Below, piece by piece: positions 1 to 64,000 of a DNA stretch of 64,000 nt; within the stretch, counting starts at the first letter, position 1; each line of letters begins with the position of its first letter. This stretch comes from Phaeacidiphilus oryzae TH49 (lineage in GTDB: Bacteria; Actinomycetota; Actinomycetes; Streptomycetales; Streptomycetaceae), in the NCBI RefSeq assembly GCF_000744815.1, contig NZ_JQMQ01000005.1, positions 3,232,055-3,296,054 of the forward strand, given 5' to 3'. A program made the position numbers and the translations under genes. Below the pieces are notes generated by a model, which did not search any database, was not told where the DNA came from, and saw nothing but the letters and a program-made list of their open reading frames with translations.

Positions 1-972
1 GGTCCACAGCCCCAGCATCGCCAGCACGCCGACCACGACCTGGGTGAAGGCCACCCCGAGCCCGGCCCCGACCGGATGGCTCTCGGCCCAGGTGACCAGC
101 GGCTGGGCGAACTCCCAGGGATGCAGCGACTGCAGCCAGTGCATCATCGAGCCGCGCACCCCGCCGTCGAAGTAGACGGGGTCGCAGAGCTTGCTGAACC
201 CGGCGTAGATCGAGATCCCGCCGAGGAAGACCCGCAGCGGCAGCAGCACCAGCCCGAGGTCCACCCGGCGCCCGGGGTACCAGGCGTGCCGCTGCTCGCC
301 TGAGGCCGCGTCCCGGCCGTGGGTGCGGGCGTACTCGGCGTACTCCTCGGCCCCCTCCGGGACGAAGGCCCGCAGCCGGACCGTGTCCAGGTCGGTCTCG
401 GTCGTCTCGTCCCCGCTGCGCGCCCCGGCGCCGGAGCCGTACCAGCCGCGGTCCGGGCCGGGCTGGTGGGTGAGTCCCGCGATCCGGGCCATCGCCCGGG
501 TGTCGTCGTCCGCGCCGACGGGCGCCGCGCCCTGCCCCGGCACTCCCCCGCGCACCGCGTCGACGAGCCCGGAGTCCGGGCTGCCGGTCCAGGTGATCGG
601 GGAGACCCGGCCGGGCCGCCGCGGCGCCTCCGTCTCGACCGGGCCGGCCGCCGCCGCGCCCACCAGCGCCTCGCCCCGGGAGGTCCTGATCATGGTCGGC
701 AGCAGCGTCGGCTGCGCGTCGACCACCAGACGCCGCCCCGTGCGGCCGCCGGTCACCACCGGTCCGACCTGCCAGGGCCGCGCTCCCGCGGCGGCCCCGG
801 CGGCCGCCCCGGCGAAGAGCTCGGGCGGCACCGAGATCCGCGGCTGCACCGGATCGGCCAACCGCAGGCGGAAGCTGGCCGTGGTCGTGTTCAGCCGCGC
901 GGGATCCGACGGCACCTTGACCCGGGCGAGCTCCGGCTCCTCCGTACCCTGCGCGCGCGTTCTGGTGTCCAC
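1..972 (-). CDS. DoxX family membrane protein (3' end outside window)
   Basis: The open frame starts at GTG 972 and runs off the left edge, giving 324 codons. The only upstream in-frame start is excluded by a TAG three codons earlier. The first ~235 residues are hydrophilic and rich in Ala, Pro and Gly. From about residue 240 the sequence becomes membrane-like: LVLLPLRVFLGGISIYAGFS, then a helix containing GLGVAFTQVVVGVLAMLGLW. This is the DoxX/DoxD pattern, a family of small integral membrane proteins linked to redox or thiosulfate metabolism whose function in actinomycetes is not settled. The long soluble N-terminus is typical of the streptomycete members next to rlmB. No clear ribosome binding site precedes the GTG. 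It is the last visible gene of the leftward carD-ispD-ispF-cysS-rlmB series. Confidence 0.8.
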   Translation of the reverse strand, partial: MDTRTRAQGTEEPELARVKVPSDPARLNTTTASFRLRLADPVQPRISVPPELFAGAAAGAAAGARPWQVGPVVTGGRTGRRLVVDAQPTLLPTMIRTSRGEALVGAAAAGPVETEAPRRPGRVSPITWTGSPDSGLVDAVRGGVPGQGAAPVGADDDTRAMARIAGLTHQPGPDRGWYGSGAGARSGDETTETDLDTVRLRAFVPEGAEEYAEYARTHGRDAASGEQRHAWYPGRRVDLGLVLLPLRVFLGGISIYAGFSKLCDPVYFDGGVRGSMMHWLQSLHPWEFAQPLVTWAESHPVGAGLGVAFTQVVVGVLAMLGLWT

Positions 973-1058
973 ATACCACTAACCGAGTGACCCGCCCGAA
1001 GGACACGGTCACCCGGGCCAGGGAGATCTTCCTTCCGGAAGGCCGGGCGGCCGCCGCG

Positions 1059-2039
1059 CTACCCGCGCTTGCCGGCCCGCCGGGACGCCGCCTCGTAGAG
1101 GACGATCCCCGCCGCGACCCCCGCGTTCAGCGACTCGGCCTGCCCCGGCATCGGGATCCGGACCGTCAGGTCGCAGGTCTCGGAGACCAGCCGGGAGAGC
1201 CCCTTGCCCTCCGACCCGGCCACCACGACCACCGGGCCGTCCAGCGCGTCCAGGTCCCGCAGTTCGGCCTCGCCGTCGGCGGCCAGACCCACCACGAAGC
1301 AGCCGGCCTTCTGGTACGCCTCCAGTGCCCGGGTCAGGTTGGTGGCCTTGGCCACCGGGATCCGGGCCGCCGCGCCGGCCGAGGTCTTCCAGGCGCCCGC
1401 GGTCATCCCGGCCGCCCTGCGCTCCGGCACCACGACCCCGTGGCCGCCGAAGGCCGCCGCCGAGCGCACCACGGCGCCCAGGTTGCGCGGGTCGGTGACC
1501 CCGTCCAGGGCCACGATCAGCGGGTCCTCGCCGGCGTCCGCCGCCAGCCCCAGCAGGTCCTCGGGGTGGGCGTACTCGTAGGGAGGCACCTGGAGCACCA
1601 GGCCCTGGTGGTTGAGCCCGTTGGTCATCTGCTCCAGCTGCGGGCGCGGGGCCTCCATCAGCGGCACCCCGCGCTCGTTGGCCTGCTGCAGCGCCTCGCG
1701 CACCCGCTCGTCGTTGTCGATGAACTGCTGGACGTACAGCGCCGTCGCCGGCACGCCCTCCCGCAGCGCCTCGACCACCGGGTTGCGCCCGACCACCAGC
1801 TCGGCCGTGCCCCGCCCGCCGCGGCCGCCCGGACGGCGGCTGCCGGCGCCGGAGCGCGCGGCCGCGCGCTTGGCGCGGGCCTCGGCGGCCCGCTTCTTGG
1901 GGTGCCCGGTACGGGCCTCGGCGGGCGGGGTCGGACCCTTGCCCTCCAGGCCCTTGCGGCGGTGGCCGCCGGTACCGACCTGCATCCCCTTCTTGGAACC
2001 CGGGTTGCGGCGGTTCCTCCGCTGGCTGTTGCCGGCCAT
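1059..2039 (-). CDS. rlmB: 23S rRNA (guanosine-2'-O-)-methyltransferase RlmB (SpoU/TrmH family)
   Basis: 326 residues. It transfers a methyl group from SAM to the 2'-OH of a guanosine in the peptidyl-transferase region of 23S rRNA. The first ~85 residues are a basic, disordered tail rich in Lys and Arg ([15 protein letters not shown]). Next is the L30e-like substrate-binding domain ([11 protein letters not shown], about 90-165). The C-terminal SPOUT domain has all three family motifs: [24 protein letters not shown] and [18 protein letters not shown], which form the trefoil-knot SAM site. The gene follows cysS on the same strand with a 68-bp gap. The pairing of cysS with rlmB is conserved in actinomycetes. 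The product is close to certain; the exact target base is inferred from the family. Confidence 0.93.
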
Positions 2040-2107
2040 CGCTCAGTCCTGCTTCCTGCTTGCTGCTGCCTGCGTGCGTACGCGTGTGTCTGCCGGTCGT
2101 GCCGGGC

Positions 2108-3526
2108 TCACTCCGAGCGGAGTGTCCAGCGGCTGCCGTTGGGGGTGTCCTCGACGCTGAGGCCGGCCTCGGCGAGCCGGTCCCGGATGGCGTCGGCGGT
2201 GGCGTAGTCCTTGCGGCCCCGGGCCGCCTGGCGCTGCTCCAGCACCAGCTGGACCAGGCTGTCCGCGACCTCGAACGGCACTCCGCCGGCCCCGCCCCGC
2301 GCTCCGGCGCCGGCCCCGGCCCCGGTCCAGAAGTCGTCCAGCGGATCGAGGCCGAGCACCCCGAGCATCGCACGGACGTCGGCCAGCCGCGCGACCGCGT
2401 TCTCCTTGTCGTCCGCGGCGAGCGCCGCGTTGCCCTGCCGTACCGCGGTGTGCACCACGGCCAGCGCCTGCGGCACCCCGAGGTCGTCGTCCATCGCCTC
2501 GGCGAAGGCCGGCGGCACCTCGGCCGCGGGCTCCACCACCCCGGCCTGCTCCACCACCCGCTGCGCGAAGCCCTCGATCCGCCCGAAGGCGGACTCGGCC
2601 TCGCGCAGCGCCTCCTCGCTGTACTCGATGGTGGAGCGGTAGTGCGGGGCGGCCAGGTAGTACCGCAGCACGATCGGCCGCCAGCGCTGCACCATCTCGC
2701 TGACCAGCACCGAGTTGCCGAGCGACTTGCTCATCTTCTCGCCGCTCATGGTCACCCAGGCGTTGTGCACCCAGTACTGCGCGAAGCGGTCGCCGTAGGC
2801 CTTGGACTGGGCGATCTCGTTCTCGTGGTGCGGGAAGATCAGGTCGATCCCGCCGCCGTGGACGTCGAAGGCCTCGCCGAGGTACTTGTGCGCCATCGCC
2901 GAGCACTCCAGGTGCCAGCCGGGCCGACCGCGGCCCCAGGGGGTCTCCCAGCTGGGCTCCCCCTCCTTGGCCGCCTTCCAGAGGGCGAAGTCGCGCGGGT
3001 CGCGCTTGCCGGTCTCGCCCTCGCCCGAGGGCTGCCGCAGGTTCTCCAGCTCCTGGTTGGAGAGCGCCAGGTAGTCCGGGTAGGAGGTGACGGAGAAGTA
3101 GACGTTGCCGTCGGCGGCGTAGGCGTTGCCCCGCTCGATCAGGCCCCGCATCATCTCGACCATCTCGGGGACGTGCCCGGTCGCCCGCGGCTCACCGGTC
3201 GGCGGCAGGCAGCCGAGCGCGGTGTACGCGTCGTCGAAGGCCCGCTCGTTGGCATAGCCGATCTGCCACCAGGGCGTGCCGAGCTCGCGCTCCTTGGCGA
3301 TGATCTTGTCGTCGATGTCGGTGACGTTCCGGACGAAGGTGACCTGGTAGCCGCGGTACGCGAACCACCGGCGCAGCACGTCGAAGTCCAGGCCGGACCG
3401 GATGTGCCCGATGTGCGGGGCGGCCTGCACGGTGGCACCGCACAGGTAGATCGAGACGCACCCCGGCACGAGCGGGACGAAGTCGCGGACCTGGCGCGTG
3501 CTGGTGTCGTACAGGCGAATAGTCAC
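2108..3526 (-). CDS. cysS: Cysteinyl-tRNA synthetase
   Basis: 472 residues, the usual length for a class I CysRS. It activates cysteine with ATP and charges tRNA-Cys in the cytosol. The catalytic-site motifs are present: HIGH in [11 protein letters not shown] near residue 35, and KMSKS in [11 protein letters not shown] around 270. Zinc ligands of the CysRS fold appear as the Cys in YLCGAT, the Cys in WHLECSAM, and the HH pair of FPHHENE. The start MTIRLYDTS is the usual family N-terminus. MshC, which attaches cysteine during mycothiol synthesis, is a paralogue, but the length and the full C-terminal anticodon-binding region identify this as the true synthetase. It lies downstream of ispD-ispF. 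Confidence 0.95.
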
Positions 3527-3641
3527 GCGTCAAGACTAGTGGGCGCGGCGGGGTGCCCAGCCCCGTTCCGGGCCCGGAACACCCGTCGGAGGCGGTCGAA
3601 CGCCCTGGCCGTTTCGACCACCGCGACCCGCGCGCCGGCGG

Positions 3642-4160
3642 CTAGCCGACCGGGTAGACCAGCGCCGTGGCCAGCGCGGCCAGGCCCTCCGCCCGCCCGG
3701 TGAAGCCGAGCGAGTCGCTGGTCGTCCCGGCGACCGAGACGGGGGCTCCGGCGGCCTCGGAGAGCACCCGCTGGGCCTCCTCCCGCCGCTTCCCCACCTT
3801 CGGCCGGACGCCGATCACCTGGACGGCGATGTTGCCGATCTCGAACCCGGCCGCCCGGACCAGCCGGGCCGCCTCACCGAGCAGCTTCACCCCGGCGGCC
3901 CCGGCCCACTCCGGGCGCGAGGTCCCGAAGTGCGCCCCCAGGTCGCCGATCCCGGCCGCCGAGAAGAGGGCGTCGCAGGCCGCGTGGGCGGCCACGTCCC
4001 CGTCCGAGTGGCCGGCCAGGCCGTAGCCGCCGGAGGCCGCCTCGTCCCAGAGCAGCCCGGCGACCCACAACTCCCGCCCGGCCTCGAAGGCGTGGACGTC
4101 CGTCCCGATCCCGGTACGCGGCAGCACCGGCCGGGGATCCGTCATCCGGTCAGAAGCCAT
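3642..4160 (-). CDS. ispF: 2-C-methyl-D-erythritol 2,4-cyclodiphosphate synthase
   Basis: 172 residues. It converts CDP-methylerythritol 2-phosphate to the 2,4-cyclodiphosphate and CMP in the MEP pathway for isoprenoids. The active-site metal motif DVHAF lies near residue 21, and GHSDGDV with the third ligand near 53. The DLGAHF segment and the terminal [17 protein letters not shown] match the family. The start overlaps the 3' end of ispD by 11 bp, so translation is probably coupled. An alternative start is Met6 at 4145. IspF uses the pathway product two steps after IspD, and the pair is often adjacent. Confidence 0.95.
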
Positions 4161-4899
4161 CGACGGCCCTCCTTCGCGCCAGAACCGCCTCGGCCAGCAC
4201 CAGGTCCAGCGGGCGGGTCACCTTGAACGCCTCCTCGTGGCCGGGCACCACGACCACCCGGCCGCCGAACCGCTCCACGAGTCCGGCGTCGTCCGTCACC
4301 GGCGCCTCGTCCGAAGTCCCCTCCGCGGCAAGGGCCTTGGCGTGGACGTCGACCAGCAGCCGGTGCCGGAAGCCCTGCGGGGTCTGCACGGCACGCAGCC
4401 GCGCCCGCTCCGGGGTGCCGACCACCGGCTCGGGCCCGCCCGGCCGGGCGGCCGGCTCGACCTGCTTGACGGTGTCGGCCAGCGGCACGGCAGGCACCAC
4501 CGCGTCGGAGCCCGCGGCCACCGCGCCGGCCACCGCCTCGATCACCTCGACCGGCACCAGCGGCCGGGCGGCGTCGTGCACCAGCACGACCTCGGTCTCC
4601 TCGGGCAGCGCCGCCAGCGCCAGCCGCACGGACTCCTGCCGGGTCTCCCCGCCGGCCACCACCCGTACGTCCTTGCCGAGTTGACCGGGCAGCCCGTGCT
4701 CGTCCAGCAGCGCGCGGACACCCGGCACGCCGTCGGCCGGGGCCGCCACCACGACGGTGCGCACGGAACGCGCGCCCAGCAGCGCGCGGACGGCGTGCAC
4801 CAGGATCGGCACACCACCGAGTTCTCGCAGGGCCTTCGGGGCTCCGGGCCCCAGTCGTTCGCCCCGGCCTGCGGCGGGGACCACTGCTGCGGCGTTCAG
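4150..4899 (-). CDS. ispD: 2-C-methyl-D-erythritol 4-phosphate cytidylyltransferase
   Basis: Transfers CMP from CTP to MEP in the isoprenoid pathway. The N-terminal nucleotide-binding signature [14 protein letters not shown] with PKAL and the [11 protein letters not shown] motif near residue 110 are clear. The start is unusual. The conserved protein begins at [12 protein letters not shown], and the codon placed correctly after a GAAGGA ribosome site (about 4904-4914) is CTG at 4899, giving 249 residues. An in-frame GTG at 4884 would remove part of the first strand. Longer frames to ATG 5109 add about 70 residues of non-family sequence that look like read-through of the carD trailer. CTG 4899 is the best guess. 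The enzyme call is firm, the start is not. Confidence 0.88.
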
Positions 4900-5216
4900 G
4901 TTTCGTTCCTTCGGGGATGTGGGTATGGCCTTCGTCGTGCGGGGGCGGGACCCTTCCGTGGAGCACCAACCGCCTGCCCCGGCACAGCACCTGAGGGACG
5001 GTCGGCACATCACGACGGACGGACCCCGGACAGGGTCCGGAGCTGCGGCTCCGGGTTGCCGGGTGCCACCGGGCAACACCTTGGCACACACCACAGCGCC
5101 CGGCGGCATCGCAGTGGGTCGGACTGCGAATCACCGGGCGCTGTACGGCTCAGGCTCTGTGGATGGTTCAGGACCGGAGGCCACCGGAAGGCCTCAGCCT
5201 GTCGGGGGGCGGCCCG
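4900..5216. other. carD-ispD intergenic region with a weak hairpin
   Basis: 317 bp between carD and ispD, both leftward. A short inverted repeat, GAGGCC (5177-5182) with GGCCTC (5190-5195), lies 22 bp past the carD stop and could form a 6-bp stem with a 7-nt loop, without a T-run. It may be a weak terminator or processing site, which would let some transcripts reach ispD. No gene is convincing here, although the frame stays open upstream of ispD. Confidence 0.4.
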
Positions 5217-5699
5217 TCAGGAGGCGAGCACCTCGTCCAGGAGGGTCTCGGCCTTGTCCTCGTTGGTGTTCTCGGCGAGCGCCAGTTCGCTCACCAGGAT
5301 CTGACGGGCCTTGGCGAGCATCCGCTTCTCACCGGCCGAGAGGCCGCGCTCGCGCTCGCGCCGCCACAGGTCGCGCACGACCTCCGCGACCTTGATAACG
5401 TCGCCCGAAGCGAGCTTCTCGAGGTTCGCCTTGTAGCGTCGGGACCAGTTGGTGGGCTCCTCGGTGTACGGTGCACGCAGCACCTCGAAGACCCGGTCCA
5501 GTCCGTCCTGGCCGACCACGTCGCGCACGCCGACGAACTCTGCGTTCTCCGCGGGCACGCGCAGTGTCAGGTCACCCTGCTGCACCTTCAGCACCAGGTA
5601 GGTCTTGTCCACGCCTTTGATCTGGCGAGTCTCGATGGCCTCGATCAGCGCGGCCCCGTGATGGGGGTAGACCACGGTGTCGCCAACCTTGAACGTCAT
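5217..5699 (-). CDS. carD: CarD family RNA polymerase-binding transcription factor
   Basis: 160 residues, the normal length of mycobacterial and streptomycete CarD. It binds the RNA polymerase beta subunit and stabilises open promoter complexes, chiefly at rRNA and housekeeping promoters. The Tudor-like RNAP interaction domain occupies residues 1-65, with [15 protein letters not shown] and KTYLVLKV. The helical C-terminal DNA-binding domain contains [17 protein letters not shown] and the conserved Trp that wedges at the upstream edge of the bubble. The ATG at 5699 has a purine-rich GGAAGGGG about 12 nt upstream. The gene heads the leftward isoprenoid/tRNA-synthetase series and is divergent from the lipoprotein gene at 6303. 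Confidence 0.95.
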
Positions 5700-6302
5700 G
5701 TGACAGGTACCCCTTCCGTGGTTTTCCAGAATAACACGACCGCCGCCGTATCCGAAGGGCGTTTCCGCAGGTCAGAGCCAGTCTCAGGGCTTGACAACTG
5801 CCCCCGCCGCATGCTGCGACCCCAGTTCGAGGGGCATTTCCCGCAGGTCGGAGCGTTGATCGCGAGTTCTGAAACATGACCGGAACAAGCCACAGATCTT
5901 GGATTTCCGCCACGCTCGGGAACTGAAATGATCTTCATCCGTCCGAGCGGAGCCGAGGTGTGGACGGGCGCGCGAGGCGATGCGCACGCACCTCCCAGCG
6001 CGCGAGGAACGCCACGCGCCCCCTGGACACCTCACTACGCCCCAAGCCGACCCCAAGGCGCCACGCGCGCCCATGGGGCCCCCTTCTGACGTGCCGTTCG
6101 ATCCCCCGCGCGGCCCGCCGCCGCCAGGCGACCCGCCGCGACGACCGCGCGACCTGCGCGGAAAGGGCCGGGAACGCGCAGTTCGCGACACGGACCCCTC
6201 CCGGTGAGGAGCGGATAAAGAGGCTCGGTAACCTAAGCCCGGCCAGAGGTCCAGGTCTGTACGACGGACCGCCCGAGAATCGTCCAAGGAGAAGCCGCCG
6301 CC
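5700..6302. other. Divergent promoter region carD / lipoprotein
   Basis: 603 bp between two divergent genes. The part near carD is less GC-rich (AGAATAACACGAC around 5727-5742, read on the minus strand as a TTATTCT-like -10) and probably holds the carD promoter. The part near 6210-6240 (GATAAAGAGGCTCGGTAACC) is a possible promoter for the lipoprotein gene. The centre is very GC-rich, and I see no gene or RNA in it. Confidence 0.4.
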
Positions 6303-6956
6303 GTGAGCAGCCGCAGCCTTCGACGCGGCGTAGTCGCCGCCCTCATCATCGCGAGCGCGCCCGTCCTCGCCGCCTGCTCGGCCGGCGGTACCGCCGCTTC
6401 CCTGCAGGTGAAGCCGAACAACGTGGCCACCGCGGTCAGCGACAACCTGAAGCTGAACAACGTGGTCGTGATCGCCGACGCGGCCGGTGACACCAACCGC
6501 CCGGCCAACCTCAGCGTCGCGATCAGCAACACCGGCGCCTCGGCCGAGACCCTGAACTCGGTCATGGTCAACGGTGCCCCGGCCGATCTGACCAAGGGCG
6601 GCAAGAAGGTGGCCGACGTCACCATCCCGGCCGGCGGCTCGGTCGCGCTCAGCGCCCCCGGCCAGGTGCGGGCCCAGGTGCCCAACCTCACCGGCGTCCA
6701 GCTGGGCTCCTACACCCCCGTGGTGTTCCAGTTCGCCCAGGCCGGCCAGGTCTCGGTGAACGCCTCCACCACGACCGGCACCGGGTACTACGCCCCGTAC
6801 GCGCCCACCGCCGCGCCGGCCTCGGCCCCGGCCAAGGCGTCCGCCCCGGCCTCCGCGCCGGCCTCGCCCGGCGGCACCGCCAAGCCCACCGGCAAGGCCA
6901 CCGCCGGCGCCAAGGCGACCACCACCGCGAAGGCCACGGCCAGCCCCACCCACTGA
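6303..6956 (+). CDS. Putative secreted lipoprotein, unknown function
   Basis: 217 residues from GTG 6303, preceded by AAGGAG. A typical lipoprotein signal is present: basic SSRSLRRG, a hydrophobic stretch VVAALIIASAPVL, and the lipobox LAAC with Cys near residue 24. The mature part (to about residue 155) has the features of an extracellular beta-sandwich domain (LNNVVVIADAAGDTNRPANL, SGAS-type strands, NSVMVNGAP). It ends in a long Ala/Pro/Thr/Lys-rich, probably disordered tail that may span the wall. Related lipoproteins sit beside phoP/phoR in streptomycetes. The location suggests an envelope role, but I do not know the function. A strong hairpin follows. Confidence 0.8.
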   Translation: MSSRSLRRGVVAALIIASAPVLAACSAGGTAASLQVKPNNVATAVSDNLKLNNVVVIADAAGDTNRPANLSVAISNTGASAETLNSVMVNGAPADLTKGGKKVADVTIPAGGSVALSAPGQVRAQVPNLTGVQLGSYTPVVFQFAQAGQVSVNASTTTGTGYYAPYAPTAAPASAPAKASAPASAPASPGGTAKPTGKATAGAKATTTAKATASPTH

Positions 6957-6971
6957 CCGGTGGAACGCGAA

Positions 6972-7008
6972 CAGGCCCCGGAGCGCTCGGCGAGCGCTGC
7001 GGGGCCTG
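6972..7008. terminator. Bidirectional hairpin terminator between lipoprotein and phoP
   Basis: CAGGCCCC (6972-6979) pairs with GGGGCCTG (7001-7008). A nested inner stem GAGCGCTC lies between them. It sits between two convergent genes and could stop both transcripts. Confidence 0.75.
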
Positions 7009-7045
7009 CGGCTTCCGGGATCCGGCGGTCGGCGCCGGTCCGGGA

Positions 7046-7729
7046 TCAGGGCTCGAACTTGTAGCCCAGGCCGCGGACCGTCACCAGGTAGCGCGGGGCC
7101 CCCGGGTCGGGCTCGATCTTCGCCCGGAGCCGCTTGACGTGGACGTCCAGGGTCTTGGTGTCGCCGACGTAGTCGGCGCCCCAGACGCGGTCTATCAGCT
7201 GCATCCGGGTGAGCACCCGGCCGGCGTTCCTGAGCAGCATCTCCAGCAGGTCGAACTCCTTGAGCGGGAGGTCGACCTTGGCGCCGTCGACGGTGACCAC
7301 ATGCCGGTCGACGTCCATCCGGACCGGACCGGCCTCCAGGGCGCCGGGGGCGGCGGTCTCCTCCCCCTCGCCACGTCTGCGGAGCACCGCGCGGATCCGG
7401 GCGACCAGCTCCCGCGAGGAGTACGGCTTGGTGACGTAGTCGTCGGCTCCTATCTCCAGGCCGACCACCTTGTCGATCTCGGTGTCCTTGGCGGTGACCA
7501 TGATCACCGGGACGTTGGAGCGGACCCTGAGCTGGCGGCACACCTCGGTGCCGGGCAGCCCCGGCAGCATCAGGTCGAGCAGTACAAGATCGGCGCCATT
7601 GCGTTCGAATTGGTCGAGGGCGTCGGGTCCGGTGGCCGACACGGCCACCTCGAATCCCTCCTTGCGCAGCATGTACGACAGCGCGTCGCTGAACGATTCC
7701 TCGTCCTCGACGACGAGCACGCGAGTCAC
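7046..7729 (-). CDS. phoP: Phosphate response regulator PhoP (OmpR family)
   Basis: 227 residues. The receiver domain (1-115) has acidic residues VEDEE, phospho-acceptor Asp in LVLLDLMLPGLPG near residue 52, and the switch Lys in VTKPYSSREL. The C-terminal winged-helix domain has LTRMQLIDRVWGADYVGDTKTLDVHVKRLR-type recognition helices and ends in VRGLGYKFEP. In Streptomyces, PhoP activates the pho regulon under phosphate limitation and represses secondary metabolism. It overlaps phoR by 4 bp (7726-7729), and the two are co-transcribed. The assignment rests on the phoU neighbour, the PHO-like boxes and sequence; it is close to certain. Confidence 0.95.
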   Translation of the reverse strand: MTRVLVVEDEESFSDALSYMLRKEGFEVAVSATGPDALDQFERNGADLVLLDLMLPGLPGTEVCRQLRVRSNVPVIMVTAKDTEIDKVVGLEIGADDYVTKPYSSRELVARIRAVLRRRGEGEETAAPGALEAGPVRMDVDRHVVTVDGAKVDLPLKEFDLLEMLLRNAGRVLTRMQLIDRVWGADYVGDTKTLDVHVKRLRAKIEPDPGAPRYLVTVRGLGYKFEP

Positions 7730-9033
7730 GATCGGGCCTCCGGGGCAGGGACGGGTTCCACGGCCTCGCCGGACTGCGGATCCGGCGCGGCCTCAGGGCC
7801 AGTGGGTTCGAGTGGGGACGAGTCGACCGGGGAGCCGGCGGGAAGCCGGAGGGTGAAGGTGGAGCCCTGGCCCTCGACGCTCCACACCGCCACGGTGCCG
7901 CCGTGCGAGGCGGCCACGTGCTTGACGATGGAGAGCCCGAGGCCGGTGCCGCCGGTCGCCCGCGAGCGGGCCGGGTCCACCCGGTAGAAGCGCTCGAAGA
8001 TGCGCTCCCGGTCGGCCGGGGAGATGCCGATGCCCTGGTCGGTCACCGAGATCTCCACCGTCTCCCCCGCACCCCGCTTTCCGGTCGCGGGGGCCTTGCG
8101 GGCGGCGATCGCCACCCTGGTGCGGGCGGGGCTGTAGTTCACCGCGTTCTCGACCAGGTTGCCGAGGGCGGCGGCGAGCTGGCCGCGGTTGCCGTGCAGG
8201 AAGAGCCCGGACATCCCGCCGGCCGCGATGGTGATCTGCTTGGCCCCGGCCTGGTGCCGGCAGCGGTCCATCGCCTCGGCGACCAGCTCGTCCACCGCGA
8301 CCGGCTCGGGGTCGATCAGGCGGTCGTCGTTCTGGACCCGGGAGAGGTCGATGATCTCCTGGACCAGGCTGGTCAGCCGGGTGGACTCGATCTGCATCCG
8401 GCCGGCGAACCGGCGGACCGCCTCCGGGTCGTCGCTGGCGTCCAGCACCGCCTCGGAGAGCAGGGAGAGCGCGCCCACCGGCGTCTTGAGCTCATGGCTG
8501 ACGTTGGCCACGAAATCCCGGCGGACCGCCTCGATCCGCCGGGACTCGGTGAGGTCCTCGACCAGCACCAGCACCAGGCGGGAACCCAGGGGGGCGACCC
8601 GGACCGAGACGGCCAGCTGGTCGGAGGCCGCGCCGGCCCGGGTGCCGGAGCCGCGCGGTACGTCCAGCTCGGCCTGTCTTATCTCGCCGTCCCGCCGGGT
8701 CATGCGGGCCATCAGCAGGATGTCCTCGACGGCCAGGGTGCCGCCGCGGACCAGGCCCAGGGCGTACGCGGCGGAGCTGGCCTTGGCCACCCCGTCGCTC
8801 TCGTCCAGCACCACCGCGCAGGAGCGCAGCACGGAGAGGACCGTGTCCACGCCCGGTGGGAGGGCGGGCTCGGTGGGCCGGCCGCCCCCGTCGCCGCCGT
8901 CGGTGCGCCGACGGCGGGCGGGGGTCTCCCGGTGCTGCTCGCGTTCGCTCCAGCGGAAGGCGAACGCGGCCGTGAGACCGACCCCGAGGCCGACCAGGGC
9001 GCTCGAGGCGGCAGCCGCCACGTCCATGTCCAT
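7726..9033 (-). CDS. phoR: Phosphate sensor histidine kinase PhoR
   Basis: About 435 residues. One N-terminal transmembrane helix (AAAASSALVGLGVGLTAAFA) is followed by a cytoplasmic PAS-like region. Then come HisKA with the phospho-acceptor in FVANVSHELKTPVGALS, and an HATPase domain with the N box NLVENAVNYSP, G1 DQGIGI and G2 GGTGLGLSIVKH. It lacks a periplasmic loop, as PhoR of streptomycetes does, so it probably senses phosphate through PhoU and the Pst transporter. The longest frame begins at 9087, but the family N-terminus is MDMDVAAAA, so ATG 9033 (or 9027) is preferred. The tail after residue ~405 is Pro/Glu-rich. Divergent from phoU. Confidence 0.94.
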   Translation of the reverse strand: MDMDVAAAASSALVGLGVGLTAAFAFRWSEREQHRETPARRRRTDGGDGGGRPTEPALPPGVDTVLSVLRSCAVVLDESDGVAKASSAAYALGLVRGGTLAVEDILLMARMTRRDGEIRQAELDVPRGSGTRAGAASDQLAVSVRVAPLGSRLVLVLVEDLTESRRIEAVRRDFVANVSHELKTPVGALSLLSEAVLDASDDPEAVRRFAGRMQIESTRLTSLVQEIIDLSRVQNDDRLIDPEPVAVDELVAEAMDRCRHQAGAKQITIAAGGMSGLFLHGNRGQLAAALGNLVENAVNYSPARTRVAIAARKAPATGKRGAGETVEISVTDQGIGISPADRERIFERFYRVDPARSRATGGTGLGLSIVKHVAASHGGTVAVWSVEGQGSTFTLRLPAGSPVDSSPLEPTGPEAAPDPQSGEAVEPVPAPEARS

Positions 9034-9106
9034 GCGTTCAGCGTAAGCGCACGCCGGTGACCGGCAGTCGGCCCGAGAGCGAGGCATCCGCCGCCGGTCG
9101 CCGAGA

Positions 9107-9139
9107 ATTCACCTTGAGGTCGGTGCCGGTTCACTCCCA
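9107..9139 (+). promoter_or_regulatory. PHO-box-like direct repeats between phoR and phoU
   Basis: ATTCACC at 9107-9113 and GTTCACT at 9129-9135 are spaced exactly 22 bp, i.e. two 11-bp units, with a degenerate unit (GGTCGGT) between them. This fits the known Streptomyces PhoP operator, built from 11-bp direct repeat units with a conserved GTTCACC core. The site would serve both phoR-phoP and phoU by autoregulation. Confidence 0.65.
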
Positions 9140-9210
9140 CTGGGCTCCCGGGACGTTCGGGCCGCCGATCCTGTGGTGGACGGAGGCAGCCGAGGAATCG
9201 AGGAGCAGCG

Positions 9211-17415: not shown

Positions 17416-18813
17416 ATGGCCGGTGCCGAGCACGCCCGCGAGGCCGAGCCCTCCCCCGCCTATGGCGGGGGGACTGCCACTCCTGCCCACGGTGGGGAGG
17501 AGTCGGCGCGGTCCGCCGTGCCCGCGTCCGGCGGGATACCGCGACCGCGCGGAGTCCCGGCGGACGGCACCGCCGCGGCCGGCCGCGAGCGGCCGGGCGG
17601 CGGCGGCTCCGGCGGGGCCCCGCTCACCCTTCTCGTGGTCGAGGCGGACCCGGGCACCGCCGCGCTGGTCAAGCAGCTCCTCGCGGCCGCCGGCACGGAG
17701 GTGGAGCTGCGCTGGGCGCGCGGCGTCTCGGAGGCCGCCCACTCGATCAGCCGGAACACCTCCTGCGTGCTGCTGGACCTCGAACTCGACCGGGCGCCGA
17801 CCCAGGGCTCCCCGGAGACCGACCCCCTGGACGGTCTCCGTCGCCTGCTGCGCCGCGCCCCCGGCACGGCCGTCCTGGTGCTGACCGACACCGCCGACGC
17901 CCATCTGGGCGCCGCCGCCGTCGCCGCCGGCGCCCAGGACTTCCTGGTCAAACAGGAGCTGGACGGCCATCTGCTGACCAGGGCGCTCCGCTACGCGGTG
18001 GAGCGGAAACGCGCAGACGAGTCGCAGCGGCGGCTGGTGGAGTCCGAGCTGCGCGGGCAGGAGAACGCCCGCATCCAGCGGCATCTGCTGCCCACCCCGC
18101 TGCTGGACGGGGCCGGCCTCGACTTCCACACCCGCTACCGCCCCGGCCGGCGCCGCTCGCTCCTCGGCGGCGACTTCTACGACGCCGTCCGCACCGGCGA
18201 CGGCACGGTCCATGTGGTGATCGGCGACGTCTGCGGCCACGGGCCGGACGAGGCCGCCCTCGGCGTCGCCCTGCGGATAGCCTGGCGGACCCTGGTCTTC
18301 GCCGGGCTCACCGGCGAGGCCCTCCTCACCACCCTGCAGCGGGTGCTGGAACACGAGCGGCGCAGCGAGGAGATCTTCGCCACCCTCTGCATGCTGGCCA
18401 TCCATCCCGGCCGGGAGACCGCCGACCTCCATCTCGCCGGCCATCCCGCGCCGCTGCTGCTGCGCGGGGCCGATCCGGTGCCCGAGCTGCTTCCGCACGA
18501 GGAGGGCGGGCCCGCGCTCGGCCTCCTCAGCGGGGCCGGCTACTGGCCCGGGCGCACGGTGCGGCTGGGCGCGGCGGACGGCCCGGGCGAGGAGTGGAGC
18601 CTGATGCTCTACACCGACGGGCTGATCGAGGGCCGGATAGGCGCGGGCAGCCGGCGCCTCGGGCAGGAGGGGCTGATCAACCTGGTCGGCGACCACCGGG
18701 AGGCCGGACTCCGCGACGAGCGTCTGATCGACACCGCGCTGTCCGAGGTCGAGGAGCTGAACGGCGGGGCACTCGCCGACGACGTGGCCGTCCTGCTGCT
18801 CACCCGGGGCTGA
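17416..18813 (+). CDS. Response regulator-PP2C (SpoIIE-type) serine phosphatase fusion
   Basis: About 465 residues; ATG 17416 (or GTG 17413) follows AGGGAGG. Residues 1-75 are a disordered linker. A receiver domain (about 75-200) begins LLVVEADPGTAALVKQLL and has the phospho-acceptor Asp in SCVLLDLELD and the switch Lys in DFLVKQELDGHL. The PP2C-type phosphatase (about 235-465) has metal-binding Asp in LLGGDFYDAV and IGDVCGHGPDEAALG, and Asp in MLYTDGLIE and LADDVAVLLL. Such RsbU-like proteins act on anti-anti-sigma factors, so it probably relays a two-component signal to a sigma-factor partner switch. No kinase or anti-sigma factor lies nearby. Confidence 0.9.
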   Translation: MAGAEHAREAEPSPAYGGGTATPAHGGEESARSAVPASGGIPRPRGVPADGTAAAGRERPGGGGSGGAPLTLLVVEADPGTAALVKQLLAAAGTEVELRWARGVSEAAHSISRNTSCVLLDLELDRAPTQGSPETDPLDGLRRLLRRAPGTAVLVLTDTADAHLGAAAVAAGAQDFLVKQELDGHLLTRALRYAVERKRADESQRRLVESELRGQENARIQRHLLPTPLLDGAGLDFHTRYRPGRRRSLLGGDFYDAVRTGDGTVHVVIGDVCGHGPDEAALGVALRIAWRTLVFAGLTGEALLTTLQRVLEHERRSEEIFATLCMLAIHPGRETADLHLAGHPAPLLLRGADPVPELLPHEEGGPALGLLSGAGYWPGRTVRLGAADGPGEEWSLMLYTDGLIEGRIGAGSRRLGQEGLINLVGDHREAGLRDERLIDTALSEVEELNGGALADDVAVLLLTRG

Positions 18814-18822
18814 TCCGGGGCT

Positions 18823-18849
18823 GATCCGGGGCCGCCCCGGCCCCGGATC
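18823..18849. terminator. Bidirectional terminator overlapping the DUF2516 stop
   Basis: GATCCGGGGCC (18823-18833) pairs perfectly with GGCCCCGGATC (18839-18849) around a 5-nt loop. It serves the convergent phosphatase and DUF2516 genes and includes part of the latter's stop codon. Confidence 0.75.
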
Positions 18850-19216
18850 ACCAGGGGCCGTAGGGGCCCATGTGGTTGTCCCCCTTGCCGCGCCCGCCGC
18901 CCCGGCGCGGCGGGGTGGCGGCCCGGACCGCGGGACGGACGTCGACCACGTAGGTGGTGGTCGCGACCAGTCCGAGGATCACGATGAAGCTGAAGACGCT
19001 GCGCGCGAAGAAGTAGTCCAGGGCCAGCGGGACGGCCAGGATCACCACCCAGAACGGCTTGGTCTGCTTGCCCGCGGCGGGGAACGCGTCGCCGCGCCGG
19101 AAGGCGCAGTCGACCAGCGCGAAGAGGTTGAACAGCACGATCACCGCCCACAGGGCGAACAGCACCCAGTTGAAGGCGTCGATCAAGGCGCCGTGCAGCG
19201 CCAGTTGGGTCACCAT
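18848..19216 (-). CDS. DUF2516 family small membrane protein
   Basis: 122 residues from ATG 19216 with GAGGAGGAGGA upstream. Three hydrophobic helices are visible: FNWVLFALWAVIVLFNLFALVDCAF, PFWVVILAVPLALDYFF and FSFIVILGLVATTTYVVDV, then a basic cytoplasmic tail ending MGPYGPW. Actinobacterial family of unknown function; DCAFRR after helix 1 is its hallmark. It lies downstream of the HbhA-like gene but is probably separated from it by a terminator. Confidence 0.88.
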   Translation of the reverse strand: MVTQLALHGALIDAFNWVLFALWAVIVLFNLFALVDCAFRRGDAFPAAGKQTKPFWVVILAVPLALDYFFARSVFSFIVILGLVATTTYVVDVRPAVRAATPPRRGGGRGKGDNHMGPYGPW

Positions 19217-19311
19217 CCCGTTCCTCCTCCTCACCGGCGGTGCGGTTCCCCATCCTGACACGCCGCGCCCGCCCTACGGGCTCCCCGGTACAACGCGTGG
19301 CGCCCACGGCT

Positions 19312-19344
19312 GGTGCCCCGGGCCCGCCAGGGCACCGGGGCACC
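19312..19344 (-). terminator. Terminator downstream of the HbhA-like gene
   Basis: GGTGCCCC (19312-19319) pairs with GGGGCACC (19337-19344), with an alternative inner partner at 19331. It lies 23 bp beyond the stop of the gene at 19367. Confidence 0.6.
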
Positions 19345-19366
19345 GGATCGGCGAAGGCCCGCCCGG

Positions 19367-19936
19367 TCAGCTCTCGGACGAGGGCTTGGCCTGGTTCTGC
19401 GCGGGCTTCCGCGGGGTGGTGCGCTTGGCCGCGGGCCGGCTCTGGGCGCCGGGCTGGGCGGCCGGCTTGCCGGGCTGCGTGTCGGAGGCGGCCTTGGGGC
19501 CGGCCGCCGAGTCGGCCTCCTTGCCGGGGATCTCGCCGGCCGGGGCGGACTCGCGGTGGCCGCGCTCCCGCTCGACCACGGTCCGGCCGCGCTCGGCCAG
19601 CTCGTCGTAGACCTCGCGGGCCTTGACCGCGAGCTCGGCGGCCCGCCCGACCTGCTGCAGGGCGAAGCCCTGAGCGCGCTCCTGGAGCTGCTTGAAGTCG
19701 GTGGGCAGAGCGCCGACCTGCTCGGTGACCTTGGCCTGCGCCTCGGTCAGCCGGGCCTGCGCCTGATGCAGCCGCTCGGTGGCCTTCTCCTGCGCGGCCT
19801 TGCGGTCGGCCGCCAGGGACGCGGCCAGCTCCGGGACCTCGCGGAGCTTCTCCACGGCGAGGTCGCCGACGCCCGCCAGGGCGTACAGCGGAGTCGCATC
19901 GGTCAGCGTCTTGCGCACGTCATCGGTGATGGCCAT
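19367..19936 (-). CDS. Heparin-binding hemagglutinin-like (HbhA-like) protein
   Basis: 189 residues from ATG 19936. Residues 25-135 form a long amphipathic coiled coil rich in Ala, Gln, Glu and Lys (KAAQEKATERLHQAQARLTE, QLQERAQGFALQQVGRAAEL). The C-terminal ~45 residues are Lys/Pro/Ala-rich (AAKRTTPRKPAQNQAKP), like the Lys-Pro tail by which mycobacterial HbhA binds sulfated glycans. In non-pathogenic streptomycetes a role in the cell surface, lipid or cytoskeleton is possible but unproven. Its start overlaps the XRE gene by 17 bp, so the two are translationally coupled. Confidence 0.82.
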   Translation of the reverse strand: MAITDDVRKTLTDATPLYALAGVGDLAVEKLREVPELAASLAADRKAAQEKATERLHQAQARLTEAQAKVTEQVGALPTDFKQLQERAQGFALQQVGRAAELAVKAREVYDELAERGRTVVERERGHRESAPAGEIPGKEADSAAGPKAASDTQPGKPAAQPGAQSRPAAKRTTPRKPAQNQAKPSSES

Positions 19937-20357
19937 GGGGTTCCTCCCCCTGTTGGGACGGATCGTGCCGGTTCTTCCCTTCGGCTCCACCCTCCGCACC
20001 GACGCCGTTCTCCTTGAGGAAGGAGTCGTAGACGGCGAGCAGCACCTCTTTCTGCCGCTCGTTGATCAGCGGATCGGCGAGGATCGACGCCCGGAGTTCG
20101 AGACTGCTCTTCGCCGTCTCCTCCGTCCGCTCGTCGAGGATCCCCGCCTGGACGTACAGCGTCTCGGCCGAGACCCGCAGCGCCTTGGCGATCTGCTGCA
20201 GGATCTCCGCACTGGGTTTCCGCAGCCCGCGCTCGATCTGGCTGAGGTACGGGTTGGAAACCCCGGCGGCATCCGCGAGTTGGCGCAGCGAGTACTGCAT
20301 GTTGCGCCGTTGCTCACGGATGTACTCGCCGAGCGAGCCGACGTTCAGTGAGCCCAT
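19920..20357 (-). CDS. XRE family transcriptional regulator
   Basis: 145 residues from ATG 20357 (MGSLNVGSLGEYIREQ). An N-terminal Cro/C1 helix-turn-helix is at residues 8-65, with YSLRQLADAAGVSNPYLSQI as helices 2-3 and ERGLRKPSAEILQQIAKALRV after it. The C-terminal helical part (DPLINERQKEVLLAVYDSFLKEN) may dimerise. It is upstream of and overlaps the HbhA-like gene and probably controls it and itself. The palindrome at 20399 is a likely operator. The Tn7-like element inserted only 67 bp upstream of the start. Confidence 0.9.
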   Translation of the reverse strand: MGSLNVGSLGEYIREQRRNMQYSLRQLADAAGVSNPYLSQIERGLRKPSAEILQQIAKALRVSAETLYVQAGILDERTEETAKSSLELRASILADPLINERQKEVLLAVYDSFLKENGVGAEGGAEGKNRHDPSQQGEEPHGHHR

Positions 20358-20398
20358 GCCGCTATCGTGCACCCTTCTGCTAACTATTGCAAGCACGC

Positions 20399-20416
20399 TG
20401 CTAGCGGGAGCTAGCA
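20399..20416. promoter_or_regulatory. Palindromic operator candidate of the XRE gene
   Basis: TGCTAGC-GGGA-GCTAGCA is a perfect 7-bp inverted repeat. A related half-site, TGCTAAC (20378-20384), and TTGCAAGCA lie closer to the gene, where a TAGTTA -10 can be read on the minus strand. The transposon end begins 8 bp away at 20424. Confidence 0.55.
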
Positions 20417-20423
20417 CCGGGTC

Positions 20424-20453
20424 TGTGACTGGAAGCCGTAGTTTGCGGTTGGC
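20424..20453 (+). repeat. Left terminal inverted repeat of the Tn7-like element
   Basis: 30 bp starting TGTGACTGGAAGCC and ending GCGGTTGGC. It is the inverse of 29974-30003 with one C/T difference at the 14th base. Confidence 0.92.
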
Positions 20454-20474
20454 AGCCGTACCTTGCGGTTTTGG
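20434..20474 (+). repeat. Tandem TnsB-binding-site candidates at the left end
   Basis: Two direct repeats with a 20-bp period: AGCCGTAGTTTGCGGTTGGC (20434-20453) and AGCCGTACCTTGCGGTTTTG (20454-20473). The second is internal to the TIR, as transposase sites are in Tn7 ends. Confidence 0.75.
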
Positions 20475-20560
20475 TGCGCGGGTCGGTCACATCACGATGA
20501 GTAACGGTCAAGAGCGGTGAAGCGGCCCGATGGGGCGGGTGTCCGTGGTGCTGTGGACAA

Positions 20561-21389
20561 GTGAGCACTTCGGCGGGGGCCGTGATCCGGTCGGACTTGT
20601 GCGGGCTGGACGAGTTGCTGGCCGGGTTCGATGCGTCTGCGGCACGTGACCGCCTGGTACTGGGTGACGGTTGGCTGCGGCGGTGGGTCGGGTCGTGGCG
20701 GTTCGACGACGGCGTGGTGTCCTGGCCGCTGCGAGACATGACCTCGGTGCCGTTGGACTTGTCGCGGCCGGTACGGCGGTTCACCTGGCGGGCCCGGCAG
20801 CGGCACCGGCCAGGGCTCCAGTTCATGGTCTCCACGGGCCGGCATCACGGCTTCGAGTCGCTGGAGGAACAGCGGCTGCTGCTCGCGCTCGACTTCATGG
20901 GCGCGGTGGAGGTACTGCCGCAGCCCTTCGAGTTGGACTTCGAGCATGTCGAGGGCCGCGCCCGGCACGTTCCCGACTTCCTCGGCGGTGATGCCGGGCG
21001 GCGGGTTCTGGCTGTTCGACGTCCGCCCGGGGCACCTGGTCGGCGACGTTGACGCGGTGAAGTTCGCCGCCGCACAGGAGGCGGCGTCGGCTTGCGGATG
21101 GCGCTACTCGGTGGCCACGGGATGGTGCCCGCACGTGTGGACCTGCCTTGATCACCTCTCGTCCCAGCGTCGTCCGCTGGAGGACCATCTCGGGTTCGAG
21201 CGCGAGCTGATGGAGGCGGCGGCCGACGGTCCCCGACCGTTCGCGGACCTGGTCGGGGCGACCCGGCTGCCCGTGCTTGCCCGGGCCCACGCCACGCACC
21301 TGCTCTGGCACCGGCGGCTCGGCGTCGACCTGGCCCGCCCGCTGAGCGACGGCTCGATGGTCTGGCCGGCTCCGGCCAAGGGCGCGTGA
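20561..21389 (+). pseudogene. tnsA: TnsA-like transposon endonuclease, interrupted by a +1 frameshift
   Basis: The protein reads in one frame from GTG 20561 to about residue 146 and continues in the next frame to 21389. Joined, it has the family order: DLCGLDELLAGFD N-terminus, catalytic Glu in LEEQRLLLALDF, catalytic Asp in ARHVPDFLG, then FWLFDVRPGHLVGD in the second frame and a helical C-terminus (AAQEAASACGWRY). TnsA nicks the 5' ends of the element, making transposition cut-and-paste. Removing one G from the GGG run at 21003-21005 restores one frame. It may be a true null mutation, an assembly error or a programmed shift; I see no typical slippery signal. Without TnsA the system would be expected to replicate into cointegrates. 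Confidence 0.8.
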
Positions 21390-23641
21390 TGGCAGGTCGC
21401 GCGCGGCTGCTGGACGTGATTGCCGGGGCGGCGGTGCTGGTGGGCGGGGTCGAGTGGACGATCCAGGCGATCGAGCCGCAGTGGGGCCGCCTGACGCTGG
21501 TCGGCCCGGACGGGGTGACAGAGGTCCGTTCGATCAGCTGGCTGATCAACCACCCCGACGTCCGCGCGGCGGCACCGAAGCGGACCGCGAGCACCGCGAT
21601 CCAGCCCCCGGGTCTGACGGACCTGACCCCGGACCAGTTGCGACGGGCGAGGAACCGGGCCGCGCACGTGCTGGAGGCGGAGACCGGTTTTCGCGGCGGG
21701 GACGCATCCCGGGCCAGGCCGGGAGAGCCTCGGCCCGCCTACGATCCAGCCTGCACGACGCTGACCGAGCGGCGCCGGGCGAAGGCGGCCGAGATCAAGG
21801 CGATGCCGCCGGAAGAGGCCCACGCCCTGGGCCTGACCGGGCTGGGTTTCCGCACGCTGGAGGGCTTGGCCAAAGTCGCGCGCGAGGACCTGACGCAGGC
21901 CTGCGCGGACGGCAGGTGGACCCGCCGCCGCGTCGGGCATCCGAGCGTCACCGAAGAGATCAGGGAGGCGATCTTCGCGGTCCGTAAGGAGTGCGGGCCC
22001 CGTTCGAAGATCGGAATGAGCGCGAAGCACCGCCTGCTACATCAGTACGTCCGGGAGCGGTTCCCCGACTACCCGACAGAGAAGGTGCCCGGCAGACGCA
22101 CCCTGGCGGTGGTCTGGCGGGAGTGGTTCGGGACCGGCGGCGGCCGGCAGCGCTACGAGCGCTCCGCAGCAGCAGCGGCGGAGGCCGGGGTCGGTGCCCG
22201 GGTCGTGGTCCACCGGCCGGGCCAGGTGCTGGCGCTGGACTCGACCCCGCTGCCGGTCAAGCTGCGGGAGACCGTGTTCGGTGAGCCGACCGAGGCGACG
22301 CTGACGATCGCGCTGGACGTGTTCACCCACTCTGTTCCCGCCTTCCGGCTCACTCCGAAGGCGGACCAGTCCATCGACATCGCGATGCTGCTGCGGGACG
22401 TTATGCTGCCGCTGCCGATGCGGCCGGACTGGGGCGAGGAGATGGCCTGGCCCTACCCCGGCGTCCCGGCCGAGATCGTCGCCGGGTTCACCGGGCACCC
22501 GGTCGCGGGCCTGCCGTTCTTCGTGCCGGAGACGGTCACCACCGATCACGGCTCCTCCTACAAGAACCACGAACTCGTGGCAGCCCAACGCGAGCTGGGC
22601 TGCAACATCCTGCCCGCGCGGGTCTTGCGGCCATCGGACAAGTTCGCGGTCGAGCGGGCCTTCGGCGCGTTCAACACGCTGCTGTTCCAGCAACTGCCCG
22701 GGTTCACCGGAGTCGACGTCGCCGACCGCGGGGCGGACGTCGAGGGCGACGCGGTGCTGACCTTCGCGCAGATGGAACACCTGATCGCGACCTGGATCGT
22801 CGCGGTCTGGCAGCAGCGCAAACTGGGCGAATACGCGCCGAGCTGGGGGCCAGGCGAGGACCACAGCCCCAACTCGCTGTTCGCCGCCGCCATGCAGCAG
22901 GGCGGCTTCTGCCTGAGGGTCCCGGAACCGGAGCTCTACTACCGGCTGCTTCGCCGCCACCACGTGAAGATCCAGCCCCATCGCGGGGTGAAGGTCCTCG
23001 GGCTTTGGTATCACGGTGACGTCCTGGACCAGCCTCACTGCCAACTGCCGTCCAACCGGGGCGGGAAGCACGCGGGCAAGTGGGTGGTCGCCAGTGACCG
23101 GCGAGACCGCCGCACTGTGTTCTTCCAGGACCCGGACGATCACGACAGCTGGCACACGCTGCGCTGGAACGGGCTGCCGCCCGAGGGCGAGGTCCCGGCC
23201 TTCTCCGACAAAACCGCCTCTACGCTGCTCGCGCAGGCCCGCCAGAGCGGGCTCAGCCCCCGCTCGGACGACAAGCTGCTTCCGGTCCTGCTCGACCTGC
23301 TGGGCACCGTCGCCCCGGTCGACCAGTGGTCCACCCAGACGACGAAGAAGGACCGCGTCGCCCGTTCCCGCGAGCAGACCAGAGCCCGCGCGGCGGCGGC
23401 TGACCGCCCCCGGCCCGGCGAAGCGTCCCGCCAGCCGGCGGCGATGTTTCCGGCCTGGCGCGAGCACGCTGACAGCGTCGACCGCGAGGTCGACGCCGAC
23501 CGGCGCCGCCGCCGCGAGGCTTCGCTTACCCAGGCCGAGCTGGTCGCCCCGCCGCTGCTGGACGAGTCCTTGGGAGCCAACTTGTTCCTGCTGCCCACCG
23601 CATCCAAGACAGCGGACGACGAATCACGGGAGAACGCGTGA
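21389..23641 (+). CDS. tnsB: TnsB-like DDE transposase (Mu/Tn7/Tn552 family)
   Basis: 750 residues from ATG 21389 (GTG 21386 also fits). Helix-turn-helix regions at the N-terminus precede the RNase H-like integrase core (about 275-480). The catalytic triad is Asp in GQVLALDSTPLPV, Asp in TTDHGSSYKNHE, and Glu in KFAVERAFGAFN. A Mu C-type beta-barrel follows (VKVLGLWYHGDVL, HAGKWVVASDRRDRRTVFF), then a charged tail that could contact the ATPase. It binds the end repeats and joins 3' ends to target DNA. The start overlaps the end of tnsA, and the stop overlaps tnsC by 4 bp (GTGA), so the set is an operon. Confidence 0.93.
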   Translation: MAGRARLLDVIAGAAVLVGGVEWTIQAIEPQWGRLTLVGPDGVTEVRSISWLINHPDVRAAAPKRTASTAIQPPGLTDLTPDQLRRARNRAAHVLEAETGFRGGDASRARPGEPRPAYDPACTTLTERRRAKAAEIKAMPPEEAHALGLTGLGFRTLEGLAKVAREDLTQACADGRWTRRRVGHPSVTEEIREAIFAVRKECGPRSKIGMSAKHRLLHQYVRERFPDYPTEKVPGRRTLAVVWREWFGTGGGRQRYERSAAAAAEAGVGARVVVHRPGQVLALDSTPLPVKLRETVFGEPTEATLTIALDVFTHSVPAFRLTPKADQSIDIAMLLRDVMLPLPMRPDWGEEMAWPYPGVPAEIVAGFTGHPVAGLPFFVPETVTTDHGSSYKNHELVAAQRELGCNILPARVLRPSDKFAVERAFGAFNTLLFQQLPGFTGVDVADRGADVEGDAVLTFAQMEHLIATWIVAVWQQRKLGEYAPSWGPGEDHSPNSLFAAAMQQGGFCLRVPEPELYYRLLRRHHVKIQPHRGVKVLGLWYHGDVLDQPHCQLPSNRGGKHAGKWVVASDRRDRRTVFFQDPDDHDSWHTLRWNGLPPEGEVPAFSDKTASTLLAQARQSGLSPRSDDKLLPVLLDLLGTVAPVDQWSTQTTKKDRVARSREQTRARAAAADRPRPGEASRQPAAMFPAWREHADSVDREVDADRRRRREASLTQAELVAPPLLDESLGANLFLLPTASKTADDESRENA

Positions 23642-24918
23642 GTGCACCCAAGGCAGGCGATCCGCTGGTCGGCTGGCTCTCCAGGGAACGGATCGCCGAG
23701 ATCGTGCTGAGGCCCAAGCCGCACCGCGACACCTTCGACGGCTGGCAGCACTACCGGCTCACGCGCGGCGAGCTCGTCCCGCCCCCATTGCTGACACCCC
23801 GGCAGTGGGCAACCTTGAGCGAGGACCGCCGCTTCGATTACGACATCTTCCGCCGACTGACCAACGTGAACCTGCCGCTCCAGCAGACCCCGATGGCGGC
23901 GAAGGTGACCCGGCTGATCAAACGCCGTCTACTCGGCAACGCACTCAAGCAGGACGACCCGACACTGGCCGGCGTCATGGTCAGCGGCTTCGGCCACTAC
24001 GGCAAGACCGCCACGGTCAGCGCCGTCTGCGCGGCCTTCGAGGACTCCTGGCTGCAACTGCACGACTACCTCAACCCCACCGCCGTCCCCGGGACCGCCG
24101 ACCTGCACGCACCGGTCGTCTATGTCTCCACCCCGGTCACCGCGACCCCGAAGAGCGTCTGCCAGGCCATCTTGCGGTTCTTCCGAGCCGACATGCGCAC
24201 GTCGGCGACCCTGCCCCGCCTGGTCCAGCTCGTCGCGGACTCGCTGCGGGACCACGGCGTCCGCGCGCTGGTGCTCGACGACATCAGCCGCCTGCGCATG
24301 CACCGCGCGGACGACCAGGACGTCCTCGACCTGATCCGCGCGTTCATGAGCCTGAACGTCACCTTGATCCTGACCGGAGTGAACATCCCCGGCACCGGGC
24401 TGCTGCGCGAGGCGAAGTGGAACGCGAAGCAACGGCACTGGGTATTGCCGCCACTGGAATCCGCACGCGTCCACGGACTGGAGGTCACGCAGACCGAGCA
24501 CCGCTTCGAGCTGGTCGAGATGGACCGCTTCCGCTACTCCACCAGCGAGCAGATCAATGACTTCTTGCGGCACCTGCACGGCATCGAGGTCCACCTGCGA
24601 CTGCTGAAGGCCAAGTCCGGGATGCTGACCGGCGGGACGATGCCGGAGTATCTGATGCGCCGCACGAACGGCGTCGTCGGCCTGCTCGGCAGGCTAATCG
24701 AGGACGGCTGCCAGGAGGCCATGGACAGCGGCCGCGAACGCCTCGATGAGAAGCTGCTGGACGAGATCGTGATCCGACGAGACGACCCGGACCTGACCCA
24801 GGACGAGATCGAGCCGCAGACCCCGCCCACGTCCACCCCGCGTCCCGCCCGCGGTCGCAGGCACCGCAACACCGTCTTCGACGACCACGGGCCCGCTGCG
24901 GCCGACGCGGCGGGATGA
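23638..24918 (+). CDS. tnsC: TnsC-like AAA+ ATPase of the transposon
   Basis: 426 residues from GTG 23638. Walker A is GFGHYGKT near residue 118; Walker B is VRALVLDDISRL near 215, followed by sensor 1 TLILTGVNIPGTG. The N-terminal ~90 residues (KPHRDTFDGWQHYRLTRGELVPPPLLTPRQW) are shared with other streptomycete transposon ATPases. TnsC-type proteins form filaments on target DNA and link TniQ to the transposase, and give target immunity. A C-terminal basic tail ends in AADAAG. Three bases separate it from tniQ. Confidence 0.92.
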   Translation: MSAPKAGDPLVGWLSRERIAEIVLRPKPHRDTFDGWQHYRLTRGELVPPPLLTPRQWATLSEDRRFDYDIFRRLTNVNLPLQQTPMAAKVTRLIKRRLLGNALKQDDPTLAGVMVSGFGHYGKTATVSAVCAAFEDSWLQLHDYLNPTAVPGTADLHAPVVYVSTPVTATPKSVCQAILRFFRADMRTSATLPRLVQLVADSLRDHGVRALVLDDISRLRMHRADDQDVLDLIRAFMSLNVTLILTGVNIPGTGLLREAKWNAKQRHWVLPPLESARVHGLEVTQTEHRFELVEMDRFRYSTSEQINDFLRHLHGIEVHLRLLKAKSGMLTGGTMPEYLMRRTNGVVGLLGRLIEDGCQEAMDSGRERLDEKLLDEIVIRRDDPDLTQDEIEPQTPPTSTPRPARGRRHRNTVFDDHGPAAADAAG

Positions 24919-24921
24919 CCC

Positions 24922-26865
24922 ATGGCCCGTCCAGACCACCGCATGGCACGATGTCTGGTCCCGCTGCCGGACGAGTCCCTGCCCGGCTTCGCGCTGCGGC
25001 TCGGGCACCGCCTCGGCCTGCCGCCCGGTCACGTCATCTGGCGGCTCGGTCTCATCGGCACCAACCCCACCACGTCCCTGGCCACCGCCAGCCACCTGGT
25101 GGTCCTCGACCGCGACAGGCGCGAACGACTGGCCCGGAACATCGGCACCACCGCGCGCACGGCCGACGAGCTGACCCTGCGACCGCTGGGCGACCGATTT
25201 CCCCCACTGGTCCACGCATTGACCAAGACAGTCGCCGGCCAACCGGTTGTCCGGCGTCTCCTGCCGCCCTGGATCCTGGGTTCCCACAGCCGCTACTGCC
25301 CTCGCTGCCTAGCCGGAGACGGCTCACCCATCCAGCAACTTCACGGAGGCCCCTGGCGTCGTCGCTGGCGACTGGCCACCAGCTTCGCCTGCGTCACGCA
25401 CCGCGTCTTCCTGCAGCACCAGTGCCCCGCCTGCCACAACCCTGCGAGCTTCACCGGGCCGAACACGATCACCTTGCTGGCCTCCCCCGAACTGAAGGAT
25501 CTCCACCCCGCCTGCTGCCGCACGCGCGTGGCGTTCCGGACGGCCTGCCGCCACAGGCTCGACCCGGTCGAGAGCACCGCCCTGCCTGGCGACCTCGCGG
25601 ACTTGCAGGCCCGCCTCGACCGACTCCTCGACCCCGACACAGACCCCGGCCATGCCTACCAGACCTTCGCCAGCCTCCAGGTCGTCACCGCGATGATCCT
25701 CGCTACCTGGCCGGCCATGGCAGAACTGGTCACCTCCGACCAGGAAGCCGCTATCGACGAACACCTGGCCGCCCAACAGCAACTGCTCGCTACGTTCCGC
25801 CCCAACCGCGCTTACCACGACGAGGGCGTGTTCTGGACCCATCTGCCCCGCCACCCCGTCGGCGCGGCAGGAGTCCTGTCCGCCGCGGACCAACTGCTAG
25901 CCCTGACTTCCACGGACCGCCGGCGCGAACTGCACCGACTCGTCCAGACTATGCCCGACCGCGAGGAAAAGCGCTGGGGAAAGACCTGGGAGGCCTCGTT
26001 CCGCGAGCTCTCATCCGATCTTCGCGCGCTGATCAGCGAGGCGCTGCCGAAGCCGCCGCCCAAGCCACGGCTGCCTCCTGGGACCTGGCACGGCAAGCAC
26101 CTGGTCCCCTCCGTCCTGCCCCAAAGGATCCTCAAGCTGGACGGATACTCAGCTCGGAACATCCCCCAGGAACTACCCGAACCCTGGTTCCGGATCTGCG
26201 AACCAGAAATCACCGACCCCCTTCCGCCCATCACGCGCAGATTCCGCCGCGTGATCTCCATCCAACTCGTCCAAGCGGTCTCCGGAATGGACCCGCAGCA
26301 AGCCGCCGAATACCTCGGCCTCCCGATCGGCTCCAACTTGCTCAACGCCGAAGGGCCCACGCGGCCTCCGCTACGGCGCCTCCTGCCCTACATCCGCGAA
26401 CAGGACGGCAAACTCGCCCGGCTGGCAGAGCACCTGGCCACGCTCCCGCAGACCGGGCACGTCGACTACCAGCAACGTCGCAACCGCTTCGAACTCTGGC
26501 ACCTGCCCACAGACGACTTCGAGGGCCTCCTTGACCGCCTCGTCACGGGCACCGGCCGCCCCTCGCCCGCACCCCTCGACCGTCTCCACGAAGCTCTCTC
26601 CGCGATCATCTGGCATCGGATCACCGGCAGCGAACTGGTCCTGGCGCCCTGCTTCCGCCCGCCGCTTTCCCCAGCAGGACGGACCATCGACCAGCACAGC
26701 CCAGCGGTCAGCCTTGCCAGACGGATCCAGCAAGCGACCCACCGCTCGCCCTACCGGACGCTGCTGCCCGCCCTGGACCAGATCACCAACTGCCTCCTGA
26801 ACGGGCCTGCACCAGCATGCCCATCGCAATCCGTGACCACTGAACGACCGTCAACCGCAAACTAG
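24922..26865 (+). CDS. tniQ: TniQ family target-selection protein
   Basis: 647 residues from ATG 24922. The TniQ N-terminus reads CLVPLPDESLPGFALRLGHRLGLPPGHVIWRLGL. A zinc-binding region follows: RYCPRCLAGDG near residue 130, WRLATSFACVTHRVFLQHQCPACH near 150-172, and a CCRTR segment. The remaining ~430 residues contain helix-turn-helix-like parts (SGMDPQQAAEYLGLPIGSNLL). It is long enough to be TnsD-like, i.e. a sequence-specific DNA binder. The stop codon lies inside a TnsB-site-like repeat. Confidence 0.9.
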   Translation: MARPDHRMARCLVPLPDESLPGFALRLGHRLGLPPGHVIWRLGLIGTNPTTSLATASHLVVLDRDRRERLARNIGTTARTADELTLRPLGDRFPPLVHALTKTVAGQPVVRRLLPPWILGSHSRYCPRCLAGDGSPIQQLHGGPWRRRWRLATSFACVTHRVFLQHQCPACHNPASFTGPNTITLLASPELKDLHPACCRTRVAFRTACRHRLDPVESTALPGDLADLQARLDRLLDPDTDPGHAYQTFASLQVVTAMILATWPAMAELVTSDQEAAIDEHLAAQQQLLATFRPNRAYHDEGVFWTHLPRHPVGAAGVLSAADQLLALTSTDRRRELHRLVQTMPDREEKRWGKTWEASFRELSSDLRALISEALPKPPPKPRLPPGTWHGKHLVPSVLPQRILKLDGYSARNIPQELPEPWFRICEPEITDPLPPITRRFRRVISIQLVQAVSGMDPQQAAEYLGLPIGSNLLNAEGPTRPPLRRLLPYIREQDGKLARLAEHLATLPQTGHVDYQQRRNRFELWHLPTDDFEGLLDRLVTGTGRPSPAPLDRLHEALSAIIWHRITGSELVLAPCFRPPLSPAGRTIDQHSPAVSLARRIQQATHRSPYRTLLPALDQITNCLLNGPAPACPSQSVTTERPSTAN

Positions 26866-26900
26866 CGTTGCCAATCTGCCGCAAACAACGTCTGCCAACT
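26850..26900 (-). repeat. Internal transposon-end-like repeats just after tniQ
   Basis: GTCAACCGCAAACTAGCG (26850-26867) matches the reverse complement of the left-end unit at most positions. GCCGCAAACAACG (26878-26890) and TGCCAACTG (26893-26901) are degenerate copies about 22-28 bp apart. They face the same way as the right TIR but lack the terminal CCAGTCACA, so they are binding sites or a relic of an older, nearer end. Confidence 0.6.
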
Positions 26901-27029
26901 GCCCCGGCACAGCAGAGGGGCGCCAGCATGGCTGACGCCCCTCGAAGCCTTAACCCCGGAAGCATGCAGGTCGGCAGGGGCCGCACGGGGTCTTCCCCAC
27001 CAGACTACCGACGACAGGGACGCGGCGGC

Positions 27030-27671
27030 TCAGCACTGCCACAGGAACTTCGCACGCCCACACGGCTCACAGGCGAACGCATAGGCGCCGCCGCACCCCC
27101 CGAAGTTCATGGCGGTGCTGTGATCCGGGCCTTCCTCCAGCTGGACTACCAGCGGCATGGGAGCGGCGCACGACGGACAGGACGGGGTCTCGTCGTTCTG
27201 GATCCAGGCGGGGATCCCGCCGAGCTGACCGAGCACGGCGGACGCGGGACGGTCGTTGCTCGCCGCCCATGCTTCGCGGGCGTCGTCGTAATCGGGCTCG
27301 TCCACCTGCTCCAAACTGACCGCCCGAACCGATCCGAGCAGAAGCACGGCCTCGTCGACGTCCCCGTCCGGCAGGGGCAACGGCTCAAGGCCGTCCGAGG
27401 AGAAGAGCAGAGCCTGGTTCCCGCCGGAGTCCGGCGCCCAGTCGTCGCACATCCCTGGATCGTTCTGGCACGCGAACAGGGCCAGGACTCCCCAGTCCTT
27501 AACTTCCTTCCCGAGATCGTCCAAGACCACTTGGGCCAGGAACTGCATCGGGCCGCTGCACGAGGCACAGCAGGGCCACGGTGTTCCGGCCGGCGCCAGA
27601 GGCACGCCGCCGGTCCGCGTCACTGGAGCAGTCGGCACAACCGGACCTGCATCGATCATCAGAGTCGTCAC
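27030..27671 (-). CDS. DUF1963/YwqG-like cargo protein
   Basis: About 213 residues from GTG 27671 (ATG 27659 is an alternative). The sequence has the YwqG-like plan: TRTGGVPLAPAGTPWPCCASC at the start, then GVLALFACQNDPGMCDDWAPDSGGNQALLF, and a C-terminal treble-clef-like pair of CxxC knuckles (PSCPSCAAPM, FACEPCGRAKF). Relatives are cytosolic proteins of unknown function, often found with polymorphic toxin or colicin-immunity genes. It is leftward, divergent from 27778, and sits in the cargo half of the Tn7-like element. Confidence 0.65.
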   Translation of the reverse strand: MTTLMIDAGPVVPTAPVTRTGGVPLAPAGTPWPCCASCSGPMQFLAQVVLDDLGKEVKDWGVLALFACQNDPGMCDDWAPDSGGNQALLFSSDGLEPLPLPDGDVDEAVLLLGSVRAVSLEQVDEPDYDDAREAWAASNDRPASAVLGQLGGIPAWIQNDETPSCPSCAAPMPLVVQLEEGPDHSTAMNFGGCGGAYAFACEPCGRAKFLWQC

Positions 27672-27777
27672 GGCCAGGACTCTAGAACAGAGCAACGACA
27701 CAACCCGCAGGGCCGAGCAGCAGCGAGGCCGGCGAAAATCGCCTGGCGATGGACACGTTCCCTGGCAGGCTGGGGGC

Positions 27778-28233
27778 ATGGCACCCCTCGATGATCAAGA
27801 ACTGAGCGCGGCGATTGAGAACGCATCCTCGCCAGCCTGGTCTGTCCGCGGGGAGGCGGGTCGGCAGCTCGCGAGTTCGGACAAGATCGAAGAAGTTGCG
27901 GATGTCCTTCACCGCCTTCTCCTGGACGCCCAGGACACCTGGGTCATCCAGGAAACCGCGGATGCTCTGCTCGAACGCAAGGACACCGTCGGCCTGCGCT
28001 ACGTCCTGCTGGCCTACAGCCAGGCGGGCACGTACGACGCGGTGGATCATCTCGGCGCTGCCCTGGACTGCAACCCCGAATGGATGACCACTGAAGGCGC
28101 GGACCGGCTGATCAAGCAGTTGCGCACGCTGGCCACGGACGAAGATGCCGGAGTCCGTGATGAAGCCCAACAGATCCTGGCGAAGCTGCGACCGCGAGAG
28201 GAATGGGCGAGCGAATCAGAGGCCGACTCCTGA
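27778..28233 (+). CDS. HEAT-repeat-like hypothetical protein
   Basis: 151 residues. Alpha-helical, with repeat-like segments AWSVRGEAGRQLASSDKIEEVADVLHRLLLD, QDTWVIQETADALLERKDTVGLRYVLLAY, and DEDAGVRDEAQQILAKL, which fit short HEAT repeats. There is no signal peptide. HEAT-like proteins of this size are frequent in toxin-immunity neighbourhoods, but that function here is inference. It is 107 bp from the divergent DUF1963-like gene. Confidence 0.65.
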   Translation: MAPLDDQELSAAIENASSPAWSVRGEAGRQLASSDKIEEVADVLHRLLLDAQDTWVIQETADALLERKDTVGLRYVLLAYSQAGTYDAVDHLGAALDCNPEWMTTEGADRLIKQLRTLATDEDAGVRDEAQQILAKLRPREEWASESEADS

Positions 28234-28320
28234 TTCCCGATTGATCAGGGCCGTCTGGGGCCCACATCAGACCGTTAACGCCACTATGGCACCGTCACAG
28301 GCGATCACTAAGCTCCCCGC

Positions 28321-28836
28321 ATGACCACCGATCTGGGATACACGTGCTCCTGCTGCGGAGAGCTCCATGCAGAGCTGCCCATGAGTTACTCCACCATGGC
28401 GCCCGACGTCTGGGACGAGGGGTTCGCGAACGCGTCCGACAGCATGCTCTCCTCGGACCAGTGCGTCATCGAGGCTCAGCACTTCTTCGTCAAGGGCATG
28501 ATCGAGATCCCAGTCATCGGCAGCGACCAGGTGTTCTCCTGGGGAGTCTGGGTTTCCCTGAGCCGGGACAACTTCGCCCGAGCCCTGAATGTGTGGGAGA
28601 CCCCAGGCCGGGAGTCCGAGCCGCCCTACTTCGGCTGGCTCACTACCTCTCTCTCCATCTACTCGCCGAGCACCCTCAACCTGAAGACCAACCTCCACAC
28701 CCGGAAGGTCGGACAGCGGCCCTTCGTCGAGCTTGAGCCCACCGACCACCCGCTTGCCGTCGAGCAGCGGACTGGCATCACCCTCGACCGGGTCCGCGAA
28801 ATCGCAGAGTCCGTCCTCCACCCCGGCGCTGCGTGA
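28321..28836 (+). CDS. DUF2199 domain-containing protein
   Basis: 171 residues from ATG 28321. The DUF2199 pattern is clear: YTCSCCGELHAELPMSYS at the N-terminus with a CxC-C zinc knuckle-like motif, then SSDQCVIEAQHFFVKGMIEIPVIG, FSWGVWVSLSRDNFARA and PPYFGWLTTSLSIY. DUF2199 proteins are small cytosolic proteins of unknown function seen near immunity genes. It overlaps the next gene by 4 bp (ATGA), a two-gene operon. Confidence 0.85.
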   Translation: MTTDLGYTCSCCGELHAELPMSYSTMAPDVWDEGFANASDSMLSSDQCVIEAQHFFVKGMIEIPVIGSDQVFSWGVWVSLSRDNFARALNVWETPGRESEPPYFGWLTTSLSIYSPSTLNLKTNLHTRKVGQRPFVELEPTDHPLAVEQRTGITLDRVREIAESVLHPGAA

Positions 28837-29231
28837 TGAACCCCACCGGAGAAGGCTCGGTCAGGACGCTCTGGGAGATGAGCGAGCGCGAATACCTGGC
28901 CAGCGTGGGACGCCGGCCAGGCATGTTCGTGGGCATAGCGTCCTTCCACGCGGTGACCGCGTTCCTGACCGGTTACGACCAGCACGCCAAGCGCCATGGC
29001 GGCCCCGGACTCACAGGCTGGCCCGAGTGGGTCGTCCGTCGTCGCGGGCGCAGCTGCAACCACGGCTGGCCCGGACAAGTCCTCCACATCGCTCTCCCCG
29101 ACGGCTGGGACAACATCTGGAAGCTCCCGCCAGACGACGAGAAGCACGCGATCGAGATGCTCTTTCAGCTACTCGACGAGTTCGTCGCCGAGCGTGAGGC
29201 GTCATCGACCGGTGAGATCCCCGATGACTGA
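28833..29231 (+). CDS. Hypothetical protein, coupled to DUF2199
   Basis: 132 residues. It opens with MSEREYLASVGRRPGMFVG, then FHAVTAFLTGYDQHAK and GWPEWVVRRRGRSCNHGWPGQVLHIALP, and ends with a helix DEKHAIEMLFQLLDEFVAE. This pattern resembles small streptomycete proteins of unknown function often found beside immunity-type genes. No catalytic motif is visible. Translational coupling to DUF2199 suggests they work together. Confidence 0.7.
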   Translation: MMNPTGEGSVRTLWEMSEREYLASVGRRPGMFVGIASFHAVTAFLTGYDQHAKRHGGPGLTGWPEWVVRRRGRSCNHGWPGQVLHIALPDGWDNIWKLPPDDEKHAIEMLFQLLDEFVAEREASSTGEIPDD

Positions 29232-29346
29232 GGTTCCGTCCGCTCCGCCTGCGGCGCCCAGCCGCACCCGGTGACGTTGGAGGTCGACCTCGGTGACCTT
29301 CACCGTGATCAGCTCGCCCTCTTCGACAAGCTGGCTCGGGCACGAT
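29202..29346 (-). pseudogene. Remnant of an S1 RNA-binding domain
   Basis: On the minus strand, the frame ending at TGA 29202 reads SQLVEEGELITVKVTEVDLQ and continues with RHRVRLG. That is the last two strands of an S1 OB-fold (usual pattern VGDEVEVKVLEVDPERRRISLS). The N-terminal part and any start codon are missing. Relic of a larger gene; it overlaps the end of the 28833 gene. Confidence 0.45.
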
Positions 29347-29436
29347 GGGGAGCCTAGTCCGCACTGACCGGTCACGCTTCTCCCTTCACCACGAGCAGTT
29401 CAGGCAGAACGGCCTAACCTGCAACGATTGTCGGCG

Positions 29437-29820
29437 TCACCATAGGTGCAAGAAGCTCCGGACGTCGTCATAGCCGTCAAGGGCCAGACCGTCCACGTCC
29501 GATGGGTCCGCCTCGGCACGCACCGCCAGCGATTCTGACAAGGCAAGGGCTTCATCGCCGAGACGCCCGAAGCGCCGAGCAGTGTGACCCAGGCACAGCC
29601 CAGCCAGGCCAAGCAGCGGACTGCCCTGCACGGCCCGCGTCCCAACCTGCACGCACCAGTGCTCGACGAAGTCCCCGTCGTCGTCGTTCAATGCGCTCCC
29701 GACCAGGACAGTCGCTGCCTCGGCCTCGTGCGATCGGTCACGCAGAGCCCGCTCCAACGTCTCGACCACCACCTCGTGGCCCAGTGCGGGAGGGTTCTCG
29801 AAGCTCGGGTGGGAATGCAT
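29437..29820 (-). CDS. Hypothetical small helical cargo protein
   Basis: 127 residues from ATG 29820. It is acidic and mostly helical (EVVVETLERALRDRSHEAEAATVLVGSAL, LGLAGLCLGHTARRFGRLGDEALALSESLAVRAEADP), with DVDGLALDGYDDVRSFLHLW at the C-terminus. The helix-rich, acidic character fits a HEAT-like immunity protein, without a family I recognise. It is the last cargo gene before the right end of the transposon. Confidence 0.6.
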   Translation of the reverse strand: MHSHPSFENPPALGHEVVVETLERALRDRSHEAEAATVLVGSALNDDDGDFVEHWCVQVGTRAVQGSPLLGLAGLCLGHTARRFGRLGDEALALSESLAVRAEADPSDVDGLALDGYDDVRSFLHLW

Positions 29821-29880
29821 CCCGTGACACTACGCGTCCCGCGCCAATCGCACTCGGCCTGCAAGATCGCGGCGAACGCT

Positions 29881-29920
29881 CCGGTTCCGACTCACGTGAC
29901 CCGGTTCCAACTACCGTGTC
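29881..29920 (+). repeat. 20-bp tandem near-repeat near the right transposon end
   Basis: CCGGTTCCGACTCACGTGAC (29881-29900) is followed directly by CCGGTTCCAACTACCGTGTC (29901-29920), identical at 16 of 20 bases. The 20-bp period equals that of the left-end sites, but the sequence is different. Confidence 0.5.
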
Positions 29921-29973
29921 GCGGCCCAGCAGAGCCGGTGGCTTTGGATGGCTCACCTTCAGAGAAGCAGGAC

Positions 29974-30003
29974 GCCAACCGCAAACTACAGCTTCCAGTC
30001 ACA
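29974..30003 (-). repeat. Right terminal inverted repeat of the Tn7-like element
   Basis: Ends CTTCCAGTCACA at 30003; the reverse complement equals 20424-20453 at 29 of 30 positions. Nine bases later comes the nei stop codon (30012-30014, minus strand). Confidence 0.92.
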
Positions 30004-30011
30004 GGTCGTGA

Positions 30012-30917
30012 TCAGGCCTTCGGCTGGCAGGTCGGGCACCAGAAGAGGTTGCGGCCGGAGAGGTCCGCGTGGGCCACCGGCGTGCCGCAGACCAGGCAGG
30101 GGTCGCCGGCCCGGCGGTAGACGTAGACCTCGCCGCCGTGGTCGTCCTGGCGCGGCGGGCGGTTCATCGCCTCGGGGGTGTGCTCGGGCCGGACGGTGTC
30201 GATCCGGTTGAGCTCGACCCCCTCGTGCATCAGCGCCACCAGATCGGCCCACAGGGACTGCCAGGTCTCGTAGGGCAGTTGACGCCCCGGCAGGTACGGG
30301 TCGAGGCCGTGCCGGAAGAGCACCTCGGCGCGGTAGACGTTGCCCACCCCGGCCAGCACCTTCTGGTCCAGGAGGAGGGCGGCCACCGGGAGCCGGCTGC
30401 GGGAGATCCGCCGGTAGGCGCGGTCCGGATCGTTGGCCGGATCCTGCGCCAGGTCCGCGGGACGCAGCGGGTCGGGCCCGAGCCGCTGCTGGACGGCCTG
30501 CTTCTCGGCGTCGGTGATCAGCGTGCAGAGGGCGGGGCCGCGCAGGTCAGAGTGGCCGGCCAGGGGGTGCTCCAGCCGGAGCCGGACGGTGTCGGCCGGC
30601 GGGGGCGGCTGTTCGCCGGGGGCGGGCGGATCGCCGAAGTCGTACCGGCCGATCAGTCCGAGGTGGACGTGCACCCAGCCGGCGCCGGTGGCGGGCTCGT
30701 CGAGCTCGGCGCCCTCGGCGGGCCCGGCGCCCTCGGCGCCGAGGAAGCCCAGGAAGAGGTGCTTGCCGTGGGCCTCGGTGGCGGTGAGCTCGCGGCCGTC
30801 GATCAGCGCGGCGCCCTCCTGGAACCTGCCCTGGGGACTGGACGCCCGCAGCCGGCGCCCGGCGAACCGCCGTTCGTGCTCGGCGGCGAGCCGGTGGATG
30901 GTGTGGCCCTCGGGCAA
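30012..30917 (-). CDS. nei: Fpg/Nei family DNA glycosylase (endonuclease VIII type)
   Basis: 301 residues. The N-terminus MPEGHTIHRLA places it in the MPEG (Nei2) group, with Pro1 as nucleophile after Met removal and Glu2 as catalytic acid. KHLFLGF carries the beta-lid Lys. The helix-two-turn-helix region contains LLDQKVLAGVGNVYRAEVLF. The C-terminal zinc finger CLVCGTP...FWCPTCQPKA is intact. It removes oxidised pyrimidines and cleaves the strand. The Tn7-like element lies 8 bp past the stop, so the coding sequence is unharmed but the natural 3' flank is lost. Confidence 0.93.
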   Translation of the reverse strand: MPEGHTIHRLAAEHERRFAGRRLRASSPQGRFQEGAALIDGRELTATEAHGKHLFLGFLGAEGAGPAEGAELDEPATGAGWVHVHLGLIGRYDFGDPPAPGEQPPPPADTVRLRLEHPLAGHSDLRGPALCTLITDAEKQAVQQRLGPDPLRPADLAQDPANDPDRAYRRISRSRLPVAALLLDQKVLAGVGNVYRAEVLFRHGLDPYLPGRQLPYETWQSLWADLVALMHEGVELNRIDTVRPEHTPEAMNRPPRQDDHGGEVYVYRRAGDPCLVCGTPVAHADLSGRNLFWCPTCQPKA

Positions 30918-31144
30918 GGCGCTGCTCCCTTCGCGTGACGGACGGACCGGGCCTCAGTTCTACCCCAGGGGGGTGTGACCCAGAGAACACGGCCCCGCCC
31001 CGGAAGCCCGGCATAAGAACCAGGCCCTTGCCCGTTACACCTACCGTCTCCGGTTATGAATCGGAGGCAAGCGAGCCGCCCCGGCGTCATACAGTCGCCC
31101 CGATACGACTCACTTCCTTTGAATCTATGGGAGGTGCTTCTCCA

Positions 31145-31570
31145 ATGGCTCTCAGTTCGCGTTTCGCGCTCGACACGGCCGCCGTCGTCGCCGGTGGCTT
31201 CCTCGCGGTCTCCGCGATGGCCTTCTCCGCCCCCGTGGCGGGCTGGATCGCGTTCGGTGTCTCCACCGCCGCAGCCGTGACCGGCGCGACCGGCACGGTC
31301 TTCGCGCGGCGCGACTCCGCCAGGGCCGGGCACGCCGCACTGGGCGTGGTGGGCCTCTGGTCGCTGATCGCGGCGCTGGTCTTCGCCGGCCCCGTCCTCC
31401 ACTGGCTGGTCTTCGCGGACGCGCTGGCGCTCGCCGTGGCCGGTCTGGCGGATCTGGTCGCCCACGAGACGAGCACCGAGCGAGTGGTCCACTCGCTGGA
31501 GGTCCGGCACACCGGCGGCGCCTCGGCGCTGAGCGAGCCGGCGTCGGAGCGGCACGAGGTCGCCGCCTGA
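31145..31570 (+). CDS. Small membrane protein, four predicted helices
   Basis: 141 residues from ATG 31145, preceded by GGGAGGTG. Four hydrophobic segments: AAVVAGGFLAVSAMAFSAPVAG, WIAFGVSTAAAVTGATGTVFA, HAALGVVGLWSLIAALVFAG and WLVFADALALAVAGLADLVAH, then a soluble tail with STERVVHSLEV. Not a family I can name with certainty; it resembles SPW-repeat-like actinobacterial membrane proteins. Function unknown. Confidence 0.7.
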   Translation: MALSSRFALDTAAVVAGGFLAVSAMAFSAPVAGWIAFGVSTAAAVTGATGTVFARRDSARAGHAALGVVGLWSLIAALVFAGPVLHWLVFADALALAVAGLADLVAHETSTERVVHSLEVRHTGGASALSEPASERHEVAA

Positions 31571-31595
31571 CGAGGAACGGAACCACCCAGACCCC

Positions 31596-31630
31596 GGCCC
31601 CATCGCGTGTCCCCCCGTCGCGATGGGGCC
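31596..31630. terminator. Bidirectional terminator
   Basis: GGCCCCATCGCG (31596-31607) pairs perfectly over 12 bp with CGCGATGGGGCC (31619-31630), with an 11-nt C-rich loop. It lies between the convergent membrane protein and carotenoid oxygenase genes. Confidence 0.85.
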
Positions 31631-31682
31631 GGTCCATGTCCGCCTCCGGCGCCCGCGGGGCCGTCGCCGGCCCGAGGGGCCC

Positions 31683-33218
31683 TCAGCCGCCCTCCCCGGA
31701 CCTCTGCCACAGGCCGTGGAAACCGAACGGCACCGCGGCCGGCGCCTCCGCCCGGGCCAGCTCGGTGAACTCGACCGCGTCCAGCGCCAGCAGGAACGAC
31801 CGCTCCGTCCGCGAGTCGAGCACCACGGAGAGCAGCACCCCCTCCCCCGCCCGGGCCACCGCCTCCGCGTCGGCCGACTCGCCGCCCGGCGCGGGCACGA
31901 AGACCGGCTCACCGGGGTAGCAGCCGTCCTCCCGCCACAGCTTGTAGGTGCCGCTCTCGGTGTCCAGCCGCACCAGCTGGTCCAGGAAGTCCCCCGCCGA
32001 CGCCCCGGAGCGCTCCTGCGAGCCGGCCCCGAAGACCGTCCGGTACGCGCGGCCGTTGTGCCGCCGGTAGTCGATCGCGGGCAGTTCCAGCGGCTCGTCG
32101 GAGAGCTCGGCCACGTCCACCCGGCCGCTGTCCAGATCGATCCGGATCCTGGTCGGCAGCGCCGCGGGGACCGGGGCGCCCGAGCGCAGCCGGTCCAGGT
32201 AGAGGGCCTCGACCACCCCGGCGTCCGGGTAGGCGCACAGGTCGAGGACGAGCTCCCGCTCGCCGTCCTCGTAGGCGTTGATCTGGTGGAAGGCGAAGAG
32301 CGGCCGGGTCGGGTACACCCCGCGCACCGAGCCGTCCCGCAGGTTGAGCACCACCAGGTCGGTGCCCGCCTCCGGCTCCCAGCGGAAGTTCTCCGCGAAC
32401 GGCCGCCCGCCGAGCAGCAGGGCGAGCGGGTTCACCCGGAACGGGAAGAGGGCGAGGACGGCGTAGTGCGGGGTGACCGCGAAGCTGTGGAGGTAGCTGG
32501 GGCGGGCCGTGCGGTACGCCGCCACCTGCTCCCTGGCCGGCGAGCCGGGCCGCTGCCGGTAGACCCGGTAGGTGCTCCGCATCCCGAAGTCCAGCAGCAC
32601 GTTCACCAGGTCCCCGGTGGCCGGATCGGCGTGCGGGTGGGCGGTGGTGACCTGGCCGCGCAGGTCGTCCCGGTAGCCGGCGACGCCGAGGGTGGCCAGG
32701 GTCTCCGGGTCGAAGCGGACCGGTAGCGGGACCTCGGTCAGGGCGGCGTACTCCTCGCCCATCCGCACCACGTTCACCAGCGGATTGGCCGTGGTCGCGG
32801 CGCCCGAGCGGAAGATCGTGCGGACCCGCTGGAAGACGCTCGCGCACGGGTCGGTGGCGAACTCCCGCGCGGTGATCCGGCCCTCCTCGCGGATCGCCCG
32901 CGAGCCGGGGGTGTCCACATAGCGGCTGGTGTAGTGCACCCGCCCGCCGTGGACGGCGAAGCGGTGGAGCATCGCCTGGCCGTCGAACCAGTGCCGCAGC
33001 GGCGTACGGGTCCCGTCCGGGGCCACCGCCTCGAACTTGGCGGGGCCGTTGCGCAGGAGGGCGCCGTCCAGCCAGGGCGGCAGGGCGCCGCGTACCGGCA
33101 GTTCGACCGCGGCGGGCGTCTCCTGGTCCAGGCTCTCGAAGCCCCGGGCGTACCGGGGGCGGCCGGCCGGAAGCTCCGGCGAATCGCCGGCCTGCCCGGT
33201 ATCCGTCAACTCGGCCAT
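31683..33218 (-). CDS. Carotenoid oxygenase (RPE65/CCD family)
   Basis: 511 residues from ATG 33218 with GGGAGGA upstream; the frame is open further but without family similarity. Cleaves a double bond of a carotenoid or stilbene with O2, using a non-haem Fe(II) held by four His. Candidate ligands are visible in TTAHPHADPATGD (about 195), LHSFAVTPHYAVLALFPF (about 240), FAFHQINAYEDG (about 310) and FGFHGLW at the extreme C-terminus. The propeller entry WFDGQAMLHRFAVHGGRVHY is also typical. No carotenoid biosynthesis genes are in the window, so the substrate is unknown. Confidence 0.92.
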   Translation of the reverse strand: MAELTDTGQAGDSPELPAGRPRYARGFESLDQETPAAVELPVRGALPPWLDGALLRNGPAKFEAVAPDGTRTPLRHWFDGQAMLHRFAVHGGRVHYTSRYVDTPGSRAIREEGRITAREFATDPCASVFQRVRTIFRSGAATTANPLVNVVRMGEEYAALTEVPLPVRFDPETLATLGVAGYRDDLRGQVTTAHPHADPATGDLVNVLLDFGMRSTYRVYRQRPGSPAREQVAAYRTARPSYLHSFAVTPHYAVLALFPFRVNPLALLLGGRPFAENFRWEPEAGTDLVVLNLRDGSVRGVYPTRPLFAFHQINAYEDGERELVLDLCAYPDAGVVEALYLDRLRSGAPVPAALPTRIRIDLDSGRVDVAELSDEPLELPAIDYRRHNGRAYRTVFGAGSQERSGASAGDFLDQLVRLDTESGTYKLWREDGCYPGEPVFVPAPGGESADAEAVARAGEGVLLSVVLDSRTERSFLLALDAVEFTELARAEAPAAVPFGFHGLWQRSGEGG

Positions 33219-33372
33219 GGGCGTCCTCCCCCTGCTCGCCTGGACCGCGGGCGACGACCCCCGACCGCGGCGCAGCCAAGGTGGCGCGACCAGCGTCATG
33301 CCGTCAAGCCCCGTTCGCGTCAGCGGTGGTGACGCCGACTCAGGCGGGGCGGCGGGGCGGACGGGGCGCTGC

Positions 33373-34395
33373 TCAGAAGCCGTCCGGGCACCACGGCCTG
33401 GCGTCGGTGCGCAGCAGCCGGTCGGCACGGGCGGCGGCGCCCGGGCGCTCCTCGCGGACCAGGCCCGCGGCGGCCAGCCGGTGGGCGGTCTGGGCTCCCA
33501 GATAGAGGGTGCCCAGCTGGGAGACGTCCAGCGCGAGGTCGGCCGGCTCGCCCTCCGCGGCCGGAGAGACCAAACCCCGTACCTCCGCGCCGTCCTGACG
33601 GGTCTCCAGCACATACCGGCCGGCCGTGTACCCCATCCGGTCCGCGACGTCCAGGACCAGCCGGCCGGGGGCGTCGTAGGTGCGGGCGGAGAGCGCCGCC
33701 GGGACGTCGAGGACGCGCAGCCAGATCCAGTCCGCGACGGTGTCCTCGTGCGGGACGCAGGCCCGCGGGTTGCGGAGGAGCAGCGGCAGCGGGTCGTCCG
33801 GGGCGACGTTGGCCGCCTTCACCGTGCTGATCCAGTCCACCGAGAAGAGGTAGCGCCACAGCTCGGTGCGGGCGGTGTCGCCGACGGCGAAGAGGTCCTG
33901 GACGGTGAGGGTGTCGTGGGACTCGCCGTGCCGCCAGACGTCGTCCACCGAGTAGAGGGCGAGGCCGTCCGGGGTGCCGTCGGGGGCGCGGTGGAGCACG
34001 GCGGCCGGCTCCTTCCAGTCCGGGTGGGCGGGGTGCCGAAGCTCACCGGTGATCTGCCGCCAGACCTCGGACGGGCGGTCGATCGCGCCGACCTGGCCGC
34101 GCCGGAACCGCTCGTGGAGCTCGGGCCCGTACTTGCGGACCTCGGCCATCCCGATCAGCTCCAGGCTCCCGGTCGGGGCCGGCAGGTCGGGGCGGAGGCC
34201 GCCGGAGCGGCGGACGTCGATGGTGTAGGCGGTCATCCCGGTGCACGGGCCGAAGCCGAAGCGCCCGTAGATGCCGTACTCGGCGGCGTCCAGGATGGCC
34301 AGCGCCTCGCCGCGGCCGACCGCGGCGTCCAGATCGGCCCGCATCATCGCGGTGAGCAGCCCGCGGCGGCGGTGGGTGGCGGTCACCGTGACGTT
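33373..34395 (-). pseudogene. Eis-like GNAT N-acetyltransferase, C-terminal part cut off by integration
   Basis: 340 codons from the junction Asn at 34395. The GNAT acetyl-CoA loop VTATHRRRGLLTAMM is directly at the junction, followed by the tandem GNAT domain (AILDAAEYGIYGRFGFGPCTG) and the sterol-carrier-like C-terminal domain ending RPWCPDGF, as in Eis. The first 83 residues are at 48216-48461. Joined, they give a continuous 423-residue protein reading AVTNVTVTATHRRRG, the normal Eis length. A hybrid start (ATG 34419, MPREKCLTNV) inside the element could still produce a truncated protein lacking the first strands, unlikely to be active. Eis proteins acetylate amines such as aminoglycosides. 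Confidence 0.9.
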
Positions 34396-34398
34396 GGT
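34394..34398 (+). other. Attachment site core, left junction
   Basis: Chromosomal GTCACCGTGACG then TTGGT then element sequence CAAGCACTTTTC. The deduced empty site reads CGTGACGTTGGTGACGGC; the deduced circular-element site reads TATGACATTGGTCAAGCA. Both share TGAC-N-TTGGT. Confidence 0.8.
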
Positions 34399-34601
34399 CA
34401 AGCACTTTTCACGTGGCATGTCGAAGGCTGGTGAGACTTGCCTAGACTCCCATTGAGCTGCTCACAGGGGTAACACGGCCTCCTGCGCAAGAGGGGGCCG
34501 GGCACCCCTCGTCAGGCTGGTCCATTAGGCGCACGATGATCAAAGAGGGCACCCCCAGGTTTCGGGGGCGATCGTCGCCACTTTGCGGCTAAGCTGATTG
34601 C

Positions 34602-35735
34602 GTGAACCTACAAGCACAGATCGAGTTGATCACCAATCCCCAAGATTTCTCCCGCCTCTGTGATGCCGTCCTCCAGGCGGAGTACGGCTCCGACTTTTTG
34701 CCCATAGACGACGATCGCCCCGACAAAGGCAACGACGGGTTTCTCAAATCCGAGAAGCGCATATTCGCCGCACACTGTTTCAAGAGAGTTCAAAATAAGG
34801 GAATTGATAAGGATATACGTGAAAAAATGTTGGGCGACCTCGCAAAGGCGATCACCCTGAAAGAAAATAGTGATTGGGAAATCGAAGCATGGACATTTTT
34901 ATCCAACTACCCAATACCAGAACACATCGGCGTGCAAGCTATTTCCCTGGGTCGAGACGCAGGGATCGACGTAAGTTGGCGGGGCCCCAGTTATTTTGCC
35001 GAGGTGCTTCAGAAATTTCAGAGCGTTAGGGAGCTATTTCCAAATCTCCTGAGCAACGACCTACTCCGCAAATTGGATGTTATCGCCAATCATATAGGCG
35101 CCCTGAAACCACAAGACCCCCTGATCAATTGGCCTCCGAGAAACACTTACGAGCAGCACCTACTTATTTCCCAGAAGCCGCAAGCGTGGGAATACCTACT
35201 TTTCGCCGGAGTACTGCTCCAGGGAAAAGAACGGCTAGAGCCAAAGTGGCGTGACTTTCTCAGTGGACACGGGCGACGAACAGGATCGTACCTAAGCGAT
35301 TCCTCCGCAAAAGACTACCTCCGAGCAGCATTGTCGGACATTCAGCGAATACCTGGAGGGATCCATGGGGTGCTCGAAAGTGACTGGCAGGAAGCGGCAT
35401 TCGGGCCCCCTGGGACGCCGGGAGACGCGCGGGCAATAGAGCATATTGGTGCCCGCATAATCGAGGCCTATGAAGACCTTCTTGACTGGGCTGCGGAAAT
35501 GCGGGGAGCCATCTGCCCCGACAGCATGACGAAAGCCTTCGACCTGGGCGCACGAGTTGCCGAAAGGCCCGCGCAGGATTTTCGTAGATTCATAGACCAC
35601 GCGATTCTTGAGTTCAGTAGTATTCCTGACAAATTGGCCAACGGAGAAAGAGTCGCAATCAGTTTGACACTAAAAGTGGATGCGGACAATGCGGCTCTCG
35701 CAAAATTCGTCGAAGAATGCAAGCGATGCTGGTGA
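34602..35735 (+). CDS. AT-rich gene with nuclease-like N-terminal domain, candidate defence protein
   Basis: 377 residues from GTG 34602. Codon use and A/T content differ strongly from neighbours, so it is a recent acquisition. Residues 15-75 (FSRLCDAVLQAEYGSDFLPI, then PDKGNDGFLKSEKRIFAAHC, FKRVQNKGIDKDI) have the order of a restriction-endonuclease-like domain: a helix with Glu, an acidic G-x-DG segment, then a strand. The expected E/Q-x-K reads A-x-C/K, so it may be degenerate. Residues 80-135 continue with a helix and strand (WEIEAWTFLSN, DAGIDVSWRGPSYFAEVLQKF). The C-terminal ~200 residues are helical and unrecognised. Such fusions occur in antiviral and plasmid-conflict genes. I do not know the function. 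Confidence 0.6.
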   Translation: MNLQAQIELITNPQDFSRLCDAVLQAEYGSDFLPIDDDRPDKGNDGFLKSEKRIFAAHCFKRVQNKGIDKDIREKMLGDLAKAITLKENSDWEIEAWTFLSNYPIPEHIGVQAISLGRDAGIDVSWRGPSYFAEVLQKFQSVRELFPNLLSNDLLRKLDVIANHIGALKPQDPLINWPPRNTYEQHLLISQKPQAWEYLLFAGVLLQGKERLEPKWRDFLSGHGRRTGSYLSDSSAKDYLRAALSDIQRIPGGIHGVLESDWQEAAFGPPGTPGDARAIEHIGARIIEAYEDLLDWAAEMRGAICPDSMTKAFDLGARVAERPAQDFRRFIDHAILEFSSIPDKLANGERVAISLTLKVDADNAALAKFVEECKRCW

Positions 35736-36037
35736 GATCGAAGCGGTGGCTGCGCCAACCAATATAGAGCAGGAGCGCCAGAGTAAATTTGTGATCTTTT
35801 CCGAATCCCAACTCCGAAAAATCCCTGGCCGCGCAGCCAGGGCCCCTCTCTCGCTCCGAGATGATCCCTCCACCTCAATCCTGTCTGCCCGTTAATCAGG
35901 TAGCCCGCGAAGCCACTCTTCAGGGTGAAGGTTAGCTGGCCGGCCCCAGACCCGTTCCTCTGCGGGTTCGAACGCACCTACTACGGCACGGCCGACTCAG
36001 CTTCGGCTGCTGATGGGACCGCCCTGGCGAGCGCCTG
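35736..36037. other. Intergenic stretch after the nuclease-like gene
   Basis: 302 bp. Apart from the hairpin at 35823 I see no gene. The first 100 bp keep the low GC of the preceding gene; after about 35930 the base use returns to host-like. Confidence 0.5.
35823..35842 (+). terminator. Hairpin after the 34602 gene
   Basis: CCCTGGC (35823-35829) pairs with GCCAGGG (35836-35842) around a 6-nt loop, 88 bp past the stop. Confidence 0.6.
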
Positions 36038-36280
36038 ATGCCGCTGGAGGAAGAGGGAGGCGCCTACGTCTCCCCGAACCAGATCGATAACGAGCTGCGC
36101 AGGCTTAGGGACGGGGTGGTCCGGCTCCAGACCCCCGAGTACGACGACCGACTCCGCGCGCTTGAGCGCCGGGGCTGGCGGTCCCCCGGCGGAGCCGCCG
36201 CGTTCGGCGCGGTTGCCAGCCACATCATCCAGCTAGCGGCATCCCTCACTGGGCAAAATCAGCCTTGCTGCGTAAACTAG
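36038..36280 (+). CDS. Small hypothetical protein
   Basis: 80 residues from ATG 36038. It has an acidic and basic helical centre (QIDNELRRLRDGVVRLQ, YDDRLRALERRGW) and a mildly hydrophobic segment GGAAAFGAVASHIIQLAASL. It resembles no family I recognise and could be the remnant of a larger gene. No good ribosome site. Confidence 0.4.
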   Translation: MPLEEEGGAYVSPNQIDNELRRLRDGVVRLQTPEYDDRLRALERRGWRSPGGAAAFGAVASHIIQLAASLTGQNQPCCVN

Positions 36281-36317
36281 CTTTTATCAAGCGCTCTGAC
36301 TGAACCGCTTGACAAGC

Positions 36318-36357
36318 GAGGGTGACCCAGGACCGCTAAGCCCCAGGTCACCCCCTC
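36318..36357. terminator. Hairpin terminator
   Basis: GAGGGTGACC (36318-36327) pairs with GGTCACCCCCTC (36346-36357) with slight bulging. It lies between the small + strand gene and the minus-strand membrane peptide. Confidence 0.65.
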
Positions 36358-36376
36358 TTGAATGATGATCTTCGCG

Positions 36377-36526
36377 CTACTTGCTTGCCGGCTTGCGAGC
36401 GAAGATCACGCTCAGCACGTGCTGGGCGCGTGTACGTAGTCGCTCGCCGCCGAATACGGCGGCGAGCACTACGACCCCGACTGAGCCCCCAACGGCTCCC
36501 CCCGCTGCGGTCATAAAGTCCACCAT
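36377..36526 (-). CDS. 49-residue single-pass membrane peptide
   Basis: ATG 36526 follows GAGGGGGTGAGAG, a convincing ribosome site. The peptide has a short N-terminus MVDFMTAA, a glycine/valine membrane helix GGAVGGSVGVVVLAAVFGG and a basic C-terminus (ERLRTRAQHVLSVIFARKPASK). The layout resembles small holin-like or stress peptides and conjugation-associated membrane peptides, but no family is recognised. Confidence 0.55.
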   Translation of the reverse strand: MVDFMTAAGGAVGGSVGVVVLAAVFGGERLRTRAQHVLSVIFARKPASK

Positions 36527-37201
36527 CTCTCACCCCCTCCCTTCGAGGAGACAAAATTTTAGTGCACGATCGCATGCGGTGCTAAACACCCGGTGACCTG
36601 CAAACTCCTTGATCGTAAAGCGGTTTTTTTGCATCTAGTCACAAATAGTTCGGGGCTCACGTGGTTGTGACTATCCCTCGCCTTGCACAGACGACCATTT
36701 TGCGTCCTTTGCCCTGCTATGCGGGTGACCAACATCACTATCTGGGTTGGCGGGGAGTCTCTCGTTAGCTGCGCTCACCTGCAATAACTCTGCTTTGCCA
36801 TTTTGCCATCTAGTCACTTTGAATGGACTGAGGCGTCGGCTCACTGGGCCATCCCGACCTCCAGCGTCGGGGGTGCCCACCTGCACACGCCAGGGCGCTC
36901 ACAAAGGACATCAGAGCGCGGCACCGCCGGCCACGGTCAGACCGGCGCCCCAGTTCGCGTGGAATCGATGCCGAGGCTGTCAGCACGCGTACGCGCGCGA
37001 GCGGAGTCCGCGAGTACCTCGCCACCGGGATACAGGCAGTGCGACTACACGCCCCTTACGTACCGTCCAGTTCGGCGCCGGTCGCGTGGTCGATGAGCCG
37101 GTCATCGAGCGAACGGGCCCAGATCTCCGGACGCACGGCCGAGCGGCACTCAGCCTCGACGCAGTACCCGAACAGACACCCGAGATATTCGTTCCGGGTG
37201 C
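36527..37201. other. Long intergenic region with repeated 11-mer
   Basis: 675 bp with no convincing gene; the open frames here overlap and have no ribosome sites. CATCTAGTCAC occurs twice as a direct repeat (36632-36642 and 36807-36817), both in a less GC-rich sequence with T-runs. It may hold promoters for the membrane peptide (leftward) or a replication/transfer site. Confidence 0.4.
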
Positions 37202-38449
37202 TCAGTAGATCTCGTACGGGTCTCTGCCGAGTACGTCCTTGATGTGAGACAGCGCATCGCGAAGGGAGGCTGGAGCCTTGTCGTAGTTGTCCTCACGCTG
37301 CAAGGTCTCGCGCAAGACGTTGAGTGAGCGGGCAGAGCCCGTCTCCCGAACCATTGGCATGATCTCGGCAGCGACTGATGCCGCCTCGCTCCACGCTTGG
37401 GCCCGCAAACTGGCGTCGAGTAGACGCACGAGGAAAATTAGTTGATATCCGGTCTCGGACTGATCATGAGCCGAACTCTCCAGCAGTGGGACAGCCTGTT
37501 GCATCTCGCCGTGGCGGACCAGGCTCCAGCCGTGGTGCCCGCCAATTTCGCCCCGCGTGACCCACCATGACCAAGCGGGGTCGTCGGCACGCAAGCTCTC
37601 CTGCGTCAGAGACTCAGCCCTGCTGAACGACTTTTCTGCCGCGCGCAAATCTCCCAGGTGAGCGAGTCCGCGGGCCTCTCGTACGCGGAACATCGACTCG
37701 ACTCGCGGCGACAACTTTCCCTGTTCCAGCACAGATCGAGCGACCGCGAGTTCTTCGCTGTACCGGCCGTTCCAGCCGGCCTGCATGGCCATGTTCTGCA
37801 AGATCAGCAGCTCCATGGCTCGATCACCCGAGAGCCGCGCCAGGTACAGCGCCTCCTGGTTGAAGCGGCGCGCGGGGCCGTGCTTCTCGGCATCGAAGAG
37901 GACCCAGCCGGCGACTTCGGCAAGTTCGCTCGCTGCGGCAAGGGTGTCGCTCCCGAGGTCATCCGGCGCGCTCTGACCTATCCGGTCATGGACCTTCTTG
38001 AACGCCCGGACGGCTGCGTCGGCGACGCTCATACCACCGAGCTGGACATCCAGATCCAACAGCTGACGGGACATTCCACGTATCGACTGGGCGAAGTCCT
38101 CGCCACCATGTGCCCCGGGATGTGTGCCGTTCGGGAGCGATAGCTGCTTGATGCCTTCGTTTTCCCAAGGGCGTGGGAGCAGTCCTACCATCATCCCGGG
38201 TATCCGGAGGCCGTCGCAGATCTCCTTGATCTTGTCGATTGTCGGGATCCTGCCTTTGCCCTTGGCCACGACTCCGACGCGGCTAGGGGTCATGCCACAG
38301 GCTTCGGCGATCTGGTTGAAGCTGATCCCGCCCCATTTGCGGGCGAGCTGGAAGAACTCGCCGAAGTCGTGCGCTGCCAGCGCGGACCGGACATCCTCCC
38401 GCTCCAATACGTCGGCGGGCAGGGGCCTCGGTGGCGTGTAGCCGGTCAT
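37202..38449 (-). CDS. Helix-turn-helix regulator with TPR-like domain
   Basis: 415 residues. An N-terminal XRE-type HTH (about 28-75: ISFNQIAEACGMTPSRVGVVAKGKGRIPTIDKI) is followed by a linker and a long series of TPR-like helices (about 155-380), e.g. AGWVLFDAEKHGPARRFNQEALYLARL, YSEELAVARSVLEQGKLSP and HLGDLRAAEKSFSRAESL. Such proteins are common in streptomycetes and integrating elements, and may sense peptides or partner proteins. Divergent from the ATPase-fold gene at 38624, with the palindrome at 38479 between them. Confidence 0.85.
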   Translation of the reverse strand: MTGYTPPRPLPADVLEREDVRSALAAHDFGEFFQLARKWGGISFNQIAEACGMTPSRVGVVAKGKGRIPTIDKIKEICDGLRIPGMMVGLLPRPWENEGIKQLSLPNGTHPGAHGGEDFAQSIRGMSRQLLDLDVQLGGMSVADAAVRAFKKVHDRIGQSAPDDLGSDTLAAASELAEVAGWVLFDAEKHGPARRFNQEALYLARLSGDRAMELLILQNMAMQAGWNGRYSEELAVARSVLEQGKLSPRVESMFRVREARGLAHLGDLRAAEKSFSRAESLTQESLRADDPAWSWWVTRGEIGGHHGWSLVRHGEMQQAVPLLESSAHDQSETGYQLIFLVRLLDASLRAQAWSEAASVAAEIMPMVRETGSARSLNVLRETLQREDNYDKAPASLRDALSHIKDVLGRDPYEIY

Positions 38450-38478
38450 TGCTGCTCTCCCCGTGAGCGCCGACGACC

Positions 38479-38491
38479 TGACGGAGCGTCA
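38479..38491. promoter_or_regulatory. TGACG-N3-CGTCA palindrome in a divergent promoter
   Basis: TGACGGAGCGTCA lies 30 bp upstream of the HTH-TPR gene and 133 bp upstream of the ATP-binding gene. It is a perfect copy of the recurrent motif. Confidence 0.45.
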
Positions 38492-38623
38492 AACTCCCTC
38501 GTCACAAGTGTACCCATGCTGCCTATGCCCATCGTGGGGATGGGAACGGCGCGACATCGGAGGACCTTGGTTGCTGTCCGAGGAACGAGCCTCGGCCGGC
38601 TGGCAAGGACGGTGGGTCGTGTC

Positions 38624-39166
38624 ATGGAAACAGGAAGGGTCGTGGGCGGTGCGCTCCCGGCGGCGGCGGGCGGCAAAGTCTGGGGTGACGGGTTGGCGGC
38701 TGAGGGCCGCTTCCGAGCGCTCTCGCTCCTTGCTGACGCGCGGGACACCCCGCACGCCGCGCGGCAAATGGCGGTCGGCACGCTGATCGCCTGGGACCTG
38801 CCCGGGATCGCCGACGAAGTGGAGTTGTGCGTCTCGGAGCTGGTCACCAACGCGGTCCTGCACGCGATCGTGGGGCGGCACCTGTGCGAGCCGGGCTACC
38901 GGCCGACCATCACGCTCACGTTGCGGGCCTGGCCGCGCTGGCTGTTCATCGACGTGATGGACGAGGACCCCTCACCCCCCACCCTGCCGATAGGGGATGG
39001 GTTCGGCCCGGAGCTGGCCGAGGGCGTGCCGGAAGCCTTGATCCTGGATCACGGGCGGGGCCTGGGGATCGTGCGGGAGCTTGCGGATCAGGTGTGGTGG
39101 ATGCCGGACGGGGATGGCGGCAAGTCGGTGTTCTGCCGCTTCGATCTGGAGCCGGTGAGGTCATGA
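38624..39166 (+). CDS. ATP-binding protein, RsbW-like (HATPase_c, anti-sigma type)
   Basis: About 180 residues from ATG 38624; earlier in-frame starts exist (e.g. 38516). GHKL ATPase motifs: N box ELVTNAVLHAIVG near residue 75, G1-like DVMDEDPSPP, and G2-like GRGLGIVRELADQVWW near 150. It lacks the kinase HisKA part. Streptomycetes have many such proteins, which bind ATP and may phosphorylate anti-sigma antagonists; the partner is unknown. It overlaps the next small gene by 4 bp (ATGA). Confidence 0.8.
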   Translation: METGRVVGGALPAAAGGKVWGDGLAAEGRFRALSLLADARDTPHAARQMAVGTLIAWDLPGIADEVELCVSELVTNAVLHAIVGRHLCEPGYRPTITLTLRAWPRWLFIDVMDEDPSPPTLPIGDGFGPELAEGVPEALILDHGRGLGIVRELADQVWWMPDGDGGKSVFCRFDLEPVRS

Positions 39167-39372
39167 GCCGCCGATGGGCCGCGCTGCGGCGGGCGGCGGG
39201 CGATGCCGCGTGGTGGTGGCTTCTTCATCGCGACCTGTATCGGCTGCTGAACGCCTACAACACCCAGTTCGGGCGGCGCCACGCCCCCTCGAACCCCTGG
39301 GACCTGACGGCCCGTCGGCTGCGCAGGTACTGGACCCAGGTTCGCACGGAGCGCTTCCGCTCCGACCGTTGA
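39163..39372 (+). CDS. Small basic hypothetical protein
   Basis: 69 residues coupled to the ATP-binding gene (ATGA overlap). Rich in Trp and Arg ([31 protein letters not shown] in sequence order) and ends RRYWTQVRTERFRSDR. Possibly a DNA- or membrane-associated peptide; no family recognised. Confidence 0.6.
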   Translation: MSRRWAALRRAAGDAAWWWLLHRDLYRLLNAYNTQFGRRHAPSNPWDLTARRLRRYWTQVRTERFRSDR

Positions 39373-39590
39373 CCACTGCGCGCCGGAGGGCAAACCGCGC
39401 GCGGTGCGGATCCCCCGGCCCTTGGTCCCCGTCCTCGGGGCGGGGGATCACAGACCGACAACCGAAGAGATGAGAACCGGACCACCCCGTCCAGCTTGGC
39501 GGCAGAGAAGGGGTGGTCCGGGGGGCGAACCCCGGTGCTGATGGTACCGGGGCCGTCGCCATGTGCATATGCGGCTCTCGGAACAGGAGT

Positions 39591-39603
39591 TGACGGATCG
39601 TCA
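39591..39603. promoter_or_regulatory. TGACG-N3-CGTCA palindrome
   Basis: TGACGGATCGTCA, 21 bp before ATG 39625. Its position would block or position transcription of the small gene. Confidence 0.45.
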
Positions 39604-39624
39604 GCCTTGGGAGGGCTGTTCCTG

Positions 39625-39936
39625 ATGTGCAGCAACGAGAACATGGGCCATGAGCTTCCGGCCGACCTGGACCCCGCCTCGTGGGCCTGGCTGCCGGGCG
39701 TGGACTGCCTCACCGGTTGGAAGGGTGCGCGGGAGATCGCTTGGCGGCTCAACGCGGCCTTGTCGGGGGTCGGTCTCCCGGCAGAGCAGATGGACGCGTG
39801 CGCCGGGAGCCTCGCGGACGGTCGGGGCGTGGTCAAGCTCGCGGGCACCCCGCAGGCGGCTATGTGGCTGGCCGTGCTCCTGGAGAGCATCGCCACGGAG
39901 CACGCGGAGGAGAGCCCCGGGGAGGGCGCGGCGTGA
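39625..39936 (+). CDS. Hypothetical AICE accessory protein
   Basis: 103 residues from ATG 39625 with GGGAGG upstream; the longer frame to 39496 is less likely. Contains LDPASWAWLPGVDCLTGWKGAREIAWRLNAALSGVGLPAEQMDACA (in sequence order), then VKLAGTPQAAMWLAVLLESIA. This helical, Trp-containing type is common in streptomycete integrating elements; its function is unknown. A GTG at 39933 overlaps its stop, but the following frame is Arg/Pro/Gly-rich and unconvincing. Confidence 0.6.
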   Translation: MCSNENMGHELPADLDPASWAWLPGVDCLTGWKGAREIAWRLNAALSGVGLPAEQMDACAGSLADGRGVVKLAGTPQAAMWLAVLLESIATEHAEESPGEGAA

Positions 39937-40616
39937 ACCGGCTCGGACCGCGCGCGGCCACCTGGGCGCCACTGGTGAGGGGCCGCCCGATAGCTCGCCG
40001 CACAAGGAGGCGGGGCGGGCTGTCAAGGGTGACCGGAGGTCATCGGCTTGCCGACGCCGCAGGCGCCCTTGACCGCTCGGCACGGCTCCCATCCTCACGA
40101 AGCGGGCGGCCCCGCCCCGTCCCCACTTGCGGACACCCGGGGCCGACCGGGGCCCGCCGGCACTTTCGGGTCGCTCACCTGGGCGGACCTGGTGCGGCCC
40201 GGGTGGGCTGTGCGGCTCGGCCTCCGCCGCTCGGGCCGCTCGCACTGGCGCGGGGCGGTGTGCCGTCCGGCCGGGATCGGCGCCCACGCCGCACGCCCGG
40301 CCGGGGCGGCAAAGCCGCCCCGCGCGGCGGCGCGCAGCGCCGCCCTTGAGACAGTAAAGAAGAGTTTCGACACCCGGCCCGGAGTGGGCGTCAGCCATTC
40401 GGGGGCCGCAGTGGTTCTGGATGCTGTGCTGGACAACCGGGACGATAGGCCCGTTGCGGTGGTGGGCAGCCAGGTACCGCTTCAGCACCAGTCATGATCC
40501 CCAATGGACCTGGCACTGGACTCGCGGATGATCTTCGACCCCGCATGCCGTTTGCAGGCAGTCGACACACTGACTTGTCGCCGGGCGCTATCCTGATTCT
40601 TCAGGCAGGATTGGGG
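39937..40616. other. GC-rich stretch without a convincing gene
   Basis: 680 bp. Two long frames exist (GTG 39933-40349 and ATG 40048-40497), but both encode Arg/Pro/Gly/Ala-rich sequence. The second contains a slightly more protein-like part (TFGSLTWADLVRPGWAVRLG) and could be a gene remnant. The composition falls abruptly at about 40560, where the lower-GC membrane gene begins. Confidence 0.4.
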
Positions 40617-41492
40617 ATGGGGAAACGGTCGATCATGGCAGCCAATGGTGAGCGCAAAGTAAGGGGCCAAATTACCAGCAGGTCGAAGAACCTGGCCCAG
40701 ATTGACGGAAAATTGGAGGAACTTCGTTCGAGACTGATTATTGATAACCGTACCGGGCACCTTTCTGCTGAGGCTCGCAGTGCGCTTATACGTGAGTTGT
40801 CCAGAACCTCAAAGCGCCGTGAAATTCTGCTCAAACAGTTGGAAGTGCGTAGTCCACCTATCATCGTCACGGGTGGCAGTAACGTTATCAATACTGGCCA
40901 GACTATCCGCGGTCCTCAAACTAACAGCCCGTCGTCTGCATCTGCTATAAAGATCCAGGGCCAATCATCAGCAGTGCATCGGAAGTCGTCGGACCGACGC
41001 GTGGAATTTGTCTATGGGTCGCTTCAGGATGAGCGTACCGAGGCGAAGGTGGCTTTCTGGCTGAGCCTGACTGTCGCCAGTCTGGCGGCGATCATCGCAC
41101 TGAGTGCAGCCGGTATCGCGCTTTTTCATGACGGAGATCAGAGCACGAAGTGGGTCACAAGTTTCGTCTCAGCGGTCGTCGCCATCGCAGGAGGCGTGTG
41201 GCACAAGCAAGCTCGTCAAGCTCGCGACAAAGTCTCTGCACACGTTGAGCGCGTAGAGAAACAGGTTGAGGCGGACGAACGCTACGAGAAAACGAAGGCG
41301 TGGATTGATCGCGTCCGTGATCCTGCAATGCGGGACAGGCTCAATGCAGGAGCTATTATCGCCGAATTGGGTTACCAAGCAGATCCGAACATTCTGACTG
41401 ATCGTCTTCTTGGCAGGCTCGTGGGGGAACCTGAGGCTCTTCCGGGCGACAAGGACACTGGTGGGACCCGAAATCCCGACGCCCGGACATGA
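40617..41492 (+). CDS. Two-TM protein resembling the TRADD-N-associated membrane domain
   Basis: 291 residues from ATG 40617 (or 40635). The N-terminal 75 residues are a charged coiled coil (SKNLAQIDGKLEELRSRLI), then a Ser/Gly linker with GGSNVINTGQTI. Two membrane helices, FWLSLTVASLAAIIALSAAGIALF and WVTSFVSAVVAIAGGVWHKQA, are separated by a short loop and followed by a helix (VSAHVERVEKQVEADERYEKTKAWI). This hairpin plus helix fits the TRADD-N-associated transmembrane domain described in bacterial conflict systems. The GC content is below that of neighbours. The family match is by eye and needs a profile search. Candidate defence or programmed-death membrane effector. Confidence 0.55.
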   Translation: MGKRSIMAANGERKVRGQITSRSKNLAQIDGKLEELRSRLIIDNRTGHLSAEARSALIRELSRTSKRREILLKQLEVRSPPIIVTGGSNVINTGQTIRGPQTNSPSSASAIKIQGQSSAVHRKSSDRRVEFVYGSLQDERTEAKVAFWLSLTVASLAAIIALSAAGIALFHDGDQSTKWVTSFVSAVVAIAGGVWHKQARQARDKVSAHVERVEKQVEADERYEKTKAWIDRVRDPAMRDRLNAGAIIAELGYQADPNILTDRLLGRLVGEPEALPGDKDTGGTRNPDART

Positions 41493-41581
41493 ATCACTTG
41501 GACCGCGTGAGAAATAACGATGCTTACTGGGCTAACCCACGTTGTTGATTCCCGATGGCGTGCGTGGCATCGACGCAGGGG

Positions 41582-42355
41582 TCACACGCTGCGCGGGCCG
41601 TTTCTGGGTGTCTCAGCGGTGATCAAATAGTGCAGAGCGGTGCCGTCGGCGCGGGCGCGCAGTTCTTCCAGAATGAGCGGCCGGCCGTTGGCGGCGTCCC
41701 GCGTGACACGGTAGGAGAGCAGCAGCGGCACGGCTTCGGGCAATCCCAGCGCGGTGCGCTCGTCGGGGTGGGGCATGCGGGCGCGGACGGTCTCTGACCA
41801 CTCCAGCTTCCGCCCACCCTCGGCGAGGATGCTGTACAGCTCGGCGACGGGGCGCGCGGGGTCGTCGATTAGCGCGGTGCCCTCGGCGGTCGCCAGAGGG
41901 ATGATCACCCGGTGCAGGATGCGGTCGCCGTGCTGGGGGTGGATGAGGGTGCGGTCCACGGTGATGACGGCCTCCTCCTCGACCAGGCCGAGCAGCGGGG
42001 CGGTAACGCTGTCCGTGTCGGCGCGGTAGACCGCGGGGGCTTCAGCCTCGGGCCAATCATCCTGCGGGGTGGCGTACTTGGCCCCCGCCTTGGTCACCCG
42101 GCGCTTGATGCCGACCGCGTGCGCCGGCGCGGTGGCGCGGACGAAGGAGCCCTTGCCCATCACCACGTCGACCAGGCCCTCCGAGCGCAGTGAAGCGATG
42201 GCCTGCCGAACCGTCGGTCGGGAAATCTTGTAGCGCCTGCTGAGTTCGGCTTCGGAGGGGAGCATGCCGCCGGGCGGGTACTCGCCGTCGGCGATGGCCT
42301 GCCGAAGGACCTTCGCGGCCTGCTGGTACAGGGGTTCATTGCGGACGATCTCCAT
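41582..42355 (-). CDS. GntR/UTRA family repressor, KorSA-like
   Basis: 257 residues. The GntR winged helix is at residues 8-75 (LYQQAAKVLRQAIADGEYPPG, then LPSEAELSRRYKISRPTVRQAIASL and a wing VVMGKGSFV). The UTRA effector domain fills the rest (AVITVDRTLIHPQHGDRILH, LLLSYRVTRDAANGRPLILEE). The arrangement, divergent from the transfer genes, matches KorSA of pSAM2, which keeps transfer and replication silent in the integrated state. The boxes at 42402-42541 are candidate operators. Confidence 0.88.
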   Translation of the reverse strand: MEIVRNEPLYQQAAKVLRQAIADGEYPPGGMLPSEAELSRRYKISRPTVRQAIASLRSEGLVDVVMGKGSFVRATAPAHAVGIKRRVTKAGAKYATPQDDWPEAEAPAVYRADTDSVTAPLLGLVEEEAVITVDRTLIHPQHGDRILHRVIIPLATAEGTALIDDPARPVAELYSILAEGGRKLEWSETVRARMPHPDERTALGLPEAVPLLLSYRVTRDAANGRPLILEELRARADGTALHYLITAETPRNGPRSV

Positions 42356-42401
42356 GGCGCTCGATGCCTCCTGGAACGGGCCCGACCCAACCGGTGGGCG
42401 T

Positions 42402-42541
42402 CACCTGTCAGCATAGGCACGCGTAGGTAGACGTCAAGACAGGGCAGCATGCCACCTGTCCTGACAACTGATGTCCGCTAACCCCTTGCGCACCCATCTC
42501 CGAGGGCGCATACTGCCAATCCCAGCCTGTAATGACAGGTG
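42402..42541. promoter_or_regulatory. Divergent operator region with three CACCTGTC boxes
   Basis: CACCTGTCA at 42402-42410, CACCTGTCCTGACA at 42453-42466, and the inverse TGACAGGTG at 42533-42541. They lie between the GntR repressor and the SCO3933-type gene and overlap the likely promoters of both. Confidence 0.6.
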
Positions 42542-42602
42542 ACGGCCGACCGAGGATGACTGGTCGGCCGGGGAGATCATCCAACGACCAAGGAGTACAC
42601 CC

Positions 42603-42947
42603 GTGTTGCGGTCCATCCCCGTGGACATCACCCGACTCGGCCACCTGCGCTGCGTCGGGATCGAGCAGAAGATCGGCGACTACGAGACCAAGGAGCCCAA
42701 GTACGACCGCGAGGGCAACCCCCTCTACGTCGTCTCGCTGGCCGCGAAGACGCCCGGTCGGCGGGCCGAGTTGATCGACGTGGTGATCACCGGCAGGCCG
42801 GACGTGGAGGAGGGCGCCGCCGTCCACGTCAGTGGCCTGGTCGCCGCGCCGTGGGAGATCGAGGGGCGCTCGGGGGTCAGCTTCCGGGCCGAGGCGATCA
42901 CCTCCGCCGTCCCGGCCCGGCCGGTCAAGGGCGGTGACGCCGGATGA
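42603..42947 (+). CDS. SCO3933-type regulatory protein of integrating elements
   Basis: 114 residues from GTG 42603 with AAGGAG upstream. The sequence SIPVDITRLGHLRCVGIEQK, then DREGNPLYVVSLAAKTPGRR, is typical of a small family placed just before traSA in AICEs. Its C-terminal half has OB-fold-like strands (VHVSGLVAAPWEIEGRSGVSF), so it may bind single-stranded DNA. It overlaps the next gene by 4 bp. Confidence 0.75.
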   Translation: MLRSIPVDITRLGHLRCVGIEQKIGDYETKEPKYDREGNPLYVVSLAAKTPGRRAELIDVVITGRPDVEEGAAVHVSGLVAAPWEIEGRSGVSFRAEAITSAVPARPVKGGDAG

Positions 42948-43213
42948 CCAACCATCCCGACTGGCGCGATCTGCGCCGGCTGCTGTGGGAGATAGGCGAC
43001 CTGGGCGAGGAGGTCGCCCCCGGCATCGCCTGGCCGGAGGTCCAACTCCTGTACCCCTACGTCGCCACCACCTGCGAGCGCGCCGCCGGCATCGCCCGCG
43101 ACCTGCTCACCGAACACACCAACACCCGGGCCGAGAACGAGCCGACCCCTGCCGCGAGCGCCGCCGAGGTCATCGCCCGAACGGACACCGACACCCCCAA
43201 GGAGGACGCGTGA
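42944..43213 (+). CDS. Hypothetical protein of the transfer operon
   Basis: 89 residues, overlapping both neighbours by 4 bp (ATGA, GTGA). A helical N-terminal half (WRDLRRLLWEIGDLGEEVAPG, TCERAAGIARDLLTEHTN) precedes a Thr/Ala/Glu-rich disordered tail. Small proteins in this place are common in streptomycete AICEs; role unknown. Confidence 0.65.
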   Translation: MTNHPDWRDLRRLLWEIGDLGEEVAPGIAWPEVQLLYPYVATTCERAAGIARDLLTEHTNTRAENEPTPAASAAEVIARTDTDTPKEDA

Positions 43214-44592
43214 GCACCCATCCCGCCCCCTCGCCCCGGCCGGGGATCATCGGCTCCGGGGCCTACCTCCACCCCGTCCAGCACCCCGCCGGCCCCAGCA
43301 CGGCCAGCCCGGTCCTACTGGCCCTGGCGGTGCTGTTACTGGCGCTGGCGATCGCCTCGCCGATCCTGCGCTCCCGCGCCCCGCACGCCTGGTGGTACCT
43401 GATCGGCTTTCCGCTCACCTGCGTGCGGATGCGGGTCACCTGGCGGCGACTGACGACCCTGACCGACCTGGCCGTCCCCAAGCGCCCCGACCGCCGCATC
43501 CTGGGCGATGTGGAGGTCCGCGGCCGGGCCCTGCGGCCCATCCCGCCCACCCTCGGGCTTCCGCGACCCCGGCGCGGCGGTCTGGTGGTCACCGTGCGGC
43601 TGCACCCGGGACAGACCCCCGAGCAGTACGCGGCGGTCGCGGACGCCTTGGCGCACGCCTGGCGGGTGCACGCGGTGCGGGTCACCTCACCCGGGCGCGG
43701 ACTGGTGGAGCTGAGCGCGCTCGGCTGGGACCCCCTCACCGAGACCCGCCCACCCCACGCCACAGGCCGACTGCTGGCCGCGACCGTGGGCAACCGGGAG
43801 GACGGACGCGCCTGGATGCTGGATCTGCGAGCGATGCCGCACTGGCTGATCGTCGGCGCCACCCAGTCCGGGAAATCCACCCTGCTGGCCGGGGCGGTCT
43901 CCCAGTGGGCCCGGCAAGCCGTCGCCCTGGTCGGCATCGACCTGAAAGGCGGCATGGAACTCTCCCTCTTCCAAGCGCGCCTGTCGGCGCTGGCCACCAC
44001 CCGCAGTGAGGCGGCCGGACTGCTGGCCCACCTGGTGCAGACGGCCATGGAACGGATGGCGACCTGCCGCGCACACGGGGCCCGCTCAATCTGGGAGCTG
44101 CCCGGCAAGCTGCGCCCAGTGCCGATCATCGTGCTAATAGACGAGCTGGCAGAGCTGTTCCTGATGGCCACCCGGGACGAGCGCGATGAGGTCGCCCGCA
44201 CCTCCACCGCGCTCATCCGCCTCGCCCAGCTCGGCGCCGCCCTGGGCATCCACCTGGTCATCGCCGGACAGCGGGTCGGCTCCGACCTGGGCCCCGGAGC
44301 GACCGCGCTGCGCGCCCAGCTCGCCGGCCGCATCTGCCACCGCGTGAACGACCCCGGCACTGCGGAGATGGCCCTCGGTGACCTGAACAAGGACGCGTTG
44401 GCGGCGGCGCAGCAGATCACCGAGGAAGAGAAGGGCGTCGCGATCACCTTCGAGGAGGGCGGCGGCTGGATGCGCACCCGCTCCACCCTCACCACCCCCG
44501 AGCGCGCACGCGCCATCGCGCAGAAGTACGCCCACCTCACCCCCGCCCTCGGGGACCTGGGGCCGAACGACCACCCGGGGGTGTACGCGTGA
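43210..44592 (+). CDS. traSA: FtsK/SpoIIIE-like DNA translocase, TraSA-like transfer protein
   Basis: 460 residues from GTG 43210. One or two N-terminal membrane helices (LLALAVLLLALAIASPIL, WWYLIGFPLTC) are followed by the motor: Walker A VGATQSGKSTLLAGA near residue 220, KGGMELSLF, Walker B VPIIVLIDELAELF near 310, and VIAGQRVGSDLGPGATALRAQLAGRI with the arginine-rich end. Proteins of this type move double-stranded DNA between mycelia, the hallmark of Streptomyces plasmid conjugation. The stop overlaps the next start (TGATG). Confidence 0.93.
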   Translation: MSTHPAPSPRPGIIGSGAYLHPVQHPAGPSTASPVLLALAVLLLALAIASPILRSRAPHAWWYLIGFPLTCVRMRVTWRRLTTLTDLAVPKRPDRRILGDVEVRGRALRPIPPTLGLPRPRRGGLVVTVRLHPGQTPEQYAAVADALAHAWRVHAVRVTSPGRGLVELSALGWDPLTETRPPHATGRLLAATVGNREDGRAWMLDLRAMPHWLIVGATQSGKSTLLAGAVSQWARQAVALVGIDLKGGMELSLFQARLSALATTRSEAAGLLAHLVQTAMERMATCRAHGARSIWELPGKLRPVPIIVLIDELAELFLMATRDERDEVARTSTALIRLAQLGAALGIHLVIAGQRVGSDLGPGATALRAQLAGRICHRVNDPGTAEMALGDLNKDALAAAQQITEEEKGVAITFEEGGGWMRTRSTLTTPERARAIAQKYAHLTPALGDLGPNDHPGVYA

Positions 44593-44756
44593 TGGTCACC
44601 CTCCCCGCGTTCGTCCTTCTCGGCATCGTGGTGTTCCTGCTGATCCGCTCCGGCGAACTGCCCGTGTGGATCGCCCTGGTGTGCACCCTGCTCGGTGCCG
44701 TGATGTCCGTGCCGCTGCTGGCCGCGCTGCACTGGCTCGTTCACAGCCTCGGCTGA
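44592..44756 (+). CDS. Spd-like small membrane protein
   Basis: 54 residues starting at the ATG overlapping traSA's TGA. Two hydrophobic helices, LPAFVLLGIVVFLLI and WIALVCTLLGAVMSVPLLAALHW. Resembles the Spd proteins that help spread plasmids within the mycelium (pock formation). Confidence 0.65.
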   Translation: MVTLPAFVLLGIVVFLLIRSGELPVWIALVCTLLGAVMSVPLLAALHWLVHSLG

Positions 44757-44785
44757 CCACCCCACCGAAGAAAGGAAACCCGCCC

Positions 44786-44896
44786 GTGTTCCGCCGTGTG
44801 ATCTGCCCGCAGTGCAAGGGCATCCGCCGCACCCGCCCGCACGCCAGCCGGCCGCGCCGCTGCCGCTGCTGCCGGGGCAACGGCACCATCCGCTGA
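44786..44896 (+). CDS. Small zinc-ribbon peptide
   Basis: 36 residues from GTG 44786, with GAAAGGA upstream. Four cysteines as CPQC near the start and CRCC (RRCRCCRGNG) near the end suggest a single zinc knuckle, in a very Arg-rich context. Likely nucleic-acid binding; located between spd and repSA. Confidence 0.55.
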   Translation: MFRRVICPQCKGIRRTRPHASRPRRCRCCRGNGTIR

Positions 44897-45074
44897 CCCG
44901 CCCGCTCGCCCTCGTCCACAGGCCGTGGATGAGCGGTCCATCCGATGAACGGAGTGATCCCCATGGAGATCCGCGCCACCGCCCGCACCACCACTCTTGC
45001 TGCCGCGTCCGGCCCGCTCGCCTCCTCGGCGGCCGGGCCGGGCCCGGCCCCCACCCCCCGCCCCTGGAGGATGC

Positions 45075-46526
45075 TTGACCGCGCACTGTGCGCACCCCAA
45101 CCCCTACGACAGCCCTGCGGCCCGCCGCGCCTTCCTCGACCTGGACGACCGCCTCAAGGCCCTCGACGAGGAAGACCGAGACCTATACCGCATCGCCCAC
45201 ATGCCGGGCCGTGACCGCTGGATCCAGCAGATCCAAGCAACCGGCGGCTGCGCCCACCCGATCTATCTCGCCGGGCAGAGCACCACCTACGACACCGCAA
45301 CCGGGCTCGTCCTGCGGCACTACACCACCGCCGAGGAACCCGGGGGACGCCTCGCCGTGCGCTGCCGCAACCGCCGCGAGAGCCGCTGCGCCCCCTGCTC
45401 CCGCGAATACCAAGGCGACACCTTCCACCTGATCCGCGCCGGCCTGCTCGGCGGCAAGAACGTCCCGGAGAGCGTGAAGGCCAGACCCCGACTCTTCGTC
45501 ACCCTGACCGCCCCCGGTTTCGGCACCGTCCACCAGGCCGGCGACTGCCACCCCGATCGCGGCGGCCGGTGCCCGCACGGGCAGCGCCGGGCCTGCCACC
45601 GGACCCACCACGACGGGGACGCCCTGATCGGCCAACCACTGTGCGCACGCTGCTACGACTACACCGGCCACGTGCTGTGGAACGCCCACGCCCCCGCCCT
45701 GTGGAAGGCCTTCACCGACAACCTCTACCACCACTTCGCCGCCGCCACCGGGACCGGCCGGACCAAGATCCGCCGACAGGTCCGCATCTCCGCCGCCAAG
45801 GTCGCCGAATACCAGGCACGCGGCGCCGTCCACTTCCACGCCGTGCTACGCCTCGACGGACCCGACGGGCCGGCCACGGAACCTCCCCCGTGGGCCAGTG
45901 CCGAACTGCTGGCGCGATGCGTCCCGACCGCCGCCGCGGCCGTCGCCCTGGCCCTCCCACCCTCCGACGCAGTCGGAGACCTGGTGCTGCGCTTCGGCGA
46001 ACAACTCGACGTCCACCCCATCGACGCAACCGGCCTGCGAGATGATCAGGTGGCGGGGTACGTGGCGAAGTACACGACCAAGAGCGTGGAAGCGGCCGGC
46101 GCCCTCGACCGGCGCATTACCGACGGCGACCAGATCCCCCGCCTACGCACCACCGAGCACGTCCGGGCGCTGATCGGAACCGCCTGGCGACTCGGTGAGG
46201 CCCCGGAGTTCGCGCACCTACGGCTGCGCGCCTGGGCACACATGCTCGGCTTCCGGGGCCACTGCCTCACCAAGACCCGCGCCTACTCCACCACCCTCGG
46301 TCAACTCCGCGCCGCCCGCGCCGAACACGCCCGCTCCGCCAACAGCCCAGACCTGTACCTCATGACGGACGACGGCACCGACACCGTGTCCACCTGGCAC
46401 TACGTCGGCTCCGGCCACACCCCCGGCGAAGCCCTCATAGCCGCAGGCATCGCCGAAGACCTCGCCCTCATGCGGGAGGTAATCCGAGAAGTCCTCGCCG
46501 ACGAGCGGGCGGGGGTGAGCTCCTGA
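45075..46526 (+). CDS. repSA: RepSA-type replication initiator
   Basis: 483 residues from TTG 45075, which has GGAGG 4 nt before it; no ATG or GTG near the family N-terminus is in frame. A cysteine-rich part (RCAPCSREYQGDTFHLIRAG) precedes the conserved RPRLFVTLTAPGFGTVH. The HUH-like metal motif is AVHFHAVLRLDGPDG, and the catalytic Tyr candidate is in VAGYVAKYTTKS. It should nick the double-strand origin for rolling-circle replication after excision. The origin is often upstream of or inside the gene. Confidence 0.88.
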   Translation: MTAHCAHPNPYDSPAARRAFLDLDDRLKALDEEDRDLYRIAHMPGRDRWIQQIQATGGCAHPIYLAGQSTTYDTATGLVLRHYTTAEEPGGRLAVRCRNRRESRCAPCSREYQGDTFHLIRAGLLGGKNVPESVKARPRLFVTLTAPGFGTVHQAGDCHPDRGGRCPHGQRRACHRTHHDGDALIGQPLCARCYDYTGHVLWNAHAPALWKAFTDNLYHHFAAATGTGRTKIRRQVRISAAKVAEYQARGAVHFHAVLRLDGPDGPATEPPPWASAELLARCVPTAAAAVALALPPSDAVGDLVLRFGEQLDVHPIDATGLRDDQVAGYVAKYTTKSVEAAGALDRRITDGDQIPRLRTTEHVRALIGTAWRLGEAPEFAHLRLRAWAHMLGFRGHCLTKTRAYSTTLGQLRAARAEHARSANSPDLYLMTDDGTDTVSTWHYVGSGHTPGEALIAAGIAEDLALMREVIREVLADERAGVSS

Positions 46527-46660
46527 CGACGCGCGATGAACGCAGATCGCGAGAGGCGGACGCGCGGGAACGGGCCCTCGATCGGGTCTCGGCCCGTTTC
46601 CCGACACGCATCTCCGAACGAAGCGCACGGCGCCTGGCGCGCATGCTGAACGCATCGTAA
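46523..46660 (+). CDS. Possible 45-residue basic protein, non-standard start
   Basis: The frame from CTG 46523 to TAA 46660 reads TTRDERRSREADARERALDR then VSARFPTRISERSARRLARM, a helical basic peptide with protein-like codon use. It lies where AICEs often have a small excisionase or regulator before the integrase. The start is doubtful: no ATG/GTG fits, and it overlaps the repSA stop by 4 bp. Confidence 0.35.
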   Translation: MTTRDERRSREADARERALDRVSARFPTRISERSARRLARMLNAS

Positions 46661-48181
46661 TCACAAAGGATTTGGATCGATATCGATGCGGTCATAGTCG
46701 AACTCGCCGACAGGCATGGACGACTCGTCGATGATCACGGCGTTGAACAGGAATCGCAGGACCGCGTTCTTGCGCTCGTCGGTGAGCTTCTCGAAGTTCA
46801 CCTTGGCGTTCGGCCCTGCGATTCCGTCCAAGATGGTCACGGGACGGACCACGGACTTCGACTGCGCCTTGGCCAGCCGCTCCTGGATCACCTTCTTCAT
46901 CTCCAGGTACTCGCTGGTGAGGAGCTGCTTTCGGGCCCACATCATGTTGAGCTCTCGAAGCTGCTGTTCGTCTTCGGCGATCGCGGTCTGCTCGGCCTCG
47001 CGGTTGACTGCGGCGGACGTGTCGTACGTCGAGAGATCGAGCTCCTGGAGCAAGCGGATCGCTGCGCGCTGGACGAAGTCCTCAAGCTTCTCAGCATCGA
47101 TCCGGCGGTGACACACCTTGTTGTCGAGCCGGACGCTGCGGTTGCACTGGTAGGAGTACGAGCGGAAGTGAGCCCCCTTTCGGTTCCCTCCCTCCGAGCG
47201 TCGGCAGCCGCTCATGTGCACTTCGCAGCGCTTGCAGAGGACCAGGCCCCGCAGCAGATAGAAGCGCTTCCCCGGCCTGTTCTCGGCGGCGGCGAGTTGG
47301 GCCGCGCGGTACTTGCGGCGCTCGCGCACCTCCTGCCAAGTACCCAGGTCGACTATGGCGGGCCACCTTCCGGCACCGATCTCCTCGCCCCGGAACACAT
47401 GGATGCCGGCTACGTGCCGAGAGTCGAGGATGCGCAGAACGGTTGAGTTGTTCCAGGTCCCGGCGGACGCGGTGGGGATCTCGCGCTCGTTTAGGTTGAC
47501 GGCGATCGCCCGAGCTGACTCACCGTCAAGGAAACGCTCGAAGATCTCGCGTATGATCTCCGCCTCTTGGGGGATCAGCGTCATGCGGTCCTTCTGGTAG
47601 CCGAAGATTCGCTTGCCCCCGTGCGGGGTGCCGTCCTCGGCCTTCTGGTCGAACTTGTCGCGGATGCGCCGGGAAGCGTCGTCCGAGGAACGGCATGCGT
47701 GGGCTACCTCGATGCGGAGGATGAACCGATCGTCGGGGTCGCTGAGATCGCGTCGGTTGACCTGGCCGTGTAGGACAATCTTCTTCTCGTCCGAGATCTG
47801 AAGCAGATCTTCGAGATCCCTCGGCTGCCGCATCAGGCGGTCCGGGTGATAGGCGATCACATGGCGGAACTCGGACGCCTGCATCGCGATCAACATGGAG
47901 TCCCAGTAAGGGCGCTGTCGATCACGCTTCCACGCTGAGCGATTGTTGTCGATGTACACGTGCTTGGGGTCCACCGTGACCCCCAGCCGGTCAGCGATCT
48001 CCCGGCAGATCTCCTCCTGCCGATCAACGCCGGTCTGGTCGTCATCCGCAGCATGCGAGATGCGGCAGTAGATCGCGGCACTCTCGCCTCTGACGCTCTC
48101 CTCGGTCCGTCGCCTGCCCCTGCGCCGGGGCTTCTCCGAGGTGGGCTCGCTACCCGACTCCTTGCTCTGGCGCTCCGTCAT
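46661..48181 (-). CDS. int: Large serine integrase
   Basis: 506 residues from ATG 48181; ATG 48193 adds four. Resolvase catalytic domain (about 30-185): Ser in AAIYCRISHAADDDQTGVDRQ and Arg in YHPDRLMRQPRDLEDLL. Recombinase domain (about 200-295; PHGGKRIFGYQKD, SARAIAVNLNEREIPTASAGTWNNSTV). Zinc ribbon with CKRC and QCNR...VCHRR. Coiled coil (AEDEQQLRELNMMWARKQLL). It carries out unidirectional attP x attB recombination. The start is 30 bp from the right att core, so in the integrated state its transcript can come from the interrupted eis gene's promoter. Confidence 0.93.
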   Translation of the reverse strand: MTERQSKESGSEPTSEKPRRRGRRRTEESVRGESAAIYCRISHAADDDQTGVDRQEEICREIADRLGVTVDPKHVYIDNNRSAWKRDRQRPYWDSMLIAMQASEFRHVIAYHPDRLMRQPRDLEDLLQISDEKKIVLHGQVNRRDLSDPDDRFILRIEVAHACRSSDDASRRIRDKFDQKAEDGTPHGGKRIFGYQKDRMTLIPQEAEIIREIFERFLDGESARAIAVNLNEREIPTASAGTWNNSTVLRILDSRHVAGIHVFRGEEIGAGRWPAIVDLGTWQEVRERRKYRAAQLAAAENRPGKRFYLLRGLVLCKRCEVHMSGCRRSEGGNRKGAHFRSYSYQCNRSVRLDNKVCHRRIDAEKLEDFVQRAAIRLLQELDLSTYDTSAAVNREAEQTAIAEDEQQLRELNMMWARKQLLTSEYLEMKKVIQERLAKAQSKSVVRPVTILDGIAGPNAKVNFEKLTDERKNAVLRFLFNAVIIDESSMPVGEFDYDRIDIDPNPL

Positions 48182-48190
48182 GTTCCGTAC

Positions 48191-48207
48191 CATACGAGCG
48201 TCGTATG
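48191..48207. promoter_or_regulatory. 17-bp palindrome next to the right att core
   Basis: CATACGA-GCG-TCGTATG, a perfect 7-bp inverted repeat, 4 bp from the TTGGT core and just before the integrase start. May be an integrase or regulator binding site. Confidence 0.5.
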
Positions 48208-48210
48208 ACA

Positions 48211-48215
48211 TTGGT
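48211..48215 (+). other. Attachment site core, right junction
   Basis: TTGGT between element sequence TCGTATGACA and chromosomal GACGGCATCGGC; partner of 34394-34398. Confidence 0.8.
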
Positions 48216-48461
48216 GACGGCATCGGCGACCACGGCGGCGCCGCCGGGGACGGTGATGTCCCGGCGCATGCTGCGGAAGGTGCCGACCACCCGGTCCCGG
48301 TCGAAGGCGCCCAGGGAGCGGCCCGGTTCGAAGAACTCCCGGCGGAAGGCGAGGTCGAGGTCGCCCTCGGGATGGGACCGCAGGAAGCCGGTGTTGACGG
48401 CCCGGCCCCACTCCTCGAGTTCGTCGGCGGTGATGGGACGGATGATCGGGTCGGCGCTCAT
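48211..48461 (-). pseudogene. Eis-like acetyltransferase, N-terminal part
   Basis: From ATG 48461: MSADPIIRPITADELEEWGR, then NTGFLRSHPEGDLDLAFRRE and the strand pair RVVGTFRSMRRDITVPGG, ending AVTN at the junction; the frame then runs 20 codons into the element to a stop at 48150. With 33373-34395 it makes one complete Eis-family protein. GTG 48497 is an alternative start. Same strand as the integrase, which it overlaps. Confidence 0.9.
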
Positions 48462-48533
48462 GATCCGACCGTAAGGGGGCCGGAGGGCGGAGTTCACCTT
48501 GTTTTCGGCCGATCGCCCGGCCGACCGGCCCGC

Positions 48534-49493
48534 TCAGCCGGACGTACCGCCCCCGGCGGCGAGCAGGGTGAGCTCGTCGGCGACCGCGTGGGCGGCCAGG
48601 GTGTCCGGGTCGATCAGCGGGTAGTGGCCGGCCTCCGGCAGCAGCGAGAGCCGGACCCGCTGCCCCACGGTGCCGGCCGCGGCGACATAGGTCCTGGCCA
48701 CCCGCGGCGGCACCTCGATGTCGGTGGCGCCGTGGAGGATGGTGGTCGGGATCCCCGTCGGCACCAGCGCGGCCGGGTCCAGCTGCGGGGAGCGGGCGCG
48801 GATGTCGGGCCCCTCGCCGAGCAGTTGGTCCACCGCGTCGTTGCAGACCCGCATGGTGCGGGCGGTCGCGAAGTCGGCTATCGGCGCGAGCGCCAGCACC
48901 CCCGCCAGGGCCGGGTCGGCGGCGTCCCGGCGCCAGCGGGAGCCGCGCGGCAGCCGGTGCCGGGCGGCGGTCCACAGGGCGGCGTGGCCGCCGGCCGAAT
49001 GCCCGCACAGGATGACCCGGCCGGAGTCGACGCAGTCGCTCCACTCCTGCTCGCGGACCAGCGCCGGCAGCAGGTCGGCGGCGGCCGAGAGGTCGTCGAA
49101 GGTGTCCGGCCAGCGCCCGGCCCTGGTACGGCCGTTGCCGCGCCGGTACTCCACCGACGCGACGGCGAAGCCGCGGCCGGAGAGGAAGGAGGCCAGCGGG
49201 GAGGCGTGCGCCCGGTCGTACGGGGCGCGCCAGGCCCCGCCGTGGAAGAAGAGCACCAGCGGGGCCGACCCGCCGCCCCGGGCGGACTCCGGCGGCAGAT
49301 AGAAGTCGGCGATCTGCTCCGCGAGTTGGCCGTAGGCGAGGACGGTGTCCGGCGGGACCGCCGGGTGGCTGAAGCAGGCCTCCTCCTCGGCGGCGTTCCG
49401 GGCCTCCGCGACCTCGCGCCGGCCGCGCTGCTGATCGCGCTGCGGATCGGGCTGCGGCAGAGGCGGCTGGCCCGCTCGCGTGGTCGGCTCCAT
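48534..49493 (-). CDS. Alpha/beta hydrolase, probable kynurenine formamidase
   Basis: 319 residues. The first ~50 are charged and disordered. The oxyanion strand LVLFFHGGAWRAPYDR is near residue 80, the nucleophile elbow CGHSAGGHAALW near 165, the acid in LHGATDIEVP near 265, and the catalytic His in LPEAGHYPLIDP near 290. The HGG-W motif and its position just after kynU point to N-formylkynurenine hydrolysis in tryptophan catabolism. A broad carboxylesterase is the alternative. 46 bp from kynU on the same strand. Confidence 0.8.
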   Translation of the reverse strand: MEPTTRAGQPPLPQPDPQRDQQRGRREVAEARNAAEEEACFSHPAVPPDTVLAYGQLAEQIADFYLPPESARGGGSAPLVLFFHGGAWRAPYDRAHASPLASFLSGRGFAVASVEYRRGNGRTRAGRWPDTFDDLSAAADLLPALVREQEWSDCVDSGRVILCGHSAGGHAALWTAARHRLPRGSRWRRDAADPALAGVLALAPIADFATARTMRVCNDAVDQLLGEGPDIRARSPQLDPAALVPTGIPTTILHGATDIEVPPRVARTYVAAAGTVGQRVRLSLLPEAGHYPLIDPDTLAAHAVADELTLLAAGGGTSG

Positions 49494-49539
49494 CGCTGTT
49501 TCTTTCCTCCTCGGCCCCCTGCTGGGGAACCCTACGCGA

Positions 49540-50760
49540 CTAGGCCTCCCCCAGGGCCTCGGCCAGCGTCTTCGCTGCTCGCTCGGCGTCCGCGAAGCGG
49601 GTGTAGAGGGGGGTGAAGCCGAAGCGGAGGACGTCCGGCGGGCGGTGGTCGACGACGACCCCGCGGCGCTGCAACTCGGCGGTGAGGGCGAGGGCGTCGG
49701 GGCAGCGGAGGGCGATCTGGCTGCCCCGCCGGTCGTGCCGCTCCGGAGTCAGGTTCCGCACGCTGCCGTCGGCGAGGGCCTTCGGCAGGTACTCCCGCAC
49801 GCAGTGGACGAAGAAGTCGGTGAGGGCCAGGGACTTCTCGCGGATCGCGGTGATCTCCGCGGCCGGCTCGTCCCAGACGTCCAGCGCGGCGTCCAGGGCG
49901 AGGAGGGAGAGGATGTCCGGGGTCCCGACCCGGCCCCGCAGGGCGCCCTCGGCGGGGGTGAACTCCGGGGCCATCCCGAAGGGGTCGCGGTGCGAGTTCC
50001 AGCCGGGCAGCGGGGAGCGGAAGTCCGCCTGGTGCTCGGGCGCGACATACAGGTAGGCGGGCGCGCCCGGGCCGCCGTTCAGGTACTTGTAGGTGCAGCC
50101 GACGGCGAGGTCCACGCCGTGCTCGGCGAGGCCGACGGGGAGGGCGCCGCCGCTGTGGCAGAGGTCCCAGAGCGAGAGGGCGCCGGCGGCGCGGACGGCC
50201 GCCGTGATGCCCGGCAGGTCGCGGAGCTCGCCGGAGCGGTAGTCCACGTGGTTGACCAGGGCCACGGCGGTGCGCGGGGTCAGCGCGTCCGGGATCTCCC
50301 CGGCGGGCAGCACGCGGAGGGCGCAACCGGTCAACTCGGCGGCGGACTGGGCGATGTAGCCGTCCGTCGGGAAGGTGGACTCGTCGACCAGCACCTCGTT
50401 CCGCCGCGGGTCGCGGGCGGCGGCCAGGCGGACGCCGCCGACCACGGCCTTGAAGACGTTGACGCTGGTGGAGTCGGCGACGACGGTGGTGCCGGGGGCC
50501 GCGCCGAGGAGCGGGGCGATCCGGTCGCCGACCCGCTGGGGCGCCTCCCACCAGCCGCTCTCGGTCCAGGAGCGGATGCGGAGGCGGCCCCACTCGTGGC
50601 CGACCACCTCGGCGAGGCGGTCGGGGACGGAGCGGGGCAGGGCGCCCAGGGAGTTCCCATCGAGGTAGACCTCCCCGTCGTCGACGTGGAAGCGGTCCCG
50701 CAGGGGGGCGAGGGGGTCCGCGGCGTCTTTCGCGGTGGCGGCGGTGCGCAGGCTGCTCAT
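49540..50760 (-). CDS. kynU: Kynureninase
   Basis: 406 residues from ATG 50760. PLP-dependent aspartate-aminotransferase fold; cleaves kynurenine to anthranilate and alanine. Hallmarks: VYLDGNSLGALPRSVPDRL near residue 30, WGRLRIRSWTESGWWEAP, DESTFPTDGYIAQ, WDLCHSGGALPVGL and the PLP-lysine in GCTYKYLNGGPGAPAYLYV near 230. C-terminal VVDHRPPDVLRFGFTPLY binds the substrate carboxylate. No tryptophan dioxygenase is in the window. Confidence 0.94.
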   Translation of the reverse strand: MSSLRTAATAKDAADPLAPLRDRFHVDDGEVYLDGNSLGALPRSVPDRLAEVVGHEWGRLRIRSWTESGWWEAPQRVGDRIAPLLGAAPGTTVVADSTSVNVFKAVVGGVRLAAARDPRRNEVLVDESTFPTDGYIAQSAAELTGCALRVLPAGEIPDALTPRTAVALVNHVDYRSGELRDLPGITAAVRAAGALSLWDLCHSGGALPVGLAEHGVDLAVGCTYKYLNGGPGAPAYLYVAPEHQADFRSPLPGWNSHRDPFGMAPEFTPAEGALRGRVGTPDILSLLALDAALDVWDEPAAEITAIREKSLALTDFFVHCVREYLPKALADGSVRNLTPERHDRRGSQIALRCPDALALTAELQRRGVVVDHRPPDVLRFGFTPLYTRFADAERAAKTLAEALGEA

Positions 50761-50879
50761 GGGGGAATCCTTTCCCCCGCCCCGGCTCACCCGGAAACCG
50801 GGGCCGCTGCCGGGGCCGCCGCCGGGGCCGCCGCGGGAGTCACGGCCGGCGCCGCCGGGGTCACCTCCGGGACGCCCGG

Positions 50880-52442
50880 CTACGTCGCGAAGTCCGCGGG
50901 CGGCGGCGTCGGGGCGCCCGGCAGCACGACGGCGGCCAGCGCGCCCGGTTCCGCGCGGTCCATGGTGACCTCCCCGCCGATGTCGCGGACGGTCTGCGCC
51001 ACGATGGCCAGCCCGAGTCCGGAGCCCGGCATCTGACGGGCCGACGGGGAGCGCCAGAAACGCTCGAAGACATACGGGAGTTCGTCCTGCGGGATGCCGG
51101 GGCCGCGGTCCCGCACGGTCAGCCGGCCATCCCGCAGGACGACGTCGATCCGCCCGTCGGACGGGCTGAACTTCACCGCGTTGTCCAGCAGGTTCATCAC
51201 CGCCCGTTCCAGCGTGTGCGGATCGGCGCGGACGTACCACGGCTGGAGGTCGGTCTCGAAGGTGATCGCCGGTCCGCGCAGCTTCGCCCGGTCCAGCGCC
51301 CGCGCGACCAGGTCGTGCCAGGGCACCACCTGCAGCGGGGCGGACCCCTGCGGCCGGCTCGGCCGGGCCAGTTGGAGGAGGTCGCCGATGAGCGTGGACA
51401 GCTCCACCATCTGCGCCTTCATGTTCCGGATCAGCCTGGACCTGGTCTCCACGGGGAGGTCCCGGCCGCTCTCCTCGGAGCGCACCAGCAGGTCCACGTT
51501 GGTGCGCAGCGAGGTCAGCGGGGTACGCAGCTCGTGCCCGGCGTCCGCGATCAGCTGCGACTGCCGCTCCCGGGAGCTGGCCAGCGCGGTGCTCATGGAG
51601 TTGAAGGACTCGCTGAGCCGGGCGATCTCGTCCTCGCCCTCCACCGGGATGGTGGTGCCCACCTCCTCGGTGCGGGCGATGTGCTCGACCGCCTCGGTCA
51701 GCCGGTCCACGGGCTTGAGCGCGGTCCGGGCGACGAAGAGGCCGGCCGCCCAGGCGCCCATGATCACCAGGGCGGCGACCGCGATCAGGATCACCGCGAG
51801 CCTTCGCAGCTCGGCGGTCACCGGCCCGAGGTCCTGGGTGTAGGCGACGGCGGCGTTCCCGATGTCCTGGCCGGTGGTCCTGTCCACCAGGTCGCCGACG
51901 CTCTGTACGTAGACCCGCACCTTGGTGCCGGCCCGGGTGACCCCGTCGTGGTAGCTGGAGACGGCGCCCGGTCCGCGGGTCCCGGAGGCGGCGGCGGCGA
52001 TCTCGTGGCTGCCCGGCTGGAGGGCGCGGTCGTCCGCGGCCGACGGACAGGCCACCGTGCCGTCCGCCAGGATCAGGGTGGGGGTGGTGGTCGGCGCACC
52101 GAAGATCCCCTGGCCGCCGCCCGCGCCGATGGTGCAGGCCTGCTGGATCTTGTGTTCCAGGTCCTGGGTGTTGTTGAGTCCGCTGGCGCTCTGCCGCAGC
52201 GTCTGGTCGACCTCTCCGATCATGGCCGATCGTGCGGCGAAGAAGCTGGCGAAGGCGCAGAGCGCCACCGCGATGGTCACCGCGACCGCGGTCAGTATCG
52301 ACAGCCGGGTGCGCAGCGGGCGCCGGGTGAACCACCCCTGCCGGGGGCGGCCCTCCTCCCGGTCCGCGAGGACCTCGTCCTGCTCCTCCTCCGCAGGCTG
52401 CCCGGCCCCCGGCTCCCGCTCCTCCCCCGTGCCCCCGGTCAC
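50880..52442 (-). CDS. Sensor histidine kinase, MprB/CseC-like
   Basis: 520 residues from GTG 52442, overlapping the regulator's stop by 4 bp. TM1 ([22 protein letters not shown]) near residue 45, an extracytoplasmic domain of ~150 residues with one possible Cys pair (QQACTIG, TVACPS), TM2 ([23 protein letters not shown]), a HAMP domain, HisKA with His in [15 protein letters not shown] near 330, then HATPase ([31 protein letters not shown]). Envelope-stress type; neighbouring HtrA protease agrees with an MprAB-like role. Confidence 0.92.
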
Positions 52443-53212
52443 GCCGACCGCTCGGGCGCGCGCAGGGCGTAGCCGACGCCGCGCACGGTGTGGACGAGGC
52501 GCGGCATGCCGCCGGCCTCGGTCTTGCGGCGGAGGTACATCACGTACACGTCGAGGGAGTTGGAGGACGGCTCGAAGTCGAAGCCCCACACCGCCTTGAG
52601 GATCTGCTCCCGGGTCAGCACCTGGCGCGGATGCGCGAGGAACATCTCCAGCAGCATGTACTCGGTGCGGGTCAGCTCGATCGACCGGCCCGCCCGGGTC
52701 ACCTCCCGGGTGGCGGTGTTCATCCGCAGGTCGTGGAAGGCCAGCACCTGCTGGTCGACCGGGTCGGCCTCCGCGGCCGTGGCGCCGACCAGCGCGTTGC
52801 GCCGCAGCAGCGCCCGCACCCGGGCCAGCAGCTCGTCCAGCTCGAACGGCTTGGGGAGGTAGTCGTCCGCGCCGACGTCGAGCCCGGTGACCCTGTCCCC
52901 CACGGCGTCCCGCGCGGTGAGCATCAGCACCGGCACATGGTCGCCGCGGCCCCGCAGCCGGCGGACCGCGGTGAGTCCGTCGAGCCGCGGCATCATGATG
53001 TCCAGCAGCACCAGGTCCGGCTGCCGCTCGGCGATCGCGTCCAGCGCCTCGATCCCGTCCGAGGCGGTGCTGACCTGGTAGCCCTCGAAGGCGAGGCTGC
53101 TCTCCAGGGCATCACGCAGGGCCGGCTCGTCGTCCACCACCAGGATGTGGGAACGCCTCTCCGCGTCGCCGTCGCCGGCCTCGGAGAACTCAGGCCCGTA
53201 GGGCGCCGTCAT
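52439..53212 (-). CDS. OmpR-family response regulator, MprA-like
   Basis: 257 residues from ATG 53212 with GAAGGAAG upstream. Receiver with [14 protein letters not shown], phospho-Asp in [14 protein letters not shown] near residue 80, and Lys in [14 protein letters not shown]. Winged helix with [20 protein letters not shown] and [16 protein letters not shown]. Works with the downstream kinase; probable targets include the htrA gene just upstream on the same strand. Confidence 0.93.
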
Positions 53213-53330
53213 CGTGGGACTTCCTTCGTGGGCTTCGTCGGATTCCGGTGCGGCCCGCCGAAGCGTCGCAGGGATCTGCGCCGTCCGGCGGGCTGCCACC
53301 ATTCTTACTGCGCGGGGCGGGCCGATGCGG

Positions 53331-54803
53331 TCAGGACGTGATCGAGTGACCGGCCTGGAGTTGCCCGAGCACGGCCTTCACGGAGTCGATCGGGATGGCG
53401 AACCCGAGCCCCACGCTGCCCGCCTCGCTGCTGGAGCCGCCGGAGCCGCCCGAGCCGGAACCGGACGAGGAGGAGCTGTACATCGCCGAGTTCAGGCCGA
53501 TCACCTCGCCGTTGGAGTTGAGCAGCGGACCGCCGGAGTTGCCGGGGTTGAGCGAGGCGTCGGTCTGGATCGCGCTGTAGGTGGCGGTGGTGCCGGCGTC
53601 CGAGGAGCCGGAGCCGGAGGACCCGCCGAAGCCGCCGAAGCCGCTGCCGCCGCTGCCCTCGCCCTCGCTCTGCCCGGGCCAGGTCGGCCAGCCGAAGCCG
53701 CCGTTGTTCTGCGTGGTCCCCTCGTCCACCTGGACGGTGACCTTGCGGTTCAGCGCGCTGACGATGCCGCTGGTGACGGTGCCGGTCAGGCCGTCCGGGT
53801 TGCCGATGGCGACCACCTGGTCGCCGACCTGGACCTTGCCGGAGTCGCCGAGCGATGCCGCCTTGAGGCCGCTGACCCCCTCGGCCTGGATCACCGCGAC
53901 GTCCAGCTTGGGGTCGGTCCCGACGATCTTGCCGGTGGCGGTCTTGTTGTCGCTGAACGTTATCTTGATCGTCCCGCCGTTGTTCACCGCGGACGAGATG
54001 ACGTGGTAGTTCGTCAGGATCTGCCCGCCGGAGGTGAGGACCACGCCGGTGCCGGTGTCCTCCTCGCTGCTGGAGGTGACGTCGATCTGCACCACGCTCG
54101 GGGTGACGGCGGCGGCGATCGCCGCGGTGGTGTTGGTGGACTTGCTGTCGGAGGTGACCACCGCTCCGGTGGTGTAGGTGCCGCCGCCCGAGTTGTGCGA
54201 GGTGATCAGGCCGCCCGCGGCCCCGCCGGCCAGCGCGGCCACCACGGCGACCGCGGCCACCAGCAGCGCGGGCTTGCGCAGCCGGGCGCGCCTGCGCGGG
54301 GCGGGCGCCGCGCCCGCGGAGCCGTCCGGCCCCTCGGCGCCGAAACCGGCCCAGCCGCCGCCACCTGGCGTTCCCGGGCCGCCCGCGCCGCCCTGCGGGG
54401 CCCCGCCGCCGGCGGCGTTCCCGGCCGCGCCCCAGCCGGCCGCCGCCGAGGCGTAGGGGGCTCCGGCGTCGGAGGAGGCGGGCGCGCCCTCGTGGCCGTC
54501 CGCCGCGCGGCTGCCCGGCGCGGGCGGCGGGAAGGCCGCCAGCCGGGCGGTCTCGTCCTCGCCCGCGGCGGACGCCGCCGCGCCGCCGCCGAAGTCCTCG
54601 CGGTAGGTGTACGGGCGAGGGGCCTCCGGGGCGCCCTGGTACTCGACGTACCCGGAGCCCGGCCGCTGGTCGGCCTGCGGCCGGCCGGAGTGCTGGTGGC
54701 CGGAGTGCTGGTGGTCGGCCGCACGGGAGTCACCGGCGGCGGATGCGAAGTCGTTCGCGCCCGGTTCGGGGGCGCCTGCGGAGTTCCGGTACGGCTCGGT
54801 CAT
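53331..54803 (-). CDS. HtrA/DegP-like membrane serine protease without PDZ domain
   Basis: 490 residues from ATG 54803 (ATG 54827 possible). A ~190-residue disordered, Gly/Ala/Pro-rich cytoplasmic region is followed by one TM helix ([22 protein letters not shown]). The trypsin-like domain has His in [10 protein letters not shown], Asp in [11 protein letters not shown] and Ser in [10 protein letters not shown]. Two low-complexity insertions (Gly/Ser-rich) lie before the serine loop and after it. It stops at [22 protein letters not shown], exactly where the PDZ domain normally begins. Degrades or chaperones misfolded exported proteins. Confidence 0.88.
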
Positions 54804-54928
54804 GGGACCAAGGTCCCCAGTGAACATGAGAGGTCCCTGAGAGCCTGCTCAGAAGCCCGCGAGAAGCCGGGACGCCGGGTGAGAGCGGCCTGAGCGGCGG
54901 TCAGGTCCGCCGCCCGGGGGCCCGGCGG

Positions 54929-55966
54929 TCAGTCGCCGCAGCCGCAGGAGCGGCGGACCACCAGCCGGCTCGGGAAGCGCCGCACCCGCGGGGTGTCCGA
55001 CCCGGGCACCAGCAGGGAGTCGTCCAGCACCAGGTCGACGGCGGTGCGCGCCATCGCGTCCCGGTCGGTGGCCACCGTGGTCAGCGGCGGATCGGTGAAG
55101 GCCGCCTCGGCGATGTCGTCGAAGCCGGCCACCGCCAGGTCCTCCGGCACCCGCAGCCCCACTTCGCGGGCCGCCCGCAGCACGCCGACCGCCTGGTCGT
55201 CGGTGGAGCAGAAGAGCGCCGGCGGCCGCTGCGGCGAGCGCAGCAGGTCGACGGCGAAGCGGTAGGCGCCGTAGCGGTCGAAGGGCGCGTCCAGCAGCCG
55301 GCCCTCGGTCGGTATGCCGGCTCCCCGCAGCGCCCGGGCCCAGCCCTCGATGTGGTCCACCACCGGGTCCCCGGGGGCGGGGGACGCGACCGGGCCGCCG
55401 AAGCAGGCCACGTACGGGTGGCCGTGGCCGAGGAGGTGGCGGGTGGCCTGCTCGGCCCCGCCGATGTCGTCGGTGACCACCGCCGCGTCGTCGCGCTCGC
55501 CGCCGGGCTGCGGGGCCCTGTGCAGCAGCACCACCCGGGCGTCGCCGTGCGCCCTGAACTCCTCCGCGGCCGACTCCGAGGGGCCCTGGCTGACCAGGAT
55601 CAGCCCGGACACCCGCATGCCGAGGAAGGCCCGGATGTAGTGCAGCTCGCGCTCGCCGGTGTAGTCGGAGTTGCCGATCAGCACGAGCTTCCCGCGCTCG
55701 GAGGCAACCCGCTCCACGGCGTGCGAGAGCTCGGCGAAGAACGGCTGCCGGGCGTCCGGCACCACCATGCCGATCAGGTTGGTGCGCCGGCTGGCCATCG
55801 CCTGGGCCACGCTGTTGGGCCGGTAGCCGAGCTGGGCGATGGCGGCGAGGACACGCTCGCGCGTGGCCGGGGCGACCGGACGCGGGCCGTTGTTGATCAC
55901 GTAGCTGACGACCGCGGTGGAGGTCCCGGCCAGTTTCGCCACATCATCCCGCGTCACCCTGGCCAC
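54929..55966 (-). CDS. LacI family transcriptional regulator
   Basis: 345 residues. The HTH is [23 protein letters not shown] with hinge helix [16 protein letters not shown]. The periplasmic-binding-protein-like sensor has [33 protein letters not shown] and [25 protein letters not shown]. It ends RRSCGCGD, a cysteine pair conserved in several streptomycete orthologues. The ligand is probably a sugar, unknown. Between htrA and glnR, as in S. coelicolor. Confidence 0.9.
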
Positions 55967-56052
55967 ACGCCGAGTCTACGCGGGTCGCGTCGCCCCGGCG
56001 CGGGCATGGCGGGCAAGCGGGTGGGGGCTCCCCTGGGGGCTCCCCTGGCGGC

Positions 56053-56877
56053 TCAGCGCGACTTGCTCGGCTGCCGCCGCGCGGTCGCCGCGGCCCGCGT
56101 CTCCTGGTCCGACGCACCGCCGGAGTCCGGCTGCCCGGCCTCCGCCTCGACGGCCTCCGTCCCGACGGTCTCGGCCTCGGCGTCCGGCTTGCCGTCCGCC
56201 TTCTCCTTGTCCATCACCACGAAGCGGTAGCCGACGTTGCGGACCGTGCCGATCAGCTGCTCGTGCTCGGGGCCGAGCTTGGCGCGCAGCCGCCGGACGT
56301 GGACGTCCACCGTCCTGGTGCCGCCGAAGTAGTCGTAGCCCCACACCTCCTGGAGCAGCTGGGCCCGGGTGAAGACCCGGCCCGGGTGCTGCGCCAGGTA
56401 CTTGAGCAGCTCGAACTCCTTGAAGGTGAGGTCCAGGACCCGGCCCTTCAGCTTGGCGCTGTACGTGGCCTCGTCCACCGACAGATCGCCGTTGCGGATC
56501 TCCATCGGGCTGTCGTCCTGCGTGATCTGCGCCCGCCCCATGGCCAGCCGCAGCCGGGCCTCGACCTCGGCCGGACCCGCGCTGTCCAGCAGCACGTCGT
56601 CCACGCCCCATTCGGCGGTCACCGCGGCCAGACCGCCCTCGGTGACCACGAGCAGGACGGGGGCGCCGGGGCCGGTGGAGCGCAGCAGCTGGCAGAGGCT
56701 CCGTACATGCGGCAGGTCGCGGCGGCCGTCGACCAGGATGACGTCCGCGCTGGGCGCGTCCATCAGGGCCGAGCCTTCGGCCGGGGCCACCCGCACGTTG
56801 TGGAGGAGGAGGCCGAGGGCGGGCAGCACCTCGGCGGACGGTTGGAGGGCGTTGGTGAGCAGCAGCAGAGAACTCAT
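56053..56877 (-). CDS. glnR: Nitrogen regulator GlnR
   Basis: 274 residues. Begins [20 protein letters not shown], the signature of streptomycete GlnR. The receiver-like domain (1-115) is atypical: [13 protein letters not shown] keeps an Asp, but the phosphorylation pocket is incomplete, and GlnR is known to work as an unphosphorylated dimer. The winged helix (about 130-230) has [20 protein letters not shown] and [16 protein letters not shown]. The C-terminal 45 residues are acidic and Ala-rich. Controls glnA, amtB, nir and others under nitrogen limitation. No glnA here. Confidence 0.95.
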
Positions 56878-57225
56878 ACCCGGTTAGTCCCCTTTCCGGG
56901 CGGTCGCGTACGCCGCGGCACGGCCGCCGCCGGCCGGGCGAGAGGAGGGTCGGACCGGCCGACGCCCAGGCTGCGCGGGCAGTCGCCCCCGGTGCCGGGT
57001 CGAGGTCCCGCAACCTCGTCCTCTGCAGCGGTGGCGTGCTTCATCGACGGCTGGCTGGTGACGCCGGCGAGTCTGCCCATGCGGTGCCTTCCGGTCGGGG
57101 CGCAGCGGGCGGCGGCCCGCGGCTGTCCGGCTAGTGCGCACGGCTGTCCGTTTCCGGTCACCGAAAGCACAAAGGGACCCGGGGGCGACTCTGCCCGGAT
57201 CCCTTAGCCGGAGAGAATAGCCCAC
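56878..57225. other. Divergent region glnR / hydrolase
   Basis: 348 bp. An inverted repeat AGGGACCCGGG (57173-57183) with CCCGGATCCCT (57194-57204) lies just upstream of the hydrolase start and could be an attenuator. I see no gene; the frames present are Pro/Arg-rich. Confidence 0.4.
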
Positions 57226-58287
57226 ATGAACCCCGCAGCGAAGGCCTCGACCGGCCAAGGAACGCCTGCGCACGGCGCCGATCCGGTCGCCGGGCGCCCC
57301 CTCGGGAGCGATTCCGCGGGAGCGCCCGCGCCCTCCCCAGCGCCCTGGCGGACGGCCGCGGAAGCGCTGCTGACCACGGCGGACGGCGTCCGCATCCACG
57401 CCGAGCACCGGCCGTACGCGCCGGACCCGGACCCGGACTCCGCGCCGGATTCCGCGCCGGACCCCGCCCCGGAAGGCGGGGAGCCGGAGCGAGCGGCCGC
57501 GGACGCAGCCGCGGCGGCGGCCGGTAGCACGGCGATCGTGGTCGTCCACGGCTTCACCGGAGCCGTGGAGCGCCCGGCGGTGCGCCGCGCGGTCGCCGAG
57601 TTCCGCCGGCACGCGGGCGTGGTCACCTTCTCGATGCGCGGACACGGCCGCTCCGGCGGGCGCTCCACGGTGGGCGCCCGCGAGGTGCTGGACCTGGACG
57701 CGGCGGTCGGCTGGGCGCGCTCGCTCGGCTACCGGCGGATCGTCACCGTCGGCTTCTCGCTCGGCGGCGCGGTCGCGGTGCGGCACGCGGCGGTCTGCGG
57801 GGAGCCCGGGCGGGTGTCGGCGGTGGCCGCGGTGAGCGCCCCGGCCCGCTGGTACTACCGGGGAACGCTGCCGATGCGGCGGCTCCACTGGGTGGTGATG
57901 CGGCCGCTCGGCCGCGTCGTCGGCCGGCTCGGGCTGAAGACCAGGATCGACGCGGTGCCGTGGCCGGACTCCACCGGCGGCGGCCGGCCCCTGGACTACG
58001 AGCCCTCCGTGCGGCGGTACGGCGAGCCGCTGCCGCCCACCGGCGCGGCCGCCCTGCTGCCCGCCCGGGGCGTGCGCCTGCTGGTGGTGCACGGGGACGC
58101 GGACCCGTACTTCCCGCTCGACCACCCGCGCTCGCTGGTCGACGCCTACGACCGGCAGGCGGCCGGAGGACCGGCCGCCGAGCTGTGGATCGAGCACGGC
58201 TTCGGGCACGCCGAGAACGCCGCCCCGGGGCCGCTCCTGGAGCGGATCGGACGCTGGCTGGCGGGCCCTCCGACGGGCGCGGCGTGA
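57226..58287 (+). CDS. Alpha/beta hydrolase
   Basis: 353 residues from ATG 57226. The first ~75 are disordered, including a PDPDPDSAPDSAPDPAP run. The hydrolase fold starts TAIVVVHGFTGAVERP (about 105). Nucleophile elbow VTVGFSLGGAVAVRHA near 180, acid in LLVVHGDADPYFPLDHP near 290, His in IEHGFGHAENA near 330. Conserved next to moaD in streptomycetes. Substrate unknown. Confidence 0.88.
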   Translation: MNPAAKASTGQGTPAHGADPVAGRPLGSDSAGAPAPSPAPWRTAAEALLTTADGVRIHAEHRPYAPDPDPDSAPDSAPDPAPEGGEPERAAADAAAAAAGSTAIVVVHGFTGAVERPAVRRAVAEFRRHAGVVTFSMRGHGRSGGRSTVGAREVLDLDAAVGWARSLGYRRIVTVGFSLGGAVAVRHAAVCGEPGRVSAVAAVSAPARWYYRGTLPMRRLHWVVMRPLGRVVGRLGLKTRIDAVPWPDSTGGGRPLDYEPSVRRYGEPLPPTGAAALLPARGVRLLVVHGDADPYFPLDHPRSLVDAYDRQAAGGPAAELWIEHGFGHAENAAPGPLLERIGRWLAGPPTGAA

Positions 58288-58360
58288 CGGGGCCGGGCCC
58301 GGACCGCCATGATGGCGGACCGACCGGTGTGCCCGCCGGGCCAGGAGGAGAGGGGCTGAG

Positions 58361-58633
58361 ATGACGGCAGTTCTGCCGACCGGGACGATCCGGTACTGGG
58401 CGGCCGCCAAGGCCGAGGCCGGCACGGCCGAGGAGCCGTACCGGGCGGCGACGCTCGCCGAGGCGCTGGACGCGGCCCGGGCGGCGCGGGCCGACCGGCC
58501 GGGCTTCGCCTCGGTGCTCAGGCGCTGCTCGTTCCTGGTCGACGGGGTGGCCGTCGGCAGCCGGGAGCATTCGAACGTCGAACTGACCGAGGGCGGCACC
58601 GTCGAGGTGCTGCCGCCCTTCGCGGGCGGGTGA
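58361..58633 (+). CDS. MoaD/ThiS family sulfur-carrier protein
   Basis: 90 residues with a GAGAGGGGCTG ribosome site. Beta-grasp fold: TGTIRYWAAAKAEAGTAEE, a helix LAEALDAARAARADRP, CSFLVDGVAVG and the terminal EVLPPFAGG with the di-glycine that is adenylated and thiocarboxylated. It donates sulfur in molybdopterin or related synthesis, with a MoaE or an alternative partner elsewhere. Confidence 0.88.
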   Translation: MTAVLPTGTIRYWAAAKAEAGTAEEPYRAATLAEALDAARAARADRPGFASVLRRCSFLVDGVAVGSREHSNVELTEGGTVEVLPPFAGG

Positions 58634-58641
58634 GAGATCCA

Positions 58642-60154
58642 GTGAGCACCGACGACGCCTACCCCCAGCAGCGCGCGTGGGGCGCGCCCCAGGAGTGGCC
58701 GCAGGAGCCGCGCCCGGCGGCGCCCGGGGAGGGCTACTGGGGGGCGCCCCAGACCCCGCACGGCCAGCAGGCCCAGGACCCGTACGCGCCCGCGGCCGGC
58801 GGCCAGTGGCCGGCGCCGCCGCAGGGCGGGGCGCCGGTCGGCGGGGTGCCGTGGGGCGAGGGGACGCCGTTCTCGCAGGTCGTGCCGGAGCAGCCGGGGC
58901 ACGCCGGCCCGGGGGTGACGGTGCCCCCGAGGCCGCCGCCGCGCCCGGCGGCCCCCAGGTCGGCCTGCCCTGGGGCGAGGAGGCGGCGGCCGCGGTCGGC
59001 GCGGAGCTGGACGAGGCCGGGTACGTCTGGGGGCTCCCCCAGCACCCGCGACAGCAGCAGCACCCACAGCAGCCGCAGCAGTACTCGCAGCAGCAGCACC
59101 ACCCGTACTCCCAGCAGCAGTACTCGCAGCAGCCGCCGCAGCAGCAGCCGTACCCCGGAGGCCCCGCGGCCGTGGCCGCGCCCACGGCCGGTGCGGGGTA
59201 CGCCGGGTACGCCGAGAGCCCCGCGGGCGCGGGGTACCGGGAGCAGCCGGCGTACCCGGGCAGCCCGGCGGCCGGACCGGCGGAGTCCGGCGCCGGCTTC
59301 GCCTGGGGCCAGGCGCCCACCGCGGCCGGCGGCGGCGCCCCCTCGCCCCGACGGCGGGCCCCGCGACGCCTGCGCAGCCCCCGGCGGCCGGTGGCCGGCG
59401 TACCGGTTCGCCGATCATCGACCCGGGGCTGGAGTCCGCCGCCGGAACCCTCCTCCTCGCGGTGGTGCTCTCCGGCACGGCCGCGCTCGGCAGGCCGGCG
59501 CTGGCCGTGGGCGTGGTGCTGCTGCAGGCGGTGACCGCGGCCGGCTGGTTCCGGCTGAACGGGATGTGGCCGGCCCGGCAGGGCATCCTGCTGGCCTTCC
59601 TCGGCGGCCTGGTCGCGGACGCCGGGGCGCTCTTCGCGGCCGGCGGCGGGGCCGCCCCCGGCGCGCTGCTCGGCGCTCTCGGGGCGTTCTTCCTGCTGGT
59701 CCTGGTGCTCCAGGTGTTCCGGCCCTCCGACCCGGACGAGCGCTTCTACGCGCTGACGGTCTGCGCCTCCGCGACCGTGGTGACGGTGCTCGCGGGCGGC
59801 TTCCTGGCCGCGCTTGGCACCGCGCACGGAAAGGACACCGTGGTGGTCGGCGCGCTGGCGGCCGCCTTCTCCGCGATGTTCGCCGCGCTGGCCGCGCGGG
59901 CGCTGCCGGCCAAGGCCGCCTTCGCGATCGGCTGGGTGGTGGCGCTGGCCGCCGGGATCGCGCTCGCCTCGGCGGCCGGACTCGGCGCGGGCCCCGGCTC
60001 GGCGCTGGGCGCGGTGGCCGGCGCCTGCGGACTGCTCGGGCGGCGGGTGGCGGCGTTCGACTTCCCCTCGCGGTTCGTCCACCGCACCGCCGGGGTCGCG
60101 CTGCCGCTCGCCTGCGCCGGCCCGCTGGTGCTCCTCCTGGGCGTTCTCGGCTGA
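58642..60154 (+). pseudogene. Proline/glutamine-rich membrane protein, split by two -1 frameshifts
   Basis: The protein starts at GTG 58642 (or 58630) and reads STDDAYPQQRAWGAPQEWPQ to about 58930, changes frame at a CCCCC run (58922-58926), continues as PQVGLPWGEEAAAAVGAELD with a Gln/Pro/Tyr-rich region to about 59346, then changes frame at CCCC (59346-59349) to IIDPGLESAAGTLLLAVVLS and about seven TM helices. Adding one C at each run restores one frame of about 505 residues. Streptomycetes have such a protein here (membrane, unknown function). Two equal homopolymer lesions suggest assembly error as much as gene loss. Confidence 0.75.
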
Positions 60155-60178
60155 CCGCCGGGGGTCGCCCGCCGGGTC

Positions 60179-60191
60179 TGACGGGCCGTCA
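60179..60191. promoter_or_regulatory. TGACG-N3-CGTCA palindrome upstream of the LmeA-like gene
   Basis: TGACGGGCCGTCA, 116 bp before ATG 60308; perfect copy of the recurrent motif. Confidence 0.45.
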
Positions 60192-60307
60192 GCCGCACCG
60201 TGGCCTCTCATGGCCATGGTGCATGATGTCGGTCACGCAACCGTCGAGCGTCCGTTCGCCCTCTCTTGACTCAAGAGAACGCACCAGGAACCGAGGAGTC
60301 CAGTCCC

Positions 60308-61021
60308 ATGCGGGCCTTGCGCCGTTTGATCATCACCCTGGTCGTGCTCTGCGCGCTGTTCGTGGCGGCGGACCGGATCAGCGTGGCGGTCGTCCAGGGG
60401 AAGATGGCGAGCAGGATCCAGGCCGCCGGAAACCTCAGCAGCAAGCCCGACCTCAGCATCAGGGGCTTTCCGTTCCTGACCCAGCTGGTCGCCAAGAAGC
60501 TGGACGACGTGAAGGTCTCCGCGAACGACCTGACGCTCAGCGACGGCTCGGGCGCCCAGGTCACGATCCGCTCGATCGACGCGGACCTGCGCGGCGTGCT
60601 GCTCCAGAACGGCTACAGCTCGGCGACCGTGCAGAACGGCACCGGGAGCATCCTCCTCTCCTACGCGGACGTCTCCAAGGCGATGGGCCACGGGCTGAGC
60701 TTCGCCTACGGCGGCGACGACCGGGTGCGGATCTCCGGGCAGGTCACCTGGCTGGGCATCCAGATCAAGGGCTCCGGCCGGGCCGGCCTCAAGGTGCTCA
60801 GCGGGGACTCGGTGGCGCCGACCGACATAAGCGTGGACAAGCTGACCGGCGCGGGGGTCTCGCTGCTGCCCGGCGACCCCAAGTCGGTGGTGAAGCAGCT
60901 CTTCGACACCTCCTTCAAGATCCCGAACATCCCCGCCGGGCTGAGCCTGGAGTCGGTGGAGGCCCGGCCGGACGGAGTGCTGGTGAGCCTCTCCGGATCG
61001 AACCTGAAGCTCAATCAGTGA
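60308..61021 (+). CDS. DUF2993/LmeA-like lipid-binding envelope protein
   Basis: 237 residues from ATG 60308 with GAGGAG upstream. An N-terminal anchor (LIITLVVLCALFVAADRI) is followed by a DUF2993 domain: LSIRGFPFLTQLVAKKLDDVKV, a duplicated beta-rich tubular lipid-binding fold as in mycobacterial LmeA, and GVSLLPGDPKSVVKQLFDTSF. Exported; it probably binds phospholipid-type ligands. The role in streptomycetes is not known. Confidence 0.85.
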   Translation: MRALRRLIITLVVLCALFVAADRISVAVVQGKMASRIQAAGNLSSKPDLSIRGFPFLTQLVAKKLDDVKVSANDLTLSDGSGAQVTIRSIDADLRGVLLQNGYSSATVQNGTGSILLSYADVSKAMGHGLSFAYGGDDRVRISGQVTWLGIQIKGSGRAGLKVLSGDSVAPTDISVDKLTGAGVSLLPGDPKSVVKQLFDTSFKIPNIPAGLSLESVEARPDGVLVSLSGSNLKLNQ

Positions 61022-61246
61022 GACCGGAATCCTGATTCCGTCCGCATTCCGAGACGCGGCCCGCGCGCCCACCGATCGGCCCCCGTTCCACCCCCGTATG
61101 TCCGGGTCCGGCCGCGGATGCCGCGACCTGGGGCGATGCCCGTGAGAGCAGCGTCGGCCCCACTCGTTCCCACATAGTGGATGATTTTGTCTCACCCATC
61201 GAACTACCGATGACAGACCGGGCGTTGCTTCCCTAGCATCGGGGTC

Positions 61247-61327
61247 ATGACGCGACAGGCGGATCTGACGAAGCGGCGGGCGGTGGACCTGTGCCGCGTC
61301 TCCGCCTGCCTGTGTCGCAGCTTCTGA
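61247..61327 (+). CDS. Cysteine-containing leader peptide upstream of the rhodanese gene
   Basis: 26 residues: MTRQADLTKRRAVDLCRVSA, then CLCRSF. Three Cys (16, 21, 23) lie at the C-terminus next to Arg. Such short peptides with CxC ahead of sulfur-metabolism genes in actinobacteria are thought to control expression by ribosome stalling when Cys-tRNA is low. The distance to the rhodanese start is 158 bp, and a hairpin follows at 61347. Confidence 0.75.
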   Translation: MTRQADLTKRRAVDLCRVSACLCRSF

Positions 61328-61346
61328 GTTCCCTCGCGCGGTAGAG

Positions 61347-61361
61347 CGTCCCGCTGGGACG
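61347..61361 (+). promoter_or_regulatory. Hairpin between leader peptide and rhodanese gene
   Basis: CGTCCC-GCT-GGGACG, a 6-bp stem with a 3-nt loop, 19 bp past the leader stop. Suitable as an attenuator element. Confidence 0.55.
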
Positions 61362-61485
61362 GGTCCGCTCCCGCAACTCCTTGATCATCCATTGTGCGTT
61401 CCGGCATTCGGACCGTCCGGCCCCTGCGGTCGGCCGTTGGCCGCGGACACAGCACCTTCCGCTACTGCCCCGGAGGAGAAGCACC

Positions 61486-62331
61486 ATGAGCCGCAGTGAC
61501 GTCCTGGTGGACGCCGACTGGGTCCAGGCCCACCTGGACGACCCGAAGGTCGTCCTCGTCGAGGTCGACGAGGACACCGCCGCCTACGACAAGAACCACA
61601 TCCGCAACGCCGTCCGGATCGACTGGAAGAAGGACCTCCAGGACCCGGTCCGCCGCGACTTCGTCGACCAGGCCGGCTTCGAGAAGCTGCTGTCCGCCAA
61701 GGGCATCGCCAACGACGACACCGTCGTCCTCTACGGCGGCAACAACAACTGGTTCGCGTCCTACGCCTACTGGTACTTCAAGCTGTACGGCCACGGCGAC
61801 GTCAAGCTCCTCGACGGCGGCCGCAAGAAGTGGGAGCTGGACTCCCGCGACCTGGTCGACGGCTCCGAGGTGCCGAACCGTCCGGCCACCGAGTACAAGG
61901 CCAAGGCCCAGGACACCTCGATCCGGGCCTTCCGGGACGACGTGGTGGCCGCCATCGGCTCGCTGAACCTGGTGGACGTCCGCTCCCCCGACGAGTTCTC
62001 CGGCAAGCTGCTGGCCCCGGCCCACCTGCCGCAGGAGCAGTCGCAGCGCCCCGGCCACGTGCCGAGCGCCCGCAACATCCCGTGGTCCAAGTCGGCCAAC
62101 GACGACGGCACCTTCAAGTCGGACGACGAGCTCCGCGAGCTGTACACGGAGGAGGGCGTCGACCTGGCCAAGGACACCATCGCGTACTGCCGGATCGGCG
62201 AGCGCTCCGCGCACACCTGGTTCGTGCTCCACGAGCTGCTCGGCCAGCCCAACGTGAAGAACTACGACGGTTCCTGGACCGAGTACGGCAGCCTCGTCGG
62301 CGTGCCGATCGAGCTCGGCGCCAACAAGTAA
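61486..62331 (+). CDS. sseA: Thiosulfate sulfurtransferase (rhodanese)
   Basis: 281 residues from ATG 61486 with GGAGGAG upstream. Two rhodanese domains: an inactive N-terminal one (VLVDADWVQAHLDDPKVVLVEVD, NWFASYAYWYFKLYGH) and an active C-terminal one with the sulfur-accepting Cys in TIAYCRIGERSAHTWF near residue 232. Transfers sulfane sulfur from thiosulfate. Named cysA in several streptomycete annotations. Followed 14 bp later by DUF1416, a conserved pair. Confidence 0.94.
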   Translation: MSRSDVLVDADWVQAHLDDPKVVLVEVDEDTAAYDKNHIRNAVRIDWKKDLQDPVRRDFVDQAGFEKLLSAKGIANDDTVVLYGGNNNWFASYAYWYFKLYGHGDVKLLDGGRKKWELDSRDLVDGSEVPNRPATEYKAKAQDTSIRAFRDDVVAAIGSLNLVDVRSPDEFSGKLLAPAHLPQEQSQRPGHVPSARNIPWSKSANDDGTFKSDDELRELYTEEGVDLAKDTIAYCRIGERSAHTWFVLHELLGQPNVKNYDGSWTEYGSLVGVPIELGANK

Positions 62332-62345
62332 GGGAGAACACCACC

Positions 62346-62636
62346 ATGTGCGGTGCGAAGGCCGGAGGCCCCGACCTGGCAGGAGTCGACGTGGCCGGTG
62401 AGACCATCATCCAGGGCTCGGTCACCAAGGACGGTCAGCCGGTGAACGGCTACGTCCGGCTCCTCGACGCGGGCGGCGAGTTCACGGCCGAGGTCCCGAC
62501 CTCGGCGACCGGGCAGTTCCGCTTCTTCGCCGCGCCGGGCCAGTGGACCCTGCGGGCGCTGGTGCCGGGCGCGACGGTCGACCGTGCGGTCGTGGCCCAG
62601 CAGGGCGCGCTCGCGGAGATCGAGATCGCGGTCTGA
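62346..62636 (+). CDS. DUF1416 protein
   Basis: 96 residues. Starts MCGAKAGGPDLAG with a conserved Cys2, then ETIIQGSVTKDGQPVNGYVRL and a transthyretin-like beta-sandwich (FRFFAAPGQWTLRALVPG). It always follows the rhodanese gene in actinomycetes, so it probably takes part in sulfur transfer through Cys2; the mechanism is unknown. Confidence 0.93.
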   Translation: MCGAKAGGPDLAGVDVAGETIIQGSVTKDGQPVNGYVRLLDAGGEFTAEVPTSATGQFRFFAAPGQWTLRALVPGATVDRAVVAQQGALAEIEIAV

Positions 62637-62646
62637 GAGGCGTCCA

Positions 62647-62695
62647 CCGCGCCCCCGAACGGCTCGCCCCCCCGGGCGGCGGTTCGGGGGCGCGG
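62647..62695 (+). terminator. Terminator of the rhodanese operon
   Basis: CCGCGCCCCCGAAC (62647-62660) pairs perfectly with GTTCGGGGGCGCGG (62682-62695); the loop is itself GC-rich and can fold. Confidence 0.85.
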
Positions 62696-62760
62696 TGCTG
62701 TGTTCCGCCAACCGGCCTCCTTCCCACGGGTGTTCCCACCGGCGTGCGCGGCGGCGGTGT

Positions 62761-62800
62761 TCTCAGGTGGGTGTCTCAGGTGGGTGTCTCAGGGGTGGTG
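62761..62800 (+). repeat. 13-bp tandem repeat upstream of the ABC transporter
   Basis: TCTCAGGTGGGTG occurs twice (62761-62773 and 62774-62786), then a variant TCTCAGGGGTGGTG. Regularly spaced units could be operator sites for the exporter. Confidence 0.55.
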
Positions 62801-62945
62801 TCATACCGCAGGAGGAGACGCGAGGTGCGGGCGTACCTCTGACGGCTGCCCGGTGAACCAGCACCCCGGCGCATGGATTCGCCGCCGGCGTCCCAGAGGA
62901 TGGTGACGGTCGAAGTGAACCCTCACCACCGGACTGGAGTGCCGA

Positions 62946-63731
62946 GTGTCAACGACTCAGCAGCAGGCTTACGCCTCGGGAGCCGCCCGCACAGAGGTCG
63001 CCGCCCGCGCCGAAGGACTCACCAAGGTGTACGGCGAGGGCGAGACCCGTGTGGTCGCGCTGGACGGCGTCTCCGTCGAGTTCCGCCGCGGCGAGTTCAC
63101 CGCGATCATGGGGCCCTCGGGCTCCGGGAAGTCCACCCTGATGCACTGCATGGCGGGCCTGGACTCGATATCGGGCGGCTCCGCCACCATCGGCGACGTC
63201 GAGCTCAGCAGGCTCAAGGACAAGAAGCTCACCAAGCTCAGGCGGGACCGGATCGGCTTCGTCTTCCAGGCCTTCAACCTGGTGCCGACGCTCACCGCGC
63301 TGGAGAACATCACCCTCACCCTGGACATCGCCGGCCGTAAGCCGGACATGGAGTGGCTGGAGCGGATCGTCGCCACCGTCGGCCTCGCCGACCGGCTGAA
63401 GCACCGCCCCGGCCAGCTCTCCGGCGGACAGCAGCAGCGCGTGGCCTGCGCCCGCGCGCTGGCCGGCCGGCCCGAGATCGTCTTCGCCGACGAGCCCACC
63501 GGCAACCTGGACTCCCGTTCCGGCTCGGAGATCCTCTCCTTCCTGCGCGCCTCCACCCGCGACTTCGGCCAGACCATCGTGATGGTCACCCACGACGCCG
63601 GCGCCGCCGCCTACGCGGACCGGGTGCTCTTCCTGGCCGACGGCCGGATCGTGGACGAGCTGGCGAACCCCACCGCGGACAGCGTCCTCGAGCGGATGAA
63701 GCAGTTCGACGCCAAGGGCCGCACCAGCTGA
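62946..63731 (+). CDS. ABC transporter ATP-binding protein (LolD/MacB type)
   Basis: 261 residues from GTG 62946. Walker A GPSGSGKSTLMHCMAG near residue 58, Q loop FQAFNLVPTLTALENI, signature LSGGQQQRVACARAL near 165, Walker B EIVFADEPTGNLDSRSG, and the H-loop VTHDAGAAAY. The type pairs with FtsX-like permeases and exports lipids, peptides or drugs. Confidence 0.94.
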   Translation: MSTTQQQAYASGAARTEVAARAEGLTKVYGEGETRVVALDGVSVEFRRGEFTAIMGPSGSGKSTLMHCMAGLDSISGGSATIGDVELSRLKDKKLTKLRRDRIGFVFQAFNLVPTLTALENITLTLDIAGRKPDMEWLERIVATVGLADRLKHRPGQLSGGQQQRVACARALAGRPEIVFADEPTGNLDSRSGSEILSFLRASTRDFGQTIVMVTHDAGAAAYADRVLFLADGRIVDELANPTADSVLERMKQFDAKGRTS

Positions 63732-63737
63732 CGCTGC

Positions 63738-63750
63738 TGACGATCCGTCA
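63738..63750. promoter_or_regulatory. TGACG-N3-CGTCA palindrome between ABC genes
   Basis: TGACGATCCGTCA, 39 bp before ATG 63790; perfect copy of the recurrent motif. Confidence 0.4.
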
Positions 63751-63789
63751 CCCGTCCACCCACCGCTTCCCGCAGAAGGACACCCACCG

Positions 63790-64000
63790 ATGTTCCGCAC
63801 AGCGCTGCGCAATGTGATGGCGCACAAGCTGCGGCTGCTGATGACGATGCTGGCCGTGCTGCTCGGCGTCGCCTTCGTCGGCGGCACCCTCGTCTTCACC
63901 TCGACCCTGGACCAGGGCCTGAGGGACTCGTACGCCAAGAACTACACCGGTCTGGCCGTCTCGGTCTCCGCCGACTCGACCGGCACCAAGGCCGGCCCGG
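63790..64000 (+). CDS. FtsX-like ABC transporter permease (5' end only)
   Basis: 70 residues to the window edge: MFRTALRNVMAHKLRLLMTM, then LAVLLGVAFVGGTLVFTSTLDQGLRDSY. One TM helix and the start of the extracytoplasmic MacB-PCD-like domain, the usual FtsX N-terminus. Operon with the ATPase (58 bp). Confidence 0.88.
   Translation, partial: MFRTALRNVMAHKLRLLMTMLAVLLGVAFVGGTLVFTSTLDQGLRDSYAKNYTGLAVSVSADSTGTKAGP

Follow-up and report, generated by a model that had tools for sequence, protein, structure and literature searches.

A gene just inside the left end of an integrative element in Phaeacidiphilus oryzae TH49 encodes a protein in which a restriction-endonuclease-fold domain is followed by a helical domain that matches none of the families described in Pfam, NCBIfam, PADLOC and PHROGs, the libraries searched. 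We consider it rather likely that the gene is mobile-element cargo with a predicted function as a self-contained immunity protein, joining effector and sensor in a single product, and from its sequence it is probably an anti-virus or anti-plasmid single-gene system of new design. In the mechanism we propose, the N-terminal domain would be the effector, and the C-terminal helical bundle would serve as a regulatory or sensor module that keeps the nuclease inactive in the absence of an infection or foreign-DNA cue. Such a cue would then release the nuclease to cut invader or host DNA, resulting in abortive infection or in exclusion of plasmids and other elements. Positions in Table 1 refer to the window, the whole 64,000-nucleotide stretch of DNA that was analysed.

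Table 1. Features of the gene and its element, in window coordinates.
Feature	Positions	Strand	Remarks
AICE-like integrative element	34389..48215	.	~13.8 kb; inserted in an Eis-family acetyltransferase gene
-10-like TAAGCT, putative leaderless promoter	34590..34595	+	ends 6 nt 5' of GTG
Gene: restriction-endonuclease-fold domain plus helical C-terminal domain	34602..35735	+	377 aa
N-terminal PD-(D/E)XK-fold domain	34602..35051	+	modelled residues 1-141; profile match residues 11-138
Predicted active-site segment D45...A56-A57-H58	34734..34775	+	most conserved stretch (88%, residues 41-60)
K75 and D79, helix after strand 3	34824..34838	+	kept also in ABC-three-component relatives
C-terminal helical-bundle domain	35139..35732	+	common to TIR-, two-TM-, amyloid-motif- and PIN-associated proteins
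FtsK/TraB-type DNA translocase	42832..44592	+	
RepSA-type replication initiator	45045..46526	+	E 1.4e-144
Large serine integrase	46661..48223	-	true start probably within the element, near 48181

The gene, its putative promoter and its mobile element

The reading frame is intact, with a GTG start and no internal stops, and we take this start to be right because the N-terminus 'MNLxxQI-LIT' is kept in all full-length homologues. Protein identity among the six intact homologues (window protein included) is 54-59%, reaching 74% in the nuclease half versus 47% in the C-terminal half, with residues 41-60 forming the protein's conservation peak. Synonymous sites are saturated between homologue pairs, and dN is about 0.16-0.24 in the N-terminal half and about 0.4-0.6 in the C-terminal half; judged by its sequence, this is a real gene under purifying selection. 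The sequence-only reading of this DNA had described the base use of the gene as strikingly different, and its GC content (0.524) and GC3 (0.561) are indeed the lowest among the called genes of the window, compared to GC3 values of about 0.9-0.97 in flanking chromosomal genes and mostly 0.76-0.88 in other genes of the element. All seven nuclease-type genes compared (window gene included) are similarly AT-rich (52-57% GC), indicating that low GC is a property of the family.

A ribosome-binding site is absent upstream of the GTG, and the motif TANNNT stands 6 or 7 nt from the start in 7/7 nuclease-type homologues (window gene included), compared to 26 of 329 other gene starts in the same loci and 0.4% of random positions. 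Such spacing close to the start codon is a recognised mark of leaderless transcripts in Streptomyces. From the conserved spacing and the missing ribosome-binding site, we infer that a conserved leaderless promoter drives the nuclease-type genes.

The acetyltransferase gene interrupted by the element is split: the part encoding the C-terminus lies left of 34.4 kb and that encoding the N-terminus right of 48.2 kb, and a short near-repeat, TGAC[GA]TTGGT, occurs at both element ends (34389-34398 and 48206-48215). The split gene and the near-repeat confirm the location at an element's left end that had been proposed from the sequence: the gene starts about 200 bp within that end, with the integrase at the other, and is placed outside the conserved transfer and replication block. 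The features by which an AICE is recognised, namely an integrase, a RepSA-type initiator, an FtsK/TraB-type translocase and chromosomal integration, are all present, and further element genes encode GntR and NsdA-family regulators. No strong PADLOC match was found among the other element genes scanned. One of them (40494-41492, + strand, 332 aa) carries a CyanoTRADDas_TM two-transmembrane domain (PF20712, E 2.2e-11), named after its association with TRADD-N conflict proteins, and by this sequence match is a possible second conflict gene in the element. Outside the element, at about 21000-27000, a PADLOC scan of flanking genes matched TnsB- and TniQ-type models, and a TniQ-type transposon may account for the large + strand ORFs at 21386-26865.

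Homologues were likewise found at AICE-like loci with RepSA, TraB and integrase genes (L002, L012 and L014), as were two versions with an amyloid-like motif (L016 and L017). One homologue adjoins the Wadjet genes JetC and JetD (L035), two lie a few kb or less from type IV restriction genes (L014 and L012), and a TIR version adjoins a ThsB gene fragment; in this comparison of five loci with a single, small control region, matches for the control, 39 flanking genes of the window element, were limited to generic models (ATPase, protease and transposition). A PADLOC SspH match among the neighbours was dropped, as follow-up could assign it to no gene. Two homologues are broken, one by truncation (L015) and one by an insertion sequence (L034, 8643-10547) that places an IS30-like transposase ORF between codons ~95 and ~101 of the nuclease-type gene; decay by truncation or insertion is common among costly accessory genes. 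The homologues are sporadic cargo and not part of fixed housekeeping contexts, and their mobile-element location, together with the defence-type relatives and neighbours, agrees with the earlier suggestion that the gene sits where integrative elements carry defence genes.

The N-terminal fold and its predicted active site

Scans of the full protein against Pfam (up to E 10), NCBIfam, PADLOC and PHROG returned nothing usable, and sequence matches in the PDB, such as haemagglutinin stems, were dismissed as chance, as were those to influenza HA2, spectrin and CARD. We modelled residues 1-141 as a separate domain, from an alignment enriched with ABC-three-component effector rows from viral contigs, and obtained a confident model (pLDDT 87, pTM 0.84) running helix, three strands, helix, strand, helix, strand, helix, with an alpha-beta-beta-beta-alpha-beta core. 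The closest solved structures were AF1548 (Z 11.8) and Avs4 (Z 10.7), followed by BspD6I, FokI, MspJI, AspBHI and LmuA (Z 8.2), and Foldseek placed EcoT38I and Avs4 at its top ranks. Because the model is confident and the best-matching solved structures are those of restriction endonucleases and related nucleases, residues 1-141 as modelled are a restriction-endonuclease fold. The nuclease similarity to AF1548, Avs4 and FokI supports the restriction-endonuclease-like order noticed from the letters, which in the model is seen as G43-N44-D45-G46 followed by strands 46-48 and 53-58. A comparison with Mrr and DUF4297 had also been suggested; neither Pfam family matched up to E 10, leaving a likeness at the level of fold only.

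A distant partial relative (L018) linked the window protein to plasmid proteins annotated as ABC-three-component effectors, most of which are encoded in one operon alongside middle component 6 and a third protein of the ABC-three-component type. The profile of the N-terminal half matched a profile of these effectors that was built without the bridging sequence (hhalign 97%, E 4.6e-11). In the viral-contig search, the sole relatives were N-terminal and came from ABC-three-component proteins, and no relatives of the full protein or of the C-terminal domain were found in viral contigs or phages. The N-terminal domain is thus homologous to that of the ABC-three-component (ABC-3C, Lamassu superfamily) effector that accompanies middle component 6, with D, G, K and D positions in common. 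However, these effectors read Q-x-Y-A-P where the window protein reads A-A-H-C-F-K, their C-terminal domain is unrelated, and neither the ABC ATPase nor the middle-component gene, both present in plasmid ABC-3C loci, was seen beside the window gene or its homologues. We therefore rejected membership of the ABC-three-component systems, given the lack of an ATPase and a middle component.

In the predicted active site, the Asp that PD-(D/E)XK nucleases have at the start of strand 2 is retained as D45, which stands immediately before strand 46-48 and is invariant across all homologues. On strand 3, the expected (D/E/Q)xK is replaced by A56-x-H58 in all homologues, where the ABC-three-component effectors read Q-x-Y, and the catalytic competence of the modelled domain is therefore uncertain. 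In the model, the missing (E/Q)xK might be made good by K75 and D79, which lie on the helix that follows. The gene offers a test case for cutting by a restriction-fold domain that has AxH where (E/Q)xK would be expected.

The C-terminal domain and its partners

The last ~200 residues were modelled as a helical bundle from a two-sequence input, in a model whose N-terminal half fell below pLDDT 50. Talin-rod-like matches of the C-terminal model (Z ~8.5) were set aside, as they lie in the range expected for any helical bundle. A bundle with no family match is what the sequence-only reading had anticipated in calling the C-terminus helical and unrecognised. A genome search with this part alone found the domain in 6 genomes of the family and 11 of the class (395 searched in each case), and by that measure it is rare and sporadic.

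Its partners vary. At L066 the domain is fused to a TIR domain (TIR_2, E 1.2e-20) and shares 40% identity with the C-terminal domain of the window protein (E 1e-48). At L067 a TIR-plus-C-terminal-domain gene (8230-9312, - strand) lies directly downstream of an 82-aa ThsB-like ORF (9351-9599, - strand) that matches the first half of ThsB in PADLOC (E 6e-38) and is perhaps a truncated Thoeris TIR gene. In L037-L042, which we take from their sequences to be mycobacteria-like, the domain follows hydrophobic, apparently two-transmembrane segments, and the match of these proteins to it is clear at profile level (hhalign 99.4%, E 4.9e-22). The two-transmembrane versions have a conserved linker (RADRQHRWALRGDxRGxYGxEGAELMR), and their contexts are varied and not obviously defence-like: at L037 the domain gene is followed by an HTH_17 gene and then a PIN_3 gene, and at L039 and L040 the same small secreted-protein gene precedes it.

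Two further versions (L016, 8359-9216, and L017, 8650-9498, both - strand) have an N-terminus with the pattern N-(F/L)-S-G-x3-G-P-V-x-Q-A-G in place of the nuclease. By eye we take this pattern, as a candidate label, to be the RHIM-like BASS3 amyloid motif of amyloid signalling proteins, a motif that the window protein lacks. Background on the RHIM-like BASS3 motif is given in PMC7889193. Both loci are AICE-like, with no NLR gene seen adjoining either, and a short-motif search for amyloid-like sequence in plasmids gave no match. The domain was also found on Arthrobacter plasmids, where one copy (L010) is a separate gene overlapping a PIN_4 gene.

Immune receptors are organised in this way, with a constant module and exchanged effector-like partners, and by this analogy the constant part, here the C-terminal module, would be the sensor or switch. 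Because it is the partners that are swapped, we assign the effector role to the nuclease half and the sensor role to the C-terminal half, an assignment with which the 74% versus 47% identity agrees. A broader reading, which we put forward tentatively and at slightly less than an even chance, is that the C-terminal domain is an undescribed, NTPase-free sensor or switch of Actinomycetota immunity, combined with at least four N-terminal kinds (restriction-fold nuclease, TIR, two-TM anchor and RHIM/BASS3-like motif) and with a separate PIN gene, and that AICEs spread these proteins as a previously undescribed class of single-gene immune receptors. Of the protein's two domains, the C-terminal one, whose sharing among these proteins the sequence-only reading had not noticed, is the greater novelty.

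Known systems and alternative functions

The window protein matches no PADLOC model, and we rejected its assignment to a known PADLOC anti-phage system. Avs4 (AVAST type 4), whose fold was second-best for the N-terminal domain (127 residues), likewise has an N-terminal nuclease with other domains behind it. However, the window protein is far shorter than Avs4 (377 versus ~1,500 aa), lacks a STAND NTPase and a repeat sensor, and has an unrelated domain in the sensor position; Avs membership was rejected because no NTPase family matched and a helical bundle replaces the STAND NTPase and repeats. TIR-sensor and NLR-like immune proteins with swappable N-terminal effectors offer a likeness in organisation, one constant C-terminal module bearing TIR, nuclease, TM or amyloid-like N-termini, but the constant module here has no NTPase and matches none of the library families.

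The distribution of the homologues raises the possibility that the protein guards its element instead of opposing phages, either by using its nuclease to exclude plasmids and AICEs that enter or compete, or by keeping the element stable as a regulated killer. The homologues are mainly on AICE-like elements with RepSA, TraB and integrase genes, the domain occurs on Arthrobacter plasmids (once beside a PIN gene), the L037 copy is beside an HTH and PIN pair, and the L035 homologue adjoins Wadjet, which is an anti-plasmid system. The ABC-three-component/Lamassu relatives are also active against plasmids (PMC10586767). Nevertheless, we consider element guarding unlikely, if worth keeping in view: no antitoxin-like partner was identified adjoining the window gene, and addiction suits the TIR and amyloid-motif versions less well than infection-triggered immunity does. 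A role in regulating the element's own excision or transfer, outside any conflict, would suit a gene at an element end with its own predicted leaderless promoter, but appears very improbable for a domain found in just 6 of 395 family genomes, far below the carriage of such elements, and for a gene outside the conserved transfer and replication block; the TIR and PIN versions are ill-suited to such a role, and relatives adjoin Wadjet and ThsB genes.

The replacement of (E/Q)xK by A56 and H58 across all homologues also keeps as a candidate the degenerate nuclease used as a sensor, an option raised in the sequence-only reading. The N-terminal domain would then be a catalytically dead nuclease fold that binds or senses DNA, and the C-terminal bundle would be the output module, as might fit the membrane-anchored mycobacterial versions, since membrane-acting death domains are often helical bundles. 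We regard this arrangement as improbable. The D45-H58 segment is the most conserved in the protein (88%) while the C-terminal half diverges fastest, and the joining of the same C-terminal domain to TIR, which is an effector in known systems, makes that domain the constant and not the variable part. By analogy with swappable receptors, the domain-swapping pattern favours an effector role for the nuclease half, with the C-terminal half as sensor or switch. With single-gene immunity as the preferred reading, the earlier proposal of a possible undescribed defence system stands in part: the fold, the undescribed C-terminus, the cargo position and the defence-type relatives and neighbours all speak for it, and protection itself is a prediction, together with the presumed cue, the cleavage of nucleic acid and DNA as its likely target.

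If this single-gene immunity reading is true, one small NTPase-free domain would couple invader detection to several killing outputs, in a design simpler than the receptors of NLR/STAND, CBASS or Thoeris systems. Such a single-gene system, simple in its genetics, would allow one sensor to be tried with interchangeable effectors, and it would provide a search model for Actinomycetota immune proteins that are missed by Pfam, NCBIfam, PADLOC and PHROGs.
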